Positions 1-64,000 of a DNA stretch of 64,000 nucleotides are shown piece by piece; positions within the stretch are counted from its first letter, which is position 1, and each line of letters opens with the position of its first letter. The stretch covers positions 1 to 64,000 of the forward strand of contig JAKLKC010000017.1 in assembly GCA_023150875.1 (NCBI GenBank). Direction: 5' to 3'. A program made the position numbers and the translations under genes. This DNA comes from Myxococcota bacterium. GTDB taxonomy: Bacteria > Myxococcota_A > UBA796 > UBA9615 > JAKLKC01. Below the pieces are notes generated by a model that saw only the letters and a list, made by a program, of their open reading frames with translations, was not told the origin of the DNA and did not search any database.

Positions 1-2280
1 GACGACGCCGCCCCCGCGGTGAACCCCGGCGCCGCCGAGGTCTGCAACGGCATCGACGACGACTGCGATGGCACCGCCGACGACGGCCTCCCCTTCGTCG
101 ACTACTACCTGGACGCCGACGCCGACGGGCACGGACGGGGCGACGGCGCTTACGTGATGGCCACCTGCGACGGCGCCCCCGAGGGCTACGCCCCCCTCGG
201 CGACGACTGCGATGACGCCGACGCCGCCAACTTCCCCGGCAACCCCGAGGTCTGCGACGACGCCGACAACGACTGCGACGCCGTCCCCGACGACGGGCTC
301 GTCTTCGTGGACTACTGGCCCGATGCGGACAACGACGGGCACGGCGGGTACGGCACCCCCGTCGCCGCATGCGACGGCGCCCCCGAGGGCTACGCCCCCG
401 TCTACGATGACTGTAACGACGCCAACCCCGCCATCCACCCCGGGGCCACCGAGGTCTGCAACGGCATCGACGACGACTGCGACGACGTCCCCGACGACGG
501 GCTCGTCTTCGTGGACTACTACCCCGATGCCGACAACGACGGGCACGGCGGGTATGGCACCCCCGTCGCCGCATGCGACGGTGCCCCCGGAGGCTACGTC
601 GCCGTCGCCGACGACTGCGACGACACCAACCCCGACGTCCACCCCGGCGCGGTGGACGTGTGCAACGGCATCGACGACGACTGCGACGACCTGGTCGACG
701 AGGAGGACGTCGACGCCGACCTCGACCACTGGAAGACCTGCGACGGCGACTGCGACGACGCCGATCCCGCCGTGAACCCCGGCGCGCCCGAACAGTGCGA
801 CCAGCGGGACAACGACTGCGACGGTGTCGTCGACGAGGGCTTCGACGCAGACGGCAACGGAGTGGGCGACTCGGTGTGGGTCGACGCGAACTGGGGAGGC
901 CCGCAGAACGGGACGTCCGACGAGCCCTTCACGACGATCCAGCAGGCCCTGGCCGCCTTCGGGACCTGCCCCGAGATCCTCGTCCGCCCCGGGGACTACA
1001 GCGGACCCCTCGACTTCCTGGAGGGAACCGACGTGGCCGTGCGCTCCACCCACGGCCCGAGTGAGACGGACATCTTCGCCAGTGACTATGGCTGGTTGGT
1101 TCGGTTCGGCCGGGACGGCCGTGTCGTCGCCGAGCTCAGCGGCTTCAACATCGTCGGAGCCATCGGGACGGAGACGGAGGGGGTGATCGGCATCTTCGGC
1201 GGGTCCGACGTCGCCTTCACCAACAACGTGCTGGTCCGCAACGACGGCGGGGGAAACGCCATCGTGGACGTGAGCGGCGCCGGCCCCGGAACCCTGATCG
1301 AGGCCAACGACTTCAACTCCAACATCGTGACCTACGTCGCCCCCGTCCGGGTCCGGACCTCACCCGGGATCGCCGTCGCCTACAACTACTTCCACGGCAA
1401 CTCCACCCAGGTGTACGGCGGCGTGTACGTCGAGGAGAGCGACGACGTCCGAGTCATCGGGAACAAGTTCGAGACCCAGTCCGCCAACATGGTGGACGTG
1501 CTGGTGTACCACAGCTCGGGCGTGGACGTGTCCCGAAACGAGTTCCAGAGCGGCGCGGAGTATCCCCTCTACGGATACGAGGCGAGCGGCTTCTTCTACG
1601 AGAACCAGATCCACGGCATGGATACCATCCTGGGCAACCTCCTGTACTCCGGCACCTGGGACGCCGGTGACAACTACTGGTACAACAACGTCGGCGAGGG
1701 TCGCGCCTGGCAGGTCCAGGGAGGCGTCGACCTCATGCTGGTCCGCGAGCGCTTCTACGACAACGTCTTCAGCGAAGGGCTCGTCCGGGTCAGCGCCAGT
1801 GGAGTCGACGTCAGCATCCTCAACATGCTGGCGCACAACAATGACTGTGGCATGGCGGGCTGCGTGTGGACCAACGACGCCGAGGGGACCATCGAGGTCA
1901 TCAACTCCACCTTCGCCTACAACAGTCAGGATCCCATGTACGTGGGCCAAGTCAGCTTCATGTCCGAGATCGTCACGGGGCGGGTGTGGAACAGCCTGTT
2001 CATCGGCAACACCTACGCCTACGGCATCGCCACCTACGTGCCCATCGACGAGGGTTGGAACGACTTCTACGCCAACTCCTACGGCGCCATGGCCGGCCAG
2101 ACTCCGGCCGCCACCGACCTGGCCGTCGACCCCCTCTTCGCCAACGTCGGCATCAACGACTACCACCTTCAGTCGACCTCCCCCGTCAAGGACAAGGGCA
2201 ACCCCGACGGCGGCCTGAACGACCCCGACGGCAGCCGCAACGACATGGGCGCCTACGGCGGGCCGTACGGCTCCTGGTAG
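1..2280 (+). CDS. MopE-repeat / parallel beta-helix surface protein (5' end missing)
   Basis: The frame is open from base 1, so the true start lies upstream of the window; a GTG at 19 lies inside a repeat and is not a credible start. The visible part has five MopE-type repeats (each with D-x-D-x-D-G-like acidic loops and C-D-D...P-G-A...E-V-C...D-x-D-C-D), roughly residues 1-290. A linker resembling the DUF1565 entry motif follows (V-W-V-D-A-N-W-G-G, then P-F-T-T-I-Q-Q-A-L). The rest is a right-handed parallel beta-helix rich in N-N, G-N-x-F and Y-N-Y-F turns. The end, D-Y-H-L-Q-S-T-S-P-V then D-P-D-G-S-R-N-D-M-G-A-Y-G-G-P, is typical of choice-of-anchor-Q proteins. It is presumably exported and binds calcium. 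No C-terminal anchor is visible. The exact ligand is unknown. Confidence 0.9.
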   Translation, partial: DDAAPAVNPGAAEVCNGIDDDCDGTADDGLPFVDYYLDADADGHGRGDGAYVMATCDGAPEGYAPLGDDCDDADAANFPGNPEVCDDADNDCDAVPDDGLVFVDYWPDADNDGHGGYGTPVAACDGAPEGYAPVYDDCNDANPAIHPGATEVCNGIDDDCDDVPDDGLVFVDYYPDADNDGHGGYGTPVAACDGAPGGYVAVADDCDDTNPDVHPGAVDVCNGIDDDCDDLVDEEDVDADLDHWKTCDGDCDDADPAVNPGAPEQCDQRDNDCDGVVDEGFDADGNGVGDSVWVDANWGGPQNGTSDEPFTTIQQALAAFGTCPEILVRPGDYSGPLDFLEGTDVAVRSTHGPSETDIFASDYGWLVRFGRDGRVVAELSGFNIVGAIGTETEGVIGIFGGSDVAFTNNVLVRNDGGGNAIVDVSGAGPGTLIEANDFNSNIVTYVAPVRVRTSPGIAVAYNYFHGNSTQVYGGVYVEESDDVRVIGNKFETQSANMVDVLVYHSSGVDVSRNEFQSGAEYPLYGYEASGFFYENQIHGMDTILGNLLYSGTWDAGDNYWYNNVGEGRAWQVQGGVDLMLVRERFYDNVFSEGLVRVSASGVDVSILNMLAHNNDCGMAGCVWTNDAEGTIEVINSTFAYNSQDPMYVGQVSFMSEIVTGRVWNSLFIGNTYAYGIATYVPIDEGWNDFYANSYGAMAGQTPAATDLAVDPLFANVGINDYHLQSTSPVKDKGNPDGGLNDPDGSRNDMGAYGGPYGSW

Positions 2281-2295
2281 GTTGAGGAGGAGGAC

Positions 2296-2508
2296 GTGGA
2301 CTGCGGCCAGCTCTCCCTCGACTACGCCAACGGTTACCTCCAGTACCTGATCCCGGGGGGCTTCATGATGGTGATCGGCGGCACCATCGCCACATCGGGC
2401 GTCATCGCGCTGCTGGTGAGCCTCGGGCGGGACCACGACCGTCGTACGCTCGTCTACCCCCGCATCGGTCCGGGACACATCGGGCTCGGGGTGACCTCGC
2501 GCTTCTGA
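2296..2508 (+). CDS. small single-helix membrane protein, possibly a gene remnant
   Basis: This 70-codon frame has a GTG start preceded by a good ribosome site (GAGGAGGAGG, about 5 bases upstream) and lies 15 bases after the preceding stop, so it could be co-transcribed. It has one hydrophobic segment (about residues 20-43, rich in I, V, L, G) followed by a basic-acidic cluster and a C-terminal Y-P-R-I-G-P-G-H-I-G-L-G-V-T-S-R-F. That ending looks like the last strand of longer exported proteins seen in these bacteria. It may therefore be either a real small protein or the tail of a decayed gene. I recognise no family. Confidence 0.4.
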   Translation: MDCGQLSLDYANGYLQYLIPGGFMMVIGGTIATSGVIALLVSLGRDHDRRTLVYPRIGPGHIGLGVTSRF

Positions 2509-2701
2509 CCCACCCGGGTCCGGGGGACGCCGTCGCGGGGTCCGCAACGCCGCCGTCTCCGACGAGGACTTCGCGGGCCTTGCGAGGGCGGTGGGTGCCT
2601 GCGACGTGCCTCGGCACGCCTCGACGCCCGCGCACCCCCCCTCTACGAACTCATCCCCGCGTCGGGGGCCCCGCGGCGGTTCTCCCGTCGTGATGGTCGC
2701 T

Positions 2702-3685
2702 CTAGGGCCCCGCGGGGTAGGTCCCGTCGTCGACACTCACGACGATGTCCCGTCCGCCCAGGATCGAGGAGAACCTTCCGTCGGCCGAGTTGTAGACACC
2801 GCCGCTCACGGAGGCCCCGTACCCGCTGGCCGAATTCGCCCATCCACCGCAGATCGAGGCCGCCTCCCCCTCGCTCTCGTTCCACTTGCCGCCGCCGACC
2901 CACGCACTGGATCCGATGGCGTCGCTGCTCTCGCCACCGCTCACCGAGGCCGCGGCCCCGCTGGCCTCGTTGTAGCGGCCACCGCTGACCGTCGCCCACT
3001 CGCCGCTGGCGCGGTTGCCGTATCCCGCCACCAGCCCCCCGTGGCTGGTCCAGTCGTGGTAGGGCCCGACCACCAGGTTGTGCGATCCGGTCCGGTCCTC
3101 GTACCCAACGGACTCGGCGTACCCCAGGATCAGGTTGCCCCAACCATTGTCGAGCCCGGTGGCGCCGCGGCCGTTGGTGACGTGGACATTCGCCCCTTCG
3201 AACCCCACCTCGTGCAGCACCGGGTCCACCCACAGGTAGTCCAGGAGGGCCGACAGCGTCGGGCTCACGGCGGCGGCGAAGTCCTGGGCGAGCACCCACG
3301 CCTCGCTGGCGAAACCCTAGGCCTGGACCCACGCCTGGGTCGCCAGGCCCGCCGCCAACAGTCCGTCGACCTCCGCGCGCTGGGCGTCCGCTTCGGCCGA
3401 CGTCCAGGCCAGCTCCGCCTGGGTGCTGACCAGCTCCGCCCGGGTGGTGGCCAGCTCCGTCTGGGCCGCGGCGAGGGACGTCTCCAGGGCCGCGATGGCC
3501 GCCGCCTGCTCGTTCGATTCCTGCGCGAAACAGATCAGCACCGTGCGGAAGGGCATGCCGGGGTCGCAGGCCGCCCGGGCGGCGGGCGCCGAGAGGACCG
3601 CGAGGCAGGCCGCGAAAGCCCCCACCAGGACGGGCGCAGCGCGGCGACGGGACGGGGCGAGCAGCGGGGAACACGGGGCGAGCAT
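2702..3685 (-). pseudogene. coiled-coil / YadA-head-like surface protein interrupted by an in-frame amber codon
   Basis: Start ATG at 3685 follows a GGAG site and a well-spaced promoter. The first 122 codons give a signal peptide (hydrophobic, ending A-R-A around residue 30) and an Ala/Glu/Thr-rich coiled coil. A TAG stop at 3319-3317 then interrupts the same frame, which stays open to 2702. The second part holds about four degenerate 22-24-residue repeats of the type V-S-G-G-x-x-N-x-A-S-G, like YadA-head/Hep_Hag repeats found in trimeric surface proteins. An 11-residue repeat flanks the stop: L-A-T-Q-A-W-V-Q-A-stop-G, then F-A-S-E-A-W-V-L-A-Q-D. The stop aligns with Gln (CAG), so one C-to-T change explains it. 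Either a recent pseudogene or a gene that relies on readthrough. Confidence 0.75.
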
Positions 3686-3737
3686 CGGACTGGCTCCAGG
3701 ACCAGCCCCCCCCCGCGGAGACCATCGGCCGCGCTGA

Positions 3738-3766
3738 ACGGTATCCGCACTCGCGGTCCCGTGCAA
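3738..3766 (-). promoter_or_regulatory. promoter of the interrupted YadA-like gene
   Basis: On the minus strand: -35 TTGCAC at 3766-3761, a spacer of exactly 17 bases, -10 TACCGT at 3743-3738. The predicted start of transcription, near 3731, gives a leader of about 45 bases to the ATG at 3685. The plus-strand promoter on the other side of this gap has the same TACCGT -10 and the same 17-base spacer. Confidence 0.5.
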
Positions 3767-4051
3767 GTAGAGAGCGCGTGCGCCGGACCGCGGACGGCAC
3801 CGCGACCGCGGCGTCCCGACTCGGCGCCCATCGCCTCCCCTCTCGCCCGCGAGGGCTCCCTGCTCCCCGAGGTCCTCGATGAGTTCCTGGGCGTCGAAGT
3901 CCCCTGCGCGCCGCCGACCCACACGGGGCCGCAGCCAGTGGTGAACGTATGCCCGGCGGCGTTCGCGCCGCTGCTGCTGAGCGTGGGGCGGGCCGACGGG
4001 GTGGCGGACCCACCCTCGAAGTCGCCAGTCGGGGCCGGCGTGTCTTCCTTG

Positions 4052-4080
4052 TTGAGTCGCCGCAAGGTACCACGTACCGT
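4052..4080 (+). promoter_or_regulatory. promoter of the FG-GAP lipoprotein gene
   Basis: -35 TTGAGT at 4052-4057, 17-base spacer, -10 TACCGT at 4075-4080, followed about 50 bases later by the ATG at 4138. A perfect inverted repeat (GGTAC, CAC, GTACC; 4066-4078) overlaps the -10 and could be an operator. Confidence 0.5.
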
Positions 4081-4137
4081 GCGGGCACGGGCCGGGCGAC
4101 GTGGACCTGGTCCGGCCCTTCCCCGTGAGGTGTCCGC

Positions 4138-7100
4138 ATGCCCCCGCGCTCTCTGCGTCAGGTCGCTCCCCTCGGCTTCCTCGTCCTGGCGGGGTGTGCC
4201 GATGTCCCGGGCGGGCTCTCCGAGGCGCGCCCGGACGCGGACGGGGCCGTCGGCACCACGGCGGCCCGTCCCGAGGGGGGGCGATACCGGCCCGCCTCCG
4301 GGTCGGGGCGGGTCCTCCAGGGCTTCCACCCCGAGCAGGGCCTGGACGTCGAGTTCGGGTCGGAGGGTGCCACCGCGACGCCGCGGGATGGCGCGCGTGG
4401 GCGGGGGGTGCCCGTTCGGCTGGGTCTGCGGGCGTTCCAGGTGGACGACAAGGGCCCGCAGCCGGGCGCCGTGGCTCCCGCGCTGGCGGCGTGCGCCGCC
4501 GTGGACGGGGTGGCGCCCCGGAGGATCTGCCGCTCCCGGGTCCAGTACTCCCGACCGGGGCTGACGGAGTGGTGGGAGGACCGGCCGGACGGGCTGGACC
4601 ACGGGTTCACCTTCGATCCGCCCGAGGGCGCCGCCCGCGCCACCTTCGACCTCTCCGTCCGCGGCGCGACGCCGGTGATCCAGGCGGGATCCCGGGCCGC
4701 GGTGCTCGACGTGGCGGGCGGCACCGACCTGCGGTACGCGGGCCTGCGGGCCTGGGACGCCCTGGGGCGGGACCTGCCCGCCCGCATGGAGTCCATCGCC
4801 GGGGGGATCCGCCTGGCGGTCGACATCGCCGGGGCGGTCGGGGAGGTCACCGTCGACCCCCTCCTCGCGGTCGCGGCCTGGACGGCGACGGGGGAACGGG
4901 CGGGCGCCGCCCTCGGGTACTCCGTCGCCCCGGCCGGGGACGTGAACGGCGACGGGTACGGGGACGTCATCGCCGGGGCCTACGCCGACTCCGACGGGGA
5001 GTCCGGCGAAGGTACCGTCTACCTCTTCCTCGGCACGCCGGCCGGCCTCTCCGCCACCCCCGCCTGGACCGCGGAGTCCGACGAGCCCGGGGCCTGGTCG
5101 GGGTACTCCGTCGCCTCGGCCGGCGACGTGAACGGGGACGGTTTCTCCGACGTGGTGGTCGGCGCACCCGCCTACGAGAGCCCCCTCGGGGCGGTGGGGC
5201 GGGTGATGGTGTATCACGGCGGGGAGGACGGGCTACCCGAAGAGGCGGACTGGACCCAGGACGGGACCCAGGTGGGGGGCTTCTTCGGGGGATCGGTCGC
5301 CTCGGCCGGCGACGTGAACGGGGACGGTTTCGCGGACCTGGTGGTGGGTGCCCGGGGCATGGACAACGGCCAGCCGGACGAGGGGATGGCCTACGTGTAC
5401 CTGGGGTCCCCCATGGGTCTCTCGCCCACCGCCGTGTGGAGCCGGGATGGAGGGACGGCGGGCGCGGCTTACGGACACGCCGTGTCGTCCGCCGGGGACG
5501 CCGACGGTGACGGGTACGGCGACCTGCTGGTGGGAGCGCCGGGGAGCAGCTTCCCGTCTCCCGGCGAGGGCCGCGCCTACCTGTACCTGGGCAACCCCTC
5601 GGGCCTCGCCTCCGTCGCGGTGTGGGTCCGCGACGGCGACCAGGCGGGGGCGGCGTTCGGGTCCTCGGTGGCCGCGGCGGGGGACGTGGACGGCGACGGA
5701 TATGGGGATGCGGTCGTGGGCGCGGACGGCTTCACGGGGGGAGAGTCCTCGGAGGGCAGGGCCGCGCTCTACCGAGGTGGGGCCTCGGGGCTGTCCGCGA
5801 CGCCCGACTGGACGTTCGAGGGGGACCAGGCCGGTGCCGGGGCCGGCGCATCGGTGGCGTCGGCGGGGGACGTGAACGGGGATGGATACGCGGACGTGGT
5901 GGTGGGCGCGCCGGGCTACGCCGATGGCGAGGCCGGGGAGGGGCGGGCATGGGTGTTCCTGGGGTCGGCAGGGGGACTCGGCGCGGCGCCGTCCGCGTCC
6001 GTGGAGCCCGACCAGGCGGGCGCCGGGCTGGGGATCTGCGTGGCGGGTGCAGGAGACGTCGATGGGGATGGCGTCGGCGAAGTGCTGATCGGCGCCGCCG
6101 GGTACGACTCGGGCCTGGCGGATGCCGGCGCCGTGTTCCTCCACGCCGGGGAGACGTCGAGCCTGGACGACGCTCCCGCCTGGACGGGGACGGTGGGTGT
6201 GGCCGGGAACTCGTTCTCACTCTCGGCGGCATCGGCGGGGGACGTGAACGGGGACGGATACGACGACCTCGTCCTGGGGTCCGCGGAGTACTCCAACGGC
6301 GAGGACAACGAGGGGTGGGCGGGGGTCTACCTGGGGGCGCCGGAGGGGTTTGGCGCCGCTCCGGCGTGGGAAGTGGAGGGCGACGACGCGAACTCCTACC
6401 TGGGCAAATCGGTCTCCGGAGCGGGTGACGTCAACGGGGACGGGTACGCGGACGTGGTGGTGGGCCAGGACCACGGCGGCGACAGAGTGTCCGGTGGAAG
6501 GGTCCTGGTCTTCCACGGGTCCGCATCGGGGCTCCCCTCCACCCCCTCCTGGACCGCCACAGGGGACGACTACGCCCAGCTCGGCGCGGACGTGGATTCG
6601 GCGGGGGACGTCAACGGCGACGGGTACGGCGACGTGGTGGTGGGCGCCACCTTCTCGAGCCCCTTCGGGGTCGGTCCGGGCAAGGCGTACGTCTACTTGG
6701 GATCCGCCTCGGGCTTGGAGACGTCCCCGGTGTGGGAGGCGAGCTCGGGGCTGACGGAGTCGTGGTACGGTCTTGGGGTCGCCGGTGCGGGCGACGTGAA
6801 CGGAGATGGATACGCCGACGTGCTGGTGGCCGCCTTCGGGGAGGACGGGGACCTGCCCGACCAGGGGGCCGCGTACCTGTACCTGGGCTCCCCCTCGGGG
6901 CCCGAGTCCACCCCCTCGTGGTCGGTGCGGGGCGAGGGCCAAGGCGACATCCTGGGCTTGTCCATGGGGTCCGTCGGCGACGTGAACGGCGACGGCTTCG
7001 GGGACGTGGGGGTGGGCGTCCCGCGTCACTCCAACGGCCAATCCGACGAGGGGCGCATCGACGTCCACTTCGGCTCGCCGGACGGCCTCTCGCCGGCGCC

Positions 7101-10100
7101 GGACTACACGTTCGAGTCCGACGAGGGGGGCGCCGATCTCGGATACTCCGTGTCCGGCGCGGGCGACGTGGACGGGGACGGGTATGGCGACATCATCGCC
7201 GGGGCGCCGTTCGCGGACGGAGCGGAGAGCGCGGTCGGCCGGGTGTACCTGATCCTGGGTGCGGCGGATGGTCCGGCCGCCGCCCCCGACTGGACGGCCG
7301 AGGGAGACGCTGACCATGCGACGATGGGATTGCCGGTGGCGGGAGGCATGGACGCCAACGGCGACGGATACGGCGACGTCGCGGCCGGGATGTACCTCGA
7401 AGGGGTCGGGCCGGACAAGGACGGGTGGATCCGGGCCTGGCTCGGGAACGGGGCCGACGGCACCGGGCCGGGACTCCCGCTGCGCCCCGAGGCGAGGACC
7501 CCGGATGGCCTGGCCCCCATCGCCCCGGGCCTGACATCGTCGTCGCCCAGCTCCTTCATGGCCGCGATGCACTCGGCCCGGCTGCCGGTGGGGGTGGCTC
7601 GGGCACGCCTCCAGGTGGAAGTGAAGCCCATGGGCACGCCCTTCGACGGCTCGGGCCTCGCCGCCACCGGGCCGTTCACCAGCACGGGACTCGGGGGGAT
7701 CGACCTCTCCGAGACCGTCGCGGCCCTGGAGCCCGGCCGCGGCCATCACTGGCGCGCCCGGGTCCAGCGGGACCCCACCCAGGGGGGGCCGGTCCTGTGG
7801 GGCCCCTGGGTGTACGGGGGTGTTCCCGGGGATCCGGCGGGAGGGCACTTCTTCACCTCCGGACCCGCGGCCGCGTGGTACGAGGACGGCGACGGGGACG
7901 GATACGGCGACCCCGCCACGGCGGTCCTCGCCCGAGGCGTTCCCCCGGACGGGCGGATCGCCGACGGATCGGACTGCGACGACGGCGATCCGGAGGTGAA
8001 TCCCGGGGTCGCCGAGGTCACCTGCGACGGGGTGGACACGGACTGCTCGGGCTCCCCGGCCGTCTCCGAGCAGGACCAGGACGGGGACGGGCTCGCCCCG
8101 TGCGTCGGAGACTGCAACGACCAGTCGGCGGCGGTGTACGAGGGCGCCATGGAGCTGTGCGACGACCTCGACAACGACTGCGACGGCGAGGTGGGTCCCG
8201 AGGAGATGGACGGAGACGGTGACGGTTGGACGGAGTGCGGGGGCGACTGCGACGACGCCGATGCGGACTTCTCTCCGGACGCGCCGGAGATCTGCGACGG
8301 CGCGGACCAGGACTGCGACGGGGTCGGGGACGACGTCTCGGACGCCGACCTCGACGGCCACACGGTGTGCGAGGGCGACTGCGACGACGCCAACCGCTTC
8401 GCCAGGCCCGGGGCCCTGGAGCGATGCAACGGCTTCGACGACGACTGCGACGGGGGCGTGGACGAGGGCTTCGACCCGGATGGGGACGGCTTCACCTGTG
8501 GCGAGTCCTGGGACTGCGACCCCCGCGACCCCGCCGTCCATCCGGGCGCCGCCGAGGTCTGCAACGGACTCGACGACGACTGCGACTTCGTCGCGGACGA
8601 GGGGCTGGTCCAGGTGACCTGGTACCTGGACGCGGACGGGGACGGCCACGGCGATCCCACCGTCTCCGAGACCCTGTGCGAGGTGGGGCCGCCCGGGTAC
8701 GTGCTGCTCTCCAACGACTGCGACGACACGGAGCCCCTGGCGTGGATCGGCGCGCCCGAGACCTGCGACGACGGCGTGGACAACGACTGCGACGGCGACC
8801 GCGACGGCTGCGCCTTGGAGGGGGACGTGGGCGTGGCCTCCGCCGACGCCATCCTGGTGGGCGAGGATCCCAACGACAACGCGGGATACGCCGTCGCCCC
8901 CCTCGACGACCTGGACGGGGACGGGTACGCCGACGTCGTCGTCTCGGCCCCCGGTGACGACGGCGCCGGAGCCGATTCCGGGGCGGTCTACGTGTTCTAC
9001 GGCCCCGTCTCGGGGGAGATAGACCTGTCGCTGGCCGACGCGAAGATCGTCGGGGAGGCCAGCGGAGACAAGGCGGGCTGGTCCGTCGCCGGGGGCTCGG
9101 ACACCGACGGGGACGGGTACCTCGACCTCCTGGTGGGCGCCCCCCAGCACGACGCAGGAGGCGCGGACGCGGGCGCGGCCTACCTCGTGCGGGGGCCGTT
9201 CCTGGGCGCGATGTCGCTGTCCACCGCCGCCGCGAAGCTGGTGGGCGAGGACGCCGGAGACAAGGCCGGAGCCGCCGTGGCCCTGATGGACGTGACCGGC
9301 GACGGCGTCGCCGACGCCGTGGTGGGCGCGGCCTTCGACGACGACCGAGGGACCGACGCCGGCGCGGCATACGTGGTCGACGGTCCCCTCGGCGGCACGG
9401 TCGACCTCTCGACGGCGACGGGGAAGCTCCAGGGCCCCGACGCCGGGGACCAGGCGGGATACTCCGTCGCCGTGGTGGGGGACGTGGACGGGGACGGCGT
9501 CACCGACCTGGCCGTCGGCTCCCCCCAGGACGAGCTGGGGGGGACGGCCTCGGGCACCGCGTACATCGTCCGGGGCCCGGTGACCGGCCGGCGTTCCCTG
9601 GGGGTGGTGGCCCTGGCCAGGTTGGTGGGCGAAGAGGCGTCCGACCAGGCTGGCCGGTCCGTCGCCGGTGCTGGAGACCAGGACGGGGACGGCCTCGCCG
9701 ACGTCCTGGTGGGGGCGTACCAGCACGACAGCATCGCCAGCAACGCCGGCGCGGCCTACGTGGTCCTGGCCCCCTTCAGCGGGACCATCGACCTCTCCGT
9801 CGCCGACGCCAAGCGAACGGGAGCGTTGGCGACCGACCTGGCGGGGATCCTCGTGGCCGGCGCCGGAGACGTGGACGGTGACGGGGTCCCGGACCTGCTG
9901 GTCGGAGCCAACCAGAGCGACGCGGGCGGGTCCAATGCCGGAGCGGTGTACCTGCTCTACGGTCCCGTCTCGGGAGTGGCGACCCTGTCCACCGCCGATG
10001 CCCGGTTCGTGGGGGAGGCGGCGAGCGATCAGCTCGGGTACGCCGACGGCGGTTCGGGAGCAGCCGCCGCCGGTGACGTGGACGGCGACGGCTGCACCGA

Positions 10101-10182
10101 CGTCCTGGTCTCCGCCCGCCTGGCCGACCGCGGCGGGTCGAACGCCGGGGCGGCGTACGTCGTCCTGGGGACCTGCTTCTGA
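4138..10182 (+). CDS. giant lipoprotein with three FG-GAP beta-propellers and six MopE repeats
   Basis: 2014 residues. The N-terminus has a signal peptide ending in a lipobox (L-V-L-A-G-C), so it is predicted to be an exported lipoprotein. After about 240 residues come 14 FG-GAP units of the form A-G-D-V-N-G-D-G-Y-x-D-V-V-V-G-A, a fibronectin-like stretch (about residues 1105-1245), six MopE repeats (about 1280-1560) and seven more FG-GAP units to the end. Integrin-type propellers have seven blades, so the counts fit two propellers, then one. Each unit holds an acidic D-x-N-x-D-G calcium loop. Start chosen for the lipobox and the GTGAGGTG ribosome site. Likely role is surface adhesion or scaffolding; no catalytic motif seen. 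Transcription is from the promoter at 4052-4080. Confidence 0.9.
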   Translation: MPPRSLRQVAPLGFLVLAGCADVPGGLSEARPDADGAVGTTAARPEGGRYRPASGSGRVLQGFHPEQGLDVEFGSEGATATPRDGARGRGVPVRLGLRAFQVDDKGPQPGAVAPALAACAAVDGVAPRRICRSRVQYSRPGLTEWWEDRPDGLDHGFTFDPPEGAARATFDLSVRGATPVIQAGSRAAVLDVAGGTDLRYAGLRAWDALGRDLPARMESIAGGIRLAVDIAGAVGEVTVDPLLAVAAWTATGERAGAALGYSVAPAGDVNGDGYGDVIAGAYADSDGESGEGTVYLFLGTPAGLSATPAWTAESDEPGAWSGYSVASAGDVNGDGFSDVVVGAPAYESPLGAVGRVMVYHGGEDGLPEEADWTQDGTQVGGFFGGSVASAGDVNGDGFADLVVGARGMDNGQPDEGMAYVYLGSPMGLSPTAVWSRDGGTAGAAYGHAVSSAGDADGDGYGDLLVGAPGSSFPSPGEGRAYLYLGNPSGLASVAVWVRDGDQAGAAFGSSVAAAGDVDGDGYGDAVVGADGFTGGESSEGRAALYRGGASGLSATPDWTFEGDQAGAGAGASVASAGDVNGDGYADVVVGAPGYADGEAGEGRAWVFLGSAGGLGAAPSASVEPDQAGAGLGICVAGAGDVDGDGVGEVLIGAAGYDSGLADAGAVFLHAGETSSLDDAPAWTGTVGVAGNSFSLSAASAGDVNGDGYDDLVLGSAEYSNGEDNEGWAGVYLGAPEGFGAAPAWEVEGDDANSYLGKSVSGAGDVNGDGYADVVVGQDHGGDRVSGGRVLVFHGSASGLPSTPSWTATGDDYAQLGADVDSAGDVNGDGYGDVVVGATFSSPFGVGPGKAYVYLGSASGLETSPVWEASSGLTESWYGLGVAGAGDVNGDGYADVLVAAFGEDGDLPDQGAAYLYLGSPSGPESTPSWSVRGEGQGDILGLSMGSVGDVNGDGFGDVGVGVPRHSNGQSDEGRIDVHFGSPDGLSPAPDYTFESDEGGADLGYSVSGAGDVDGDGYGDIIAGAPFADGAESAVGRVYLILGAADGPAAAPDWTAEGDADHATMGLPVAGGMDANGDGYGDVAAGMYLEGVGPDKDGWIRAWLGNGADGTGPGLPLRPEARTPDGLAPIAPGLTSSSPSSFMAAMHSARLPVGVARARLQVEVKPMGTPFDGSGLAATGPFTSTGLGGIDLSETVAALEPGRGHHWRARVQRDPTQGGPVLWGPWVYGGVPGDPAGGHFFTSGPAAAWYEDGDGDGYGDPATAVLARGVPPDGRIADGSDCDDGDPEVNPGVAEVTCDGVDTDCSGSPAVSEQDQDGDGLAPCVGDCNDQSAAVYEGAMELCDDLDNDCDGEVGPEEMDGDGDGWTECGGDCDDADADFSPDAPEICDGADQDCDGVGDDVSDADLDGHTVCEGDCDDANRFARPGALERCNGFDDDCDGGVDEGFDPDGDGFTCGESWDCDPRDPAVHPGAAEVCNGLDDDCDFVADEGLVQVTWYLDADGDGHGDPTVSETLCEVGPPGYVLLSNDCDDTEPLAWIGAPETCDDGVDNDCDGDRDGCALEGDVGVASADAILVGEDPNDNAGYAVAPLDDLDGDGYADVVVSAPGDDGAGADSGAVYVFYGPVSGEIDLSLADAKIVGEASGDKAGWSVAGGSDTDGDGYLDLLVGAPQHDAGGADAGAAYLVRGPFLGAMSLSTAAAKLVGEDAGDKAGAAVALMDVTGDGVADAVVGAAFDDDRGTDAGAAYVVDGPLGGTVDLSTATGKLQGPDAGDQAGYSVAVVGDVDGDGVTDLAVGSPQDELGGTASGTAYIVRGPVTGRRSLGVVALARLVGEEASDQAGRSVAGAGDQDGDGLADVLVGAYQHDSIASNAGAAYVVLAPFSGTIDLSVADAKRTGALATDLAGILVAGAGDVDGDGVPDLLVGANQSDAGGSNAGAVYLLYGPVSGVATLSTADARFVGEAASDQLGYADGGSGAAAAGDVDGDGCTDVLVSARLADRGGSNAGAAYVVLGTCF

Positions 10183-10238
10183 CCTCGGTCCCGGCCCCGT
10201 GGGGGATCGCGGCGCCCAGGAGCGGCGAGGCCAGGGGA

Positions 10239-10267
10239 CTGGCACCGGCGGGGAGAGGGGGTAGAGT
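10239..10267 (+). promoter_or_regulatory. probable promoter of the gene at 10315
   Basis: -35 CTGGCA at 10239-10244, 17-base spacer, -10 TAGAGT at 10262-10267. It precedes the GGGAGGGAGGAGC ribosome site and the ATG at 10315. The form matches other promoters in the window. Confidence 0.35.
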
Positions 10268-10314
10268 TCGGGGCGACCATGGGCCCGCCGGCCGCCGGCG
10301 GGGAGGGAGGAGCG

Positions 10315-11010
10315 ATGCCCATGACCACCCGCCCCTGCAGCCACGACGAGCGCGACCAGATCGCGGGCGCGATGGACCGCTACCTCGCGCGGCCCGACGC
10401 CGATCCCCGGATCCGGGAGCTGGACGCCGACTTCTTCGCCGAGGCCCGGAGGGCGTTCCAGGCCGCACGGGAGTTCGAGCGGACGGCCCACTCCGCGTGG
10501 GAGGCCGCCGGCGAGGTCGCGGACGCCCGGGACGCCCAGTTCGAGCGGGACCTGTTCCTGCTCGCCGCCACCGTCCTGGACGCCCGGGGCGCCCCGCAGC
10601 CCGACCGGGTGGCGGAGATGCTCGGAGGGGTGCCGCCCACGGCGCTGGCGCGCCACACCTACCGCGAGGCCATCGCCCGCTCCGGGGACCTCCTGCGGGG
10701 CCTCGCCGCCCGCGGAGACCTCGCCTTCGACCCCGAGAAGGCCCGGGCCCTGGGGGCCAGCCGAGAGGTCCTGCTCGCCGGCGCCGTGGTGGAGGAGGAG
10801 GCCGACTCCGCCCGCCGCTCCGCCAGGGCGGCGCTGGACGAGGCGGCATCGACCTTCGACCGCTCCTGGGGCAAGGCCGTCCGGGCCATCCAGGCCGCCG
10901 TCGAAGAGAGCGTCTGGACCCCCGCGATCCCCCGCTTCGTCCGAGGCGCCGCCCCCGGCACACCCGTCCCCGAGCCCACCCCTGCCCGCAGCGGAGCCGG
11001 CCCCGTCTGA
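10315..11010 (+). CDS. uncharacterised helical cytoplasmic protein
   Basis: 231 residues, no signal peptide or membrane segment. ATG 10315 is chosen over an in-frame ATG at 10279 because a strong GGAGGGAGGAG site stands just before it. The sequence is rich in Ala, Arg, Glu and Asp with long stretches of amphipathic helix (A-R-R-A-F-Q-A-A-R-E-F-E-R and similar) and a Pro-rich tail of about 20 residues. I recognise no family. The next gene, a Nudix hydrolase, starts 110 bases downstream on the same strand, so the two may be co-transcribed, but this gives no clear hint of function. Confidence 0.7.
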   Translation: MPMTTRPCSHDERDQIAGAMDRYLARPDADPRIRELDADFFAEARRAFQAAREFERTAHSAWEAAGEVADARDAQFERDLFLLAATVLDARGAPQPDRVAEMLGGVPPTALARHTYREAIARSGDLLRGLAARGDLAFDPEKARALGASREVLLAGAVVEEEADSARRSARAALDEAASTFDRSWGKAVRAIQAAVEESVWTPAIPRFVRGAAPGTPVPEPTPARSGAGPV

Positions 11011-11120
11011 TCCTCCCGATCCGCCGGGGGCGGCGGGGCGAGGGCGGGGCGAGTGCCCCGGCGGAGGGGCTGTGCGCCGCGCCGCTGGGCTACCCTGCAT
11101 CCTCCCCCCGCGGAGTGGCC

Positions 11121-11798
11121 ATGGCTCCCCGCCCCTGTCCCACCCCCGGCGACGTCCGGGATGCCCTGGAGCGGCACGTCCTCCGCGACCTGTCGTCCCT
11201 CCTCTCCCCGGGGGACCGGCGGGACGCCCCCGTGCTCGTGCCCCTGCTCTGGGATCCGGAGCCCGTCGCCGTCGTCACCGTGCGGGCCGCCCACCTGCGG
11301 CTGCACGCGGGCGAGGTGTGCTTCCCCGGAGGGAGCCCCGAGCCCGGAGACACCGACGCCTTCTCCACCGCCGTCCGAGAGGCGCGGGAGGAGCTGGGGA
11401 TCGGAGGCGCGCGCCCCCTCGGCCGCCTCTCGGCCGTGCCGGTCTTCGCCTCCCCCTACCGGCTCGTGCCCCACGTCGCCGACCTCGCTCCCGGCCCCCT
11501 GCACCCCACGGACGGCGAGGTGGCTCGGGTGCTGAGGCTGCCCATCCGGGCCGTCCTGGAGGAGCCCCACCTGGACGGCGTCCCCTTCGTCGCCGCCGGG
11601 GAGCGGCTCCTGTCCCCCGTCTTCCTGCCCGAGGGGCACCGCATGTACGGCGCCACGGCCCACGTCTTCCACGAGCTGCTGGAGGTGATGGCGCCCCTGT
11701 ACGGGCTGCCCGTGCCTCCCCTCCGCCCCGGGCGCTTCGACTGGGCCGATCTCTTCGCTCGCCGTGGCGCGCGGGACCCGGGGCCGGAGCGCCGTTGA
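11121..11798 (+). CDS. Nudix hydrolase, CoA pyrophosphatase-like (NUDT7/NudL type)
   Basis: 225 residues, ATG after a GGAG site. The CoA-pyrophosphatase signature L-R-x-H-x-G-E-V-C-F-P-G-G is at about residues 59-71. The Nudix helix follows with D-T-D-A and R-E-A-R-E-E-L-G-I at 86-94, whose Glu residues bind the divalent metal. Enzymes of this group split CoA or acyl-CoA into 3',5'-ADP and phosphopantetheine, adjusting CoA pools. The family usually runs 190-230 residues, so this is full length. The substrate is inferred from the N-terminal signature and not proven. Convergent with the methyltransferase gene, 21 bases away. Confidence 0.88.
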   Translation: MAPRPCPTPGDVRDALERHVLRDLSSLLSPGDRRDAPVLVPLLWDPEPVAVVTVRAAHLRLHAGEVCFPGGSPEPGDTDAFSTAVREAREELGIGGARPLGRLSAVPVFASPYRLVPHVADLAPGPLHPTDGEVARVLRLPIRAVLEEPHLDGVPFVAAGERLLSPVFLPEGHRMYGATAHVFHELLEVMAPLYGLPVPPLRPGRFDWADLFARRGARDPGPERR

Positions 11799-11819
11799 CG
11801 GCACCACCCGCCACCGCCG

Positions 11820-12605
11820 TCAGGGGGTGGGACGGGGGCGGGTCACCAGGAAGTACTGGTAGGGGAGGAGGTCCAGCGCGGCGATGACTTCGAGGCCGGC
11901 GGCGTCGGCGTCGCGGCGGAACGCCTCTTCGGAGATCCGGCGGTCCACAGGCGGGCCGACGGGGGTCTCCCAGCCGTGGAAGTCGATGTTCACCAGCCGC
12001 CCGCCCGGCTTCAGGGAACGGATCAGGCGCCGCAGGTAGGCGGGCCCGTCCGGGAAGTGGTGGTAGGTGTCCACCACCAGGATCAGGTCGCACGAGGCCG
12101 CGGGGAGGAGGGGGTCGCCCGGGAGGGCCAGCACCGGGACCACGTTCCCGAGGCCCGACTCGGCGATCCGGGCGCGCAGGGCGGCCAGGATCTCCGGCTC
12201 CACGTCCACCGCGTAGACCGTCCCGGCGGTGCCCACCGCCCCCGCGGCGCGCAGCGCGAAGTAGCCGGGTCCTGCGCCGATGTCGCAGACCACCTGCCCG
12301 GGCTCCAGCGCCAGCGCGGAGATCACCTCGTCCGGCTTTTGCCACTGCGCCCGCTCGGGATCGGTCATGCGGGCGACGTAGGCGGCCAGGTCGCCGGGGT
12401 TGCCGTGCCGGCCGCCTTCGTGGGCCGGGCCGCCGTGGGCGGGGCCGCCGTGGGCCGCCTCGCCCCCCGCGTCCCCGTGGCGGGCGTGTTGCGTCTGCTC
12501 CGCGCCTGGGGGAGTGGAGGCCGGGCCGCCCCCGGCGCCACGCCCGCTGGCGCAGCCGCACGCGGCGATTACGGGGAGGGTGAGGATGACCGACGGCGGG
12601 CGCAT
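11820..12605 (-). CDS. class I SAM methyltransferase with lipoprotein signal
   Basis: 261 residues. ATG 12605 follows a CAGGAG site. Residues 1-16 read as a lipoprotein signal (hydrophobic stretch ending I-A-A-C, Cys16), followed by a His/Gly-rich linker (about 40-68, H-G-G-P-A-H-G-G-P-A-H). From about residue 80 there is a Rossmann methyltransferase: D-I-G-A-G-P-G-Y at 108-115 (SAM-binding motif I), Y-A-V-D-V-E-P-E (motif II) and V-V-D-T-Y-H-H-F further on. SAM is a cytoplasmic cofactor, so an exported form is odd. An internal ATG at residue 80 would give a cytoplasmic form but has no clear ribosome site. Substrate unknown; the His-rich linker may bind metal. Confidence 0.85.
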   Translation of the reverse strand: MRPPSVILTLPVIAACGCASGRGAGGGPASTPPGAEQTQHARHGDAGGEAAHGGPAHGGPAHEGGRHGNPGDLAAYVARMTDPERAQWQKPDEVISALALEPGQVVCDIGAGPGYFALRAAGAVGTAGTVYAVDVEPEILAALRARIAESGLGNVVPVLALPGDPLLPAASCDLILVVDTYHHFPDGPAYLRRLIRSLKPGGRLVNIDFHGWETPVGPPVDRRISEEAFRRDADAAGLEVIAALDLLPYQYFLVTRPRPTP

Positions 12606-12772
12606 GGGGACTCCTGTGGGGGGCGGCGCTCCCGGCGCGGTGGTTCCTCCCGCGCGGGGTGATGGGGGCGGCATGATAACCCGTTCCCCCCGAGGGGAAC
12701 GGCGGCCACGGGGACGCCCACGGCGGGAAGGGCGCGAACCCCCCGCCGTCGTGCTAACGTCACGGGATCGCC

Positions 12773-15490
12773 ATGCCCGCGCCACCCTCCCCGACCCGCA
12801 GCCCTCCCGGCCTCGCCGCCCTGCTCGCAGCCCTGCTCCTGGGCGGCTGCGACCCACCACCGTCGGATCCGGGGACGCCCCCCGGGGACGACGACTCCTC
12901 GCCCGCCGAGACGGGCGATGGGCTGTTCCTGCGGGGCTGCCCGGAGCCGGGGCGGGCGGCGGCGCGGGTGCTGGTGGACCCGGCGGAGCGGCCGTGGGGG
13001 CCCAACGGGCTTGCCGCGCCGGGGGACGTGCTGCTGGTCAACTCCGCGGCGGCGTTCGTGATCCAGTCCCCCGACGAGCCGAGGACCTACTACCACTACG
13101 GCGGGACCCCCATCGACGCCGTCGCCGTCCAGGGCTGCGAGCAGGCTGGCCCGGAGGTCTTCGACGAGATGGGGCTCGCCGTGGGGCGGCTGGACCTGGC
13201 GGAGTTCACGGGCAGCTCCCTCCACCAGTTCCGCGGTGACTCCGTGGAGATCGTCGACGACGGCAGCGGCGGCGGCCCGGCCGTGGTGGACGTCCACGGC
13301 ACCGACGACCGTTTCTGGCTGGTGGAGCTGACCCTGGTGCGGGAGGTCTACGAGTCGGGGGGACGGAAGGACCTGGGCGACCTGTACGGGCTCGACGTCA
13401 CCGTGCGGTACACGCTGGAGCCGGACTCGGCGGTCCTCCGGGCCGAGGTGTCCCTCTCGGGGCAGCCCGTCGTCGACGGCTTCATGGTCGGCGCGCTGGT
13501 TTTCCCCTCGGACCACACCCCCACCCACGCGTTCTCCGGCGGCGACCTGTCCATCGGGGGGTTCCGGATCGAGACCGGGGTGCCCTGGTTCGCCGCGGGC
13601 GCCGACGACGGGGCCAGCGCGGTGGCCATGCCCGGCGCCTCCATGGCGAGGGTCGGCGTCGCCGGAGTGACCGCCCTCATCGACGTCCAACACGCCCTGA
13701 CCCCCTTGGAAGTGTCCGGGGGCGCGGCCCCGGTCACGCCGTTCCTGGTGGCCGTGGGAGCCCTGGACGCGGCGAGCGCGTCGGCCGCGCTGGAGGCTCA
13801 TCTCGCCGAGCCCCTCCCGGGGCGGGAGGTGGGGTGGGCCGACGTCTCGGGGACCGTTGCGGATCCCTCGGGGGTCCCCGTCCCGGGGGCGACGGTGGTG
13901 GTGGCGTCCCAGGACGACGGGGGTTCGTGGCGGACGTTGGACCGGCTGGTCACCGCCGAGGACGGCTCCTTCCGGGGGCGGACCCTCGCCCTCGGCCCCT
14001 GGCGCCTCGCCGCCACCGCCGAGGGGCGGGACGGAGGGGCGGAGGTGGACGTTTCCCCCGGCCAGGGCGCGGTCGCGCTGGGGATCGGGGCCCGCGGGGA
14101 CCTGGTGGTGGAGGCCACCGACGGCGAGGGGGGGGAGCTGCCCGTGCGGGTGGAACTGGAACGGGACGACGGGCGCGTGGAGGTGCGGTACGTCGCCCCC
14201 GGCGGCGGGAGCGTGCCCCTGGCCCCGGGTCGCTGGACCGCCTACGCCAGCCGCGGCTACGAGCACGCCCTGGCCACCGCGGAGGTCACCGTCCCCGAGG
14301 GGGGCGCCGGGCAGCTCGAGGTGGCCCTGCCCCGCCTCGTGGACACCGCCGGTTGGGCGTCCATGGACAGCCACGTCCACGCCGAGCCCAGCGCCGACAG
14401 CACCACCCTCCCCGGGGACCGCATGCGGTCCGCCGCCGCGGCGGGGCTGGACGCGGTCATCACCACCGACCACGAGGCCATCGTCGACCTCTCCGCGGCG
14501 GTCTCCAAGGCGGGCCTCCAGGACCATCTGCTTGCGGTGCTCGGCAGCGAGGTCACCGCCACCGTCCCCGAGCACACCAACGCCTGGCCCTTCCCGTCCC
14601 GGGCCAAGCACCCCCGCGGCGAGCCGGTGGTCTGGTATGGGTTGGGGCTGGACGGGATCTTCCGAGCGGAGCGGGAGCGCGGGGCCCAGGTCGTCCAACT
14701 CAACCACTCCCGGGTGAACGGGGAGTGCGGGCTGCTCTGCATGCTGGACTGGGACCGCGTGTCGGAGTGGCCCGGGCTGGTGGATCCCACCGCCGTCGGC
14801 CTCCCCGAGGGCACCGAGATCTGGTCCTGGGACTTCGACAGCTTCGAGGTGATGAACGGGCTCCGGAGCCCCTTCCTGGTGGAGGGGGATCCGCGCCGCA
14901 CCGGGGCGTTCACGGACTGGCTGTCCTTCCACAACCTCGGCCACCGCGTCACCGGCGTCGCCGTCACCGACGTCCACGGGATCGACATCCCGGGGAGCCC
15001 ACGCACCTACGTCGCCGTGCCGGACGACGGGCCAGGCGGCTTCACCGCCGACGACCTGGCCCGGGGGGTCCTGGAGGGCGCCGCCGTGATCAGCGCCGGC
15101 GCCTTCGCCCGGGTCCTCGCGGGAGGGGCCGGCCCGGGAGGGCTGGCGACGGCGACGGGGGAATCCGTCGACCTGTGGATCCGGGTGGAGGCCCTGCCCC
15201 AGGTGGACGTCGCCCGGGTGGACGTCCTGGTGGACTGCGACGCCGCGCTCTCGCTGGCGGCGCCCTGGCCGGACGAAGTCGTGAAGCTGGACGAGACGGT
15301 GACGCTGGACCTGTCCCGGGACGCCTACGTGGTGGTGGTCGGCTTCGGCGCGGGGGCCATGCCCCGGGGCCTCGACGGCTACGACCCCGGGGAGGTGCCG
15401 CGCTTCGTTTCCAACCCGATCTTCGTCGACGTGGACGGGGACGGCGCGTGGACGGAGCCGGGGCCCAGGGCGTGCGGCTGGGAGCCCTGA
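12773..15490 (+). CDS. PHP-domain (CehA/McbA-like) metallohydrolase lipoprotein
   Basis: 905 residues. Signal peptide with lipobox L-L-G-G-C (Cys26), then an Asp/Pro-rich tether. The first ~360 residues form beta-rich exported domains. A carboxypeptidase-regulatory-like segment follows (G-T-V-A-D-P-S-G-V-P-V-P-G-A-T-V-V-V). The C-terminal half carries PHP-type metal motifs: M-D-S-H-V-H (His534, His536), I-T-T-D-H-E (566-568), Q-L-N-H-S-R and later D-V-H-G. These match CehA/McbA-family hydrolases, whose known members act on carbamates or phosphoester-like substrates. The real substrate here is unknown. It diverges from the methyltransferase gene across 167 bases. The next gene is convergent, 10 bases away. 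Confidence 0.85.
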   Translation: MPAPPSPTRSPPGLAALLAALLLGGCDPPPSDPGTPPGDDDSSPAETGDGLFLRGCPEPGRAAARVLVDPAERPWGPNGLAAPGDVLLVNSAAAFVIQSPDEPRTYYHYGGTPIDAVAVQGCEQAGPEVFDEMGLAVGRLDLAEFTGSSLHQFRGDSVEIVDDGSGGGPAVVDVHGTDDRFWLVELTLVREVYESGGRKDLGDLYGLDVTVRYTLEPDSAVLRAEVSLSGQPVVDGFMVGALVFPSDHTPTHAFSGGDLSIGGFRIETGVPWFAAGADDGASAVAMPGASMARVGVAGVTALIDVQHALTPLEVSGGAAPVTPFLVAVGALDAASASAALEAHLAEPLPGREVGWADVSGTVADPSGVPVPGATVVVASQDDGGSWRTLDRLVTAEDGSFRGRTLALGPWRLAATAEGRDGGAEVDVSPGQGAVALGIGARGDLVVEATDGEGGELPVRVELERDDGRVEVRYVAPGGGSVPLAPGRWTAYASRGYEHALATAEVTVPEGGAGQLEVALPRLVDTAGWASMDSHVHAEPSADSTTLPGDRMRSAAAAGLDAVITTDHEAIVDLSAAVSKAGLQDHLLAVLGSEVTATVPEHTNAWPFPSRAKHPRGEPVVWYGLGLDGIFRAERERGAQVVQLNHSRVNGECGLLCMLDWDRVSEWPGLVDPTAVGLPEGTEIWSWDFDSFEVMNGLRSPFLVEGDPRRTGAFTDWLSFHNLGHRVTGVAVTDVHGIDIPGSPRTYVAVPDDGPGGFTADDLARGVLEGAAVISAGAFARVLAGGAGPGGLATATGESVDLWIRVEALPQVDVARVDVLVDCDAALSLAAPWPDEVVKLDETVTLDLSRDAYVVVVGFGAGAMPRGLDGYDPGEVPRFVSNPIFVDVDGDGAWTEPGPRACGWEP

Positions 15491-15500
15491 GGGTGGGGGG

Positions 15501-16649
15501 TCAGGCGAAACGGGCCAGGGCGTCGTCGATCCCCCGGAGGTAGACCTCCCGGACGTCCCCCTCCACCGCCGAGTCGGGGCGCCAGGAGGCCACCAGCGGG
15601 CGCGCCTCCCGCAGCGCCTCCACCGCCCGGCGCCGGTCCCCGATCCCCCCGCGGGCGATGCCGTGGAGGGCGAGCAGCATCCCCACCTCCAGCGACTGGA
15701 GCGCCCCCGGCGCGGCGGCGACCAGGGACGACGCCTCGGTGAGGAGGGCGTCCAGTCGGTCGGACTCCAGGGGTGCCCCGAGGGACAGCTCCGCCACCAT
15801 CCCCTCCACGAGGAACGCGCGCCACGGGCCCGGGGGCCTCTCCTCCGCCGCCAGGGGCCGGGCGACCTCGCGGGCCCTCCGCAGGGACGCCTGCGCCGCG
15901 GGAGGGTCCCCCCCTCGCTCGCACACCAGCGCCAGGGCGCGCAGCGCGCGGGCGCGGAGCGCCGTGGTCTCGGGGGCCGAGGGGCCGCCACTCCCCCCTT
16001 CCAGCCGCGCCACCGCCGACTCCAGGGTGGCCCGGGCCTCGGTCGCCGCGCCCGCCTCGGCCTGGGCGAGCCCCAGCAGGACCGACGCGGCGGCGTGGGC
16101 GGGCTCCAGGCCCGGGTGCGCCGCCGCCGCCCTGCCCAGGGCGGCGAGGGCGGCGGCCATCGGGCGCAGGTCCCCGGCCTCCCCGTCCTCTCCGGCGGGG
16201 TCGTCGTTCCCCCGGGCGCGGTCACCGGCGAGCCCGTCCGGGAGTCCGAGCAGGGTCAGGGCGTCCGGCCCCGATCCGGCGCCTCCCAGCAGGAGGCGGG
16301 CCGCGCCGGCGGCGAGGCGGGTGGCGGCCACCGCCCCTTCGGCCTCCCCCGCCGCCGCTCGGGCGCGGGCCACCCGCATCGCGCCCAACAGCAGGTCGGT
16401 GGCGGCCCCGGTGTCCGCCGGCCGGCGGGACGTGCGCCGCTCCAGGCGGGGGAGGTCGGCGGCGACCCCGGCGGTGGCGTCCTCTCCGGCCGATCCGGGA
16501 GCTCCGAGTGCCTCCTTGAGGAGGGCGGCGAGGGGGCTCGGGAGGGTGGCGACCGCCGCGAAGCCCGCCGCGGTCCCGGACTCTCGTCCGCGGGCGCGGG
16601 CGGATCCCCAGGGTTCGGGAAGGACGGGCGGATCGCGTTCGGGGTGCAT
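15501..16649 (-). CDS. helical-repeat (TPR-like) protein of unknown function
   Basis: 382 residues, very rich in Ala, Leu, Arg and Glu. The second half reads as a chain of antiparallel helix pairs resembling degenerate TPRs (for example A-L-R-A-L-A-L-V-C-E-R-G-G-D and A-S-L-R-R-A-R-E-V-A). No signal peptide and no membrane helix. ATG follows GGAGGTCTGCCCC, a good ribosome site. A TACACT -10-like hexamer at 16681-16676 lies upstream, but I found no matching -35. No enzyme motif; probably a protein-interaction scaffold. I do not recognise a named family. Confidence 0.7.
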   Translation of the reverse strand: MHPERDPPVLPEPWGSARARGRESGTAAGFAAVATLPSPLAALLKEALGAPGSAGEDATAGVAADLPRLERRTSRRPADTGAATDLLLGAMRVARARAAAGEAEGAVAATRLAAGAARLLLGGAGSGPDALTLLGLPDGLAGDRARGNDDPAGEDGEAGDLRPMAAALAALGRAAAAHPGLEPAHAAASVLLGLAQAEAGAATEARATLESAVARLEGGSGGPSAPETTALRARALRALALVCERGGDPPAAQASLRRAREVARPLAAEERPPGPWRAFLVEGMVAELSLGAPLESDRLDALLTEASSLVAAAPGALQSLEVGMLLALHGIARGGIGDRRRAVEALREARPLVASWRPDSAVEGDVREVYLRGIDDALARFA

Positions 16650-16964
16650 GGGGCAGACCTCCGGACCCGAGATCGAGTGTAGCGCGTCCGGAACGCCCCC
16701 GTCGGGAATTTCGCGCCGTCGCCCTCCTTTGCGGATCCCGAGGGAAGCCCCCCCTTTCGCGGTCCGGGGGCGGGGGTTAACGCTTGACCGAAGTCATGAA
16801 TCGCTTCTTGCGCCTGTGAGCCCGACCGGGGAAGGACCCCGGCCGGGCGGGTGCCGCCACGCCGCGGCACGACCGCAGCCGCCGGCTGGGGCCGGGGGGG
16901 ACGGGTCGATGACAGACCCGGCCACCCGGCCGCCGGGACTGCGGAGATCGGGGGGAGGACATCC
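16650..16964. other. divergent intergenic region, no gene seen
   Basis: 315 bases between two divergent genes. It holds a TTGACC hexamer at 16784-16789 on the plus strand, without a convincing -10 at the right distance, and the TACACT hexamer noted for the minus-strand gene. A GGGGGGAGGAC ribosome site ends the region before the ATG at 16965. No RNA gene or repeat was recognised. Confidence 0.5.
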
Positions 16965-19900
16965 ATGGACCATCACGCGCCGCCGCGCGGGGGGGCCGCC
17001 CCGCGCCGGCCCGGGCTTCCGCTCGCCGCGCTCGCCCTCGCTTCCCTCGTCCTGTCCACCGGACGGGCCGAGGCCGCGCGCTCCGACCTGCTCGTCCAGG
17101 TCCTCGACGCCGAGACCGCCATCACGGTCTCCCGGGCGTCGGCGCCCTACTGGGAGCCCTGGGAGGTCGCCTGGAGCGAGGTCCAGCCCCGGTGCCCCGC
17201 GGCGGGGGGAGTGGTCCTGGACGCCGATCCCGACGCCATCGACCCCGAGTCCCTGTGCCCGGAGGAGGAGGACGACGGGGACCTGCTCCAGTGCGTCGGC
17301 CGCTACGACGTCCAGCGCTGGCTCCGCGTCCGCGCCCGGCGCTGCCTCGCCGCCGCCGACTTCCAGGAGTGGCAGGCGATGCGGAAGCGGACCCTCGCCC
17401 TGACGGATCACCTCGTCCCCGTCGGTCGTGACGCCGCCCTCCACCGCGTGGAGGTCCCCTGGGCCCGGCCCTTCCGGGACCGCGCCGCGGACGCGCTGCG
17501 GCGCGCCCTGGCCCTGGGCTCCAACCGGGACCTCGCCGACGAGGTCCTGGCGGCCCGGAACGACGTGAAGAGGGGGGACGAGCCCTTCCTGGACGGCGCA
17601 GCGCGGATCGTCGGCCTGTCCGAGCGGGTGGGGGCGCGGTGCGAGATGGCCCCCCAGCTCGCCCGGAGCGCCACCTGCCAGGAGTTGCACGCCCGCGCGG
17701 GGGACATCCTGTCGGCCCAGGGGGACCTCCCCCGTGCCCGCTCGGCGTGGCGGCGGGCGGTGGCGGCGCCGGGGCCCCTGACCTGGCTCTCCCTCTACCT
17801 CGTGGCCCACGCCACCCGTGAGGCCGGGGGTGGCCCGCCCCCCTGCGCCGCCCTGGGCAGGGAGGGCTTCGGCCCCGCCCTGAAGTCCGCCCCCTCCCCC
17901 GCCCTCGCCGAGCTCGTCCTCGCCGACGCGGCGGCGACGCTGGCCGCCGACGGCTGCGGCGACGAGCTGCGGGGGATCCTGGACGACGCGGTGGGCCTCA
18001 CCGCGTCCCAGTCGCCCGACGGGTCCGCGCCCCCGGCGCTTCCCCGGACTGCCGACGTGCTGGGCCACCAGGCGGACGACCTGCTGGCCGCCCTGCGCCA
18101 GCGCCTCGTCGCCCGGGGCACTCCCGAGGCGCTGCTGGCGGCGGTGATCGGGGACGGCGACGAAGCCGACGCCCCCCGGATCCGCGCCCGGGACGCCGCC
18201 GACGCCCAGCGCGCCTATGGCGTCCGGGAGGCCACCCGAGACCTGCTGGAGCAGGTGGCCATCGCCCGGACCCGGGACGGGCGCGAGGTCATGTTGGTGA
18301 AGCCCCGGGACGGGGCCCCCCTGGGCGCCGTGGCGGAGCGGCTGCGGGGGCACACCGAGGGCCGGCTGGCGGTCCTGACCCGCTGGCCCCGGGCGGTGGA
18401 CCCCGCGCGGGAGGCTGCCGTCCGCGCCCTGCTGGCGGACGCGGCCATGGCGCTCCTGGACGCGGACCTCGTCCTCCTGGACGCCGCCACCGTGGCCACC
18501 GCCGAGGGCACGGCCCGCCCCCGCCGCCGCGACTCCGCCGACTCCGGCTCGATGGGGGCGGCCCTGCTGGCCCGTGCCTCCTTGGACCTCGACCGCGGGC
18601 GGGCCGCCGCCGCCGTCGAGGCCGTGGCCGAAGCCCTGCCGCGCCTCTCTCCCCTCTCCCCCGGCTCGCCCGTGGCCAGCCGGCTGGCACGCCTCGCCGC
18701 CTCGCGCCGCGCCGCCGCCGCCGCGTCGCGCCTCATGGACCGCCTCTCCCGAGCCCCCGCCGACGAGGCGGCCGGGCCGCTCTCGGATCTGGTCGCCGCG
18801 TTCGACCGCGCGTGGCCGGACCATCCCCGCCGGGGTGAGATCGAGGTGGCCTGGTCCACCCGCCTGAGGGCCTGGGGCCGGGCCGTCGAGGTCCCCGCGG
18901 CCCGGGCCGGGGAGGGCGACTGCGCGGTGCTGGCGGGGAGGGCCGCCTTGCTGGAGGAGCAGCGCCGGCGCCTCGCCGCCCGCGCCCTCCTGGGGGACGA
19001 TCCCGCCGTGGAGGCCATGGTCCGGGACCGGGCCCGGACGGCCTTCCACGCCGCGGGCGAACTGTGGGAAGCCTGCGGCGAGCGCCCCGAGGCCTGGGAG
19101 ATCCGGGGGCGCTCCATCGCGGCGCTGGCGGAGACGGCCCCCGAGGACGAGCAGTCCTTCGAGGCCGCCGTCTCGGCCCTGGCCGAGTTGACCGCGAGGG
19201 CCGCCCGCGACCCCGCCGGGGGGCCGGTGTCGATTTCCCTCGCCTGGCCCGAGGCGCGCCAGGTGGAGATGCGGAACCGCGCCCGGGGGATCGGCCGCCT
19301 CGCGTGGCTGGAGGCCGTCGAGGCGGACCTGCGCTCCCTGGGCGCGGCCCCGCCTCGGGAGGCCGAGGACGTCGCCGCGGTCGTGGGGGGCGACGCATGC
19401 CGCGGCCTGCTCGCCGCCGCCGGGAACGGCAGCGGAGGTCCCGCGGCCCCCGGGCCCTCCATCGGCCTGCGGATCCGCGGGCTGGAGGAGTTTCTGGGGA
19501 GCCATCCCCGGGACCGCGCCTGGGCCCGGGTGAGCGCCGACCTGGCCGCCTGCGCCGAGGCCGACGGGGACCCCCGAAAGGCCCTCGCCGCCGCGGGCGC
19601 GGCGCTGCGGGCGTGGTGCGGCGAGTCGGGCGCCCCCTGCCGGGCCGGTGACGGGATCGTGGGCGAGAGCCTGGGCACCCTCGACTCGGTCCTGGACGCC
19701 CTGACGAGCGGTGGAGCGGAGGAGGCGCTGCGGGCCGACGCGCTGGCGGAGGAGGCCGGCTCGCTCCGCCGCGCCGCTGTTGCGGAGGGTGATCCCCGTG
19801 CCGGGGCCTCCCTCCACCTGCGGGCGGCGGGCGCGATCATCGAGGCGGTCGCCCTGGACCCCGGCCTGGGCACCGCCTGGGCCCCCCTCCTCGACTCCCT

Positions 19901-20054
19901 GGCCCGGAGCGGCGTCGACCCGGACGCCCTGTGCCGGCTCCGGGAGCGCGTCGTCCCCCGGACGGCCGCCCTTCCCATCCCCGACGACCAGCGCGCCTTC
20001 CTCGGATCTCCCGCCTGGGGGCACGCCTGCGAGCGCGCGGAGGCCCGCCGATGA
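16965..20054 (+). CDS. exported alpha-helical repeat protein, partner of the downstream kinase
   Basis: 1029 residues. ATG 16965 is chosen for the GGAGGAC site and because it gives a clear signal peptide (Arg-rich start, hydrophobic core L-P-L-A-A-L-A-L-A-S-L-V-L, cleavage near A-E-A about residue 37). The rest is almost wholly helical, Ala/Arg/Glu/Leu-rich, with TPR-like periodicity and scattered Cys residues that may pair in the periplasm. No catalytic motif. Its last four bases (ATGA) overlap the start of the kinase/SUMF1 gene, so the two are translationally coupled and probably act together. The kinase has its SUMF1-like domain outside the membrane, where this protein would also be. Function unknown. 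Confidence 0.8.
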   Translation: MDHHAPPRGGAAPRRPGLPLAALALASLVLSTGRAEAARSDLLVQVLDAETAITVSRASAPYWEPWEVAWSEVQPRCPAAGGVVLDADPDAIDPESLCPEEEDDGDLLQCVGRYDVQRWLRVRARRCLAAADFQEWQAMRKRTLALTDHLVPVGRDAALHRVEVPWARPFRDRAADALRRALALGSNRDLADEVLAARNDVKRGDEPFLDGAARIVGLSERVGARCEMAPQLARSATCQELHARAGDILSAQGDLPRARSAWRRAVAAPGPLTWLSLYLVAHATREAGGGPPPCAALGREGFGPALKSAPSPALAELVLADAAATLAADGCGDELRGILDDAVGLTASQSPDGSAPPALPRTADVLGHQADDLLAALRQRLVARGTPEALLAAVIGDGDEADAPRIRARDAADAQRAYGVREATRDLLEQVAIARTRDGREVMLVKPRDGAPLGAVAERLRGHTEGRLAVLTRWPRAVDPAREAAVRALLADAAMALLDADLVLLDAATVATAEGTARPRRRDSADSGSMGAALLARASLDLDRGRAAAAVEAVAEALPRLSPLSPGSPVASRLARLAASRRAAAAASRLMDRLSRAPADEAAGPLSDLVAAFDRAWPDHPRRGEIEVAWSTRLRAWGRAVEVPAARAGEGDCAVLAGRAALLEEQRRRLAARALLGDDPAVEAMVRDRARTAFHAAGELWEACGERPEAWEIRGRSIAALAETAPEDEQSFEAAVSALAELTARAARDPAGGPVSISLAWPEARQVEMRNRARGIGRLAWLEAVEADLRSLGAAPPREAEDVAAVVGGDACRGLLAAAGNGSGGPAAPGPSIGLRIRGLEEFLGSHPRDRAWARVSADLAACAEADGDPRKALAAAGAALRAWCGESGAPCRAGDGIVGESLGTLDSVLDALTSGGAEEALRADALAEEAGSLRRAAVAEGDPRAGASLHLRAAGAIIEAVALDPGLGTAWAPLLDSLARSGVDPDALCRLRERVVPRTAALPIPDDQRAFLGSPAWGHACERAEARR

Positions 20055-23050
20055 CCGACGTCCACGACCCCCAGATCTGCTACGGCTGCCGCGAGCCGGT
20101 CCCCGAGGGGGAGGCCTCCTGCCCCGCCTGCGGCGCCCGTCCCGCCAGCGGCACCCGCTTCCCCCGGGACCGGTGGGGGGGCCGCGAGGTGGAGCTGGAC
20201 GACCGGAGGGTCCGGCTGGGGCGCCCGATGGGCATCGGGGCGTTCGGCGCGGTCTACCCCGTGGAGGGAGGCCCGGAGGAGTGGGTGGGCACGGTGCTGA
20301 AGGTCCTCCACTCCTTCGCCGAGCGGCCCCCCGCCGCCCAGGCGATGGCCCGGCGCCGCTTCGAGCAGGAGGCGCGGATCCTGATGCGCCTCGGCTCCCA
20401 CCCGAACCTGATCCGGTGCCACGGCCACGGGATCCTGCACGACGGGACGCCCTGGATCGCCATGGACCGCGCCGTCGGACTCAACCTGGCGGTCTACCTG
20501 CGGGAGCGGGGGGCCCCGCCGGCCCCGCTGGCCCTGGAGCTGGCGCGGCAGCTCGCCGCGGCCATGGCGTTCGTCGGGGACGCCGAGGTGGTGGGGCGGG
20601 ACTACAAGCCGGACAACGTGGTGGTGCGGGGCCTCGACGGGGGCGAGCCGCCCCACCTGACGGTGCTGGACTTCGGGGCGGCCCGGTACCTCTACGGGCC
20701 GGGCCTGGGCACGGTGGACGGGGGCATGGTGGGCACCCTGCCCTACGCCCCGCCGGAGCAGATGACCGACGCCACGTCGGCGGACCTGCGCTCGGACGTG
20801 TTCGCGTACGGGACCATCGTCTACGAGCTGCTGACGGGCCGCCGGCTGTTCGGCCAGAGGGGCTTCGGCGCCTGCCTCGCCGCCAAGACGGAGGCCGCCC
20901 GGCCGGAGATCTCCATCCCCGGCGAGCCGGCGGCCGGACGGATGGCGACGGGGCTGATCACCGCCTGCACCGCGCCGCGGCCCGACGACCGGCCCCCGGA
21001 CCTCCACCGGGTCGGCGAGGCGGTGGCGGGGGTGATCGCGCTGCTGCGCGCCCCCGCCCGCGCCGCGGGGCGCGCGTCGCCCCGGGCGGCGACGTCGGCC
21101 TGGCCGACGGGATCGCCGCGGGTGGCGCGGCTCGGCCCCAACGCCACCCTGGTCCCCGCGCCGGCCCAGGAGGTGCCCGCGCCCGCGCCCGCCGCGCCCT
21201 TCCTGCCCACGGCCGCCGACGCGGCGGCGGAGGTGCCCGAGCCGACTGCCGTGCCCGCGGACGCCTGGAGCGGACCGGCGGGGGGCCCCCAGCCCTCGGA
21301 CGGCGACGGTCCCGACCGGACCGGCGGGGCACTGGCCCCCGGCGCGGAGGGGTGGGGCGGGACCGAAGTGGCCGGGCCGCCGGTCCCCAAGCCCGTCGGC
21401 GCCGAGGCCGCTGGGGCCGCGGAGGCCGGCCTGGAGCCGGCTCCGGGCCTGGCGGCGGACCCGGACGCCACCGTGATCTCCGATGGAAGGCCGGAGGCGA
21501 GGGCCACGGTCGGGGCCGGTCCCGGGACGGGGCACGGGGCGCCGGCCTTCCTGGGCACCGCCATCCCCGCCGGGGGGTGGGCCACTCCGGAGGCGGCGCC
21601 GCGAGAGCCTCCCGGCCCGGCACCCGCGGCGGCCGTCGGAGCGCAGGAAGACGGCCCGCGGGGCGGTCCCCGGCTCCCCGGAGGGGACCCCGCCCGCAAG
21701 CCTGCGCCTGGGCTCCTGGCCGGAGAGCCGGAGCCCCTGGACCGCGCGGTGATGGTGGGCCTGGCCCTGGTGACGTTCGCGTGCCTGATGATCACGGCGG
21801 GGGTCCAGGTCATCCGGGCCTACGGGCCCGACGTGGCGGGGGAGATCCGCCGAGACCTGGGAGAGGTCCGGCGGGCCTGGGTCGCCGCCGTGGAGGCCGC
21901 CCGGGAAGCCGCGGAGCCCCGGATCGCCCCCGCGGCGCCCCCGGCGCCCCATTCCCCGAATGATCGGCACGGCGGTCCCGGCCGGTTCCAGGGGGAGGCG
22001 GAGTGGTGGGTCACCGCTGCCAACGGGCCCCGGGAGCCCTCCGCGGAGGGTCCGGGCGTCGCGACCGGCTCCGAGCCCTCCCCCCACCGGGAGAGGACGG
22101 CGGTGAAGTCGGGCGTCCCCGCGAGGGCCACCCCGAGCCCGCGGGGGCGGGAGGTCAAGGACGCCCCCCGCCCGCGCTTCCCGCGGCTGGACCCTCCCCC
22201 CGCCCAGGACTCGGGCTGGACGGCGTGGGAGGCCGCCCTGCGCGGGGCGGACGCCGCCGGCTCGGACCCCTCCCACCCCGGCGGTGCCCCGGAGGAGCCC
22301 CGGGCAGGAGGCGCCGTCCTGGCTCCCCCCGCCGGCCCCCGAAGGGTGGCGACGTCCAGCATCGCCGGCGCCCGGGTGTGGTTCGGCCCCGCCACAGCGG
22401 AGTCCCTGGCACGGTGCCGGTCCCTCCTCGGTCCGGCGGCTTGCGAGGACCGCTCCGGGCCTCCCCTCGGCTGGATCCAGATCGACGCCTTCCGGCTGGA
22501 CCGGGTGGAGGTGAGTCGGGAGCGCTACCTGGACTGCGTCGCCGCGGGCCGGTGCGGGGAGCCCCGGGGCGGCCTCGGTTCCGGCCGCGGCGACCTGCCG
22601 GTGACGGGAGTGAGCCCGGAGCAAGCGGCGACCTTCTGCCGATCGGTGGGGGGAAGGCTCCCGACGTGGGTGGAGTGGGAGGCCGCCGCCTCGTGGGGGC
22701 CGGGGTTCGACGCGCCCGCGGACCGGAGGTTCCTCCCCTTCGTCGGCGCGCCGGACTGTGATCGAGCCCGGCTCCTGGGCTGCGGCAGCGGTCCCGGCCC
22801 GGTGAGCGCTCGCCCCCGGAGCGCGAGCGCCTGGGGAGTGCGGGACCTGCTGGGCAACGTCGCCGAGTGGGTGATCGGCCCCACCCACTACGAGCTGCGG
22901 GGCGGGAGCTGGCTCACCCCCGCCGCCTCCCTGACCGCGCTGCGCCCCCGCCACCCCGCCCGGAGCGGCGAGGTCCCCGCCGACGCCGGGTTCCGGTGCG
23001 CGATGCCCGCCGCCGGCGCGGCCGGCGGCGAGGTGGTGACGGCGCGCTGA
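20051..23050 (+). CDS. zinc-ribbon Ser/Thr protein kinase with TM helix and SUMF1-like C-terminal domain
   Basis: 999 residues. A zinc ribbon comes first (C-Y-G-C at 10-13, C-P-A-C at 24-27). Then a Hanks-type kinase: glycine loop G61-I-G-A-F-G66, Lys84, Glu107, G-R-D-Y-K-P-D-N with Asp184/Lys186/Asn189 (Gly replaces the usual His of HRD), D-F-G at 207-209 and A-P-P-E-Q-M. A long Pro/Ala/Gly linker leads to one TM helix at about 566-588. After another linker comes a formylglycine-generating-enzyme-like (SUMF1/FGE-sulfatase) fold at about 767-990, with G-N-V-A-E-W-V, R-G-G-S-W and G-F-R-C-A. The kinase would face the cytoplasm and the SUMF1 domain the outside, as in a transmembrane sensor. Whether the latter is catalytic or only binds ligand is unknown. 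Confidence 0.92.
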   Translation: MTDVHDPQICYGCREPVPEGEASCPACGARPASGTRFPRDRWGGREVELDDRRVRLGRPMGIGAFGAVYPVEGGPEEWVGTVLKVLHSFAERPPAAQAMARRRFEQEARILMRLGSHPNLIRCHGHGILHDGTPWIAMDRAVGLNLAVYLRERGAPPAPLALELARQLAAAMAFVGDAEVVGRDYKPDNVVVRGLDGGEPPHLTVLDFGAARYLYGPGLGTVDGGMVGTLPYAPPEQMTDATSADLRSDVFAYGTIVYELLTGRRLFGQRGFGACLAAKTEAARPEISIPGEPAAGRMATGLITACTAPRPDDRPPDLHRVGEAVAGVIALLRAPARAAGRASPRAATSAWPTGSPRVARLGPNATLVPAPAQEVPAPAPAAPFLPTAADAAAEVPEPTAVPADAWSGPAGGPQPSDGDGPDRTGGALAPGAEGWGGTEVAGPPVPKPVGAEAAGAAEAGLEPAPGLAADPDATVISDGRPEARATVGAGPGTGHGAPAFLGTAIPAGGWATPEAAPREPPGPAPAAAVGAQEDGPRGGPRLPGGDPARKPAPGLLAGEPEPLDRAVMVGLALVTFACLMITAGVQVIRAYGPDVAGEIRRDLGEVRRAWVAAVEAAREAAEPRIAPAAPPAPHSPNDRHGGPGRFQGEAEWWVTAANGPREPSAEGPGVATGSEPSPHRERTAVKSGVPARATPSPRGREVKDAPRPRFPRLDPPPAQDSGWTAWEAALRGADAAGSDPSHPGGAPEEPRAGGAVLAPPAGPRRVATSSIAGARVWFGPATAESLARCRSLLGPAACEDRSGPPLGWIQIDAFRLDRVEVSRERYLDCVAAGRCGEPRGGLGSGRGDLPVTGVSPEQAATFCRSVGGRLPTWVEWEAAASWGPGFDAPADRRFLPFVGAPDCDRARLLGCGSGPGPVSARPRSASAWGVRDLLGNVAEWVIGPTHYELRGGSWLTPAASLTALRPRHPARSGEVPADAGFRCAMPAAGAAGGEVVTAR

Positions 23051-23101
23051 GGGGGTGACTCACCGCTGTCGGTGGCGGGGGCGCGAGATCGGGCGGGGGC
23101 G

Positions 23102-24325
23102 TCAGAGGTTGTTGATGGTGTCGCAGATCGTCTTGGCGGTCTCGTAGTCGCCGGCGTCCCAGGCAGCCTCGGCGTCGTCCCAGAACTCCCAGAAGTAGCC
23201 GTCGTCGACGCCATCGCCGCCCAGGTCGATGGGGGACCACCAGTCCAACTGCCCGTAGGCCACGTTCAGCGTGGTGCCCAGGCACTGCTGGACGGCACGG
23301 TCGTCCATGTCGGCCGAGTTGTTCTCGATCCACAGGGCGTCGTAAAGGGACTGGAGGGAGTCGAACGCCGAGTCGAAGACGCCGAGGGGGAGCCAGGAGG
23401 CGATGGTGGAGGAGTCCACCTGCGCGTTGCCCTTGCCCGACGACCACACCTTGATCTGGTGCTTCCAGAAGCCGATGGTGCTGGGGTTGCCCAGGGCCGC
23501 GCCGGCGAAGCTGCCCGTGCCGTCGTGCACGCACGAGGTCGGGATGAAGGCGGCCAGGGCCTGCACAGCGGCCTCGGGGATCACCTGGTAGACGTCGAGC
23601 CCCTCGGTGGTGGCGTCCACGGTGAGCGGCAGCGCCGGTCCGGTGACCGTAGCGGTGGCGTTTCCGCTGGCGTCGGTCACCACCACGGCGTCCGAGAGGG
23701 TGCCGGACGAGGCGGTGAGGGCGATGGCCTGCCCCGCCACGGGAGAGGCCCCCTGGCTCACGTTCACCGACACGGTGACCGTGCCTCCGGAGCCCCCCGT
23801 CAGGTCCACGGTCAGCTCGGGGTCGCCGGTGCAGCTCATCACGCACTGGCCCTCGGCCTCGGCGATGAGGGCGTTGGCGCCCGCCTCGATGTCGGCCTCG
23901 CTCACGTACAGCGAGGAGTCGTCGCCGTCCCACGGATCGGGGTCGTACACCAGCTTCCACATGGCCACCTGGATCACGGAGCCCCAGTAGTTCGATCCCC
24001 CGGCGTCGTAGTTCGCGAGGATGTAGGCCATCTCGCAGTATGGGGACTCGTTGGGCAGGAGCTCGAGGGTCGCGGTGTAGGACTGCCCGGCGGCGATGCT
24101 GTGGTCCAGGTCGATGCAGTAGGCGTCGTGGACCACGCCGTCCAGGCTCAGGGACATCTCGGCGGCGTAGAAGTTGCCGAAGTACCCTCCGTCCCGATAG
24201 ATGTGGGCCGTGCCCGAGGTGTTGATGCCGTTGTACTGGGCGGACACCGTCTCGGCGGACGCCGGGGCAGCGGCCGAGGCGACGAGCGCCACGACGGCGG
24301 GACTCAGGAGACGAAGAAGCTTCAC
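23102..24325 (-). CDS. exported protein with thioester-adhesin-like domain
   Basis: 407 residues. GTG start at 24325 after CAGGAGGTACCC, giving a signal peptide ending A-S-A near residue 24. Residues about 25-135 match the thioester (TED/TQXA) fold of surface adhesins: Y-C-I-D with Cys70 and V-I-Q-V-A-M-W with Gln119, the pair that would form the internal Cys-Gln thioester used to bond host or neighbour surfaces. An invasin/Big-like Ig domain follows (about 165-235). The C-terminal ~150 residues have T-I-G-F-W-K-H, W-I-E-N-N and a final A-K-T-I-C-D-T-I-N-N-L, a domain I remember from other exported proteins but cannot name. Best known from Gram-positive bacteria, so notable here. Confidence 0.85.
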   Translation of the reverse strand: MKLLRLLSPAVVALVASAAAPASAETVSAQYNGINTSGTAHIYRDGGYFGNFYAAEMSLSLDGVVHDAYCIDLDHSIAAGQSYTATLELLPNESPYCEMAYILANYDAGGSNYWGSVIQVAMWKLVYDPDPWDGDDSSLYVSEADIEAGANALIAEAEGQCVMSCTGDPELTVDLTGGSGGTVTVSVNVSQGASPVAGQAIALTASSGTLSDAVVVTDASGNATATVTGPALPLTVDATTEGLDVYQVIPEAAVQALAAFIPTSCVHDGTGSFAGAALGNPSTIGFWKHQIKVWSSGKGNAQVDSSTIASWLPLGVFDSAFDSLQSLYDALWIENNSADMDDRAVQQCLGTTLNVAYGQLDWWSPIDLGGDGVDDGYFWEFWDDAEAAWDAGDYETAKTICDTINNL

Positions 24326-24419
24326 GGGTACCTCCTGCGCTCGGCCAGCACCCCCACCCCGCTCGCGTGCAGGCCTATCAGGCGCCCGAGAAGGGGGCAA
24401 GAATAAACTAGAGGGGCTG

Positions 24420-24433
24420 CGAGAAAGTTCTCG
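24420..24433. repeat. short inverted repeat in a divergent promoter region
   Basis: CGAGAA-AG-TTCTCG, six-base arms with a two-base loop, in the gap between the thioester-domain gene and the crotonase gene. It may be a small operator; too short to be sure. Confidence 0.3.
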
Positions 24434-24489
24434 AGGCCAGCCCGGGGGCCCTCGAGGACCGGGCCGGCGAGGCGCAGGCGGGTCGTCCC

Positions 24490-24518
24490 TTGACTCCGGG
24501 ACGAAGGAGCGATACGGG
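24490..24518 (+). promoter_or_regulatory. possible promoter of the crotonase gene
   Basis: A near-consensus -35 TTGACT at 24490-24495, a 17-base spacer and a weak -10 TACGGG at 24513-24518. The AAAGGAGG ribosome site and the GTG at 24558 follow. Confidence 0.3.
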
Positions 24519-24557
24519 GCGGAGTACATCGCGTCGTGGGCGGTGAAAGGAGGACTC

Positions 24558-25346
24558 GTGGACGCTCCGGGACCGGTCCGGTCGGAGGTGGGTGAGGACG
24601 GCGTCTCCGTCGTCATGCTGTGCCGGGCGGCGAAGAGGAACGCCGTGGACGTCCCCCTGGCGGAGGCCCTGGCCGCGGCCTGCGAGGCGGCGGAGGCGGA
24701 CGCCGGGGTGGGATGCCTGCTGCTCGCCGGCGAGGGGCCGTCGTTCTGCGCCGGCATCGACTTCCACGCCTTCGCCGCCCTCTTCGCCGAGCCCGGCGGC
24801 ATGGAGCAGGCGTTCGCGCGGATCCCCGGCGCGTTCACGCGGATCGAGGCCCTGGCGGTGCCGGTGGTGGCGGCGCTGCACGGCGCCGTGCTGGGGGCGG
24901 GCTTGGAGCTGGCCCTGGCCGCCGACGTGCGGATCGCCGCCCGGGGGGCGAGGCTGGGCCTGCCCGAGGTGCGGGTGGGGATGGTCCCCGATCTGGGGGG
25001 GATCGGGAGGCTGGTGGACGTGGTGGGGCACGCCGCCGCCTCCCGACTGGTCCTGGGCGCCGAGGACCTGGACGCCGAGGACGCCCTGGCCCTGGGGCTG
25101 GTCTCGGAGGTGGTCCCCCCCGAAGACCTCCTGTCCCGCGCCCGGGCGGTCGCCGCCCGGATCGCCTCCCACCCGCGCCGCGCCACCCGGGAGGCGAAGC
25201 GGCTGCTGCGGGCCGCCGCAGACCTGCCCGCGTCCCGCAGGCGGGAGGGTGAGGTCGCGGCCCAGAAGGCGCTGCTCTCGGACCCGGATCACCTCGGCGT
25301 GGTCCTCGGCAGCCTGCTGGCGGGGAGGGGGCGACCAGGGGGGTGA
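24558..25346 (+). CDS. enoyl-CoA hydratase/isomerase family protein (crotonase fold)
   Basis: 262 residues from a GTG start after AAAGGAGGACTC. Oxyanion-hole segments are F-C-A-G-I-D and H-G-A-V-L-G-A-G-L-E-L-A. The catalytic region reads L-P-E-V-R-V-G-M-V-P-D-L-G-G. The first Glu of hydratases (rat Glu144 position) is present. The second (Glu164 position) is Arg, so water addition is doubtful. An Asp eight residues after the first Glu matches the Glu/Asp pair of delta3,5-delta2,4-dienoyl-CoA isomerase, so an isomerase role in fatty-acid or other acyl-CoA metabolism is more likely. Full length for the family. It stands alone, with no other acyl-CoA gene beside it. Confidence 0.88.
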   Translation: MDAPGPVRSEVGEDGVSVVMLCRAAKRNAVDVPLAEALAAACEAAEADAGVGCLLLAGEGPSFCAGIDFHAFAALFAEPGGMEQAFARIPGAFTRIEALAVPVVAALHGAVLGAGLELALAADVRIAARGARLGLPEVRVGMVPDLGGIGRLVDVVGHAAASRLVLGAEDLDAEDALALGLVSEVVPPEDLLSRARAVAARIASHPRRATREAKRLLRAAADLPASRRREGEVAAQKALLSDPDHLGVVLGSLLAGRGRPGG

Positions 25347-25708
25347 TCGGGATGAGGGGGGATGGGGCGGGACCGCGGGCGCGACGTCGGCGGGGCGAGC
25401 ACGAGGGCGGTGGCGCGAGCACGTTCGCGAAGGCGCGAGCACGTTCACGAAGGCGCGAGCACGTTCACGAAGGCGCGAGCACGTTCACGAAGGCGCGAAC
25501 ACGGTCTTGACGGCACGAGCATGATCGCGATTCCACGTTATCGGGCCTCGTGGTCGCGCATCGGTCCCCTGCCCCACCTTCGCCTTCCGGCCCTCTGCCC
25601 GGGGACCCCGACCAGGCTCTACCCGCCCACCATGATGCAGCCCCGCCCGGTGGGGTCCGCTGTGGGGGTCATGCCCGCGACATCGGGTGGAGGTTGCGGC
25701 GCCCCTCA
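25347..25708. other. convergent intergenic region with tandem repeat
   Basis: 362 bases between the ends of the crotonase and Fic genes. The first part holds a 20-bp tandem repeat (listed separately). The rest shows only short GC-rich inverted segments, and I see no gene in it. Confidence 0.5.
25391..25530. repeat. 20-bp tandem repeat, about seven units
   Basis: Units of the type AGGCGCGAGCACGTTCACGA. Three copies at 25431-25490 are identical, and two units on each side are increasingly diverged. No spacers of CRISPR type: the units abut. The array lies between two converging genes, so it is not a promoter of either. It could be a protein-binding array or a simple slippage product. GAGCACGTTC in each unit is partly palindromic. 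Confidence 0.75.
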
Positions 25709-26788
25709 TCACGCACCCTCGCCGTCTGAGACGCGGGCGCGGAGCTCTGGGCTCGCGAAGTACCGTGTGCCCGGACCACGGCCTCGACGGGTGACGAGCC
25801 CAGCGTCCAAGAGGCGCCGGAGGTCGGCGCTGGCGGAGGCCGGAGAGATCCCGGACTCATCGCAGAACGACGCGCGGTCGACACCGTGGAACAGGCTCTG
25901 CTCGAGGGCGATGGTGAGCCTGTCCGGCCAGCCGCGCAGCTCCACCAGCGCTTCGAGCGCGGCCCAACGGCGCGCAGCCCGATCCAGGGTGGCCAGCCGC
26001 TCGCGCGCCTGGACGCCGTGGGCCTCGATGCAGAACGTCAGCCAAGGGTCCGCGCTTCGTTCCGGTTGGTACCGACCCCCTTGGACCTCACGCAGGACGT
26101 CGTAGTACCGCCCGGTGTCCCGGGCCAAGTTTTCCTCGATGGAGCCCAGCTCCGGCGAGAGTACGCCGTCGCGGGCCAGGACCAGCGACTGGAGGATGCG
26201 GGACATGCGCCCGTTACCGTCGCGGAAGGGATGGATCGACACCAGGTGCAGGTGGGCCATGGCGGCGCGAACCTCCACGGGCACGTCGAGATCTCCCGCG
26301 GACAGCCAGTCCACCAACTCGGCAACGAGCGCCGGTACCCGGTCAGCCTCGGGCGCTCGGTAGGCGACACCGCCGCCCGGCTCCGTCACCCGGACCGGAC
26401 CCGTCCGCCAACGCCCGGGACTCCCCGAAGGGTCGCTCGCGCAGGCCTCGAAGTGCAGGTCCAGGAGCAGGCGGTCGGACCAGCCGAAGGATGGATCGTC
26501 GGCGAGCACAGCCACGTGCTGCATGGCCAGGGCGTAGTCGGCCACCGCTCGCTGGTCCCTGTCGGTCGCGGCGACTCGGCCCTCGACGACTGCGGACGCG
26601 ACCTCCGCCGAGACGTGGTAGCCCTCGATGGCGGTCGAGCTCCGCGCGGTGGCGGCGCTTGCCTGTCGGCGAAGCAGCCCCACCCAGGGGGTCGCCTTCG
26701 CCACCTGGTGACCCAGCCGGCGCCGGAGCTCTCCCAGCGCGGCGAGGGCAGCGAGATGCGGGCTGAGGTCCGGGATCCTGTACAGCAT
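25709..26788 (-). CDS. Fic family AMP transferase with built-in inhibitory helix and C-terminal winged helix
   Basis: 359 residues. The inhibitory motif S-T-A-I-E-G (residues 51-56; Glu55 would block ATP) is at the N-terminus, which makes this a class II Fic protein. The catalytic loop H-P-F-R-D-G-N-G-R is at 186-194, with His186 the base. Such enzymes usually move AMP from ATP to a hydroxyl of a target protein. The C-terminal ~60 residues (I-S-P-A-S-A-S-A-D-L-R-R-L, then G-L-V-T-R-R-G-R-G) form a winged helix that could bind DNA. The ATG at 26788 lies six bases after a perfect TATAAT, and a 32-bp palindrome covers both, so self-repression is likely. No separate antitoxin gene is seen. Confidence 0.93.
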   Translation of the reverse strand: MLYRIPDLSPHLAALAALGELRRRLGHQVAKATPWVGLLRRQASAATARSSTAIEGYHVSAEVASAVVEGRVAATDRDQRAVADYALAMQHVAVLADDPSFGWSDRLLLDLHFEACASDPSGSPGRWRTGPVRVTEPGGGVAYRAPEADRVPALVAELVDWLSAGDLDVPVEVRAAMAHLHLVSIHPFRDGNGRMSRILQSLVLARDGVLSPELGSIEENLARDTGRYYDVLREVQGGRYQPERSADPWLTFCIEAHGVQARERLATLDRAARRWAALEALVELRGWPDRLTIALEQSLFHGVDRASFCDESGISPASASADLRRLLDAGLVTRRGRGPGTRYFASPELRARVSDGEGA

Positions 26789-26817
26789 CAGACGATTATA
26801 CGTCTAATCGTCCGATG
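26786..26817 (-). promoter_or_regulatory. 32-bp near-perfect palindrome over the Fic promoter and start codon
   Basis: 14 of 16 base pairs match around the centre: CATC, A/C mismatch, GACGATTA, T/C mismatch, ACGT, then the mirror image. It contains the minus-strand -10 TATAAT (26800-26795). The ATG (26788-26786) starts six bases further on, so transcription would start at the ATG itself (leaderless). The -35 region is weak (TGGCAG at 17 bases), as expected for a regulated promoter. Confidence 0.7.
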
Positions 26818-27318
26818 CTGCCACATGCCTATCCCGCTCGTTCATGTCGGGGTCGCAGGCGGGCGCCTCGCTGTATCGCCCCGGGAATGGAAGGACGTCC
26901 CAGACGGAATCGGGCTCGGGCACGGGCACGGGCACGAGTTCGACGGGAGATCGGGCCGGACTTGAGTCAACGGGATGGGCAGGTGCCGCCAGAGGAGGAG
27001 GTCCTCCCGGCGATCCCTCAGCCCTTTGCTGGTGGTCGCGCGCATGGACACCCGGCTCCAGCCCGCTGCCCGGGTGCGTGTCGTTGGCGCTTGCAGCCGG
27101 CTGCCGCGTCACTACCACCCCCCGTCCGGCTCTCCCCCGTACAGACTTCCCTCCTCCCACCCCCCGCCCCTGATTAGGGTGGGGGGGTCATGCTGCGGGG
27201 CGCGGGGGGTCGGCGTTGGCCCGGGCCACCCGCCCGCCGCCCCAGCGCGACGCGACGCGAACACCCGACTCCGCCCGGAGCTTCCCCTCTCCCCTCCCCG
27301 CACCGCGGTGGCGGGACC
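26818..27318. other. intergenic region with short GGGCAC repeats
   Basis: About 500 bases upstream of the Fic gene and downstream of the penicillin-binding protein gene. At 26912-26938 there is a run GGGCTC, three GGGCAC and GAG. Open frames here have no ribosome site and low-complexity products, so I call no gene. No tRNA or terminator recognised. Confidence 0.45.
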
Positions 27319-29706
27319 CTACGGGCCAGCACCCGCAGTGGCCGCCGACACGACCTCGGACCCGACCCCCTCCTCCTCCCCCTCCTGGGCGTCCTCGGGG
27401 ACCTCCCAGGTCACCGGCCGGCAGCCGGGCCAGGGCTGGTCGTTCGGCATCGCCACCTGCCAGGATCCCCCGCGGCAGCCGGACCAGGGCTCGACGCCGG
27501 CGAGCGCCACCCCCTCGGGCAGGCCGAACTCCGTGGCGGGGGTGTCGTCCAGCAGCGCCCGGGCGATCCGGCCCCAGGAGGGGGCGATGGTGTCCGAGGC
27601 GGTCTGGTGCATCGGTCGGCCCCGGTCGTGGCCCAGCCAGTAGCCGATGGCCAGGCGGGGCGTCACCCCCACGAACCAGAGGTCCTTGCCCCCCTGGCTG
27701 GTGCCGGTCTTCCCCGCCACGTCCCGCCCGTAGCCCAGGGTGGAGCGGGCCAGCCAGCCGGTGCCCTTGTCGAAGGAGCCCCGCATCAGCGTCATCACCA
27801 TCGCCGCGGCCCGGGGGTCCAGCACGCGCTGCCGGGGCGGCTCCGCCCGGTAGGCCACCTCGCCCCGGGGGTCCACCGCCACGCGGACCGGGGAGGGATC
27901 GACCCGCAGCCCCCCCGCCGCGATCCCCGACAGGGCGCCGGTCAGCTCCACCAGCGTCACCTCCGAGGTCCCGAGGCCGATGCTGGGGACCGGCCGCAGG
28001 GGGCTGGAGATCCCCAGGTCCCGGGCCAGGGCGGCGATCCTCTCGGGGCCCACCTCCTGCACCAGGGATGTGGTGGCGACGTTCAGGGACTTGCCGAACG
28101 CCTTCGCCAGCGAGACCCACGGGTGGTAGAAGCCCTCGGCGTTCCGCGGGCGCCAGGGACCTTCGGGGGTGTCGAAGTCCCGGGGTTCGTCGGGGACCGT
28201 CGTCGCGGGGGTGAACACGAAGTGCCCCTCGTCGTCCCTCAGCGCGAAGGCGGCGGCGTAGGCGACGGGCTTGATGGCGGAGCCCGGCTGCCTCCTGGCC
28301 TGCACCGCCCGGTGGAACTGGTCCCCTTCCCTCCCCCGCCCCGCCACCGCGAAGGGGACGAGGCCGGTGGCGGGATCGAGCCCGATCAGCGCGCCCTGCA
28401 ACGGGTCCCGGGGCGACGGACCCCAGCTCGCCTCGAACGCGACGATCTCGCCCAACAAGCCCCGCTCCGCCCCGGCCTGGAGGGCGGGGGAGAGGGCGGT
28501 GAACACCCGCAGGCCGCGGCCGGCCGGGGGCTCGCCCCCACCCGCCGCCCTCTCCAGGTGCCGTCGGGCCCACGCGGCGTAGAGGGGCTGGAGGGGCTCC
28601 CGGACCTCGGGATCGGCGAGGCCGAGGGGGCTGGCCTTGGCCCGGGCCGCGTCCTCGGCCGCCACCATGCCCAGCTCGGCCATGCGGTCGATCACCCGGT
28701 CCCGCCTCTCCCTGGCCCGCTCCGGCGCCTTCCAGGGCGAGAAGGTGTTGGGCGCGGGGATCACCGCCGTCAGCAGGGCCGCCCGGGCCAGGTCCAGCTC
28801 CGCGACGCCCACCCCGAAGTAGGCCCGCGCCCCCGCCGCCACCCCGCCGATCCCCCGGCCGCCCCTCTGGCCCAGGTAGATCGAGTTCAGGTACATCTCG
28901 AGGATCTCGTCCTTGGTCAGCAGCGTCTCCAGGGCCAGCGCCCGCAGCGCCTCGGCCGCCTTCCGGCGATAGGACCGCTCCCGGTCCAGGAAGAGCGTCC
29001 GGACGAGCTGCTGTGTGAGGGTGGAGGCCCCCTCCACCGCCTCCTGCTCGGCGACGTTGCGACGCAGGGCCCGGGCGATCCCCACGGGGTCGATCCCGAT
29101 GTGGTCGCGGAACCTCACGTCCTCGCTGGCGATCACCGCGTCCCGCACCACCGCGGGGATCTCCTCCAGGGGCGTGAAGGTCCGGGCCTCGTTGGCCTCC
29201 CCCACCCACTCCCCCATCCACAGGGGCTCCAGGCGGTGGGGGCCGGCGCAGGGACCGCCCCGCAGGACCTCGACGGCCTCGATGGTCCCCCGGCGCGCCG
29301 AGGACACCCGGACCGTCGCCGGGGCGCAGGGCCCGTCGGGGTGGAGGTCGAAGCCCCTCAGGGACAGCAGCAGGCGGTCCCGCCCCTCCCGCCGGTACGC
29401 GCCGGCGGGGAGGTCCAGGGCCTCGCCGCGCCCGTCCCGGCGGTAGCCCCGCGCCACCGCCTCCGCCTCCACCCGGTCGAGCCCGTAGGGCGCCCCCGGG
29501 ACCAGCTCGAGCCCGTCGGACCAGATCTCGCCGGTGAAGGACCAGCCGGGCCGCGAGGCGCGGAACCCCCGCAGGGCCTCCACCTCCCTCCGCATCGCCG
29601 TGGCGGTCGCCCTGACTTCCAGCACCACCGCCAGCGCCCCCACCGCCACCGCCAGGGCGAGGGCCGCCGCCGCGAGCAGGGCGAGGCGCCGGACGATGCG
29701 GTACAT
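27319..29706 (-). CDS. class A penicillin-binding protein, PBP1b-like
   Basis: 795 residues. N-terminal TM anchor (residues 8-29), then a UB2H-like region (about 75-150; L-P-A-G-A-Y-R-R-E-G-R). The glycosyltransferase domain has S-E-D-V-R-F-R-D-H (catalytic Glu195), G-A-S-T-L-T-Q-Q-L and L-N-S-I-Y-L-G-Q. The transpeptidase domain has S-A-I-K (Ser476, Lys479), S-L-N and K-T-G-T (Lys666). All catalytic residues of a bifunctional peptidoglycan synthase are present; it polymerises lipid II and cross-links the stems. The UB2H region points to the PBP1b branch, which usually needs an outer-membrane lipoprotein activator. The last ~60 residues are Pro/Glu-rich and specific to this protein. Start chosen for the CCGGAG site and a normal-sized cytoplasmic tail. 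Confidence 0.95.
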   Translation of the reverse strand: MYRIVRRLALLAAAALALAVAVGALAVVLEVRATATAMRREVEALRGFRASRPGWSFTGEIWSDGLELVPGAPYGLDRVEAEAVARGYRRDGRGEALDLPAGAYRREGRDRLLLSLRGFDLHPDGPCAPATVRVSSARRGTIEAVEVLRGGPCAGPHRLEPLWMGEWVGEANEARTFTPLEEIPAVVRDAVIASEDVRFRDHIGIDPVGIARALRRNVAEQEAVEGASTLTQQLVRTLFLDRERSYRRKAAEALRALALETLLTKDEILEMYLNSIYLGQRGGRGIGGVAAGARAYFGVGVAELDLARAALLTAVIPAPNTFSPWKAPERARERRDRVIDRMAELGMVAAEDAARAKASPLGLADPEVREPLQPLYAAWARRHLERAAGGGEPPAGRGLRVFTALSPALQAGAERGLLGEIVAFEASWGPSPRDPLQGALIGLDPATGLVPFAVAGRGREGDQFHRAVQARRQPGSAIKPVAYAAAFALRDDEGHFVFTPATTVPDEPRDFDTPEGPWRPRNAEGFYHPWVSLAKAFGKSLNVATTSLVQEVGPERIAALARDLGISSPLRPVPSIGLGTSEVTLVELTGALSGIAAGGLRVDPSPVRVAVDPRGEVAYRAEPPRQRVLDPRAAAMVMTLMRGSFDKGTGWLARSTLGYGRDVAGKTGTSQGGKDLWFVGVTPRLAIGYWLGHDRGRPMHQTASDTIAPSWGRIARALLDDTPATEFGLPEGVALAGVEPWSGCRGGSWQVAMPNDQPWPGCRPVTWEVPEDAQEGEEEGVGSEVVSAATAGAGP

Positions 29707-29809
29707 GGGACTCCGGGCAGCGGGGGCGAGGGAGGGTCGCCCGGCGCCCGGCGAATTGCAAGCCGCGCTCCCGCCCCCGACCGGCGGACCGCGCGCCCCC
29801 CGGACCGCC

Positions 29810-31225
29810 TCAGCGATCCAGCGAGACCGTGTAGCTGCCCTCGGACCCCGTCGCGCCCACCTCCGGCACCGAGCTGACCACCGCCGTGTGCACACCGGTG
29901 GCGCCCAGGGTCCCGCGCAGGACGACCTCCCCGGTGGGGTGGAGGGGGTCGTCGGCGACGTCCGCCAGCACCTCGCAGGCGGGCCCCAGCAGGAGGACGC
30001 GGGCGATCACCTGCGTGGTGACCAGCTCCAGCGAGACCTCGTCCCCGGCCTCGCCCTCGAACTCGAAGTCGTCGTGGTAGCGCGGACTCCCGGCGGGCCC
30101 CCCGGTCCAGTCCCGGTCGCTGAGGGCGGCGGAGTCGAAGGTGTCGCCGTACCCCCAGGTCCAGGGATCGTCCAGGCAGTGCTCGCCGAGGGGGGGCTCG
30201 TCCTCCCAGACTCCCAGCAGGTAGTCCCCCCCGTCCCCGGGCGCCTGGGTGGTGGCGACGATGGCGTACACGCCGTCCGACGGCACGTCGAAGTCGATGC
30301 GGGCGTTGGTGTCGTAGGGGAGGACGTGGTCCCGACCCTCGGCGATCACCGCGCAGTTGGCGTCCAGGAGGAGCAGGCGAGGGTCCTGGACCGGGCTCCG
30401 GGACTCGTCCACGTCCCGGCGCATCCACACCACCACGCGCTCGCCGCCCTCGGCGAAGAACTCCACGTCGTCGTAGGCGTAGCCGGCCCCGGCGGGGCCG
30501 TCGCTGGCGTCGCTCCCCCCGAGGCTGAAGTACACCGACTCGCCGACGTCCAGCACGTTGGAGTCCTCCAGGCAGTAGCCCCCAAGCTCCGCCCGCGGTC
30601 CGTCCGTGCCGTCGCAGTCGGAGTCCACCCCGCCGTCCTCCCTCTCGGGGGCGCCGGGGTGGATCTCGGGATCGGCGTCGTCGCAGTCCCCCTCGCAGGT
30701 GCTGTACCCGTCGGCGTCGGCGTCGGTCTCGGGGGGGGTCGCCGGGTCGCAGTCCTGGTCGATCCCCCCACACTCGTCGGGCGCGCCGGGATGGACCGAG
30801 GGGTTCGCGTCGTCGCAGTCGTCGCAGGCCAGGTGCCCATCGCCGTCCCCGTCCGCTTCACCCTCCGGCACCAGGCCGTCGCAGTCGTCGTCCCGGCCGT
30901 TGCAGGCCTCCTCGGCGCCGGGATGCACCGCGGGATCGGAGTCGTCGCAGTCCTCGGGGGCGGGAACGCCGTCCCCGTCGGCGTCGTCGGGATCGGGCGT
31001 GGAATCGTCGTCCGAGGCGTCGTCGTCCGAGACGTCGTCGTCCGAAGCGTCGTCGTCCGAGGCGTCGTCGTCCGAGGCGTCGTCGTCCGAGGCGTCGTCG
31101 TCCGAGGCGTCGTCATCGCCCGAGCCCCAGTCCAGCGTACCGGTGGCGCACCCCGGCAGGAGGGGGCCGAGCAGCAGGGCGAGGACGGTGCCGACCACGG
31201 CAAGACCGGGGGTGGGACGAGGCAT
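29810..31225 (-). CDS. Asp-rich lipoprotein with three MopE repeats and two PPC-like domains
   Basis: 471 residues. Lipobox L-L-P-G-C near residue 26, then a tether of six or seven D-D-D-A-S / D-D-D-V-S units, three MopE repeats, then two beta-sandwich domains like pre-peptidase C-terminal (PPC) domains, each about 125 residues (V-Y-A-I-V-A-T-T and V-H-T-A-V-V-S-S near the ends). Third gene of the operon, 26 bases after the paralogue upstream. The two lipoproteins are tandem paralogues. Likely surface-exposed calcium-binding partners of the giant protein encoded first. Confidence 0.88.
   Translation of the reverse strand: MPRPTPGLAVVGTVLALLLGPLLPGCATGTLDWGSGDDDASDDDASDDDASDDDASDDDASDDDVSDDDASDDDSTPDPDDADGDGVPAPEDCDDSDPAVHPGAEEACNGRDDDCDGLVPEGEADGDGDGHLACDDCDDANPSVHPGAPDECGGIDQDCDPATPPETDADADGYSTCEGDCDDADPEIHPGAPEREDGGVDSDCDGTDGPRAELGGYCLEDSNVLDVGESVYFSLGGSDASDGPAGAGYAYDDVEFFAEGGERVVVWMRRDVDESRSPVQDPRLLLLDANCAVIAEGRDHVLPYDTNARIDFDVPSDGVYAIVATTQAPGDGGDYLLGVWEDEPPLGEHCLDDPWTWGYGDTFDSAALSDRDWTGGPAGSPRYHDDFEFEGEAGDEVSLELVTTQVIARVLLLGPACEVLADVADDPLHPTGEVVLRGTLGATGVHTAVVSSVPEVGATGSEGSYTVSLDR
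31004..31118 (-). repeat. 15-bp coding tandem repeat (D-D-D-A-S tether)
   Basis: About seven near-identical 15-bp units (plus-strand form GTCGTCGTCCGAGGC) encode the D-D-D-A-S tether of the lipoprotein. In-frame slippage here would change tether length without a frameshift. Confidence 0.8.
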
Positions 31226-31251
31226 CGGGGGTCTCCCTCCCCTCCGTGGCT

Positions 31252-32628
31252 TCACGGAGAGGCGAGCGCGAGCTGGTACGGACCGCCGCCAGGGCCGGCC
31301 GTGGAAACATAGAGGGTGTGGGGCCCGTCCTGGGTCAGGTCCGCCGACAGCGTCGCCGGCAGCCCTGCTCCCCCGCCCGCGCCTTCGGCGACGGGCGCGC
31401 AGTCCGGTCCGAGCAGCCAGATCCGCAGGTCCACGGTCGCCCCGGTCGCGGTGGCGGTCACCGCCTCCCCGGCCATCCCCGGGAACTCCCAGTCGTCCAG
31501 GGCGGCGTCGGGACCGGCGGGTCCGTCGTGGGCGTCGGACGCGCCCAGGGACCCATTCACGGTCTCGCCGTAGGCGAGGGTCGACGTCCGCCACCCGCAG
31601 GCGTCCCCCTCGGGCGGATCGCCGTCGAAGGCGGAGAGCACGTAGCTGCCGGTGCTCCCGGGCAGGGCCGTGGTGGCGACCACCGTGTAGACCCCGGCCG
31701 CGGGCGCGATGAACTCCAGTCGGTCGTCGTCGTCGTAGCCGGCCTGGATGTCCGCCGAGGTCGCCACCACCCCACACGCGCCGTCGAGCACCACGAAGTA
31801 GGGGTCGAAGGCGATGGAGCGCATCTGAAAGAGCACGGTGGTGCCTGCGGGGACCTCGATCTCCACGTCGTCGTAGCGGGATCCCTCCGGCGCGGGGGCG
31901 CCCACGGCGTCCGAGCCCGAGACCGAGAACTCCACCTCGCCCGGGAATGCCAGCACGTTGGTGTCGGCGAGGCACCAGCTCCCCACCGGGGGCGGCGGTG
32001 GCCCGTCGGTGCCGTCGCAGTCGCTGTCGAGTCCGTCGCCCGCGAGGTCCTCCGCCCCCGGCGCCACCGCGGGATCGGTGTCGTCGCAGTCGGGCCCGCC
32101 CCCGCCCGGGAACCCGTCCCCGTCGGCGTCGACGAGGTCGCGCCCGTCGCAGTCCTGGTCGACGCCGTCGTAGGCGACCTCCACCGCCCCGGGGGACACC
32201 GTGGGATCGGCGTCGTCGCAGTCTCCTCCGGCCTCCGACACGCCGTCCCCGTCGTCGTCGTGCAGGGTGGTGCCGTCGTCCACGACACCGTCGCAGTCGT
32301 CGTCCACCCCGTTCGCCGACTCCTCCGCCCCGGGGCTCACCGCGGGATCGGAGTCGTCGCAGTCCTCGGGCGCCGGGAACCCGTCCCCGTCGACGTCCGA
32401 GGGAGGGGGCAAGGTGTCGTCGTCCGCGGCGTCGTCGTCCGCGGCGTCGTCGTCCGCCGCGTCGTCGTCCGCCGCGTCGTCGTCCGCGGCGTCGTCGTCC
32501 GCGGCGTCGTCGTCCGCGGCGTCATCGTCGGGCCGCAGAACCCCCTCGCAGCCCGGCAGGTACAGGGCAGTGGCGAGCGCGAAGATCGCGGAGACGGCCC
32601 GGACGGGTTGGGACGGGAGGCGATCCAC
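31252..32628 (-). CDS. Asp-rich lipoprotein with MopE repeats and two PPC-like domains (paralogue)
   Basis: 458 residues. GTG start. Its ribosome site (TAGGAGG) is built on the stop codon of the giant gene upstream, nine bases away, so the two are tightly coupled. Lipobox L-Y-L-P-G-C near residue 27, then seven D-D-D-A-A units, three or four MopE repeats (E-D-C-D-D-S-D-P-A-V-S-P-G-A), and two PPC-like domains with V-Y-T-V-V-A-T-T. Same architecture as the next gene. The tether differs in sequence (Ala-Ala for Ala-Ser), so the two diverged after duplication or the repeats expanded separately. Confidence 0.88.
   Translation of the reverse strand: MDRLPSQPVRAVSAIFALATALYLPGCEGVLRPDDDAADDDAADDDAADDDAADDDAADDDAADDDAADDDTLPPPSDVDGDGFPAPEDCDDSDPAVSPGAEESANGVDDDCDGVVDDGTTLHDDDGDGVSEAGGDCDDADPTVSPGAVEVAYDGVDQDCDGRDLVDADGDGFPGGGGPDCDDTDPAVAPGAEDLAGDGLDSDCDGTDGPPPPPVGSWCLADTNVLAFPGEVEFSVSGSDAVGAPAPEGSRYDDVEIEVPAGTTVLFQMRSIAFDPYFVVLDGACGVVATSADIQAGYDDDDRLEFIAPAAGVYTVVATTALPGSTGSYVLSAFDGDPPEGDACGWRTSTLAYGETVNGSLGASDAHDGPAGPDAALDDWEFPGMAGEAVTATATGATVDLRIWLLGPDCAPVAEGAGGGAGLPATLSADLTQDGPHTLYVSTAGPGGGPYQLALASP
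32416..32529 (-). repeat. 15-bp coding tandem repeat (D-D-D-A-A tether)
   Basis: Seven near-identical 15-bp units (plus-strand form GTCGTCGTCCGCGGC) encode the D-D-D-A-A tether. Comparable to the repeat at 31004 but with its own variant, which suggests local homogenisation. Confidence 0.8.
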
Positions 32629-32637
32629 GATGGCCTC

Positions 32638-35600
32638 CTAGAGCGCGACCCCGTCGCAGTCGTCGTCGGTGCCGTTGCCTATGACCTCGAGCTGGCCGGG
32701 GTTCACCAGGGCGTTGGCGTCGTTGCAGTCTCCACCGACCTCGCTGAAGCCGTCCCCGTCGTCGTCGTAGACCGACGTCCCTTCGTCCACCCGCCCGTCG
32801 CAGTCGTTGTCCTTGCCGTCCACCACCTCGGGCAGGCCGATCCGCACGTCGGGATCGGCGTCGTTGCAGTCCCCGGCCGCGTCCGTCACCCCATCGCCGT
32901 CGTCGTCGTAGTAGGCGGTCCCCTCGTCGACGGTCCCGTCGCAGTCGTCATCCGTCCCGTTGGCCAGTTCGGGGGCGTCGGGGTACGCGCCGGAGTCCAG
33001 GTCGTCGCAGTCTCCGCCCGCCGTGGTGTAGCCGTCGTGGTCCTGGTCCCCCGAGGCGCCGGGGATCACTCCGTCGCAGTCCCAGTCCAGGACCGGGCCG
33101 AGGTCGGGGGCTCCGGGGTGGATGTCGGGGTCCGAGTCGTTGCAGTCCCCACTCGCCTCGCTGTACCCGTCTCCGTCGTCGTCCCGGAGCGTGGTCCCCT
33201 CGTCGATGGCCCCGTCGCAGTCGTTGTCCACGAAGTCCGGCAGCTCCGGCGCGCCGGGGTATGCGGTGTCGTCCGAGTCGTCGCAGTCGCCCGCCCCCTC
33301 GGTGTAGCCGTCGTGGTCGTCGTCGGTGATGGAGGTGCCCTCGTCCACCTCGCCGTCGCAGTCGTTGTCGATCCCATCCTGGACCTCGACGGCGGAGGGG
33401 TGGATGGCGGCCGCCTGGTCGTTGCAGTCCCCGTCCAGCTCCGAGTACCCGTCCCCGTCGTCGTCGCTGCACTCGGTGCCGTCGTCGTCGGCGCCGTCGC
33501 AGTCCTCGTCCACGCCGTCGCAACGCTCGGCGGCGCCGGGGTGGACGTCGGGATCGGCGTCGTCGCAGTCGCCGCTGCACGCGGCGTAGCCGTCCCCGTC
33601 CAGGTCGAATCCCGCTCCCCCGGTGAACCCGCAGTCGTTCCCGTGGAGGGGCACCAGGATGGGGGCCCCCGTGCCACCCGAGAGCACGATCGCCAGGGTG
33701 TCCTCGTAGGGATCGAGGTCCGTGGGGGCGAAGCGGACCTTCATGTCGAACCGCCCGCCCAGGGGGATCTCCAGCGGGAGCCCCTGGGTCAACGAGACGG
33801 TGAACGGGAAGTCGCCCCCGTCCACGTAGACGTCGGCGACGGTGACGTCCAGCGATCCGTGGTTCTCCAGGGTCACCGTCGTCTCGGGGGCCTCGCCCAC
33901 CTCCACCGGCCCGAAGTCCACGACCTCCGGGACGACCTGGACCTCGGGGAGGCGGCCCGTGCCCCGGACCGTCATCGTCGTCGGCCCGCCCTCGTGGTTG
34001 AAGACCAGGTCCACCCGGTAGCTCTCGGACCCGCGGGGGGTGAACTCGACCTGGAAGGTCACGTCCTCGGCGGCGTCGAGGGCTCCCGAGGGATCGCCCA
34101 CGATGGCGAAGGCGCCGTCGTCGGGGTCCAGGACCGCGGAGACGACCTCGATGGCCGCCTCGCCGGGGTTGTCGATGTGGACGTCCCGGGTGACCGTCTC
34201 GCCCACCGCCACGACCCCGAAGTCCAGGGTGTCGGGGGTCAGGTGCACCGTCCCGGGGACCAGGTGGATGGTGGTGTTGTTGCACCCCGCCGCCGCCAGG
34301 CCCAGCCCGGCCGCCAGGAAGACGCTGGCCCCTCCCCCGAGGCGTCGCCGGGAGCGGGTCCGCGCCGCGCGGGCCAGGAGGAGGGTGGCCAGGGCGGCGG
34401 CGCCCGCGCTGACGGGATCCCCACCGGCCCCGCCGCAGGTGCAGGACTCCTCGGGGGGAGGCGTGGTGCCCCCGCCGTCGTCCTCGCAGCCCTCGTCGAT
34501 GGTCTCGTTGCAGTTGTTGTCGATCCCGTCGCAGTCCTCGACCGCGCCCGGGGCGGCGAAGGGCTGCGCGTCGTCGCAGTCCCCCTCGTCCTCGCTGTAG
34601 CCGTCCCCGTCGTCGTCGTGGCCCGCGGTGCCGTTGTCCACGACTCCGTCGCAGTCGTCGTCCACCCCGTTCAGGTTCTCGTCGGCGCCGGGGTGGGCCG
34701 AGGAGTCCCCGTCGTCGCAGTCCCCCTCGACCTCGCTGAACCCGTCCCCGTCGTCGTCGTAGTGGTCGGTGCCCTCGTCGACGATCCCGTCGCAGTCGTT
34801 GTCCACGCCGTCGGGGGCCTCCTCGTTGCCGGGGAAGACGTCGGGATCTCCGTCGTTGCAGTCCCCATCGTCCTCGCTGACGCCGTCGCCGTCGTCGTCG
34901 TAGGCGTCGGTGCCCTCGTCCACGAGCCCATCGCAGTCGTTGTCCACGCCGTCCTCGAGCTCCACCGCCCCGGGGAAGATCGCGGGGTTCCCGTCGTCGC
35001 AGTCGCCCCCCGCCTCGGTGTACCCGTCGCCGTCCCCGTCGACGTCGCCGCCGACCCCCTCGTCCACGACGCCGTCGCAGTCGTTGTCGATCCCGTCGGG
35101 GATCTCCGGAGCGCCGGGGTGCACGTCGACCATGGAGTCGTTGCAGTCACCCGCGTTCTCGCTGAACCCGTCCCCGTCGTCGTCGTAGTTCTCGGTGCCC
35201 TCGTCGATGGTCCCGTCGCAGTCGTTGTCCTGGAAGTCGGGGAGCTCCGGGGCACCGGGGTACACGGTGGGGTCGCCGTCGTCGCAGTCCCCGCCGTTCT
35301 CGGTGTAGCCGTCCCCGTCGTCGTCGGAGCCGACCCCTCCCGTGTCCACCACCCCGTCGCAGTCGTCGTCGATCCCGTTGTCGGGGACCTCCGGCATCCC
35401 GGGGTGGACGTCGGGGTCGGCGTCGTTGCAGTCGCCGGCCACCTCGTTGTACCCGTCGCCGTCGTCGTCGACGCACTCGGTCCCCTCGTCGATGGAACCG
35501 TCGCAGTCGTCGTCGACGCCGTTGCAGACCTCGGCCGCTCCGGGATGGACGTCCGCGTCCGCGTCGTCGCAGTCCCCGGCCTCCTCGGTGTAGCCGTCCC

Positions 35601-38046
35601 CGTCGTCGTCGTGGACGGGGGTACCGCCGTCCATGGTGCCGTCGCAGTCGTCGTCGATGCCGTTCCCCGGCACCTCGGGCGCCCCGGGGTACACGGTGGG
35701 ATCGGTGTCGAGGCAGTCGGTCCCCCCGGCGAAGTCCGCGGGGTAGCCGTCGCCGTCCACGTCGTTCAGGTCGGCACCACTGCAGTCCTCGTCCACGCCG
35801 TTGTAGGGGACCTCGCTCGCCCCGGGGTTGATCCCGGGGTTCACGTCGTTGCAGTCGGTGTAGTTGGCGACGTAGCCGGCCGGCGGCCCCGAGCAGCTCG
35901 CCGCCGCCACCGTGGCGTTGCCGTACCCGTCGCCGTCGGCGTCCAGGTAGTAGTTCACGCTCGGGAGCCCTTCGTCGACGATCCCGTCGCAGTCCTGGTC
36001 GATCCCGTCGCAGACCTCGGGGTTGCCGGGGAAGCGACCGGCGTCGGCGTCGGCGCAGTCGCCGCCGCACTCGCTGGCCCCGTCGCCGTCGTTGTCGGTC
36101 TCCAGGGGGTCCGGCACGCCGTCGCAGTTGTTGTCGGCCACCCCGTCGCAGACGTCGGGAGCGCTGGGGTGGACGTGGGGCTCGGTGTCGTCGCAGTCGT
36201 CGTCGTCGGCGTCGTAGCCGGGGGGCATCCCGTCGCAGGTCGTCACCCAGGATCCGGCGTCGCCGTAGCCGTCCCCGTCGGCGTCGGCGTACCAGGTCGC
36301 GAAGATCAGCCCGTCGTCCGCCGTGCCGTCGCAGTCCTGGTCGACGCCGTCGCAGACCTCGGCGGCGTTGGGTCGGATCGCCGGATCGGCGTCGTCACAG
36401 TCCCCGGCGCACGTGCTGTAGCCGTCCGCGTCGGCGTCGAAGCCGTCGTCCACGGTCCCGTTGCAGTCGTCGTCCACCCCGTTGCAGACCTCGACGCGGT
36501 CGGGGTTCACGTTGGGGTTCCCGTCGTTGCAGTCCCCCTCGCACGTGGTCCAGCCGTCGGCGTCCACGTCGAAGCCGTCGTCCGCGGTCCCGTCGCAGTC
36601 GTCGTCGATGCCGTTGCACACCTCGGCTCGGCCGGGGTTGATGGCCGCGTTCCCGTCGTCGCAGTCCCCCTCGCAGGTGGTCCACCCGTCCGCGTCGGCG
36701 TCGAAACCCTCGTCCACCGTCCCGTCGCAGTCGTCGTCCACCCCGTTGCAGGTCTCCGCCCGTCCCGGGTTCACGTTGGGGTTGGTGTCGTTGCAGTCCC
36801 CCTCGCAGGTGCTCCACCCGTCCACGTCCGAGTCGAAACCCTCGTCCACGACCGCGTCGCAGTCGTCGTCGACGAAGTTGCAGACCTCCGCGGCCCCCGG
36901 GTAGACCGAGGGGCTCCCGTCGTCGCAGTCCCCCTCGCAGGTCGTGTAGCCGTCCCCGTCGGCGTCGAACCCCTCATCGATGGCGAGGTCGCAGTCGTCG
37001 TCGACGTTGTTGCAGGTCTCGGTGGCGCCGGGGTGGACCCCGGGGGCAACGTCGTTGCAGTCCCCCTCGCACGTGGTCCAGCCGTCCCCGTCCAGGTCGA
37101 ACCCCTCGTCCACCACCCCGTCGCAGTCCTCGTCGACCCCGTCGCAGGTCTCGACGGCCCCGGGGCGCACCCCGGGATCCCCGTCGTCGCAGTCCCCGGA
37201 GCAGGAGGTCCAGCCGTCCCCGTCCAGGTCGAACCCGTCGTCGACGGTGCCGTCGCAGTCCTGGTCCACCCCGTCGCAGGTCTCGGTGGCCCCGGGCCGG
37301 ATCCCGGCGTCGCCGTCGTCGCAGTCCCCCTCGCAGGTGGTGTAGCCGTCCCCGTCGACGTCGAAGCCCTCGTCCACCACCCCGTCGCAGTCGTTGTCGA
37401 TGCCGTCGCAGACCTCGTGCATGACGGGGTTGAAGATCAGGGTCCGGCTGCTGAGGTCGTTGACGTCCGCCCCCCCGGTGAACTGCTCGAAGACCGGACA
37501 GTTGGCGTTGATGGGGGTCGCCGCCAGCGAGAGGTTGCTCTCGGAGACCTCGGGCCCCACCGCGCAGGTGACCCCGGCGAGTCCGTCCTGGGCGGTGATC
37601 CCGCCGGAGTAGTCCAGGGTGACCTGGCCCGAGGAGTAGACGGTGATGGCGAAGGTGTTGAGGTTGCTGGTCAACCTCTCCTTCACCGCGTTCCAGGTGA
37701 CCGACAGGCTGGTGCCGGAGTCGAGGTAGGAGACTACGCCCCCCGCGCCGGGGTCGAGGTCGTCCCAGAGCGCCGCCACGGCGGGCCGGTTCGAGATGCC
37801 GATGGCGTCGAAGTCGGAGTTCTCGACGCTGCTGGTGGAGCCGCCGCCGAAGGTCAGGTACCCGTTCGATCCGACGTACACGCTCTCGTAGCTCGTCCCG
37901 CACATGGGGAACGAGAAGCTGAGCGGCACCTCGGTATAGTCGTTGTCGCCGAGGAAGAGGTCGACGGCCCTCGCGGCAGGCGCCGCCAGCAACACCGCGA
38001 ACGCGACCGCGACCGCCTTCGGGAACCGCATCGTCTTGTGGGGCAC
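32638..38046 (-). CDS. giant MopE precursor with internal MYXO-CTERM-like signal and internal lipobox (short form)
   Basis: 1802 residues, GTG start after GGAGG (an ATG five codons in is possible). Order: signal peptide (ends A-R-A near 28); nidogen-like beta domain (about 30-215, V-Y-V-G-S-N-G-Y-L-T-F-G-G-G); 21 MopE repeats; S-C-T-C (Cys1202, Cys1204), TM helix, R-S-R-R-R. Then a second hydrophobic segment ends L-A-A-A-G-C (Cys1255). Two ASH/choice-of-anchor-D domains follow (L-T-P-D-T-L-D-F-G-V-V-A-V-G-E) and seven more MopE repeats. No start codon with a ribosome site lies between the two signals, so it is one chain. It may be cut into a sorted N-part and a 548-residue lipoprotein. First gene of an operon with the two Asp-rich lipoproteins. 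Confidence 0.92.
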   Translation of the reverse strand: MPHKTMRFPKAVAVAFAVLLAAPAARAVDLFLGDNDYTEVPLSFSFPMCGTSYESVYVGSNGYLTFGGGSTSSVENSDFDAIGISNRPAVAALWDDLDPGAGGVVSYLDSGTSLSVTWNAVKERLTSNLNTFAITVYSSGQVTLDYSGGITAQDGLAGVTCAVGPEVSESNLSLAATPINANCPVFEQFTGGADVNDLSSRTLIFNPVMHEVCDGIDNDCDGVVDEGFDVDGDGYTTCEGDCDDGDAGIRPGATETCDGVDQDCDGTVDDGFDLDGDGWTSCSGDCDDGDPGVRPGAVETCDGVDEDCDGVVDEGFDLDGDGWTTCEGDCNDVAPGVHPGATETCNNVDDDCDLAIDEGFDADGDGYTTCEGDCDDGSPSVYPGAAEVCNFVDDDCDAVVDEGFDSDVDGWSTCEGDCNDTNPNVNPGRAETCNGVDDDCDGTVDEGFDADADGWTTCEGDCDDGNAAINPGRAEVCNGIDDDCDGTADDGFDVDADGWTTCEGDCNDGNPNVNPDRVEVCNGVDDDCNGTVDDGFDADADGYSTCAGDCDDADPAIRPNAAEVCDGVDQDCDGTADDGLIFATWYADADGDGYGDAGSWVTTCDGMPPGYDADDDDCDDTEPHVHPSAPDVCDGVADNNCDGVPDPLETDNDGDGASECGGDCADADAGRFPGNPEVCDGIDQDCDGIVDEGLPSVNYYLDADGDGYGNATVAAASCSGPPAGYVANYTDCNDVNPGINPGASEVPYNGVDEDCSGADLNDVDGDGYPADFAGGTDCLDTDPTVYPGAPEVPGNGIDDDCDGTMDGGTPVHDDDGDGYTEEAGDCDDADADVHPGAAEVCNGVDDDCDGSIDEGTECVDDDGDGYNEVAGDCNDADPDVHPGMPEVPDNGIDDDCDGVVDTGGVGSDDDGDGYTENGGDCDDGDPTVYPGAPELPDFQDNDCDGTIDEGTENYDDDGDGFSENAGDCNDSMVDVHPGAPEIPDGIDNDCDGVVDEGVGGDVDGDGDGYTEAGGDCDDGNPAIFPGAVELEDGVDNDCDGLVDEGTDAYDDDGDGVSEDDGDCNDGDPDVFPGNEEAPDGVDNDCDGIVDEGTDHYDDDGDGFSEVEGDCDDGDSSAHPGADENLNGVDDDCDGVVDNGTAGHDDDGDGYSEDEGDCDDAQPFAAPGAVEDCDGIDNNCNETIDEGCEDDGGGTTPPPEESCTCGGAGGDPVSAGAAALATLLLARAARTRSRRRLGGGASVFLAAGLGLAAAGCNNTTIHLVPGTVHLTPDTLDFGVVAVGETVTRDVHIDNPGEAAIEVVSAVLDPDDGAFAIVGDPSGALDAAEDVTFQVEFTPRGSESYRVDLVFNHEGGPTTMTVRGTGRLPEVQVVPEVVDFGPVEVGEAPETTVTLENHGSLDVTVADVYVDGGDFPFTVSLTQGLPLEIPLGGRFDMKVRFAPTDLDPYEDTLAIVLSGGTGAPILVPLHGNDCGFTGGAGFDLDGDGYAACSGDCDDADPDVHPGAAERCDGVDEDCDGADDDGTECSDDDGDGYSELDGDCNDQAAAIHPSAVEVQDGIDNDCDGEVDEGTSITDDDHDGYTEGAGDCDDSDDTAYPGAPELPDFVDNDCDGAIDEGTTLRDDDGDGYSEASGDCNDSDPDIHPGAPDLGPVLDWDCDGVIPGASGDQDHDGYTTAGGDCDDLDSGAYPDAPELANGTDDDCDGTVDEGTAYYDDDGDGVTDAAGDCNDADPDVRIGLPEVVDGKDNDCDGRVDEGTSVYDDDGDGFSEVGGDCNDANALVNPGQLEVIGNGTDDDCDGVAL

Positions 38047-38088
38047 GACGCCTCCGACCGGGGGGCAGGAACCCGGTGCGTAGGCGGC

Positions 38089-38117
38089 ACTATAGCCGAG
38101 GTGACCGGTGAGGTCGA
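38089..38117 (-). promoter_or_regulatory. promoter of the short giant gene and its lipoprotein operon
   Basis: Minus strand: -35 TCGACC at 38117-38112, 17-base spacer, -10 TATAGT at 38094-38089. It lies in the 108-base gap between the two giant genes, so the downstream operon can be transcribed on its own. Confidence 0.5.
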
Positions 38118-38154
38118 TGCGGGTGCCGGGAGGGTGCGCCGCGGCCCCCCGAGC

Positions 38155-41100
38155 TCACTCGGCGACGCCGTCGCAGTCCTCGTCGACGCCGTTCCCCGGG
38201 ACCTCGGCGACGCCCGGGTTCACGGCCGCCACCGCGTCGTCGCAGTCGCCGCCCAGCTCGGTGAAGCCGTCGCCGTCGTCGTCGGAGACCGACGTGCCCT
38301 CGTCCACCCGGCCGTCGCAGTCGTTGTCCTTGCCGTCCGCGACCTCCGGGAGCCCGATCCGCACTGCGGGATCGCCGTCGTTGCAGTCCCCGGTCAGCTC
38401 CGACGCGCCGTCGCCGTCGTCGTCGTAGTAGTCGGTCCCCTCGTCGACCACGCCGTCGCAGTCGTCGTCCAGGCCGTTGGCGACCTCCGTCGCGCCCGGA
38501 TGGACGCTCGGATCGGCGTCGTCGCAGTCGCCCCCGGCGGTGGCGAAGCCGTCCCCGTCGGTGTCGGCCTCGGACCCCGGGATCACCCCGTCGCAGTCCC
38601 AGTCCACCGTCGGCCCGAGGTCGGGCGCCCCGGGGTGGACGGCGGGATCCGCGTCGTTGCAGTCGCCGGTGGCCTCGCTGAACCCGTCCCCGTCGTCGTC
38701 CCGGGTCGTCGTGCCCTCGTCGATGACGCCGTCGCAGTCGTTGTCGACGAAGTCGGGGAGCTCCGGGCCCCCGGGGAAGGCGCTGGGATCGGCGTCGTTG
38801 CAGTCGCCGGCCTCCTCGGTGTAGCCGTCCCCGTCGTCGTCGAAGTCCGGCGTGCCCTCGTCGACGTACCCGTCGCAGTCGTTGTCGATGCCGTCCTGCA
38901 CCTCGACCGCGTCCGGGTGGGCCAGGGGATCGCCGTCGTTGCAGTCCCCCTCGTCCTCGGACCATCCGTCCTGGTCGTCGTCCCGGCAGCGGGTGCCGTC
39001 GTCGGCGGTCCCGTCGCAGTCCTCGTCCACCCCGTCGCAGGACTCGACCGCCCCGGGGTGGACCTCGGGATCGGTCTCGTCGCAGTCCCCGGCGCAGGAG
39101 GCGTAGCCGTCGCCGTCCTCGTCGAACTCGCTCCCCCCCGAGAAGGAGCAGTCGTTCCCGTACAGGGGGATCAGCCGCGGGGCGAGGGACCCGTCGGAGA
39201 GCACCAGGACCAGGGTGTCGTTCTCGGCGACGTCCTCGGTCGGTGAGAAGCGGACCCTCACCTGGAACGAGTCCTCGGCGGCCACGTCGAGGGGGAGGCT
39301 CTCGCTGAAGAGGGCCGTGAAGGGGTAATCGCCCCCGTCGATGTACACGTCGGTCACGGTGACCACGATCTGCCCCTCGTTGGTCAGGGTGACGGTCCGC
39401 TCGGGGGCCTCCCCCACCGCCACCGGCCCGAAGTCCAGGACCTCGGGGTCGAGGCTGAGGGAGATCCGCCGGCCGGAGCCCCGGACGGTCATCAGGGTCG
39501 GGCCCCCCTCGTGGTTGATGACGAGGTCAGCGCGGTCGTTGTCCTCGGTGGTGGGGGCGAACTCGATCTGGATGGTCCGCTCGTCGTTGGGGTCGAGGGT
39601 GCCGGTGGCATCCCCCAGCACGGTGTAGGGCCCGTCGTCGGGGTTGAGGATGGCGGAGACGATCTCCACCGAGGACTCGCCGGTGTTGACGATGTGGACG
39701 TCCCGGGTGACCGTCGTACCCACCGAGACCAGCCCGAAGTCCAGGGTCTCGGGCGTCAGGCTGATCTCCGCCGGCGCGAGGCTGATGGTGGTGCGGCTGC
39801 ACCCCGTCGAGGCCAGCCCCACGGCAAGAAGGGCCGCGAGGGCGAGCCCCCGCCAGGAGGCTCCCCCGGAGCGACGGCGCCGGAAGGCAGCCAGGGCCAG
39901 CAGGGAGAGGGCCGCCGCGCCGCCGGAGAGGGGGACCGGGGACGACGCCGCGGAGCAGGTGCAGCCGTCGCTGGGGCCGTCGCCGAGGGAGGGGTCCTCT
40001 CCGCTGGGCTCCGCCTCGCCGCAGGTCTCGTCGATCTCCCCGTTGCAGTTGTTGTCCATCCCGTCGCAGTCCTCCACGGCCCCAGGGTAGACGAAGGGCT
40101 CGGAGTCGTCGCAGTCGCCCTCGTCCTCGCTCATGCCGTCCCCGTCGTCGTCGTACCCGTTCGTCCCCTCGTCCACGAGGCCGTCGCAGTCGTCGTCGAT
40201 GCCGTTGACGATCTCGTCGCCGCCGGGGTGCAGGCCCGGATCGGTGTCGTCGCAGTCCCCTTCCAGCTCGGAGTAGCCGTCGCCGTCGTCGTCGTAGCTC
40301 TCGGTGCCCTCGTCCACGTCGCCGTCGCAGTCGTTGTCCACGCCGTCGGCCTCCTCCTGGTTGCCGGGGAAGGCGTCGGCGTCGCCGTCGTTGCAGTCCC
40401 CGTCGCGCTCGGTGTACCCGTCGCCGTCGTCGTCGTAGCGGTCGGTGCCCTCGTCGATGATGCCGTCGCAGTCGTTGTCCACGCCGTCGGAGAGCTCCGG
40501 GGCGCCGGGGTAGACGACGGCGCTGGAGTCGTCGCAGTCGCCCCCGTCGGTGGCGGTGTAGCCGTCGCCGTCGTTGTCGACGTCGCCGGTGGTGCCCTCG
40601 TCCACGACTCCGTCGCAGTCGTTGTCGATCCCGTCGGCGAGCTCCGGCGCGCCGGGGTGGACCTCGGGCAGGGAGTCGTTGCAGTCGCCGCCCACCTCGG
40701 CAAACCCATCCCCGTCGTCGTCGGAGTTCGTGGTGCCCTCGTCGATGACCCCGTCGCAGTCGTTGTCCAGGACGTCGGGCAGCTCGGGGGCGCCGGGGTA
40801 GACGTCGGGGTTGTCGTCGTCGCAGTCCCCGCCGTTCTCGGTGTAGCCGTCCCCGTCGTCGTCCGTGCCCGCGCCGCCGACGTCCACCACCCCGTCGCAG
40901 TCGTCGTCGATCCCATTCTCCGGCACCTCGGCGTGGCCGGGGTGGATCTCGGGATCGGAGTCCGCGCAGTCGCCGGCGATCTCGCTGTAGCCGTCGCCGT
41001 CGTCGTCGTAGCACTCGGTCCCCTCGTCGATGGTCCCGTCGCAGTCGTCGTCGACGCCGTTGCAGACCTCGGTCGCTCCGGGGTGGACGGACGCCTGGCC

Positions 41101-44100
41101 GTCGTCGCAGTCCCCGCCGTTCTCGGTGTAGCCGTCGCCGTCCCCGTCTCCGTCCGCCGTGCCCTCCTCGACGAGGCCGTCGCAGTCGTCGTCGATGCCG
41201 TTGCCGGCGACCTCGGGGGCGCCGGGGTGGACCGCGGGATCGGTGTCGAGGCAGTCCCCGCCGCCGACGATGGTCGCGGCGTACCCGTCGGCGTCGACGT
41301 CCACCAGGTCGGTGCCGGAGCAGTCCTGGTCGATGCCGTCGTAGGGGATCTCCGGGGCGCCGGGGTAGATCGTGGCGACGGAGTCGTTGCAGTCGGTGTA
41401 GTCCAGCACGTAGCCCGCGGGCGCGCCGTCGCAGGTGGTCACCGTCTCCCAGGGGTTGCCGAAGCCGTCCCCGTCGGCGTCCCGCTGGTAGTTCGTGTAG
41501 ACCAGCGCCTCGTCCACCAGGCCGTCGCAGTCCTGGTCGATCCCGTCGCACAGCTCCGCGGCCCCGGGGTACCGGGTGGCGTCGGCGTCGGTGCAGTCGC
41601 CGCCGCACTCCGTGATTCCGTCCCCGTCGTGGTCGGTCTCCAGCGGATCCGAGAGGCCGTTGCAGTCGTTGTCCACCACCCCGTCGCAGATGTCGGCGGC
41701 CCCGGGGTGCACGTCGGGATCGGCGTCGTCGCAGTCGTCGTCGTCGGGATCGTAGCCCGGGGGCGCCCCGTCGCAGGTGGACACCGAGATCGAGGTGTCG
41801 CCCCATCCGTCCAGGTCGGCGTCGTAGTACCAGGTGATGTAGACGAGCCCCTCGTCGGCGACCCCGTCGCAGTCCTGGTCGATGCCGTCGCAGACCTCCC
41901 CCGCGCCGGGGTGGAGGGTGGGATCGGCGTCGTCGCAGTCGCCGGCACAGGGGGTGTAGCCGTCGGCGTCGGCGTCGAGCCCCTCGTCCACCGCGAGGTC
42001 GCAGTCGTCGTCCACGCCGTTGCACACCTCCGGCGCGCCGGGGTGGACGGTGGGGTTCAGGTCGTCGCAGTCCCCGGCGCACGAGGTCACGCCGTCGCCG
42101 TCGTGGTCGAAGCCGTTGTCGACGGTCCCGTCGCAGTCCTCGTCCACGCCGTCACACGCCTCGATCCGGGCGGGGTTGATGGTGGGATCGGCGTCGTCGC
42201 AGTCCCCCTCGCAGGTCGTCCAACCGTCGGAGTCCACGTCGAACCCGTCGTCCGCCACCCCGTCGCAGTCGTCGTCCACGCCGTTGCACGCCTCGGACGC
42301 TCCGGGGAAGGCGGCGGCGTTGGCGTCGTCACAGTCCCCCTCGCAGGTCGTGAAGCCATCCCCGTCCGTGTCGTACCCCTCGTCGGAGGCGCCGTCGCAG
42401 TCGTCGTCGATCCCGTTGCACGCCTCGGCCGCCCCCGGGTGCACCGCGGCGTCGGTGTCGGCGCAGTCCCCTTCGCAGGTCGTCCACCCGTCGAAGTCCG
42501 TGTCGAAGCCCTCGTCCACGACGCCGTCGCAGTCCTCGTCGACGAAGTCGCACGTCTCCATCGCCCCGGGGTGCACGGCGGCGTTCCCGTCGTCGCAGTC
42601 GCCGGCGCAGGTGGTGATCCCGTCGCCGTCGGCGTCGTGGCCCTCGTCCACGGCGCCGTCGCAGTCGTCGTCCATCCCATTGCACGCCTCGGCCGCCGCC
42701 GGGTTGACCGTGGGTCGGGTGTCGTCGCAGTCCCCCGCGCAGGTCGTGTATCCGTCGGCGTCGCCGTCGAAGCCGTCGTCCACGACGCCGTCGCAGTCCT
42801 GGTCGACCCCGTCGCAGACTTCGGTGGCCCCCGGGTGCGCGGCGGGATCGGCGTCGTCGCAGTCCCCCTCGCAGGTGGTGTATCCGTCGCCGTCCAGGTC
42901 GAAGCCGTCGTCGGCGGCGCCGTCGCAGTCGTCGTCGATCCCGTTGCACGCCTCGGCGGCGCCGGGGTTCACGAAGGCGTTGCCGTCGTCGCAGTCCCCC
43001 TCGCAGGTGGTGTACCCGTCGCCGTCGGCGTCGTAGGTCTCGTCGGTGGATCCGTCGCAGTCGTCGTCGATCCCGTTGCACGCCTCGGCGGCGCCGGGGT
43101 TCACCCCGATGGCGGCGTCGTCGCAATCCCCCTCGCAGGTGGTCCAGGTGTCGCCGTCGGCGTCGAAGCCCTCGTCGGTGGCCAGGTCGCAGTCGTCGTC
43201 GATCCCGTTGCACGTCTCGGTGGCCCCGGGGTTCACGCCAGGGGCCAGGTCGTCGCAGTCGCCGGCGCAGGTGGTGTAGCCGTCACCGTCCACGTCGAAG
43301 CCGTCGTCCACCACCCCGTCGCAGTCGTCGTCCACCCCGTTGCACAGGTCGGTGGCGGAGGGACTCACCCCCGGGGCGGCGTCGTCGCAGTCCCCCTCGC
43401 ACGTCGTCCAGCCGTCGCCGTCCAGGTCGAAGCCGTCGTCCACGACGCCGTCGCAGTCCTGGTCGATCCCGTCGCAGGTCTCGGCCGCGCCGGGGTGGAT
43501 CCCCGCGGCGCCGTCGTCGCAGTCCCCGGCGCAGACGGTGTAGCCGTCCCCGTCCAGGTCGAAGCCGTCGTCCACCACCCCGTCGCAGTCGTCGTCCAGG
43601 GCGTTGCACGTCTCGGGGGCGGCGGGGTTCACGGTGCCGCGGGTGTCGTCGCAGTCCCCCTCGCAGGTGGTCCAGCCGTCCCCGTCGGCGTCGAAGCCGT
43701 CGTCCACCACCCCGTCGCAGTCCTGGTCCACGTCGTCGCAGAGCTCGGTGGCCCCGGGGTAGACGCCGGGCTCGGCGTCGTCGCAGTCGCCCTGACACAC
43801 GCTGTACCCGTCGCCGTCGGCGTCGAAGCCGTCGTCGATGGTGCCGTCGCAGTCGTCGTCCACCCCGTTGCAGGTCTCGATCACCCCGGGGTTGACGAAG
43901 GGGTTGCCGTCGTTGCAGTCCCCCTGGCACACGGTGTACCCGTCGAGGTCGGCGTCGTAGCTCTCGTCGGTGGAGCCGTCGCAGTCGTCGTCGATCCCGT
44001 TGCACGCCTCGGTGGCGCCGGGGTTCACCCCGATGGCCGCGTCGTCGCAGTCCCCCTCGCAGGTGGTCCAGGTGTCGCCGTCCAGGTCGTAGCCCTCGTC

Positions 44101-47100
44101 CACGGCCAGGTCGCAGTCGTCGTCGTAGCCGTTGCACAACTCGGTCGCCCCGGGGTGGATCCCCGCCACGAGGTCGTTGCAGTCACCGTCGCAGGAGCTG
44201 TAGCCGTCCCCGTCCAGGTCGTGCCCCTCGTCGACGGTCCCGTCGCAGTCGTCGTCGATGGCGTTGCAGAACTCCGAGGCTCCGGGGTGGACGCTGGACA
44301 GGGTGTCGTCGCAGTCGCCGTTGCACGTGGTCCAGCCGTCGAGGTCGAGGTCGAAGCCGTCGTCCACCACCCCGTCGCAGTCCTGGTCCACGCCGTCGCA
44401 GGTCTCGGTGGCGCCGGGGCCGATGGCGGGGTCCGTGTCGTCGCAGTCACCGGTGCACGTGGTGTAGCCGTCGCCGTCGCCGTCGAAGCCCTCGTCCACC
44501 AGGCCGTCGCAGTCGTCGTCCCGGGCGTTGCAGTACTCGGTGGCCCCGGGGCGGACCGCGATGTCGTAGTCGTCGCAGTCCCCGTGGCAGGTGGAGTAGC
44601 CGTCGCCGTCGACGTCGAAGCCCTCGTCGATGACGCCGTCGCAGTCGTCGTCGACGTCGTTGCAGACCTCGGTGGCGTCGGGGTTCACCGCTGCGTCGGC
44701 GTCGTCGCAGTCCCCCCCGCAGAGGGTGAAGCCATCGCCGTCGAAGTCGATGTCGTCGTCCACCAGGCCGTCGCAGTCGTCGTCGATCCCGTTGCACGTC
44801 TCGATCGCCGCCGGGTTCACGTTGGCGTTCCCGTCGTTGCAGTCGCCTCCGCACACGGTGTAGCCGTCCAGGTCGGCGTCGAAGTTCTCGTCCACGGACC
44901 CGTCGCAGTCGTCGTCGAGGAAGTTGCAGGCCTCGACGGCGCCGGGGAAGATCCCCGCGGCGGCGTCGTTGCAGTCCCCCTCGCAGGTGGTCCAACCGTC
45001 CAGGTCGACGTCGAAGCCGTCGTCGACGGTCCCGTCGCAGTCGTCGTCCAGGAAGTTGCACGCCTCGCTCGCGCCGGGGTTGATGGCGGCGTTCCCGTCG
45101 TTGCAGTCGCCGGCGCAGGTGGTGTAGCCGTCCCCGTCCACGTCGAAGCCGTCGTCGACGGTCCCGTCGCAGTCGTCATCCACGCCGTTGCACGTCTCGG
45201 GGGCGGCGGGGTTCACCGCCACCGCGGCGTCGTTGCAGTCCCCCTCGCAGGTGGTCCAGCCGTCCCCGTCCAGGTCGAAGCCGTCGTCCACCACACCGTC
45301 GCAGTCGTCGTCGACGAAGTTGCACGCCTCGGCCGCGCCGGGGTTGATGGCGGCGTTCCCGTCGTTGCAGTCGCCGCCGCACGAGGTGTAGCCGTCCCCG
45401 TCCAGGTCGAAGCCGTCGTCCACCACACCGTCGCAGTCCTGGTCCACGCCGTCACAGGTCTCGGTGGCGCCGGGGCGGATGGCGGCGTTCGTGTCGTTGC
45501 AGTCCCCGGCGCAGGTGGTGTAGCCGTCGCCGTCCACATCGAACCCGTCGTCCACCACGCCGTCGCAGTCGTCGTCGATCCCGTTGCAGGCCTCTGCCCG
45601 GCCCGGGTTGATGTTGGCGTTGGCGTCGTCGCAGTCCCCCTCGCAGGTGGTCCAGGTGTCGCCGTCCAGGTCGAAGCCGTCGTCCACCGTCCCGTCGCAG
45701 TCGTCGTCGACGCCGTTGCACGCCTCCGCCTCGCCGGGGTTGACGTTGGCGTTGCCGTCGTTGCAGTCCCCCGCGCAGGTGGTCCAGCCGTCGGCGTCCA
45801 CGTCGAAGCCCTCGTCGACGTTGCCGTCGCAGTCGTCGTCGATGGCGTTGCAGACCTCCGTGCGCGTCGGGTAGATGGCGGGGTTCCCGTCCTGGCAGTC
45901 CCCCTCGCAGGTGGTCCAGGTGTCGCCGTCCAGGTCGAAGCCGTCGTCCACCACCCCGTCGCAGTCGTCGTCGACGAAGTTGCAGGCCTCCGGCGCGCCG
46001 GGGTAGACGGTCCCGTTGGTGTCCTGGCAGTCCCCCTCGCAGGTAGTCCAGCCGTCCCCGTCCACGTCGAAACCGTCGTCGACGGTCCCGTCGCAGTCGT
46101 CGTCGATGAAGTTGCACGCCTCGGCCGCCCCGGGGAACACGCCGACCGCGCCGTCGTTGCAGTCCCCCTCGCAGGTGGTCCAGCCGTCCCCGTCCACGTC
46201 GAACCCGTCGTCCACCGCCCCGTCGCAGTCGTCGTCGACGAAGTTGCACGCCTCGGCCGCGCCGGGGTGGACCGCGGCGTTCCCGTCGTTGCAGTCGCCG
46301 CCGCAGGAGGTGTAGCCGTCCCCGTCCACGTCGAAGCCGTCGTCCACCACCCCATCGCAGTCGTCGTCGGTGGCGTTGCAGGTCTCGGTGGCGCCGGGCC
46401 AGATGGCGGCGTTCCCGTCGTTGCAGTCCCCCTCGCAGGTGGTCCAGGTGTCGCCGTCCAGGTCGAACCCGTCGTCCACCACCCCGTCGCAGTCGTCGTC
46501 GATCCCGTTGCAGGTCTCGGCCCGGCCGGGGTTGATGGTGGGATCGCCGTCGTCGCAGTCCCCCTCGCAGGTGGTCCAGGCGTCGCCGTCCACGTCGAAG
46601 CCGTCGTCCACCGTCCCGTCGCAGTCGTCGTCGACGCCGTTGCAGGTCTCCGTGCGGCCCGGGTTCACGTTGGCGTTGCCGTCGTTGCAGTCCCCCTCGC
46701 AGGTGGTCCAGCCGTCGGCGTCGGCATCGAAGCCCTCGTCGGCGCTGCCGTCGCAGTCGTCGTCGATCCCGTTGCAGACCTCGGTGCGCGTCGGGTAGAC
46801 GGCGGGGTTCCCGTCCTGGCAGTCCCCCTCACAGGTGGTCCAGCCGTCCCCGTCCACGTCGAAGCCCTCGTCGACGGAGAGGTCGCAGTCATCGTCGATC
46901 CCGTTGCAGGTCTCCGCCGCCCCGGGGTTCACCCCGGCGGCGAGGTCGTTGCAGTCCCCCTCGCAGGTGGTCCACCCGTCCAGGTCGACGTCGTAGCCCT
47001 CGTCCACCACCGCGTCGCAGTCGTCGTCGATCCCGTTGCAGACCTCGGTCGCCCCGGGGCGGACGCCGGGATCGGTGTCGTCGCAGTCCCCGGTGCAGGT

Positions 47101-47943
47101 GTAGTACCCGTCGCCGTCGGCGTCGAAGCCCTCGTCCACCGTCCCGTCGCAGTCCTGGTCGACCCCGTCGCAGGTCTCGGCCTGGCCGGGGTGGATCGCC
47201 GCGTTCCCGTCCTGGCAGTCCCCCTCGCAGGTGGTCCACCCGTCCCCGTCGACGTCGAAGCCCTCGTCGACGACGCCGTCGCAGTCGTTGTCCGTGCCGT
47301 CGCAGACCTCGTGCATGACGGCGTCGAACTGGAGGGTGCGACCGGACAGGTCGTTGGAGTCGCCGCCCCCCGTGAACATCTCGAAGACCGGGCAGTCGGC
47401 GCCGATGGGCGAGGCCGCGGCCGAGAGGTTGGTCTCGCTGACGTTGGGGCCGATCCCGCAGGTGACGCCCGCGAGGCCGTCGGTGGCGGTGATCCCGCCG
47501 GAGTAGTCCAGGTCGACCCGACCGGAGGAGTAGATGGTGACGGCGAAGGTGTTGAGGTTGGTGAGGGTGCGCTCCTTGATGGCGCTCCAGCTCACCCGCA
47601 GGTTCGAGCCGCTGTCGGTGTACTCGACGGTGCCGCCCGCGGCGGGGTCCAGGTCGTCCCAGAGGGCCGCCAGGGCGGGTCGACTGGAGATCCCCGAGAT
47701 GTCGAAGTCGGCCGACTCGGTGGCGCTGGTGGAGCCGCCGCCGAAGGTGAGGTAGCCGTTCGACCCGACGTACACGGTGTTGTACGTCGTGCCGCACATC
47801 GGGAACGAGAAGCTGATGGGGACGGTGGCGTAGTCGTCGTTGCCGAGGACCAGCGTCACCGCCCGGGCGGAGGGGGCGAAGAGGACCGCGATCGCGCACA
47901 GGAAGGCGGCGATGGGATCGAGGGGACGACACCTGGTGCGCAT
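38155..47943 (-). CDS. giant MopE precursor with internal MYXO-CTERM-like signal and internal lipobox (long form)
   Basis: 3262 residues. ATG 47943 chosen for the GGAGA site and signal peptide (ends S-A-R-A near 29); the frame runs further upstream without a better start. Same order as its paralogue: nidogen-like domain (about 30-215), 54 MopE repeats, G-C-T-C (Cys2661, Cys2663), TM helix, R-R-R-R, second hydrophobic helix ending A-S-T-G-C (Cys2715), two ASH/choice-of-anchor-D domains, seven MopE repeats. The 13 repeats just before the sorting signal line up with those of the short form; the extra 33 or so sit further upstream. Predicted to bind much calcium or other metal at the cell surface. 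Repeats are so alike that assembly should be checked. Confidence 0.92.
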   Translation of the reverse strand: MRTRCRPLDPIAAFLCAIAVLFAPSARAVTLVLGNDDYATVPISFSFPMCGTTYNTVYVGSNGYLTFGGGSTSATESADFDISGISSRPALAALWDDLDPAAGGTVEYTDSGSNLRVSWSAIKERTLTNLNTFAVTIYSSGRVDLDYSGGITATDGLAGVTCGIGPNVSETNLSAAASPIGADCPVFEMFTGGGDSNDLSGRTLQFDAVMHEVCDGTDNDCDGVVDEGFDVDGDGWTTCEGDCQDGNAAIHPGQAETCDGVDQDCDGTVDEGFDADGDGYYTCTGDCDDTDPGVRPGATEVCNGIDDDCDAVVDEGYDVDLDGWTTCEGDCNDLAAGVNPGAAETCNGIDDDCDLSVDEGFDVDGDGWTTCEGDCQDGNPAVYPTRTEVCNGIDDDCDGSADEGFDADADGWTTCEGDCNDGNANVNPGRTETCNGVDDDCDGTVDDGFDVDGDAWTTCEGDCDDGDPTINPGRAETCNGIDDDCDGVVDDGFDLDGDTWTTCEGDCNDGNAAIWPGATETCNATDDDCDGVVDDGFDVDGDGYTSCGGDCNDGNAAVHPGAAEACNFVDDDCDGAVDDGFDVDGDGWTTCEGDCNDGAVGVFPGAAEACNFIDDDCDGTVDDGFDVDGDGWTTCEGDCQDTNGTVYPGAPEACNFVDDDCDGVVDDGFDLDGDTWTTCEGDCQDGNPAIYPTRTEVCNAIDDDCDGNVDEGFDVDADGWTTCAGDCNDGNANVNPGEAEACNGVDDDCDGTVDDGFDLDGDTWTTCEGDCDDANANINPGRAEACNGIDDDCDGVVDDGFDVDGDGYTTCAGDCNDTNAAIRPGATETCDGVDQDCDGVVDDGFDLDGDGYTSCGGDCNDGNAAINPGAAEACNFVDDDCDGVVDDGFDLDGDGWTTCEGDCNDAAVAVNPAAPETCNGVDDDCDGTVDDGFDVDGDGYTTCAGDCNDGNAAINPGASEACNFLDDDCDGTVDDGFDVDLDGWTTCEGDCNDAAAGIFPGAVEACNFLDDDCDGSVDENFDADLDGYTVCGGDCNDGNANVNPAAIETCNGIDDDCDGLVDDDIDFDGDGFTLCGGDCDDADAAVNPDATEVCNDVDDDCDGVIDEGFDVDGDGYSTCHGDCDDYDIAVRPGATEYCNARDDDCDGLVDEGFDGDGDGYTTCTGDCDDTDPAIGPGATETCDGVDQDCDGVVDDGFDLDLDGWTTCNGDCDDTLSSVHPGASEFCNAIDDDCDGTVDEGHDLDGDGYSSCDGDCNDLVAGIHPGATELCNGYDDDCDLAVDEGYDLDGDTWTTCEGDCDDAAIGVNPGATEACNGIDDDCDGSTDESYDADLDGYTVCQGDCNDGNPFVNPGVIETCNGVDDDCDGTIDDGFDADGDGYSVCQGDCDDAEPGVYPGATELCDDVDQDCDGVVDDGFDADGDGWTTCEGDCDDTRGTVNPAAPETCNALDDDCDGVVDDGFDLDGDGYTVCAGDCDDGAAGIHPGAAETCDGIDQDCDGVVDDGFDLDGDGWTTCEGDCDDAAPGVSPSATDLCNGVDDDCDGVVDDGFDVDGDGYTTCAGDCDDLAPGVNPGATETCNGIDDDCDLATDEGFDADGDTWTTCEGDCDDAAIGVNPGAAEACNGIDDDCDGSTDETYDADGDGYTTCEGDCDDGNAFVNPGAAEACNGIDDDCDGAADDGFDLDGDGYTTCEGDCDDADPAAHPGATEVCDGVDQDCDGVVDDGFDGDADGYTTCAGDCDDTRPTVNPAAAEACNGMDDDCDGAVDEGHDADGDGITTCAGDCDDGNAAVHPGAMETCDFVDEDCDGVVDEGFDTDFDGWTTCEGDCADTDAAVHPGAAEACNGIDDDCDGASDEGYDTDGDGFTTCEGDCDDANAAAFPGASEACNGVDDDCDGVADDGFDVDSDGWTTCEGDCDDADPTINPARIEACDGVDEDCDGTVDNGFDHDGDGVTSCAGDCDDLNPTVHPGAPEVCNGVDDDCDLAVDEGLDADADGYTPCAGDCDDADPTLHPGAGEVCDGIDQDCDGVADEGLVYITWYYDADLDGWGDTSISVSTCDGAPPGYDPDDDDCDDADPDVHPGAADICDGVVDNDCNGLSDPLETDHDGDGITECGGDCTDADATRYPGAAELCDGIDQDCDGLVDEALVYTNYQRDADGDGFGNPWETVTTCDGAPAGYVLDYTDCNDSVATIYPGAPEIPYDGIDQDCSGTDLVDVDADGYAATIVGGGDCLDTDPAVHPGAPEVAGNGIDDDCDGLVEEGTADGDGDGDGYTENGGDCDDGQASVHPGATEVCNGVDDDCDGTIDEGTECYDDDGDGYSEIAGDCADSDPEIHPGHAEVPENGIDDDCDGVVDVGGAGTDDDGDGYTENGGDCDDDNPDVYPGAPELPDVLDNDCDGVIDEGTTNSDDDGDGFAEVGGDCNDSLPEVHPGAPELADGIDNDCDGVVDEGTTGDVDNDGDGYTATDGGDCDDSSAVVYPGAPELSDGVDNDCDGIIDEGTDRYDDDGDGYTERDGDCNDGDADAFPGNQEEADGVDNDCDGDVDEGTESYDDDGDGYSELEGDCDDTDPGLHPGGDEIVNGIDDDCDGLVDEGTNGYDDDGDGMSEDEGDCDDSEPFVYPGAVEDCDGMDNNCNGEIDETCGEAEPSGEDPSLGDGPSDGCTCSAASSPVPLSGGAAALSLLALAAFRRRRSGGASWRGLALAALLAVGLASTGCSRTTISLAPAEISLTPETLDFGLVSVGTTVTRDVHIVNTGESSVEIVSAILNPDDGPYTVLGDATGTLDPNDERTIQIEFAPTTEDNDRADLVINHEGGPTLMTVRGSGRRISLSLDPEVLDFGPVAVGEAPERTVTLTNEGQIVVTVTDVYIDGGDYPFTALFSESLPLDVAAEDSFQVRVRFSPTEDVAENDTLVLVLSDGSLAPRLIPLYGNDCSFSGGSEFDEDGDGYASCAGDCDETDPEVHPGAVESCDGVDEDCDGTADDGTRCRDDDQDGWSEDEGDCNDGDPLAHPDAVEVQDGIDNDCDGYVDEGTPDFDDDGDGYTEEAGDCNDADPSAFPGGPELPDFVDNDCDGVIDEGTTTRDDDGDGFSEATGDCNDADPAVHPGAPDLGPTVDWDCDGVIPGSEADTDGDGFATAGGDCDDADPSVHPGATEVANGLDDDCDGVVDEGTDYYDDDGDGASELTGDCNDGDPAVRIGLPEVADGKDNDCDGRVDEGTSVSDDDGDGFTELGGDCDDAVAAVNPGVAEVPGNGVDEDCDGVAE

Positions 47944-48032
47944 GACGGTCTCCGCGCCGGCCCCGGCAGCCGCCCCGCCCCGTTCACGCACGGGGGCACG
48001 ACGGTCCCGACCCACCTCGGCGGCTGCGGCGG

Positions 48033-48063
48033 ATGATAGCCCGACTCGCCGGAGGATGGTCAA
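48033..48063 (-). promoter_or_regulatory. promoter of the long giant gene
   Basis: Minus strand: -35 TTGACC at 48063-48058, 19-base spacer, -10 TATCAT at 48038-48033. It leaves a leader of about 85 bases before the ATG at 47943. The spacer is longer than ideal; the hexamers are good. Confidence 0.45.
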
Positions 48064-48132
48064 GGAATTCGTCGGAGATCCGATGAGGCCGGGCCGTCCT
48101 TCCGGACGCGCCGGGCACGGCGGCTCGATCCC

Positions 48133-49401
48133 TCAGCCGATGCCGACCGTGCGCGCGTAGGGCGAGAGGATCGGCAGGCCGTCGGAGCGCCACCACGCGG
48201 GGGGCCGCTGGAGGCGGCCGGGGCGGCAGATCCGGCTCGCCCCCAGGCGGCCCGAGGCCCGGGCGAGGTGGGGCAGTTCGGCGTCCCCCACCGCCGCCGC
48301 GACCCCCTGGAGCCTCCCGGCCAGGGGGGCGAGGGGGGTGGCCAGGTCCCGGACCGAGGGCAGGGGGCGGACGTCCAGCACCCGCGCACCGGGGCCGGGG
48401 GCGAAGGCGGGGTCCGGCCGGAAGCAGACCGCGAAGCCGTCCCCCTCGAAGACCTCCCCGTCGAAGCGGGCCGCCTCGAGGTGCAGGTAGCGGGCCGCCT
48501 GGAGGGCGGGATCCGGGGGGCCGGGCGGGAGGGCGCGGGCGGCGGCGGGGAACCCGGCGGCGATGGCGGCGGCGGCGTCCCGGGCCGAGAGGGCGCCCCC
48601 CTCCTCGACGTAGAGGACCTGGGGCGAGAGGCAGCCCCGCTGGTCGTAGGCGCACACGTCCAGGGCGAGGCCGTGGAGCAGGTCGGGGAGCGCCCCGGAC
48701 GCCCCGCGGCCGAAGATGGCGACGCTGGCGCGGTGGGGGAACCCCAGGAACACGGCGTCGGGACGCGCCGCGGCGCGGAGGGCCCCCACGGCGTCGTCGG
48801 ATCCGTAGGCCACCACCACGGCGGCGGCGGCGAGGGCCGTCCCGGTGGCCCCGGCGTCGTCCCCGCGCCAGGCCACGCCCCGGACCGCCCCCGAGAGGCG
48901 TCCCCCGCGATCCGCGAACGAGCGCGCCAGCAGGTCGGTGAAGGCCCCCTGATCCCCGGGCGCCTTCAGGAGGGCCGGGCACCCCGCGAGGAGGGACGCG
49001 AAGAGGCGGGGCAGGGCGGCGGTGAAGACGTTGCCCGCCTGGACGTGGAGCGACATCCCCCGGGGCACGGTGGCGGAGTCACCCGGGGAGGCGTCCCCCG
49101 CCTCCCGCCGGACGAGCTCCCGCAGCCCCTCCGCGGTCAGCGCCGAGAAGGCGGCGTCCAGCCCGAAGGCCACCCCCTCCCGGGAGAGGCCCGCCTGCCC
49201 GGGCACCCTCTCCAGGGCCTCGAGGCGCAGCGGGTCCTCGGGGTCCAGCCACCCCCGGGCGACCCGGTCAAGGTCCGCGACGAGGGCGGCGGCGGGGACC
49301 GACGCCAGGTCCCCCGCGGTCCGCTCCAGGCCGGCGACGGCGGCCGCGACCTCCCCCGCCGCCGAGGGGCCGCGGGCGCGCCCGGGGCGGGGCGCGCTCA
49401 A
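48133..49401 (-). CDS. LuxC-like acyl-CoA/acyl-protein reductase
   Basis: 422 residues. TTG start at 49401, overlapping the LuxE-like stop (TTGA) with GAGGAG five bases upstream. The aldehyde-dehydrogenase-like fold of the LuxC family is seen in V-A-Y-G-S-D-D-A-V (cofactor region) and in D-Q-R-G-C-L-S-P-Q-V, where Cys257 corresponds to the acylated Cys of LuxC. Family members reduce activated fatty acids to aldehydes with NADPH. No luciferase genes are near, so the aldehyde probably feeds another pathway. Last gene of the operon 52735 to 48133. Confidence 0.85.
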   Translation of the reverse strand: MSAPRPGRARGPSAAGEVAAAVAGLERTAGDLASVPAAALVADLDRVARGWLDPEDPLRLEALERVPGQAGLSREGVAFGLDAAFSALTAEGLRELVRREAGDASPGDSATVPRGMSLHVQAGNVFTAALPRLFASLLAGCPALLKAPGDQGAFTDLLARSFADRGGRLSGAVRGVAWRGDDAGATGTALAAAAVVVAYGSDDAVGALRAAARPDAVFLGFPHRASVAIFGRGASGALPDLLHGLALDVCAYDQRGCLSPQVLYVEEGGALSARDAAAAIAAGFPAAARALPPGPPDPALQAARYLHLEAARFDGEVFEGDGFAVCFRPDPAFAPGPGARVLDVRPLPSVRDLATPLAPLAGRLQGVAAAVGDAELPHLARASGRLGASRICRPGRLQRPPAWWRSDGLPILSPYARTVGIG

Positions 49402-50462
49402 GCCATCTCCTCGGCGGTCAGGGAGCACCCCCTCGGGGGGGCCCCCGGCGCCCGTCCCAGCAGGGTGACCCCTCCCCCGGCGTCGACCCGGCCCAGGTCC
49501 TCGGTCTGCACCGCCAGCACCGACTCGGCGTTGGCGAGGTCCACGAAGCGGAGCAGGCCCGGCGCGCCGGGCCCCGCGGGCCGTCCCGTCCCGGGATCGA
49601 TGGCCAGGACCCGGAGCCAGGGGGGCGGGCGGAAGGGCCCGCCGCCCCGGGCGTAGAGCTGGGAGCCCAGCTCGGTCATGCCGTACTCCGAGAAGACCGC
49701 ATCCCGGTCCAGGCCGAGGCGCCGCTCCAGGGCCCGGTGGAGCTCGTCCCGGGACGCCTCCCGCCGCCGCCCCTTGAAGCCGCCGGTCTCCACGGCGCGG
49801 CTCCCGGGAGGGAGGGGGAAGCGGGCCGGCACCCCGGCCGGCGCGGGGCGTTCCAGCAGCTCCATCCAGGCCAGGGCGGTGCCGAAGACCAGCACCGGGA
49901 CCCCCTCGGCGCGGGCGGCGGCCAGGTGACGCCAGGCCGCCGCCACGTCCAGGCGCCCGCCCTCGGCGCAGCAGGCGGACCCCGGGGCGCCGAGCCGCGC
50001 CATCAGCGCGGAGACCATGTGGGAGAGGCTGGAGTCGGGGAGCTCCGCCGCGGGCGGCACCAGCGAGATCCAGCGCGGGGCGGCCCCGTCGTGGAGGACG
50101 TGGCGCGCGAAGGGGGGCAGGAGGCTCGCCTCGTAGTAAGCCAGGGTGCGGAGCAGGTGCCGGCCCCGGGCGCCCGCCGTGGTGCCCGAGGTCCGGAAGG
50201 TCCGCGTCGCCTCCCCGGCGGGGAAGGCGCACAGGTCGTGGGTCCGGAACAGCGAGGTGGCGACGGCGGGGATCCCGCTCCAGTCCGGGGAGGCGTCGGG
50301 GACGGTCCCCACGCGCTCGCAGTACCGCCGGTAGGCGGGGATCCCCTCGAAATGGAACCGGAAGAGGCGGGAGGCCCAGCCCGGGAAGGCGTCCCCCGAC
50401 GGATCGGCGTCCAGGGCGGTGGCGAGGTACTCGACCAGTTCCGGGAAGTGGGGAGAGGTCAT
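49398..50462 (-). CDS. LuxE-like acyl-protein synthetase
   Basis: 354 residues. The adenylate-forming phosphate loop appears as F-R-T-S-G-T-T-A-G (89-97) and the second motif as Y-G-M-T-E-L-G-S-Q-L-Y (260-270). LuxE activates a fatty acid as acyl-AMP and passes it to LuxC through a Cys. The gene overlaps the LuxC-like gene by four bases, as expected for partners in one complex. No clear ribosome site before the ATG at 50462; it stands 40 bases after the aminotransferase stop and may be coupled to it. Confidence 0.87.
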   Translation of the reverse strand: MTSPHFPELVEYLATALDADPSGDAFPGWASRLFRFHFEGIPAYRRYCERVGTVPDASPDWSGIPAVATSLFRTHDLCAFPAGEATRTFRTSGTTAGARGRHLLRTLAYYEASLLPPFARHVLHDGAAPRWISLVPPAAELPDSSLSHMVSALMARLGAPGSACCAEGGRLDVAAAWRHLAAARAEGVPVLVFGTALAWMELLERPAPAGVPARFPLPPGSRAVETGGFKGRRREASRDELHRALERRLGLDRDAVFSEYGMTELGSQLYARGGGPFRPPPWLRVLAIDPGTGRPAGPGAPGLLRFVDLANAESVLAVQTEDLGRVDAGGGVTLLGRAPGAPPRGCSLTAEEMA

Positions 50463-50502
50463 GGTGATGGGGAGGCAGGCCGGGGGGCGATGCGGAGCGC
50501 CC

Positions 50503-51921
50503 TCACCGGGACAGGAACTCGTCCAGGGCGGTGGCGAAGGCGGCGGCCTGGGCGCCGGTGAGGCAGGCGGGGGGCTCGACGGCCAGGACGTGGCCCGCGG
50601 CGCCCGCGGGCATGCACAGGAAGCCGCGCTCCAGCAGGAAGCGGCTGGCCCGGAGGCCCGAGTCCCCGTCGGGCACCAGGCCCTCCCGGTCCCGCACCAG
50701 GTCCACCCCCAGCATCAGCCCCCGGCCCCGGACCTCGGCGACCCGGTGGGGGTGGCGGGCGGCGACTTCGTCCAGGAGGGACCGCAGGACGGCCCCGGCC
50801 CGGCGCCCCTGCTCCAGGAGTCCCCCCTCCAGGGCGTCGATGGCCGCGAGGGCCATGGCGGCCCCCACGGGGTTGCCCTGGAAGGTCGAGGTGTGGATCG
50901 CCTCGCCGGAGGAGCGCCCCCACCGCTCCATCACCGCGGCGGTGCCCAGGCAGGCGGAGATGGGGAAGGCGGACGACATCCCCTTGCCCACGCACACCAG
51001 GTCCGGCACCACCCCCTCGCCGGAGCACGCGAACCAGTCGCCGGTGCGGCCGAAACCGGTCAGGACCTCGTCCAGCACGAGCAGGATCCCGTATCGATCG
51101 CAGAGGGCCCGGAGGCCGGCGAGGAAGCCCGGGGGAGGCACGACGATCCCCCCGCGGCCCAGGATCGGCTCCACCAGGACCGATCCGACGGCGCTGGCCC
51201 CCGAGGCGGGATCCGCCAGGAGGGCCTCCGCCAACCCCAGCACCACCTCCCCCACGCGGGAGGGGTCCACCCCCCGGGGCGGTCGCAGGGGATCGGGGAA
51301 GGGGAGGTGGTGGAAGCGCGACGAGAGCAGGGGAAGGAAGGGGGCCCGGAACTCCCGGCGGTAGCTGGTGGCCCCCAGGGCCCCGAGGCCGAGTCCGTGG
51401 TAACCACCTGAGAACACGATTGTTTCTGGCCGGCCCGTCGCGACGAGGGCGGTCTTGAGGGCGGCGTCCACGGCGTCCGAGCCCGAGGTGGCGAAGATCG
51501 CCCGGTCGAGTCCGGGGGGGGCGATCCGGCCCAGGCGCACCGCCAGCTCGACCTTCCTGCGGTTGGGGAAGACGTCGCCCATCCCGTGGGGGAGGGCGGC
51601 GAGCTGGGCCTGGCCAGCGGCCACCACCGCGGGGTGGGCGTGGCCGACGGTGGCGACGCCGAAGGCGGAGGTCAGGTCGACGTAGCGGTTGCCGTCGACG
51701 TCCCAGACGAGGGCTCCCCGGGCCCTCTCCCACACGACGGGGTCCTCGGTGGCGCCGGTGGTCTCCGCGCGGCGGGCGCGGCGAGCGGTGATCGCCGGGC
51801 ACTCGCTCCGGGCCAGGTCGTCCACCAGCGCCCGGGAACGGGGGCCGGGGACGGCGGTGAGCACCTGGGGCAGGTCCGGGGAACCCGGGAGCGGCGGGAG
51901 GGGGGCGCGGAGGGCGGACAT
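50503..51921 (-). CDS. class III PLP-dependent aminotransferase
   Basis: 472 residues. Fold-type I, class III: N-terminal V-W-D-V-D-G-N-R-Y-V-D-L, S-G-S-D-A-V-D-A-A-L, then L-D-E-V-L-T-G-F-G-R-T-G (PLP-ring Asp) and V-G-K-G-M with Lys313 forming the Schiff base. Relatives use 4-aminobutyrate, ornithine or other omega-amino donors. With LuxE/LuxC next to it, a likely job is to aminate the aldehyde they make. The codons for about E-T-I-V-F-S-G-G-Y-H-G (near 51385-51425) are unusually AT-rich compared with the rest. Starts 10 bases after the membrane-protein gene. Confidence 0.9.
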   Translation of the reverse strand: MSALRAPLPPLPGSPDLPQVLTAVPGPRSRALVDDLARSECPAITARRARRAETTGATEDPVVWERARGALVWDVDGNRYVDLTSAFGVATVGHAHPAVVAAGQAQLAALPHGMGDVFPNRRKVELAVRLGRIAPPGLDRAIFATSGSDAVDAALKTALVATGRPETIVFSGGYHGLGLGALGATSYRREFRAPFLPLLSSRFHHLPFPDPLRPPRGVDPSRVGEVVLGLAEALLADPASGASAVGSVLVEPILGRGGIVVPPPGFLAGLRALCDRYGILLVLDEVLTGFGRTGDWFACSGEGVVPDLVCVGKGMSSAFPISACLGTAAVMERWGRSSGEAIHTSTFQGNPVGAAMALAAIDALEGGLLEQGRRAGAVLRSLLDEVAARHPHRVAEVRGRGLMLGVDLVRDREGLVPDGDSGLRASRFLLERGFLCMPAGAAGHVLAVEPPACLTGAQAAAFATALDEFLSR

Positions 51922-51931
51922 CGGAGGGTCG

Positions 51932-52735
51932 TCAGAACGCGCCGGACCACGCGAGCCCGTAGGCGCCGCGGACCGGGTCGATGGTGGGGGCCGGGATCAG
52001 GGCGGCGGCGGCGGCGTCCCGGAGCGCCGTGCCCCGCTTGCGCCCCCGGCTCCACAGGTCGAGGCCGGTGACCAGGAGCGCGGTCCCGGTGGCGAGCTGG
52101 GCGACGGGGGCGAGGAGGAGGACGCGGGGGTTGGTCACCCCCAGCTCCGCCAGGGCGGAGGCCCCCTGGTCGGAGTCGAAGTTGCCGGCGTCGATGGCGG
52201 AGGCGAGGAGGACCATCCCCAGCACCCCGAAGACCACCTGCCCGCCCCCGGCGACGGCGATGGAGGTGCCGAAGGCCGCCTGGGTCCGGGCCCGCCAGTA
52301 GGCGGGGTCGCCCGCGACCTCGCGCCGGACCAGCTCGTCTCCGACGTTGAGCCGCAGGAGCTGGATCCGCATCTCGGCGCCCACCGTCCACAGGGGGATC
52401 CCGACGGAGAGCCCCGCGAGGCCGTAGCCCAGCAGGACGCCGTTGACCACCGGCCACGCCTCCCCGTCGAGCTTGCCGGGGTTCCGCACGTTGTACACGG
52501 ACATGTTGATGGACACCGCCAGCGAGGCGAGCCCCGACAGGGTCAGCACCGCGCCCCCGGCGCGCCGGTCCTTCATCTGCTTCAACAGCACCGGGTCGGG
52601 GAACGCCCGCGGGGGCTGGGGCGGGGGATCGGGCAGGGGGGGCGCGACCTCGGGGGACGAGGCCGCCGCCAGGGAGGGCAGCAGGAGGGAGGCGGCCAGG
52701 ACGAGGCTGAGCGCGCGGCGGGGGAGGTCGGTCAC
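51932..52735 (-). CDS. multi-pass membrane protein, first gene of the LuxC/LuxE/aminotransferase operon
   Basis: 267 residues, GTG start after GGGAGA. A signal-like hydrophobic N-terminus (ends A-A-A-S-S near 27) and a Pro-rich linker precede about four hydrophobic helices (roughly 60-80, 98-120, 155-180, 205-225). No recognised family. Tight spacing to the aminotransferase suggests a place in the same pathway, for instance transport or anchoring of the product, but this is a guess. A TATCCT -10-like hexamer at 52772-52767 with a weak CTGCGC -35 (52795-52790) lies upstream. Confidence 0.75.
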   Translation of the reverse strand: MTDLPRRALSLVLAASLLLPSLAAASSPEVAPPLPDPPPQPPRAFPDPVLLKQMKDRRAGGAVLTLSGLASLAVSINMSVYNVRNPGKLDGEAWPVVNGVLLGYGLAGLSVGIPLWTVGAEMRIQLLRLNVGDELVRREVAGDPAYWRARTQAAFGTSIAVAGGGQVVFGVLGMVLLASAIDAGNFDSDQGASALAELGVTNPRVLLLAPVAQLATGTALLVTGLDLWSRGRKRGTALRDAAAAALIPAPTIDPVRGAYGLAWSGAF

Positions 52736-52766
52736 GGGGGAGGGTCTCCCGGAGCGGGGGGCCCCC

Positions 52767-52795
52767 AGGATAAGACCTCGGCGCCGCCCGCGCAG
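52767..52795 (-). promoter_or_regulatory. possible promoter of the LuxC/LuxE operon
   Basis: Minus strand: weak -35 CTGCGC at 52795-52790, 17-base spacer, -10 TATCCT at 52772-52767, about 30 bases before the GTG. Confidence 0.3.
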
Positions 52796-52881
52796 CAGCG
52801 GGCGGGCTCCGGACGGGGACGGGAGGGAGGGGGAGGGGACCGAGGAAGGACGTCAGGTAGCGCGGGGCCGCGCCCGGTGGC

Positions 52882-53838
52882 CTACGGGGTGTAGCAGGTG
52901 CCCGTGGGGACCCACGAGCTCAGGAACCGGGAGTGGGTGGCGTCCTCGTAGCTGCCGCCGCACCCGCCCCCGTCGGTGCACTCGTTGGAGCGGTAGCAGT
53001 GGCCGGCGTAGTCGTAGGTGTAGTCGGTGTTGCCCCGGACCAGGATCCCCTGCACGGTCATGTCGGCGTCGAGGACGGGGGAGCCGCTGTTGCCCCCGTA
53101 GCTGTCGGCGTTCGTCGAGAAGGCGTTGCGACCGCTCGACTTCACCACCGCGTTGTCCGCGACCTTGAGGGGAAGGCCGTAGGGGCTTCCGATCACGCGG
53201 ACCGACGCGCCGTTGGCGACCTTGCCGGTGCGGCGGAAGCAGAGGGGGGTGCGCCCGGTGACGGCGCGGTCGAGGCGCACCACCGCGTAGTCGGCGCCCG
53301 TCGCGGTGTAGACCCGCTTGACGACGCTGTCGCAGGTGTACACGTCGCTCTCGGGCACGTCGAGGGTCGCGGAGTCGCCCGGGCCCGGGACCACGCCCGT
53401 GGTCGCGTCCGGAGCCTGGAAGCCGAAGACGAAGGCCGTCGACCCGCAGGAGTAGTTGGTGACGCAGTGGCCAGCGGTGGCCACCAGGTCGTCGTCCACG
53501 AGGAACGCGGTACAGAAGCCCGCGGTGTACTGGTCGCGGAAAGGCTCGTCGGAGCAGAGCCCGTAGGGGGAGAACCAGCTCTCGTAGGAGAGCAGGTCGA
53601 TGGTGCACTCGCCGCCCGCGCAGCCGGCGAACTCGGAGTAGTCGAGGACCGCGGCCACCGCCTCGGCGGCGCCCTGCTCGTCGGCGCTGGCGTCGGGGAC
53701 CTCCACCCGGTCGTCGGTGCCGTACACCACGTCGAAGCTCTGGCTCTCCACCGGGGCGTCGGCCGGGGAACAGCCCGCGGCGAGCGCGAAGGCGAGAGCG
53801 AGGGAAACCTGCCAGGACGAACGAGCGAAGATCCGCAC
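52882..53838 (-). CDS. trypsin-like serine protease lipoprotein
   Basis: 318 residues from a GTG start with GGAGG four bases upstream. Lipobox L-A-A-G-C (Cys23), so it is tethered outside the membrane. S1-type triad: V-A-T-A-G-H-C (His124), G-A-D-Y-A-V-V (Asp183), G-G-N-S-G-S-P-V (Ser251). All three are present, so it should be active. Several Cys pairs (for example C-A-G-G-E-C) suggest disulfides. It resembles V8/glutamyl-endopeptidase-like proteases by motif spacing. Diverges from the CHAT gene across a short shared control region. It is a stand-alone gene; substrate unknown. Confidence 0.88.
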   Translation of the reverse strand: MRIFARSSWQVSLALAFALAAGCSPADAPVESQSFDVVYGTDDRVEVPDASADEQGAAEAVAAVLDYSEFAGCAGGECTIDLLSYESWFSPYGLCSDEPFRDQYTAGFCTAFLVDDDLVATAGHCVTNYSCGSTAFVFGFQAPDATTGVVPGPGDSATLDVPESDVYTCDSVVKRVYTATGADYAVVRLDRAVTGRTPLCFRRTGKVANGASVRVIGSPYGLPLKVADNAVVKSSGRNAFSTNADSYGGNSGSPVLDADMTVQGILVRGNTDYTYDYAGHCYRSNECTDGGGCGGSYEDATHSRFLSSWVPTGTCYTP

Positions 53839-53955
53839 ACCACCTCCACCGGCCCCACCGGGTTCAGGCGACCTGGGGGCTCGAAGCGCGCGCAAGATGA
53901 CACGGTTCGGCGGGGTCCGCCACCGGAATCCGCATCCACCGTCCGCGTGGTCCGG

Positions 53956-53978
53956 GGGGTATTACGGAGCGATACCCC
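53956..53978. repeat. inverted repeat between protease and CHAT genes, possible operator
   Basis: GGGGTAT, nine bases, ATACCCC: perfect seven-base arms between the two divergent genes, 39 bases upstream of the TATCCT -10 candidate for the CHAT gene. Size and spacing fit a dimeric regulator site. Confidence 0.4.
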
Positions 53979-54016
53979 TCCCCGAGGCCGCACTGCCACG
54001 CGCACAGCGGGGGTGG

Positions 54017-54022
54017 TATCCT
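54017..54022 (+). promoter_or_regulatory. -10 candidate of the CHAT/kinase operon
   Basis: TATCCT, the same hexamer as in the typA promoter. A start of transcription near 54029 excludes the ATG at 54024 and supports the ATG at 54057. The -35 (CTGCCA at 53993-53998, 18 bases away) is only fair. Confidence 0.3.
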
Positions 54023-54056
54023 GATGCACCTCGAAAGGGCGGGGCCGGAGACCAGG

Positions 54057-55526
54057 ATGGGCGCTGGGGGGGATCGACTGGACCAGTGGACGCGGTTCGC
54101 TCCCGGGCCCGGCACCGGTCAGGCGCGCTGCCGGGTCCGAGTGGTCCACCGCGCGGTGGACCTGCTCCCCGCCCTGGCGATGGCGGACGCCCTGAGGGCG
54201 GCGGGGTGGGACGCGCTCGCGGACGACGGCGGGGCCCCGGGGACGAGCGGGGCGGGAGGGGGCGACGCGCGGGTGGTGTTCTGGTCCGCCGCCGCCGAGG
54301 ACGCCCCCTGGCGCCGCCGCGCCCTCCTGGCGGGAGGGCGGGCGGTCGTCGCCCGGCGGGGTGGGGATCCCCTGCCGGGCGCCGCGTGCGGGGGAGCGGA
54401 GGTGGACGTGGGCGACGGCGACGCCCCCACCGCCACCGGCCTCCTGGCCACCCTCGCCGCCCTGGCCGGGTCCCCCGCCACGGAGGAGGAGACCGGCCTC
54501 GCCCGGCGCGCGGACTCGCTCCGAACGGCCACCCTGGCGGCGTTCCGGTCCGCGGCGGCGGCCGGGGAGGGGGAGGAGGTCCGGAGGATGGCGCGGGGAT
54601 CGGGCCCCGCCTGGGACTCCTTCCCCCACTCCCGGGCGGAGGCTGCGGAGGCCCTCGCCGCCCTCGGCCGCGGCGCGGACGCCGTGGAGGTCGCCACCCT
54701 CGGCCTCTCCACCTTCCCCGCCTCGCTGCGCCTGGCCCGGGCGCGGGCGATGGGGCTCGCCGCCTCCGGGCGCGCGGGTGAGGCGAGGAGGACGCTGGCC
54801 CGGGCCGGCCTCTCGCCGCTTCGGGATCCCCGGCTGCTGGCCGCCCTGGGCGGCTCCGACCGGGGGCGAGACCGGTGCGGGGGTTCCGGCGAGCCCGCCC
54901 GCTCCACCCTCCCGCTGGCACCTCGGGTCCTGATGCTCTCCGCCCATCCGCCCCGGAAGGCGCCGCCCTTCGCCGACGTGGAGGCGAGGGCGATCGGCGA
55001 GGCGCTGGAGCGGGGCGCCGGGCCCGGGGCGATCCCCCTGTTCACCGCCTGGGCGGCGACCCTCCCCGATCTCCGCCGGGACCTGTCCCGCCATGCCCCC
55101 GGCGTCGTCCACTTCGCCGGCCACGGCGACACCGACGGCCGGCTCCACCTGGTGCGGGAGGACGGCGGGGCGCACCCCGTCCCCCCGCCGGTCCTGGCCT
55201 CGCTGTTCGCCGAGGCCGGGCGGAGCGTCGGGCTGGTGGTGCTCAGCGCCTGCTACCTCGAGGTCGCCGCCCGGGCCCTGTCCGACGTGGTCCCGTTCGC
55301 CATCGGCATGGCGGCGTGGACCCCCGCCGCCGCCGGGATCGCCTTCTCCGCCGCGCTCCACCGGGCCCTGGCCGCGGGCTGCTCGGTCCGGGACGCCTTC
55401 GACCACGCCCGGGGGGAGCTGGCGGCGGTGCTGCCGGAGCGGGCGGACCTGCCCCGCCTGTACCACCGCGGGGACGTCGATCCCGCGTCGGCGCGCCTGT
55501 CCCTCGGCGTGGGGGCCTCCCCGTGA
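54057..55526 (+). CDS. CHAT-domain (caspase-like) protease, possible effector
   Basis: 489 residues. ATG 54057 is chosen for its GGAG site; ATG 54024 is an alternative. The C-terminal ~200 residues form a CHAT domain: V-V-H-F-A-G-H-G-D (catalytic His356) and V-V-L-S-A-C-Y-L-E (catalytic Cys399), followed by the G-M...A-F...F-S-A-A-L-H-R-A-L pattern common in this family. The middle has TPR-like helices (about 190-260). The N-terminus (about 25-140) has a Rossmann-like alternation and A-P-W-R-R-R resembling a decayed TIR domain without its catalytic Glu; this is uncertain. Its stop overlaps the start of the kinase-ATPase gene (GTGA), so the two should act as effector and sensor or regulator. 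Confidence 0.85.
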   Translation: MGAGGDRLDQWTRFAPGPGTGQARCRVRVVHRAVDLLPALAMADALRAAGWDALADDGGAPGTSGAGGGDARVVFWSAAAEDAPWRRRALLAGGRAVVARRGGDPLPGAACGGAEVDVGDGDAPTATGLLATLAALAGSPATEEETGLARRADSLRTATLAAFRSAAAAGEGEEVRRMARGSGPAWDSFPHSRAEAAEALAALGRGADAVEVATLGLSTFPASLRLARARAMGLAASGRAGEARRTLARAGLSPLRDPRLLAALGGSDRGRDRCGGSGEPARSTLPLAPRVLMLSAHPPRKAPPFADVEARAIGEALERGAGPGAIPLFTAWAATLPDLRRDLSRHAPGVVHFAGHGDTDGRLHLVREDGGAHPVPPPVLASLFAEAGRSVGLVVLSACYLEVAARALSDVVPFAIGMAAWTPAAAGIAFSAALHRALAAGCSVRDAFDHARGELAAVLPERADLPRLYHRGDVDPASARLSLGVGASP

Positions 55527-58500
55527 TCCCCGGCGCCGTCCTGGAGGGGCGGTTCCAGGTGGTGAGCCGGATCGCCGAGGGAGGCCACGGCGCCGTGTGG
55601 CGGGGACTGGACCTCCGCACCGAAGAGCCGGTGGCGCTGAAGTTCCTGAGGAACCCCACTCCGCGGCTGGTGGCGGCCTTCTACGAGGAGTACCGCGCGC
55701 TGGCTTCCCTGAAGCACCCCCTCGTCGTCAGCGCCATCGCCTTCCGCCCGTCCGAGTTCGGCCCGGTCCTCGCCATGGAGCTGGTGGACGGCTCGCCCAT
55801 CAACGACGCCGTGGGCGCCCCCCGGACCGCGGGGAGGATCGGGCAGGTGCCCGACCGGGGCGCGGGCTCGTGGGAGCGGGTCCGGTCCCCCCTCGTCCAG
55901 CTCCTGGGCGCCCTCGCCGACATCCACGACCTGGGCCTCGTGCACCGGGACATCAAGCCCGGCAACGTCTTCGTGGACAAGCGGGGCACGGTCCGCCTCC
56001 TGGACTTCGGGCTGGCCTGGTTCGACGACGACTTCCTGGACGCCTCCCAGTCCTTCGACCCCATGGGCACCATCGGCTACAGCGCCCCCGAGGTCCTGGG
56101 CGGCAAGTCGCCGGGTCCCCACTCCGACCTGTACTCCGTCGGCGTGATCCTGTGGGAGCTCCTGGTCGGGCGGCGTCCGTTCCGCGCCCAGGGGATCGCC
56201 GCCATGATCAACGAGCAGCGCCTGGGGCCCCCCCGAGCCCTCCGGATCCTCCGGCCCGACCTGCCCGCCGCCGTCGACGACCTGATCCAGCGCCTGCTCA
56301 TGCCCGATCCCCATGAGCGGGTGGGGAGCGCGGCCGAGGCGCTGCGGCTGCTCCGGGAGGGCGGCCTGTTGGGCGGCCTGCGGCTGTCGCGGCTCCCCTC
56401 CCGGCGGGGAGTCTTCCGCGCCTCCCCTCCCCTGCCGCCGGTGGGGCGGGAGGACGAGCTGGCGACCCTCCACGCCGCCGCGGACCTCGCGGAGGCCGGG
56501 CGCCCCGCGGTGGCGGTGGTCCATGGTGAGGCGGGGATCGGGAAGTCCTGGCTCCTGGAGCAGGCCCTGACCTCCCTCCGCCGCCGCGGCTTCCTCGCCG
56601 CCGGGCACCCCGGGATCTCACCGCTCCGGGGGCCCCACGGCCTTCTGGAGGCGGCGCTGCGGCGCCTCGTCGCGTCCGTGGGGTGCGAGACCGGTACCAG
56701 CGCCTACGGCGAGTTGGTGGCGGCCCTCGTCGGGACGGGCGGGGCGTCCACCATGGGCGCGGCCCCGAGGGCCGACGATCCGGTCCCTCCGCCTCCCGAC
56801 CTCCAGGCGGCGCGGCTGTCGGCGTACGAGGGGGTGGTCCGCCTCGTCCGCGACGTCGGGCGGAGCGGTCCCGTCGCGGTGGTCTTCGACCAGCTCCACC
56901 ACGCCGACGGGGCGGTGGTGGACCTGCTGCGCCACCTCGCCGTCTCCCTCCTCGAGGGAGAGGGGGTGCCCGTCCTGCTCCTCCTGGGGACTCGGGACGC
57001 GGGGATGGCCCGCTGGCCGGAGCTTCGCCTCGCCCGGGAGCGGGGCGTGGCCCTGCGGATGGCGCCGCTGTCGCGCCGGGACCTGGTGGGCCTCTTCGAG
57101 ACCGAGCCCACCCTGGCCGCCGAGAGGCGGCGCGCCGCCGAGAGGCTGCACGCCGAGAGCGGCGGGGTCCCCGGTGTCGCCCAGGGCGTCCTGGACCGCT
57201 GGTGCCGCCGTGCCCTGGTGCGCCGCACCGTGGCCGGCATCGACCTGACCCGCAGGTTCTTCGCCGACGATTGGGACGCCTCCGCCGTCCCCGGCGCGCG
57301 GGCGCCGTCCCCGTCGGTGGTCGGGCTGGTGGAGGACCAGCTCCAGGCCCTGCCCGAGCCGGCGCGCCGCGTGGCGCCCCACCTGGCGGTCCTCAGGCCC
57401 GGCGCGGACTACGAGACGATCCGGGGCGTGCTGGACGCGCCGGACTGGGACCTGATCGCCGCCCTGGACGCCCTGGTGGAGGAGGGGCTCCTCGCGGAGG
57501 AGATCGAGAGGGGGAGGCCGGTCTATCGCTTCGTCCACCCCCAGCTCGCCGAGCAACTGGAGCTGCGGGTGCCGGGGCCGGAGAGGGCCGCGCTGCACCG
57601 CCGGGCGGCGGCCGTGATCCGGGCGGGGACCCTCGGAGGGCCGGGGGGGCCCGTCCGGATCGCCGCCCACCTGAGGGACGGCGGCGAGCATGGCGAGGCG
57701 GCGCGATGGTACCTGCGGGAGGCCCAGGAGGCGCGGGCACGCCAGGCCCGGGACGCCGCCGTGGCGGCGCTGCGCTCCGCCGCCGACTGCGCGGCCGCCG
57801 CCGGCGCTCGGAGCCTCCGGGCGCGGGCCTTGGACCAGATCTGCGAGGAGGCCCGCGCCACCGCCCGCTGGCAGGTGGGTCTCGATGCCGCCGAGGCGCT
57901 GGCCGGCCTCGCGCGGGAGGCCGAGGATCCCGAGTTGGAGGCGAAGGCCGCCGTCTGGGCGGGGACGATGCGGATCTCCATGGGGGAGTTGGACCATGCC
58001 GAGGCGTGCCTGCGCCACGCCGTCGCCCTCGCCCCGCCGGGGTGCCCCGTGGGGGCCGACGGCCTGATGCGCCTGGCGCAGGTGCTGGTCCGGCTGAGCA
58101 GGGCCGGGGAGGCGGTGCAGTTGCTGGACGCGGCGGCGGACGTCTTCGCCGCCGCCGGGGACGCCGTCGGGGAGGCCCGGGCCCTGAACAACCGGGGACT
58201 GCTCGCCTTCCACATGGGGGAGCACCTGGACGCCCGCCAGAGGCTGGAGTCCCTGCTGACCCGCCCCCTCCCTCCGTGGCTGAGGGCTCAGGTGGAGACC
58301 AACCTCGCCCTGGCGCTGCGGGAGGTGGGGGATCCCGGCGAGTCGCTGGCGCTGCTGGAGCGGGTGGTCGCGTACCACGAGGCCGCCGGCAACCTGACGG
58401 ACTACACCCACAGCTTCGGCACCCTCTCGTGGCAGCAGGCGAGGGCCGGCCTCGGCCTGCCGGCGCACTTCGACGAGACCCTCGCCTTCGCCCGGCGGGC

Positions 58501-58990
58501 GGGCCTGCCGGCGACGGAGGCGATGCTCCTCCTCGCCCGCGCCCGCGCCGGGGGTGCCGACGGACGGCCGGCGTCGGCGGAGCGGGACGCCCGCAGGGCC
58601 CATCGGATCTACGAGAAGACGGGCCAGGGGGTGCAGGCCTGCGTCGCCCGCATGGAGCTCGCGCGGATCGCCCTGGAGCAGAACCCCGCCCAGGCCCTCG
58701 CCCACGCGGCGCAGGCGGTGGAACGGATGCCCGCGGGCACCTCACCCTCCCTCGCCTGGCAGGTGCTGGGCCTGGCGGCTCGGGTGGCCCGGCGGGCCCG
58801 CAGCGAGGACCGCGCCGACACGTGGGCCATCGACGCGAGGGAGAGGCTGGTGACGGCGATGCGGCGGGTCCTGGGTCCCGATCCCGAGCGGGGGGCGGTG
58901 GAGGCGGAGCTCCTCCGGACGAGGGACCTTGTGGAGGCCCGGGAGCTGATCGACCCGGAGGGGCTCCTGGCGGCCCTCGCCCGGCGGTGA
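55523..58990 (+). CDS. Ser/Thr kinase fused to AAA/STAND-type ATPase and helical repeats
   Basis: 1155 residues, GTG start. Kinase: E-G-G-H-G glycine loop (first Gly replaced by Ala18), Lys40, H-R-D-I-K-P-G-N (Asp143, Lys145, Asn148), D-F-G at 161-163, S-A-P-E. Then V-G-R-E-D-E-L and Walker A G-E-A-G-I-G-K-S (335-342), and a Walker B-like V-V-F-D-Q-L-H-H-A-D (Asp456). The rest, from about residue 700, is TPR-like and helical. This order is that of PknK/AAA_16 regulators, which sense through the repeats and signal through the kinase. There is no output DNA-binding domain, so the overlapping CHAT protease is the likely output. Cytoplasmic; no TM helix. Confidence 0.92.
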   Translation: MIPGAVLEGRFQVVSRIAEGGHGAVWRGLDLRTEEPVALKFLRNPTPRLVAAFYEEYRALASLKHPLVVSAIAFRPSEFGPVLAMELVDGSPINDAVGAPRTAGRIGQVPDRGAGSWERVRSPLVQLLGALADIHDLGLVHRDIKPGNVFVDKRGTVRLLDFGLAWFDDDFLDASQSFDPMGTIGYSAPEVLGGKSPGPHSDLYSVGVILWELLVGRRPFRAQGIAAMINEQRLGPPRALRILRPDLPAAVDDLIQRLLMPDPHERVGSAAEALRLLREGGLLGGLRLSRLPSRRGVFRASPPLPPVGREDELATLHAAADLAEAGRPAVAVVHGEAGIGKSWLLEQALTSLRRRGFLAAGHPGISPLRGPHGLLEAALRRLVASVGCETGTSAYGELVAALVGTGGASTMGAAPRADDPVPPPPDLQAARLSAYEGVVRLVRDVGRSGPVAVVFDQLHHADGAVVDLLRHLAVSLLEGEGVPVLLLLGTRDAGMARWPELRLARERGVALRMAPLSRRDLVGLFETEPTLAAERRRAAERLHAESGGVPGVAQGVLDRWCRRALVRRTVAGIDLTRRFFADDWDASAVPGARAPSPSVVGLVEDQLQALPEPARRVAPHLAVLRPGADYETIRGVLDAPDWDLIAALDALVEEGLLAEEIERGRPVYRFVHPQLAEQLELRVPGPERAALHRRAAAVIRAGTLGGPGGPVRIAAHLRDGGEHGEAARWYLREAQEARARQARDAAVAALRSAADCAAAAGARSLRARALDQICEEARATARWQVGLDAAEALAGLAREAEDPELEAKAAVWAGTMRISMGELDHAEACLRHAVALAPPGCPVGADGLMRLAQVLVRLSRAGEAVQLLDAAADVFAAAGDAVGEARALNNRGLLAFHMGEHLDARQRLESLLTRPLPPWLRAQVETNLALALREVGDPGESLALLERVVAYHEAAGNLTDYTHSFGTLSWQQARAGLGLPAHFDETLAFARRAGLPATEAMLLLARARAGGADGRPASAERDARRAHRIYEKTGQGVQACVARMELARIALEQNPAQALAHAAQAVERMPAGTSPSLAWQVLGLAARVARRARSEDRADTWAIDARERLVTAMRRVLGPDPERGAVEAELLRTRDLVEARELIDPEGLLAALARR

Positions 58991-59017
58991 CGCCGCGGGG
59001 CGAGGGCCCCGTCGTCG

Positions 59018-59389
59018 CTACCAGTCGGTCTTCTCGGCCCCCACCGCCTGCTTGAAGTAGATCTTCGGGGTCACGCCCTGGGGGAAGCCGACGTCGGACT
59101 TCCAGTCCTGGTAGATGGCCTTGGCGTTGGCGTCCCGCTGGGCCAGCGTCGAGGCGTCGATGCTGGTGGAGGAGCCCGTGTAGCGGACCCAGGTGAGGGC
59201 CGCCGGGTGCGCCTCGTCGATGGCGATCCACGTCTCGACCTTCATGGTGTCGTGCTCGTACCACATCTCGACGAAGCCCCGCACCACGTCGCTGGAGTCC
59301 CTGAGGCTCCAGGCGCCTTCGAGGTAGTCCCCCCGACCCGCCTCCTCCAGCGCGTCCATGATCGGCCTGGCCAGCGTCTTGGTGTCCAT
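59018..59389 (-). CDS. small conserved-looking protein of unknown function
   Basis: 123 residues from ATG 59389 after GGAGG. Soluble, mixed charge, with a well-folded look (W-Y-E-H-D-T-M-K-V-E-T-W-I-A-I-D-E and Y-F-K-Q-A-V at the end). No signal peptide. It lies 99 bases after typA on the same strand, with an AT-richer stretch between that may carry its own promoter. I do not recognise the family. Confidence 0.7.
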   Translation of the reverse strand: MDTKTLARPIMDALEEAGRGDYLEGAWSLRDSSDVVRGFVEMWYEHDTMKVETWIAIDEAHPAALTWVRYTGSSTSIDASTLAQRDANAKAIYQDWKSDVGFPQGVTPKIYFKQAVGAEKTDW

Positions 59390-59488
59390 GTCCGGTGTCC
59401 TCCGCGCGGGACCCACTGCCCCACTGAGGAGATGAACGCCGGTTGCACCGCCGATTAAGAAAGAACGTCGAAGACTCCTCGTTCCGGG

Positions 59489-61312
59489 TCAGTCGTCCTC
59501 CCGCGCCGACCGCACCGACCGCTGGTTGGCGGGGAGGACCCGCTTGCGGAGGCGGATGCTCTTGGGGGTGACCTCCACCAGCTCGTCCTCGCGGATGAAC
59601 TCGATGGCGGTCTCGAGGTTGGTGGGGACGGGGGGGCTGAGACGGATGTTCTCGTCCTTGCCAGCGGCGCGCATGTTGGTCAGCTTCTTCTCGCGGGTGA
59701 CGTTCACGTTGAGGTCCGTGTCCCGCGAGTTCTCGCCGACGATCATCCCCTCGTACACCTCGGTGCCCGGCCCCACGAACAGGGAGCCCCGGGGCTGGAG
59801 GTGGAACAGGGCGTAGGGCGTCGTGGTGCCCTGGCGGTCGGAGACCATCGAGCCGCTCTCGCGGAAGGGGATGTGCCCGGTCCACGGCTCCCAGCCGCCG
59901 AACAGCGTGTTCATGATCCCCTGGCCGCGGGTGTTGTTGAGGAACTCGCTCCGGAACCCGATGAGGCCGCGGCTGGGGACGGAGAACTCCAGGCGCAACC
60001 GCCCCGAGCCCATGTCCTTCATCTCCTGCATGCGGCCCTTGCGGAGCGCCAGGGCCTGGGAGATCACCCCCATGAACTCCGCCGGGACGTCCAGCGTGAG
60101 CATCTCCATGGGCTCGTGGACCTTCCCGTCGATCTCCCGGGTGACCACCTGGGGCTTGCTGACCATCAGCTCGTACCCCTCCCGCCGCATCATCTCGATG
60201 AGGATGGAGATCTGCAGCTCCCCCCGGCCGACCACCTTGAACTGGTCGGGGCTCTCGGTGTCCTCGACCCTCAGGCTCACGTTGCCCAGCAACTCCTTCT
60301 GGAGGCGGTCCCGCAGGTTCCGGCTGGTGACGTACTTGCCCTCCTTCCCCGCGAAGGGCCCGTTGTTGACCGAGAAGACCACCGCGATGGTGGGCTCGTC
60401 GATCTGGAGCCTGGGGAGGGGGGCCGGCCGGTCCAGCGGGGTGAGGGTGTCGCCGATGGACAGGGCCTCGATGCCCGCCACGGCGATGATGTCACCGGCG
60501 GTGGCCTGGGGGACCTCGACCCTCTTGAGCCCCTCGTAGGTGTAGAGCAGGCTCACCTTCACCGGCCTCACCCCCTGGGCGGTGGCGAGGCCCACGGTCT
60601 CGCCCTGGCGGACCGTCCCGTTGAACACCCGCCCGATGGCCAGGCGCCCCACGTAGTCGTCGTAGTCGAGGTTGGTCACCAGCATCTGGAGGGGTGCCCC
60701 CGGATCCCCCTGGGGAGGGGGCAGGCGCTGGACCATCGCCTCGAACAGGGGGCGCAGGTCGGTCCCGGGAGGACCTTCCATGGAGAGCTGGGCGGTGCCC
60801 GCCCGGGCGTTGGTGTACAGGACGGGGAACTCGATCTGCTCGTCCGAGGCCCCGAGCTCGATGAAGAGGTCGTAGACCTCGTTCATCACCGCGGGGATCC
60901 GCGCGTCGGGGCGGTCGATCTTGTTGATGACCACGATGGGCGTCAGGTTCGCCTCGAGGGCCTTGCGGAGCACGAAGCGGGTCTGGGGCAGGGGCCCCTC
61001 GCTGGCGTCCACGAGGAGCAGCACCCCGTCCACCATCTTGAGGGTCCGCTCCACCTCGCCGCCGAAGTCGGCGTGGCCCGGGGTGTCCACGATGTTGATC
61101 TTGGTGGGCCCGAACCGGACGGCGGTGTTCTTGGCGAGGATGGTGATCCCCCGCTCCCGCTCCAGGTCCATGTTGTCCATGACGCGCTCCGCCACGTGCT
61201 CGTTGGCGCGGAAGGTCCCGGCCTGGCGCAGCAGCGCGTCCACGAGGGTGGTCTTGCCGTGATCGACGTGGGCGATGATCGCCACGTTGCGGAAGTGGGC
61301 GAGGTCGTGCAT
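59489..61312 (-). CDS. typA: translational GTPase TypA/BipA
   Basis: 607 residues, the normal length. G1 A-H-V-D-H-G-K-T-T (14-22), G2 R-G-I-T-I, G3 D-T-P-G-H, G4 N-K-I-D, followed by the beta-barrel, EF-G domain III and V-like regions and the BipA-specific C-terminus (S-R-G-L-I-G-F-R, then N-T-R-G-Q-G). TypA binds the ribosome and supports 50S assembly and stress adaptation. It is widely conserved and probably single-copy. Transcribed from a strong promoter at 61433-61405. Confidence 0.98.
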
Positions 61313-61404
61313 GGGCTCTCGATGGGCGGGAGGGGGATCGGCCGGGCATGGAGCCGCGACCGGTGGGCGGGAGGCCGCGCCGCGGGGTCCCGCCGGGGCC
61401 GCGA

Positions 61405-61433
61405 AGGATAGGCACGCCCGGGCCCGGCGTCAA
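61405..61433 (-). promoter_or_regulatory. promoter of typA
   Basis: Minus strand: -35 TTGACG at 61433-61428, 17-base spacer, -10 TATCCT at 61410-61405. One of the best matches to the sigma-70 form in this window; leader of about 85 bases. Confidence 0.65.
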
Positions 61434-61496
61434 AGCGGGGCCCTCGATGGGGCGCGCGCGGGGGTGGGCCGGATGGGAGTCCCCCAGAACGACCGA

Positions 61497-61668
61497 GGCG
61501 CGCCCCGGGGCGGGGGCGCGCCTGATCGAAGCGCGTCGATCTCCGGGGAGATCGTCAGGAGGGCGAAAGAAGGCAGGGCCACCGCATCCACGTCCGCGAC
61601 GGCGTCCGCGCGCACAGCATCCGCGATACCACGGCGACTCGAGCCGAACCCGGCCCTGCCTCGAGCGT
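61497..61668 (-). ncRNA. candidate small RNA upstream of typA
   Basis: A strong promoter (61704-61675) would start a transcript near 61668. About 115 bases later come two perfect hairpins. The last has ten-pair GC-only arms and is followed by a short T-containing stretch (TCGGTCGTTCT), so it could end transcription. Only a short, poor frame (21 codons) lies inside. Equally, the promoter could simply feed typA. Confidence 0.25.
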
Positions 61669-61674
61669 GGTCGG

Positions 61675-61704
61675 ACGCTACCGCGCCCGGCGGCGGCGTG
61701 TCAA
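61675..61704 (-). promoter_or_regulatory. near-consensus promoter, minus strand
   Basis: -35 TTGACA (perfect) at 61704-61699, 18-base spacer, -10 TAGCGT at 61680-61675, directed towards typA. No gene begins within its reach except the candidate small RNA. Confidence 0.5.
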
Positions 61705-61729
61705 GCGCCCGCGGAGGACGGAGGCGTGG

Positions 61730-63220
61730 TCAGCTCAGGTCCATCTCCTGGTACTGGCCCTCGGGGGCCTGGGCGATCATCTGCCAGGCGGTGGAGGCCG
61801 AGCGGCGCAGCTCCTCCCAGCTCTTCATGCGGCTGACCGCCCGCACCATGTACTTGGGCCGATAGTAGAACCGCAGGTAGGCGAGCTGGGTGAGCTCCTG
61901 GATCTCCGCCTCGGTGAGCTGGCAGTCCGGCCGGGGGATGTACTGGTCCTTGCTCTCGTCGAGGATGTACTCCCGCCAGTAGTCGACGCCGAACTCCTCC
62001 ATGAACATCCGGTACATCTCGGTGCCGGGCATGGGGGTGGTCTTGCTGAACTGGGCGTAGTCCAGGTCCAGGTCCAGGGCGAAACGGATGGTCTGGCGGA
62101 CGGTGGCGTGGTCCTCGCCGGGGTTGCCCACCATGAAGTAGCCGAAGGTGTCGATCCCCGCCTTGCGGGTGAGGGCGATGGTCTCCTTGCACTTCTCGAG
62201 GTCCGACGCCTTCAGCAGGGTCCGGAGCACCTGGCGGTTGCCGCTCTCGACGCCGTAGTAGATCCGGATGCAGCCCCCCTTGGCCATCGCCCGCAGGGTC
62301 TCCTCGTTGACGCAGTCGACGCGGGTGCGGGCGGCCCACACGATGTCGAGCCCGCGGCGGTCGATCTCCTCGCAGATCTCGATGACCCGGCGCTTCTGGA
62401 TGGTGAAGGCGGAGTCGAAGAAGTCGAACTCCCGGACGCCGTGCTCCTTCACGGCGAGCTCGATCTCGTCGACCACGTTCTTGGGGCTGCGGGGGCGGAA
62501 CCTCAGCCCCCCCTGCTCGCAGAAGATGCAGCGGTAGGGGCAGCCGCGGCTGGTCATCAGGCCCGAGAAGTTCTTGTACTTGCTGATGAAGGAGTAGTAG
62601 AGGCTGTTGTCCTGGAGGTGACGGGCGGGGAAGGGGGCCTCGTCGACGTTGCCCAGCATGGGGGCTTCCGGCGTGACCCGCGGCTTCCCGTCGGGACCTC
62701 GATAGACGATCCCCTTCACCTTCGAGAGGTCGCCGCCCCCCTCCAGGGTCGCCAGGAGCTCCGCCAGGGTCAGCTCCGCCTCGCCGGTGACGCCGTAGTC
62801 GAGGCAGTCGTGGGAGAGGGTCTCGACGGGGTACATGCCCATGTGCACGCCGCCGACGATGGTCGGCACCGGCACCCGGGCCTTGATCTCCCGGACCCAC
62901 GAGAGGGTTTGGTAGAAGAGATAGGTGGTGATGGTGTAGCCGATGTAGGAGGGCCCGAACGCCTTGAGGCGGGCCACGGTCTCCTCCATCGAGAGGTTCT
63001 CGGCGTTCACGTCGAGGTACTGCACCTTCGCCCCGGCGGCCTCCAGCAGGCCGGCGACGTAGAGCAGACTCAGGCTCGGGAAGACGCCGTAGTTCTCCTT
63101 CACCGCCCGGATCCCCGGCTCGTTCTTGATGGCGCCGTAGGGGGGGTAGACGAGGCTGACCTTCAACCCGGCCAGGTCGTACCGGGTGAGCGACGGGGCG
63201 TACTCGTACTTCTTGGGCAT
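61730..63220 (-). CDS. B12-binding-type radical SAM protein
   Basis: 496 residues. ATG 63220 chosen (a TTG ten codons upstream is possible). N-terminal ~190 residues form a B12-binding-like Rossmann domain (V-S-L-V-Y-P-P, V-G-G-V-H). The radical SAM core has C-P-Y-R-C-I-F-C (Cys227, Cys231, Cys234, binding 4Fe-4S) and G-V-E-S-G. The C-terminal part has F-S-K-T-T-P-M-P-G-T. Class B (B12-dependent) radical SAM enzymes methylate unactivated carbons or do related chemistry; hopanoid HpnJ/HpnP-like and BchE-like enzymes share this layout. The particular reaction cannot be told from sequence. It stands alone with its own promoter. Confidence 0.92.
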   Translation of the reverse strand: MPKKYEYAPSLTRYDLAGLKVSLVYPPYGAIKNEPGIRAVKENYGVFPSLSLLYVAGLLEAAGAKVQYLDVNAENLSMEETVARLKAFGPSYIGYTITTYLFYQTLSWVREIKARVPVPTIVGGVHMGMYPVETLSHDCLDYGVTGEAELTLAELLATLEGGGDLSKVKGIVYRGPDGKPRVTPEAPMLGNVDEAPFPARHLQDNSLYYSFISKYKNFSGLMTSRGCPYRCIFCEQGGLRFRPRSPKNVVDEIELAVKEHGVREFDFFDSAFTIQKRRVIEICEEIDRRGLDIVWAARTRVDCVNEETLRAMAKGGCIRIYYGVESGNRQVLRTLLKASDLEKCKETIALTRKAGIDTFGYFMVGNPGEDHATVRQTIRFALDLDLDYAQFSKTTPMPGTEMYRMFMEEFGVDYWREYILDESKDQYIPRPDCQLTEAEIQELTQLAYLRFYYRPKYMVRAVSRMKSWEELRRSASTAWQMIAQAPEGQYQEMDLS

Positions 63221-63303
63221 CGCGGGCGGCCTCGGCTGCCGGAGCGGCAAGAGGGGAGGGCTCCGCCGACGCGCCGGGAATCCCGCGCATCGGCACGCCG
63301 GTC

Positions 63304-63333
63304 ACGATAGCCGGGCCCCGTCCGGGATGGCAA
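63304..63333 (-). promoter_or_regulatory. promoter of the radical SAM gene
   Basis: Minus strand: -35 TTGCCA at 63333-63328, 18-base spacer, -10 TATCGT at 63309-63304; leader of about 75 bases. Confidence 0.55.
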
Positions 63334-63344
63334 CCGAGGGCTCC

Positions 63345-63362
63345 GCCCCCTCCGGAGGGGGC
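63345..63362. repeat. 18-bp perfect GC palindrome
   Basis: GCCCCCTCCGGAGGGGGC, nine-base arms without a loop. No U-tract follows, so a terminator is not supported; perhaps a protein site. Confidence 0.4.
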
Positions 63363-63570
63363 CGCGGGGCTCGTGGCGGCGATGCCCGGCCTTGCGTTGG
63401 GTGAGGCCGACACCGCGGGGGGTGGAGGGCCACCCGGTCGGGCACCTTCGACCGCGAGGCGCGGCGCGCGTCGGCCTGGCGGCCCTTCCATTCCTGGCGA
63501 GGGGCGCCGCGGGGCACATCGGGCTTCCGCACGCCCCGCGGGCGATGCGCCGTGGTGATAGCCTGCTTCC

Positions 63571-63756
63571 ATGCGCCGCCTTCACCTCGCCGCGCCCCTC
63601 CTCGTCCTCGCCACCTCCTGCGACGAACGCCTGCGGACGGACAGCGGGAGGATCGGGGTGGAGGTCCCGGACCTCCAGCCGGCGGAGGAGGGCGACGTCG
63701 CGCCGGTCTCGCCGCGTTGCTCCGCCCGGAGAGGCGTCCTATCATCGGCTCCATGA
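63571..63756 (+). CDS. very small lipoprotein, possibly a truncated remnant
   Basis: 61 codons. M-R-R-L-H-L-A-A-P-L-L-V-L-A-T-S-C is a clean lipobox (Cys17), then D-E-R-L-R-T-D-S-G-R-I-G-V-E-V-P-D-L. The latter is reminiscent of the entry to ASH-domain lipoproteins, but the domain itself is missing, so this may be the stump of a larger gene. Its TGA overlaps the next start (ATGA), which argues for a working two-gene unit. Confidence 0.4.
   Translation: MRRLHLAAPLLVLATSCDERLRTDSGRIGVEVPDLQPAEEGDVAPVSPRCSARRGVLSSAP
63717..63745 (+). promoter_or_regulatory. possible leaderless promoter of the last gene
   Basis: -35 TTGCTC at 63717-63722, 17-base spacer, -10 TATCAT at 63740-63745, then seven bases to the ATG at 63753. 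Transcription would begin at or next to the ATG, as for the Fic gene. It lies inside the small lipoprotein frame. Confidence 0.35.
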
Positions 63757-64000
63757 TCGTCCCCACTCCGGCCGATCGCCTCTGCGATGCCAGGGGGCGC
63801 CCGTACTTCTTGTGGGACTGCGACCTGACGCTGGACGAGTTCCGCTCGCGCCTCTCGGACCCCGACAGGTCCGTGCACGACTACTGGCTCGGGACGCTGC
63901 TGCGGCAGGCCAAGCCCGACGATGCCATCGCCCTGGCGGGGCGAGAGGCCATCCTGGAAGCGCTGCCGCGGCTGAAGGGGCGCCTGGGGCGGGCGGAGGC
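63753..64000 (+). CDS. unidentified protein, 3' end beyond the window
   Basis: 82 codons visible, no stop before the window ends. The start ATG overlaps the preceding stop by four bases (ATGA). The visible sequence has R-P-Y-F-L-W-D-C-D-L-T and L-R-Q-A-K-P-D-D-A. From memory, similar short proteins in related bacteria sit before AbiEii-type nucleotidyltransferase genes, which cannot be checked here. No signal peptide. Good coding character; identity left open. Confidence 0.6.
   Translation, partial: MIVPTPADRLCDARGRPYFLWDCDLTLDEFRSRLSDPDRSVHDYWLGTLLRQAKPDDAIALAGREAILEALPRLKGRLGRAE

Follow-up and report, generated by a model that had tools for sequence, protein, structure and literature searches.

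In the window, the whole 64,000-nucleotide stretch of DNA that was analysed, one member of a small family of secreted-type head-repeat proteins is interrupted by a single in-frame TAG, and we regard it as probably either a young nonsense pseudogene or a nonsense allele that segregates in the population sampled. The gene occupies 3685-2702 on the reverse strand, where an ATG (3685-3683) is followed by 122 sense codons, the interrupting TAG (3319-3317), a further 204 sense codons and a second TAG (2704-2702). The features discussed below are as follows.

3320..3685, reverse strand: pre-stop coding part (122 codons), placed by alignment to the paralogue on contig C128
3317..3319, reverse strand: in-frame TAG at the conserved Gln of a W-V-x-x-Q motif, from the sequence and alignment
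2705..3316, reverse strand: post-stop coding part (204 codons), from a UspA1 match, the paralogue alignment and codon log-odds
2704-2702, reverse strand: natural end TAG, from the sequence
3293..3304, reverse strand: possible restart, inferred from GAGG (3304-3301), a 5-nt spacer and GTG (3295-3293)
3706..3714, reverse strand: run of nine G, a possible length-variable tract, 20 nt upstream of the ATG

An in-frame TAG at a conserved glutamine

The pre-stop part consists of a signal-peptide-like N-terminus and a coiled-coil-like stretch, both recognized by eye, and the first copy of a tandem ATQAWV repeat. The post-stop part continues with the second repeat copy, a conserved pre-head segment, β-roll head repeats of the UspA1/YadA type and a C-terminal TYPAGP. 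In the first of the two 11-residue repeats (LATQAWVQA*GF and FASEAWVLAQDF; in context, LATQAWVQA*GFASEAWVLAQDFA), the stop stands where the motif W-V-x-x-Q-[G/D]-F has its Gln, and the matching codon of the second copy is CAG. The description in an earlier note on this DNA, a single amber codon at a Gln position inside an 11-residue repeat, is thus exact in its coordinates and is borne out both by the second copy and by the C128 paralogue. Only three C>T/G>A nonsense routes are available in the present gene, CAG>TAG among them, with eight such CAG codons and ten TGG codons.

Apart from the gene itself, a search of the genome with the post-stop part recovered two loci: a copy on contig C128 and, on contig C105, a short match. 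The C128 paralogue (9300-10388, reverse strand; 362 aa) is open throughout and approximately 60% identical to the interrupted gene at the protein level. Its alignment extends from the signal peptide to the C-terminal TYPAGP, crosses the stop and places a Gln (CAG) opposite the TAG, and the paralogue likewise carries the tandem repeat twice (LATQAWVSAQGF and FATQAWVLAQDF). Because an intact paralogue can be aligned through the stop, with Gln at that position and the same end, we consider it settled, at the level of sequence homology, that the interrupted gene was once one continuous gene. The in-frame stop therefore lies inside a region homologous on both sides to an intact gene, as expected of a nonsense pseudogene, and the proposal that one CAG to TAG nonsense substitution struck a conserved Gln codon is backed by this same-genome paralogue together with the tandem repeat. 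When motif copies were counted with a pattern that leaves the residue free (non-overlapping matches), Gln was found in 5/5 copies, from 4 of the 30 loci examined; a later motif list required Gln or a stop at this position and is not independent of that count. Similar pre-head motifs occur in L007, L027 and L028, which belong to other genomes of the phylum.

The C105 copy (L006, genome positions about 41990-42760) is internally shortened, with the start of the coil joined to one or two head repeats, and contains one in-frame TAA. The C128 paralogue ends in TYPAGP followed by a stop, and the C105 remnant in TYPDGP followed by a stop. The C105 copy sits a few hundred bases downstream of genes for tRNA-Gln(CUG) and tRNA-Glu(CUC).

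Within the phylum, tentatively Myxococcota or a neighboring one to judge by the nearby MopE and FG-GAP genes, the family is patchy, with a match in 48 of the 282 sampled genomes. Broken copies are not rare: by hand count, stops occur in 7 of about 114 family match rows. One of these, L020 (G165:C9), belongs to another genome, and its in-frame TAG comes soon after a conserved GYN, a different place from that of the stop in the window. By eye, many relatives begin with a signal or lipoprotein-like N-terminus, followed by a coiled-coil-like segment that precedes the head. The genus consists of a single genome, that of the window itself; a scan of genome contigs yielded two distant relatives only, and a search of a plasmid collection found none.

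A UspA1-type head without a YadA anchor

Against solved heads, the post-stop part matches that of Moraxella UspA1 (PDB 3pr7, E 6.2e-19) and, less strongly, 3ntn (E 2.3e-05). The Pfam model UspA1_rep scores 16.3 bits, below its cut-off of 27, and no NCBIfam model reaches its cut-off on this part. Modeling the structure of the post-stop part by itself gave a mean pLDDT of 34, and the model was not used. The YadA anchor, PF03895, has no match in the whole genome, whereas the E. coli control was found. The earlier label of a YadA-like protein thus holds for the head but not for the anchor, and since no such anchor occurs anywhere in the genome, the predicted product cannot strictly be called a trimeric autotransporter. 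It resembles the YadA-family trimeric autotransporter adhesins in its head repeats and coiled-coil-like segment, but it has no C-terminal YadA anchor and its coil lies before the head, not behind it. With Moraxella catarrhalis UspA1 (3pr7) it has β-roll head repeats in common, although the gene here encodes no membrane anchor and the two organisms are unrelated.

UAG as an ordinary stop

Amber suppression had been offered as one way in which the gene might still be expressed, with a suppressor tRNA to be sought in the genome. Release factor RF1 is present in the assembly (516.5 bits), no tRNA with a CUA anticodon is among the 42 tRNA matches in the draft genome, and pyrrolysine synthetase (PylS) was not found in the assembly. 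The draft does not contain a full tRNA set, as Glu-UUC, Gln-UUG, Ile-GAU and Ala-UGC are also not seen, and the missing CUA tRNA is thus no final proof. ARAGORN reports a "tRNA-???" with a two-base anticodon at 22659-22749 (forward strand); Rfam places no RNA there or anywhere else in the window, the genome-wide tRNA list has none on C88, and we rejected this call as probably false.

TAG is also in regular use as a terminator. With a crude ORF sampler (GC-position rules, a length limit of 100 codons, 394,075 bases including the window), we observe 152 TGA, 47 TAG and no TAA among 199 ORF ends, the absence of TAA being unsurprising at 72.8% GC. A coding-like in-frame continuation follows 12 of 46 TAG-ended ORFs versus 11 of 152 TGA-ended ones, a difference that at first favored genome-wide amber readthrough. 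We rejected this idea because three of five other TAG sites tested split unrelated genes, with different families on the two sides (HlyD/AcrB, GspD/GspE and Omp85/HYDIN-Ig); at the remaining two (MopE/MopE and TPR/TPR), Pfam places the same repeat family on both sides. At four of the five, the stop forms part of a TAGGAG, so that it overlaps an RBS-like sequence of the next in-frame gene. Given RF1, the lack of a CUA tRNA and PylS among the genes seen, and the three of five TAG sites that split unrelated families, we conclude that UAG serves this genome as an ordinary stop and that any readthrough here would be low-level leakage; the suggestion of amber suppression is not supported.

The reading frame after the stop

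The earlier note had also emphasized that the frame stays open with its full repeat structure. The frame is indeed open for 204 codons, but at 72.8% GC this carries little weight, since dinucleotide shuffling of the 612 post-stop bases also leaves the frame open in 44 of 2000 cases and 2 of the 5 remaining frames over the same DNA contain no stop. We therefore do not use the open frame as evidence by itself, and where GC reaches 73%, an amber codon followed by an open frame is no evidence of recoding. The codon usage of the post-stop part has a log-odds of +129 bits, and the coding signal resumes directly after the TAG (28 bits over 30 codons, rank 5 of 198).

Age of the interruption

We saw no second lesion in the interrupted gene. 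GC3 after the stop is 0.907 versus 0.934 in the C128 paralogue, and the GC contents of the three codon positions are 0.65/0.57/0.91 in the post-stop part versus 0.65/0.54/0.93 in the paralogue. With a transition/transversion weight of 3, one expects approximately 29 new nonsense changes for each unit of neutral distance, so the lack of a second nonsense codon sets a 95% upper neutral distance of approximately 0.10 substitutions per site (0.07 with AT-biased mutation), which is a loose limit. Between the paralogues, pN/pS is 0.57 before the stop and 0.61 after it, with 0.47 over the first 105 post-stop codons; these values reflect mostly the time before the stop arose. The absence of a second lesion and the retained GC3 speak in favor of the recent loss claimed earlier. 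A recent loss is plausible, and the age is only weakly bounded, no further than "no second lesion yet."

Alternative explanations

Most likely the explanation is an ordinary one, namely one nonsense allele in the gene of a dispensable secreted protein that exists in several copies, the allele being fixed, segregating or an assembly variant. The last of these would mean that the draft fixed one read variant, either through an artefact of consensus or assembly or from a minority allele, and that the gene of the organism is intact. The assembly is a draft of 180 contigs and 6.9 Mb, the lesion is one substitution with no other beside it, and paralogous repeats could mis-recruit reads; however, the aligned C128 codon is not TAG, so cross-mapping from C128 cannot supply the stop, and that paralogue is just approximately 60% identical in protein sequence. 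We consider an artefact unlikely. Low-level or regulated readthrough, yielding a little full-length protein from a tolerated or regulatory "leaky" stop, would fit the immediate return of frame and codon bias described above. Belinky et al. (2021, PMC7918605) describe in-frame stops as widespread among bacterial genes, with dN/dS below 1, and read many of them as not being pseudogenes; as in our gene, where the frame is intact but for a TAG in place of a conserved CAG, their worked example pairs TAG with CAG. Their stops differ from ours, which is known from one genome alone, with no orthologous stop known in another; together with the release factor, tRNA and PylS results and the division of unrelated genes by three of five tested TAGs, this makes readthrough very unlikely. 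Should the stop nevertheless prove to be maintained and translated through, it would bear on the discussion of leaky in-frame stops in bacterial genes.

The sequence just behind the stop could also suggest gene fission, with the head made separately by a restart at GTG 3295, which lies 21 nt downstream of the TAG and five bases behind a GAGG. The resulting 197-aa head fragment, however, would have neither signal peptide nor coiled coil, and among the 24 relatives with a bounded frame, the head stands directly behind a stop in the broken L020 only; we judge fission to be extremely unlikely. The perfect retention of frame, codon bias and both repeats after the stop speaks against a pseudogene, and it would be expected of a tolerated or read-through stop or of an assembly error also.

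On the nonsense-allele reading, which we favor, translation would end at the TAG and leave a 122-codon exported coil without a head, and the intact C128 paralogue would make this loss tolerable. The family would then be a small, fast-turning-over and secreted one, whose members combine a signal peptide, a coiled-coil stalk and a UspA1/YadA-type β-roll head with no membrane anchor. The presence in a single genome of an intact, an interrupted and a degraded copy would be in keeping with gene birth and death, and the three copies provide an example of the decay of a multi-copy surface-protein family.

The upstream region and neighboring sequence

That the promoter is intact, as previously stated, is unsupported, being neither shown nor refuted: a scan for sigma-70-like sites, the one promoter type considered, returned none in 2500-4137. 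The 300 bases upstream of the gene share only short, chance-level matches with the leader of the C128 paralogue. The run of nine G is unusually placed. G/C runs of at least nine number 9 in the 394,075 sampled bases versus roughly 60 in base shuffles, and are thus rarer than chance. No such run is present in the 60 nt upstream of the C128 paralogue. Two of the 24 relatives with bounded frames carry long runs: in L018, one of nine stands shortly ahead of the first ATG, and in L007, one of eight C lies further upstream; with a run of nine near the first ATG in 1 of 24, we rejected the tract as a conserved feature of the family.

Phase-like variation in the population had been proposed as another reading of the stop. 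Point substitution is not the usual mechanism of phase variation. A G(n) tract 29 bp upstream of Moraxella uspA1, whose length alters expression, and nonsense mutations in the uspA1 of one strain, 25239, are described in one report (PMC7302503), and the combination of upstream tract and nonsense mutation resembles our gene, a likeness noticed post hoc. In Moraxella, the tract is described there as changing in length, whereas the G9 here is known from one sequence alone. By analogy, a surface gene with a UspA1-like head might be kept switchable in this environmental bacterium, with G9 tuning transcription as in Moraxella uspA1 and stop alleles coming and going by point mutation among copies under selection by predators or phages; we hold this scenario to be extremely unlikely.

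Elsewhere in the window, a 75-codon frame (2281-2508, forward strand) directly follows the TAG of a MopE-repeat gene (19-2280) in the same frame. No NCBIfam model matches this frame, and it carries GAGGAGGAG shortly before a GTG (2296).

Follow-up and report, generated by a model that had tools for sequence, protein, structure and literature searches.

We found that two tandem genes on the minus strand of the window, a 64,000-nucleotide stretch of DNA from a Myxococcota draft genome, each encode, within one uninterrupted open reading frame, a MYXO-CTERM-like sorting signal that lies in the middle of the chain and is followed by a lipobox. Our data suggest that each of these genes, referred to here as A and B, is the product of a gene fusion that yields one precursor, in which the two signals share an Arg cluster and from which the predicted cleavages by MrtX and by Lgt/LspA would release two surface or outer-membrane proteins. 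We put the probability of this reading at roughly 70%. The initial annotation of the window had proposed such a hairpin, with one chain giving two products, for A and B. This is still the best explanation, given split relatives in which the two halves touch and unrelated C-terminal parts that follow the same kind of junction, although the arrangement is not limited to two paralogues.

Both genes open with a signal peptide, followed by a weakly NIDO-like module (the Pfam NIDO match in A, E 3.7e-4, is below the cut-off) and a long run of MopE repeats, with 28 MopE stretches in A and 60 in B when scored over the whole proteins. The product of A (P0001) is 1802 amino acids long counted from a GTG, with the ATG at 38031 being the likely start; B starts with the ATG at 47943, and P0002 is the longer open reading frame, with 40 additional residues. 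A and B are 62% identical across the compared C-terminal region, and their junctions differ by several in-frame indels. The choice-of-anchor D model NF012200 gave domain scores of 70.9 and 79.6 bits, over its 45-bit cut-off. An AlphaFold model of the junction and ASH region, built with six sequences, contained two good Ig-like domains, for which the nearest solved folds were axonemal central-apparatus chains and CEP192 SPD-2 (ASH-type) chains; pLDDT at the junction was below 50 with no helices modelled there, and the hairpin topology rests on composition. Directly downstream of A and on the same strand is a further MopE-repeat open reading frame (31255-32637, minus strand), possibly in the same operon. 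The window also contains a 2017-residue frame with FG-GAP and MopE repeats that starts with a lipobox-like signal, LGFLVLAGC (4129-10179, plus strand), a Fic/DOC-domain protein (25712-26803, minus strand; E 8.6e-16), and a 1402-residue frame that fuses a protein kinase to an AAA ATPase, with a weak TPR match (54782-58987, plus strand).

Table 1. Features of genes A and B (positions in the window) and Lgt-like genes elsewhere in the genome (positions in their contigs).
Feature	Position	Strand	Remarks
Gene A	32638-38046	-	NIDO-like N-module, MopE block, internal MYXO-CTERM-like signal, lipobox, two ASH domains, second MopE block
A: C-T-C motif, Cys1202 and Cys1204	34435-34443	-	aligned with B; second Cys invariant in 21 fused proteins
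A: hydrophobic helix 1	34366-34413	-	best 14-residue hydropathy 2.02
A: Arg cluster RAARTRSRRR, predicted cytoplasmic turn	34342-34371	-	
A: hydrophobic helix 2, signal-peptide-like h-region, ends A-A-A-G	34285-34326	-	hydropathy 2.05
A: lipobox Cys1255	34282-34284	-	
A: lipoprotein half, 548 aa	32641-34284	-	two ASH/choice-of-anchor D domains and MopE repeats
Gene B	38155-47943	-	paralogue of A with far longer MopE block
B: C-T-C motif of internal MYXO-CTERM	39955-39963	-	TIGR03901 match 39871-39969
B: hydrophobic helix 1	39883-39924	-	hydropathy 1.94
B: Arg cluster RRRR	39871-39882	-	
B: hydrophobic helix 2, ends A-S-T-G	39802-39846	-	hydropathy 2.19
B: lipobox Cys2715, ATG numbering	39799-39801	-	
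B: lipoprotein half, 548 aa	38158-39801	-	domains as in A
Lgt-like genes L130-L132 (G000)	C33:91840-92565, C11:34171-34893, C115:17771-18508		

The junctions of A (ESCTCGGAGGDPVSAGAAALATLLLARAARTRSRRRLGGGASVFLAAGLGLAAAGC) and B (DGCTCSAASSPVPLSGGAAALSLLALAAFRRRRSGGASWRGLALAALLAVGLASTGC) have the same order, running from a C-T-C motif through a first hydrophobic helix, an Arg cluster and a second hydrophobic helix to a lipobox Cys, which lies 20-24 residues after the Arg cluster. Reading of the open reading frames and codons gave the signal order, the lipobox Cys (Cys1255 and Cys2715) and the 548-residue halves as the initial annotation had them. The MYXO-CTERM identity proposed for both proteins was borne out by the TIGR03901 model in the case of B, which matched in mid-protein (28.2 bits when the genome was scanned and 20.4 bits when the whole protein was scored, against a cut-off of 20). 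In A the signal fell under the threshold and TIGR03901 gave no match, though all three elements are present, and the assignment as MYXO-CTERM-like rests on alignment with B, in which the Cys, Arg and lipobox residues coincide, and on alignment with the family. Among the 28 TIGR03901 matches in this genome, 24 lie within approximately 15 residues of the protein end and four are internal; A and B depart from the C-terminal rule in that the lipoprotein half comes after the signal. The second signal has the parts of a bacterial lipoprotein signal, with the Arg cluster as n-region, helix 2 as h-region and A-A-A-G-C or A-S-T-G-C as lipobox, and it departs from the N-terminal rule for such signals since the lipobox stands in mid-chain without an internal start. 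Both lipoboxes are degenerate at position -3 (A and S), as are those of several free-standing homologues.

We searched 71 genomes of the source class with the junction and ASH region as query, re-classified the matches with an ASH model beginning at the lipobox, and called a locus fused if both Cys were present. This yielded 21 fused junctions, all from one class and distributed over 13 genomes, including four (L016, L073, L094 and L110) that the automatic lipobox filter missed and that were added by eye. Seven of the 21 are in this genome (A, B and one each on contigs C122, C158, C103, C2 and C134), and the other 14 are spread over 12 genomes of four further families of the class, so the internal order seen in A and B recurs in other genomes and is not confined to two paralogues. 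The N-terminal modules of the family vary (NIDO, FG-GAP, ThuA-like and others), the ASH half being the common part. In a search of 284 genomes of the phylum at E 1e-30, no match listed from outside the class begins at the MYXO-CTERM end of the model. A first contig scan with A and B as queries gave zero matches, and a scan with another fused clade as query gave five public records, four of them fused (CAMBIK010000243.1, BJHF01000073.1, CALQBK020000034.1 and JAUXQH010000137.1) and one split (PALY01000035.1). Two fused proteins of this myxobacterial family (L181 and L183) occur in metagenome-assembled genome records titled Klebsiella pneumoniae and Bifidobacterium breve, titles that are probably wrong.

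At 11 further loci, the MYXO-CTERM gene and the lipoprotein gene are separate and adjacent. Five of these pairs overlap by four bases (L057, L082, L085, L089 and L098), one overlaps by one base (L086), one is separated by a one-base gap (L072), and the remaining pairs are looser; L185 provides an additional four-base overlap beyond these five. Three loci that were automatically called split (L090, L093 and L126) were dropped by eye as not MYXO-CTERM-like. There are also 72 free-standing lipoprotein homologues. The initial annotation had taken conservation in A and B as an argument against both chance fusion and sequencing error. Chance is excluded for A and B because 19 further fused junctions exist, and error is excluded as well, but the relatives suggest that a real fusion of neighbouring genes did take place.

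Among the 21 fused proteins, A is 55% identical to B and the others 22-32%. In the 328-column alignment just five columns are invariant, and the second Cys of the MYXO-CTERM motif and the Cys of the lipobox account for two of them, an invariance that is partly by construction because the fused call demanded both Cys. Three Arg columns are nearly invariant, and the loop from the Arg cluster to helix 2 drifts freely in length and sequence, with 15-37 residues between the first Arg and the lipobox. All 21 have G, A or S at lipobox position -1, and none has Asp at +2, which is found in 8 of about 70 free homologues. Fused and split members are intermixed in the tree (e.g., the split pair of G246 stands beside four fused members of the same family). 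Parsimony requires 10 changes for the fused label, of which strongly supported branches force only one; the tree is compatible with the fused state having arisen once and does not date the fusion.

The same junction is found before other C-terminal parts. Three of the four internal TIGR03901 signals in this genome belong to ASH fusions, and the fourth (L138, G000:C123:30584-33679) combines a MYXO-CTERM signal, a lipobox, an Amidase_2 domain (E 1.9e-32) and more MopE repeats, with a junction that runs into the Amidase_2 domain through RLRRRPRGRRATLALLLGLAGC. In other genomes, a version without a lipobox, in which a signal-peptidase-I-like site (ALA-Q, GHA-Q or ASA-Q) follows the Arg cluster before a barrel/OmpA protein, is present at 11 distinct loci (L157, L168, L211, L213, L214, L216, L218, L219, L220, L221 and L225) and is widespread in the phylum. 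This count is derived from 10 rows called fused, in which L163 and L220 are the same place, with L168 and L218 added by eye. These loci probably represent the class of MXAN_5598, a protein known here from its published description. An OmpA-class match that aligns from the first query residue was also seen inside a 7322-residue open frame (G214:C81:138349-139335).

Lipoprotein signals have a cytoplasmic n-region, and their lipobox Cys comes to lie at the periplasmic face. According to PMC11980579, MrtX cleaves MYXO-CTERM proteins, needs the conserved Cys, leaves the Arg-rich tail cytoplasmic and works in E. coli. The fused chain fits an out-in, in-out hairpin because the cytoplasmic Arg tail and the cytoplasmic n-region coincide. 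We infer this membrane topology, both cleavages, the lipidation of both Cys and the partnership of the halves. We propose that A and B are translational fusions of a MopE-repeat surface protein with a MYXO-CTERM end and an ASH-MopE outer-membrane lipoprotein, both halves of which the ribosome would translate as one chain. Helix 1 would be a stop-transfer segment for Sec, leaving in the cytoplasm an Arg cluster with a double role as MYXO-CTERM tail and as positively charged n-region of the signal peptide that follows. Export via Sec would then resume at helix 2. The myxosortase MrtX would cut beside the MYXO-CTERM Cys, and Lgt/LspA would attach lipid to the lipobox Cys and cut there. The outcome would be two separate lipid-anchored proteins in a 1:1 ratio, probably outer-membrane partners as published for TraA-TraB. 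This genome contains a single MrtX-like gene, whose 125-bit match covers positions 22-233 of 238 and falls short of the cut-off of 180, along with an LspA gene (99.5 bits, above the cut-off) and three Lgt-like genes, the best of which scored 103 bits and all of which are under the TIGR00544 cut-off of 118.9. Lgt is suspected by the authors of PMC11980579 to be the MYXO-CTERM lipidating enzyme, and one of the three Lgt-like genes could encode this acyltransferase.

A fusion could also exist without full processing, in which case the helix pair would be a permanent two-helix anchor and the chain would stay whole, or one signal alone would still work. The helix pair and Arg loop would also make a good double-span anchor, both cleavages of A and B are predictions, and TraA, a MYXO-CTERM protein, partly reaches the surface without MrtX (PMC11980579). 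We consider this alternative unlikely, given that both Cys persist despite a freely drifting loop (with the selection caveat noted above), that in relatives each half has a gene of its own, complete with stop and start, and that lipobox residues -4 to -1 resemble those of free homologues.

It is considerably less probable that an internal translation start in helix 1 or the loop makes the lipoprotein half, either in addition or solely. Between the Cys motif and the lipobox, codon-by-codon reading found no ATG, GTG or TTG in A and a single GTG in B, which is seven codons ahead of the Cys and too late to start a signal peptide; the earlier statement that no start with a ribosome site lies between the signals holds for both genes. 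CTG codons are present but lack a Shine-Dalgarno (SD) sequence. Five of the 21 fused junctions, A and B included, have no ATG, GTG or TTG from -45 to -12 of the lipobox Cys, and a start with an SD match of at least four bases precedes the lipobox in 3 of the 21 fused proteins compared to 60 of 83 split or free lipoproteins (Fisher p 1.7e-6). Split relatives do use coupled starts, and plausible SD-linked codons are present in two fused relatives (L044, ATG at -18 with GGAGG; L106, GTG at -23 with GGAGG), while L049 and L043 have a suitably spaced ATG with no good SD. Internal initiation may occur in a few relatives such as L044 and L106 and is, from the sequence, no explanation for A or B. That a sequencing, assembly or chance artefact deleted a stop/start pair, as might be supposed from a 180-contig draft and from relatives that differ from the fused form by little beyond a frame change at the four-base overlap, is in practice refuted by the census of 21 diverged loci in 13 genomes (seven here) with amidase and OmpA versions besides, and a one-base error would spare the start codon, of which A and B have none.

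The midcut-by-XrtH signal serves exosortase H, and its model (NF033207), whose name implies a cut in mid-protein, gave a weak match over the B junction (E 0.032); membership was rejected, with 14.3 bits in B against a cut-off of 45 and no match in A. The closest published case is MXAN_5598 of Myxococcus xanthus, for which Guo, Haft and Wall (2025; PMC11980579) described an internal MYXO-CTERM signal, proposed processing of the N-terminal part and suspected a gene fusion. Like MXAN_5598, A and B have a large N-terminal part, an internal MYXO-CTERM signal and then a second envelope protein; in contrast to its beta-barrel and OmpA C-terminal part, theirs is an ASH and MopE lipoprotein whose second signal is a lipobox. 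In the available text of PMC11980579, we found no mention of a second signal peptide in MXAN_5598. The traA and traB genes overlap by four bases (PMC3325183), and this order of a MYXO-CTERM gene followed by the gene of an outer-membrane partner, with the four-base overlap, is repeated in five of our split relatives; traA-traB differs in that it comprises two open reading frames, has an OmpA-type partner and has no lipobox described (PMC3325183). A substrate of Haloferax ArtA resembles A and B in that an internal tripartite signal works off the C terminus, and differs in that the enzyme is an archaeosortase (Abdul Halim 2017, as cited in PMC11980579). A search for literature on internal lipoboxes, bacterial polyproteins and midcut-by-XrtH, most subscription papers being outside its reach, returned nothing relevant. 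An internal MYXO-CTERM signal with a suspected fusion is already published (PMC11980579), and the lipobox version, the shared-Arg hairpin, the series of split, four-base-overlap and fused forms, and the number and spread of cases appear to be new.

For the group as a whole, the evidence leans slightly towards a general class of bacterial polyproteins, in which a shared-Arg hairpin would join a surface protein to its partner at the outer membrane. Myxosortase would cut the hairpin on one side and LspA or signal peptidase I on the other, giving two envelope proteins in a 1:1 ratio from one round of translation, and the class would interconvert over evolution with four-base-overlap gene pairs. 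The junction allows a direct test of whether a single Lgt lipidates both the MYXO-CTERM Cys and the lipobox a few dozen residues from it. Such proteins will be mis-annotated by gene-calling and signal-prediction programs built on the assumption of one signal per end. For many MopE giants that otherwise defy interpretation, the fused and split homologues indicate physical partners. If our reading is true, bacteria make exported polyproteins in which two opposite sorting signals stand back to back.
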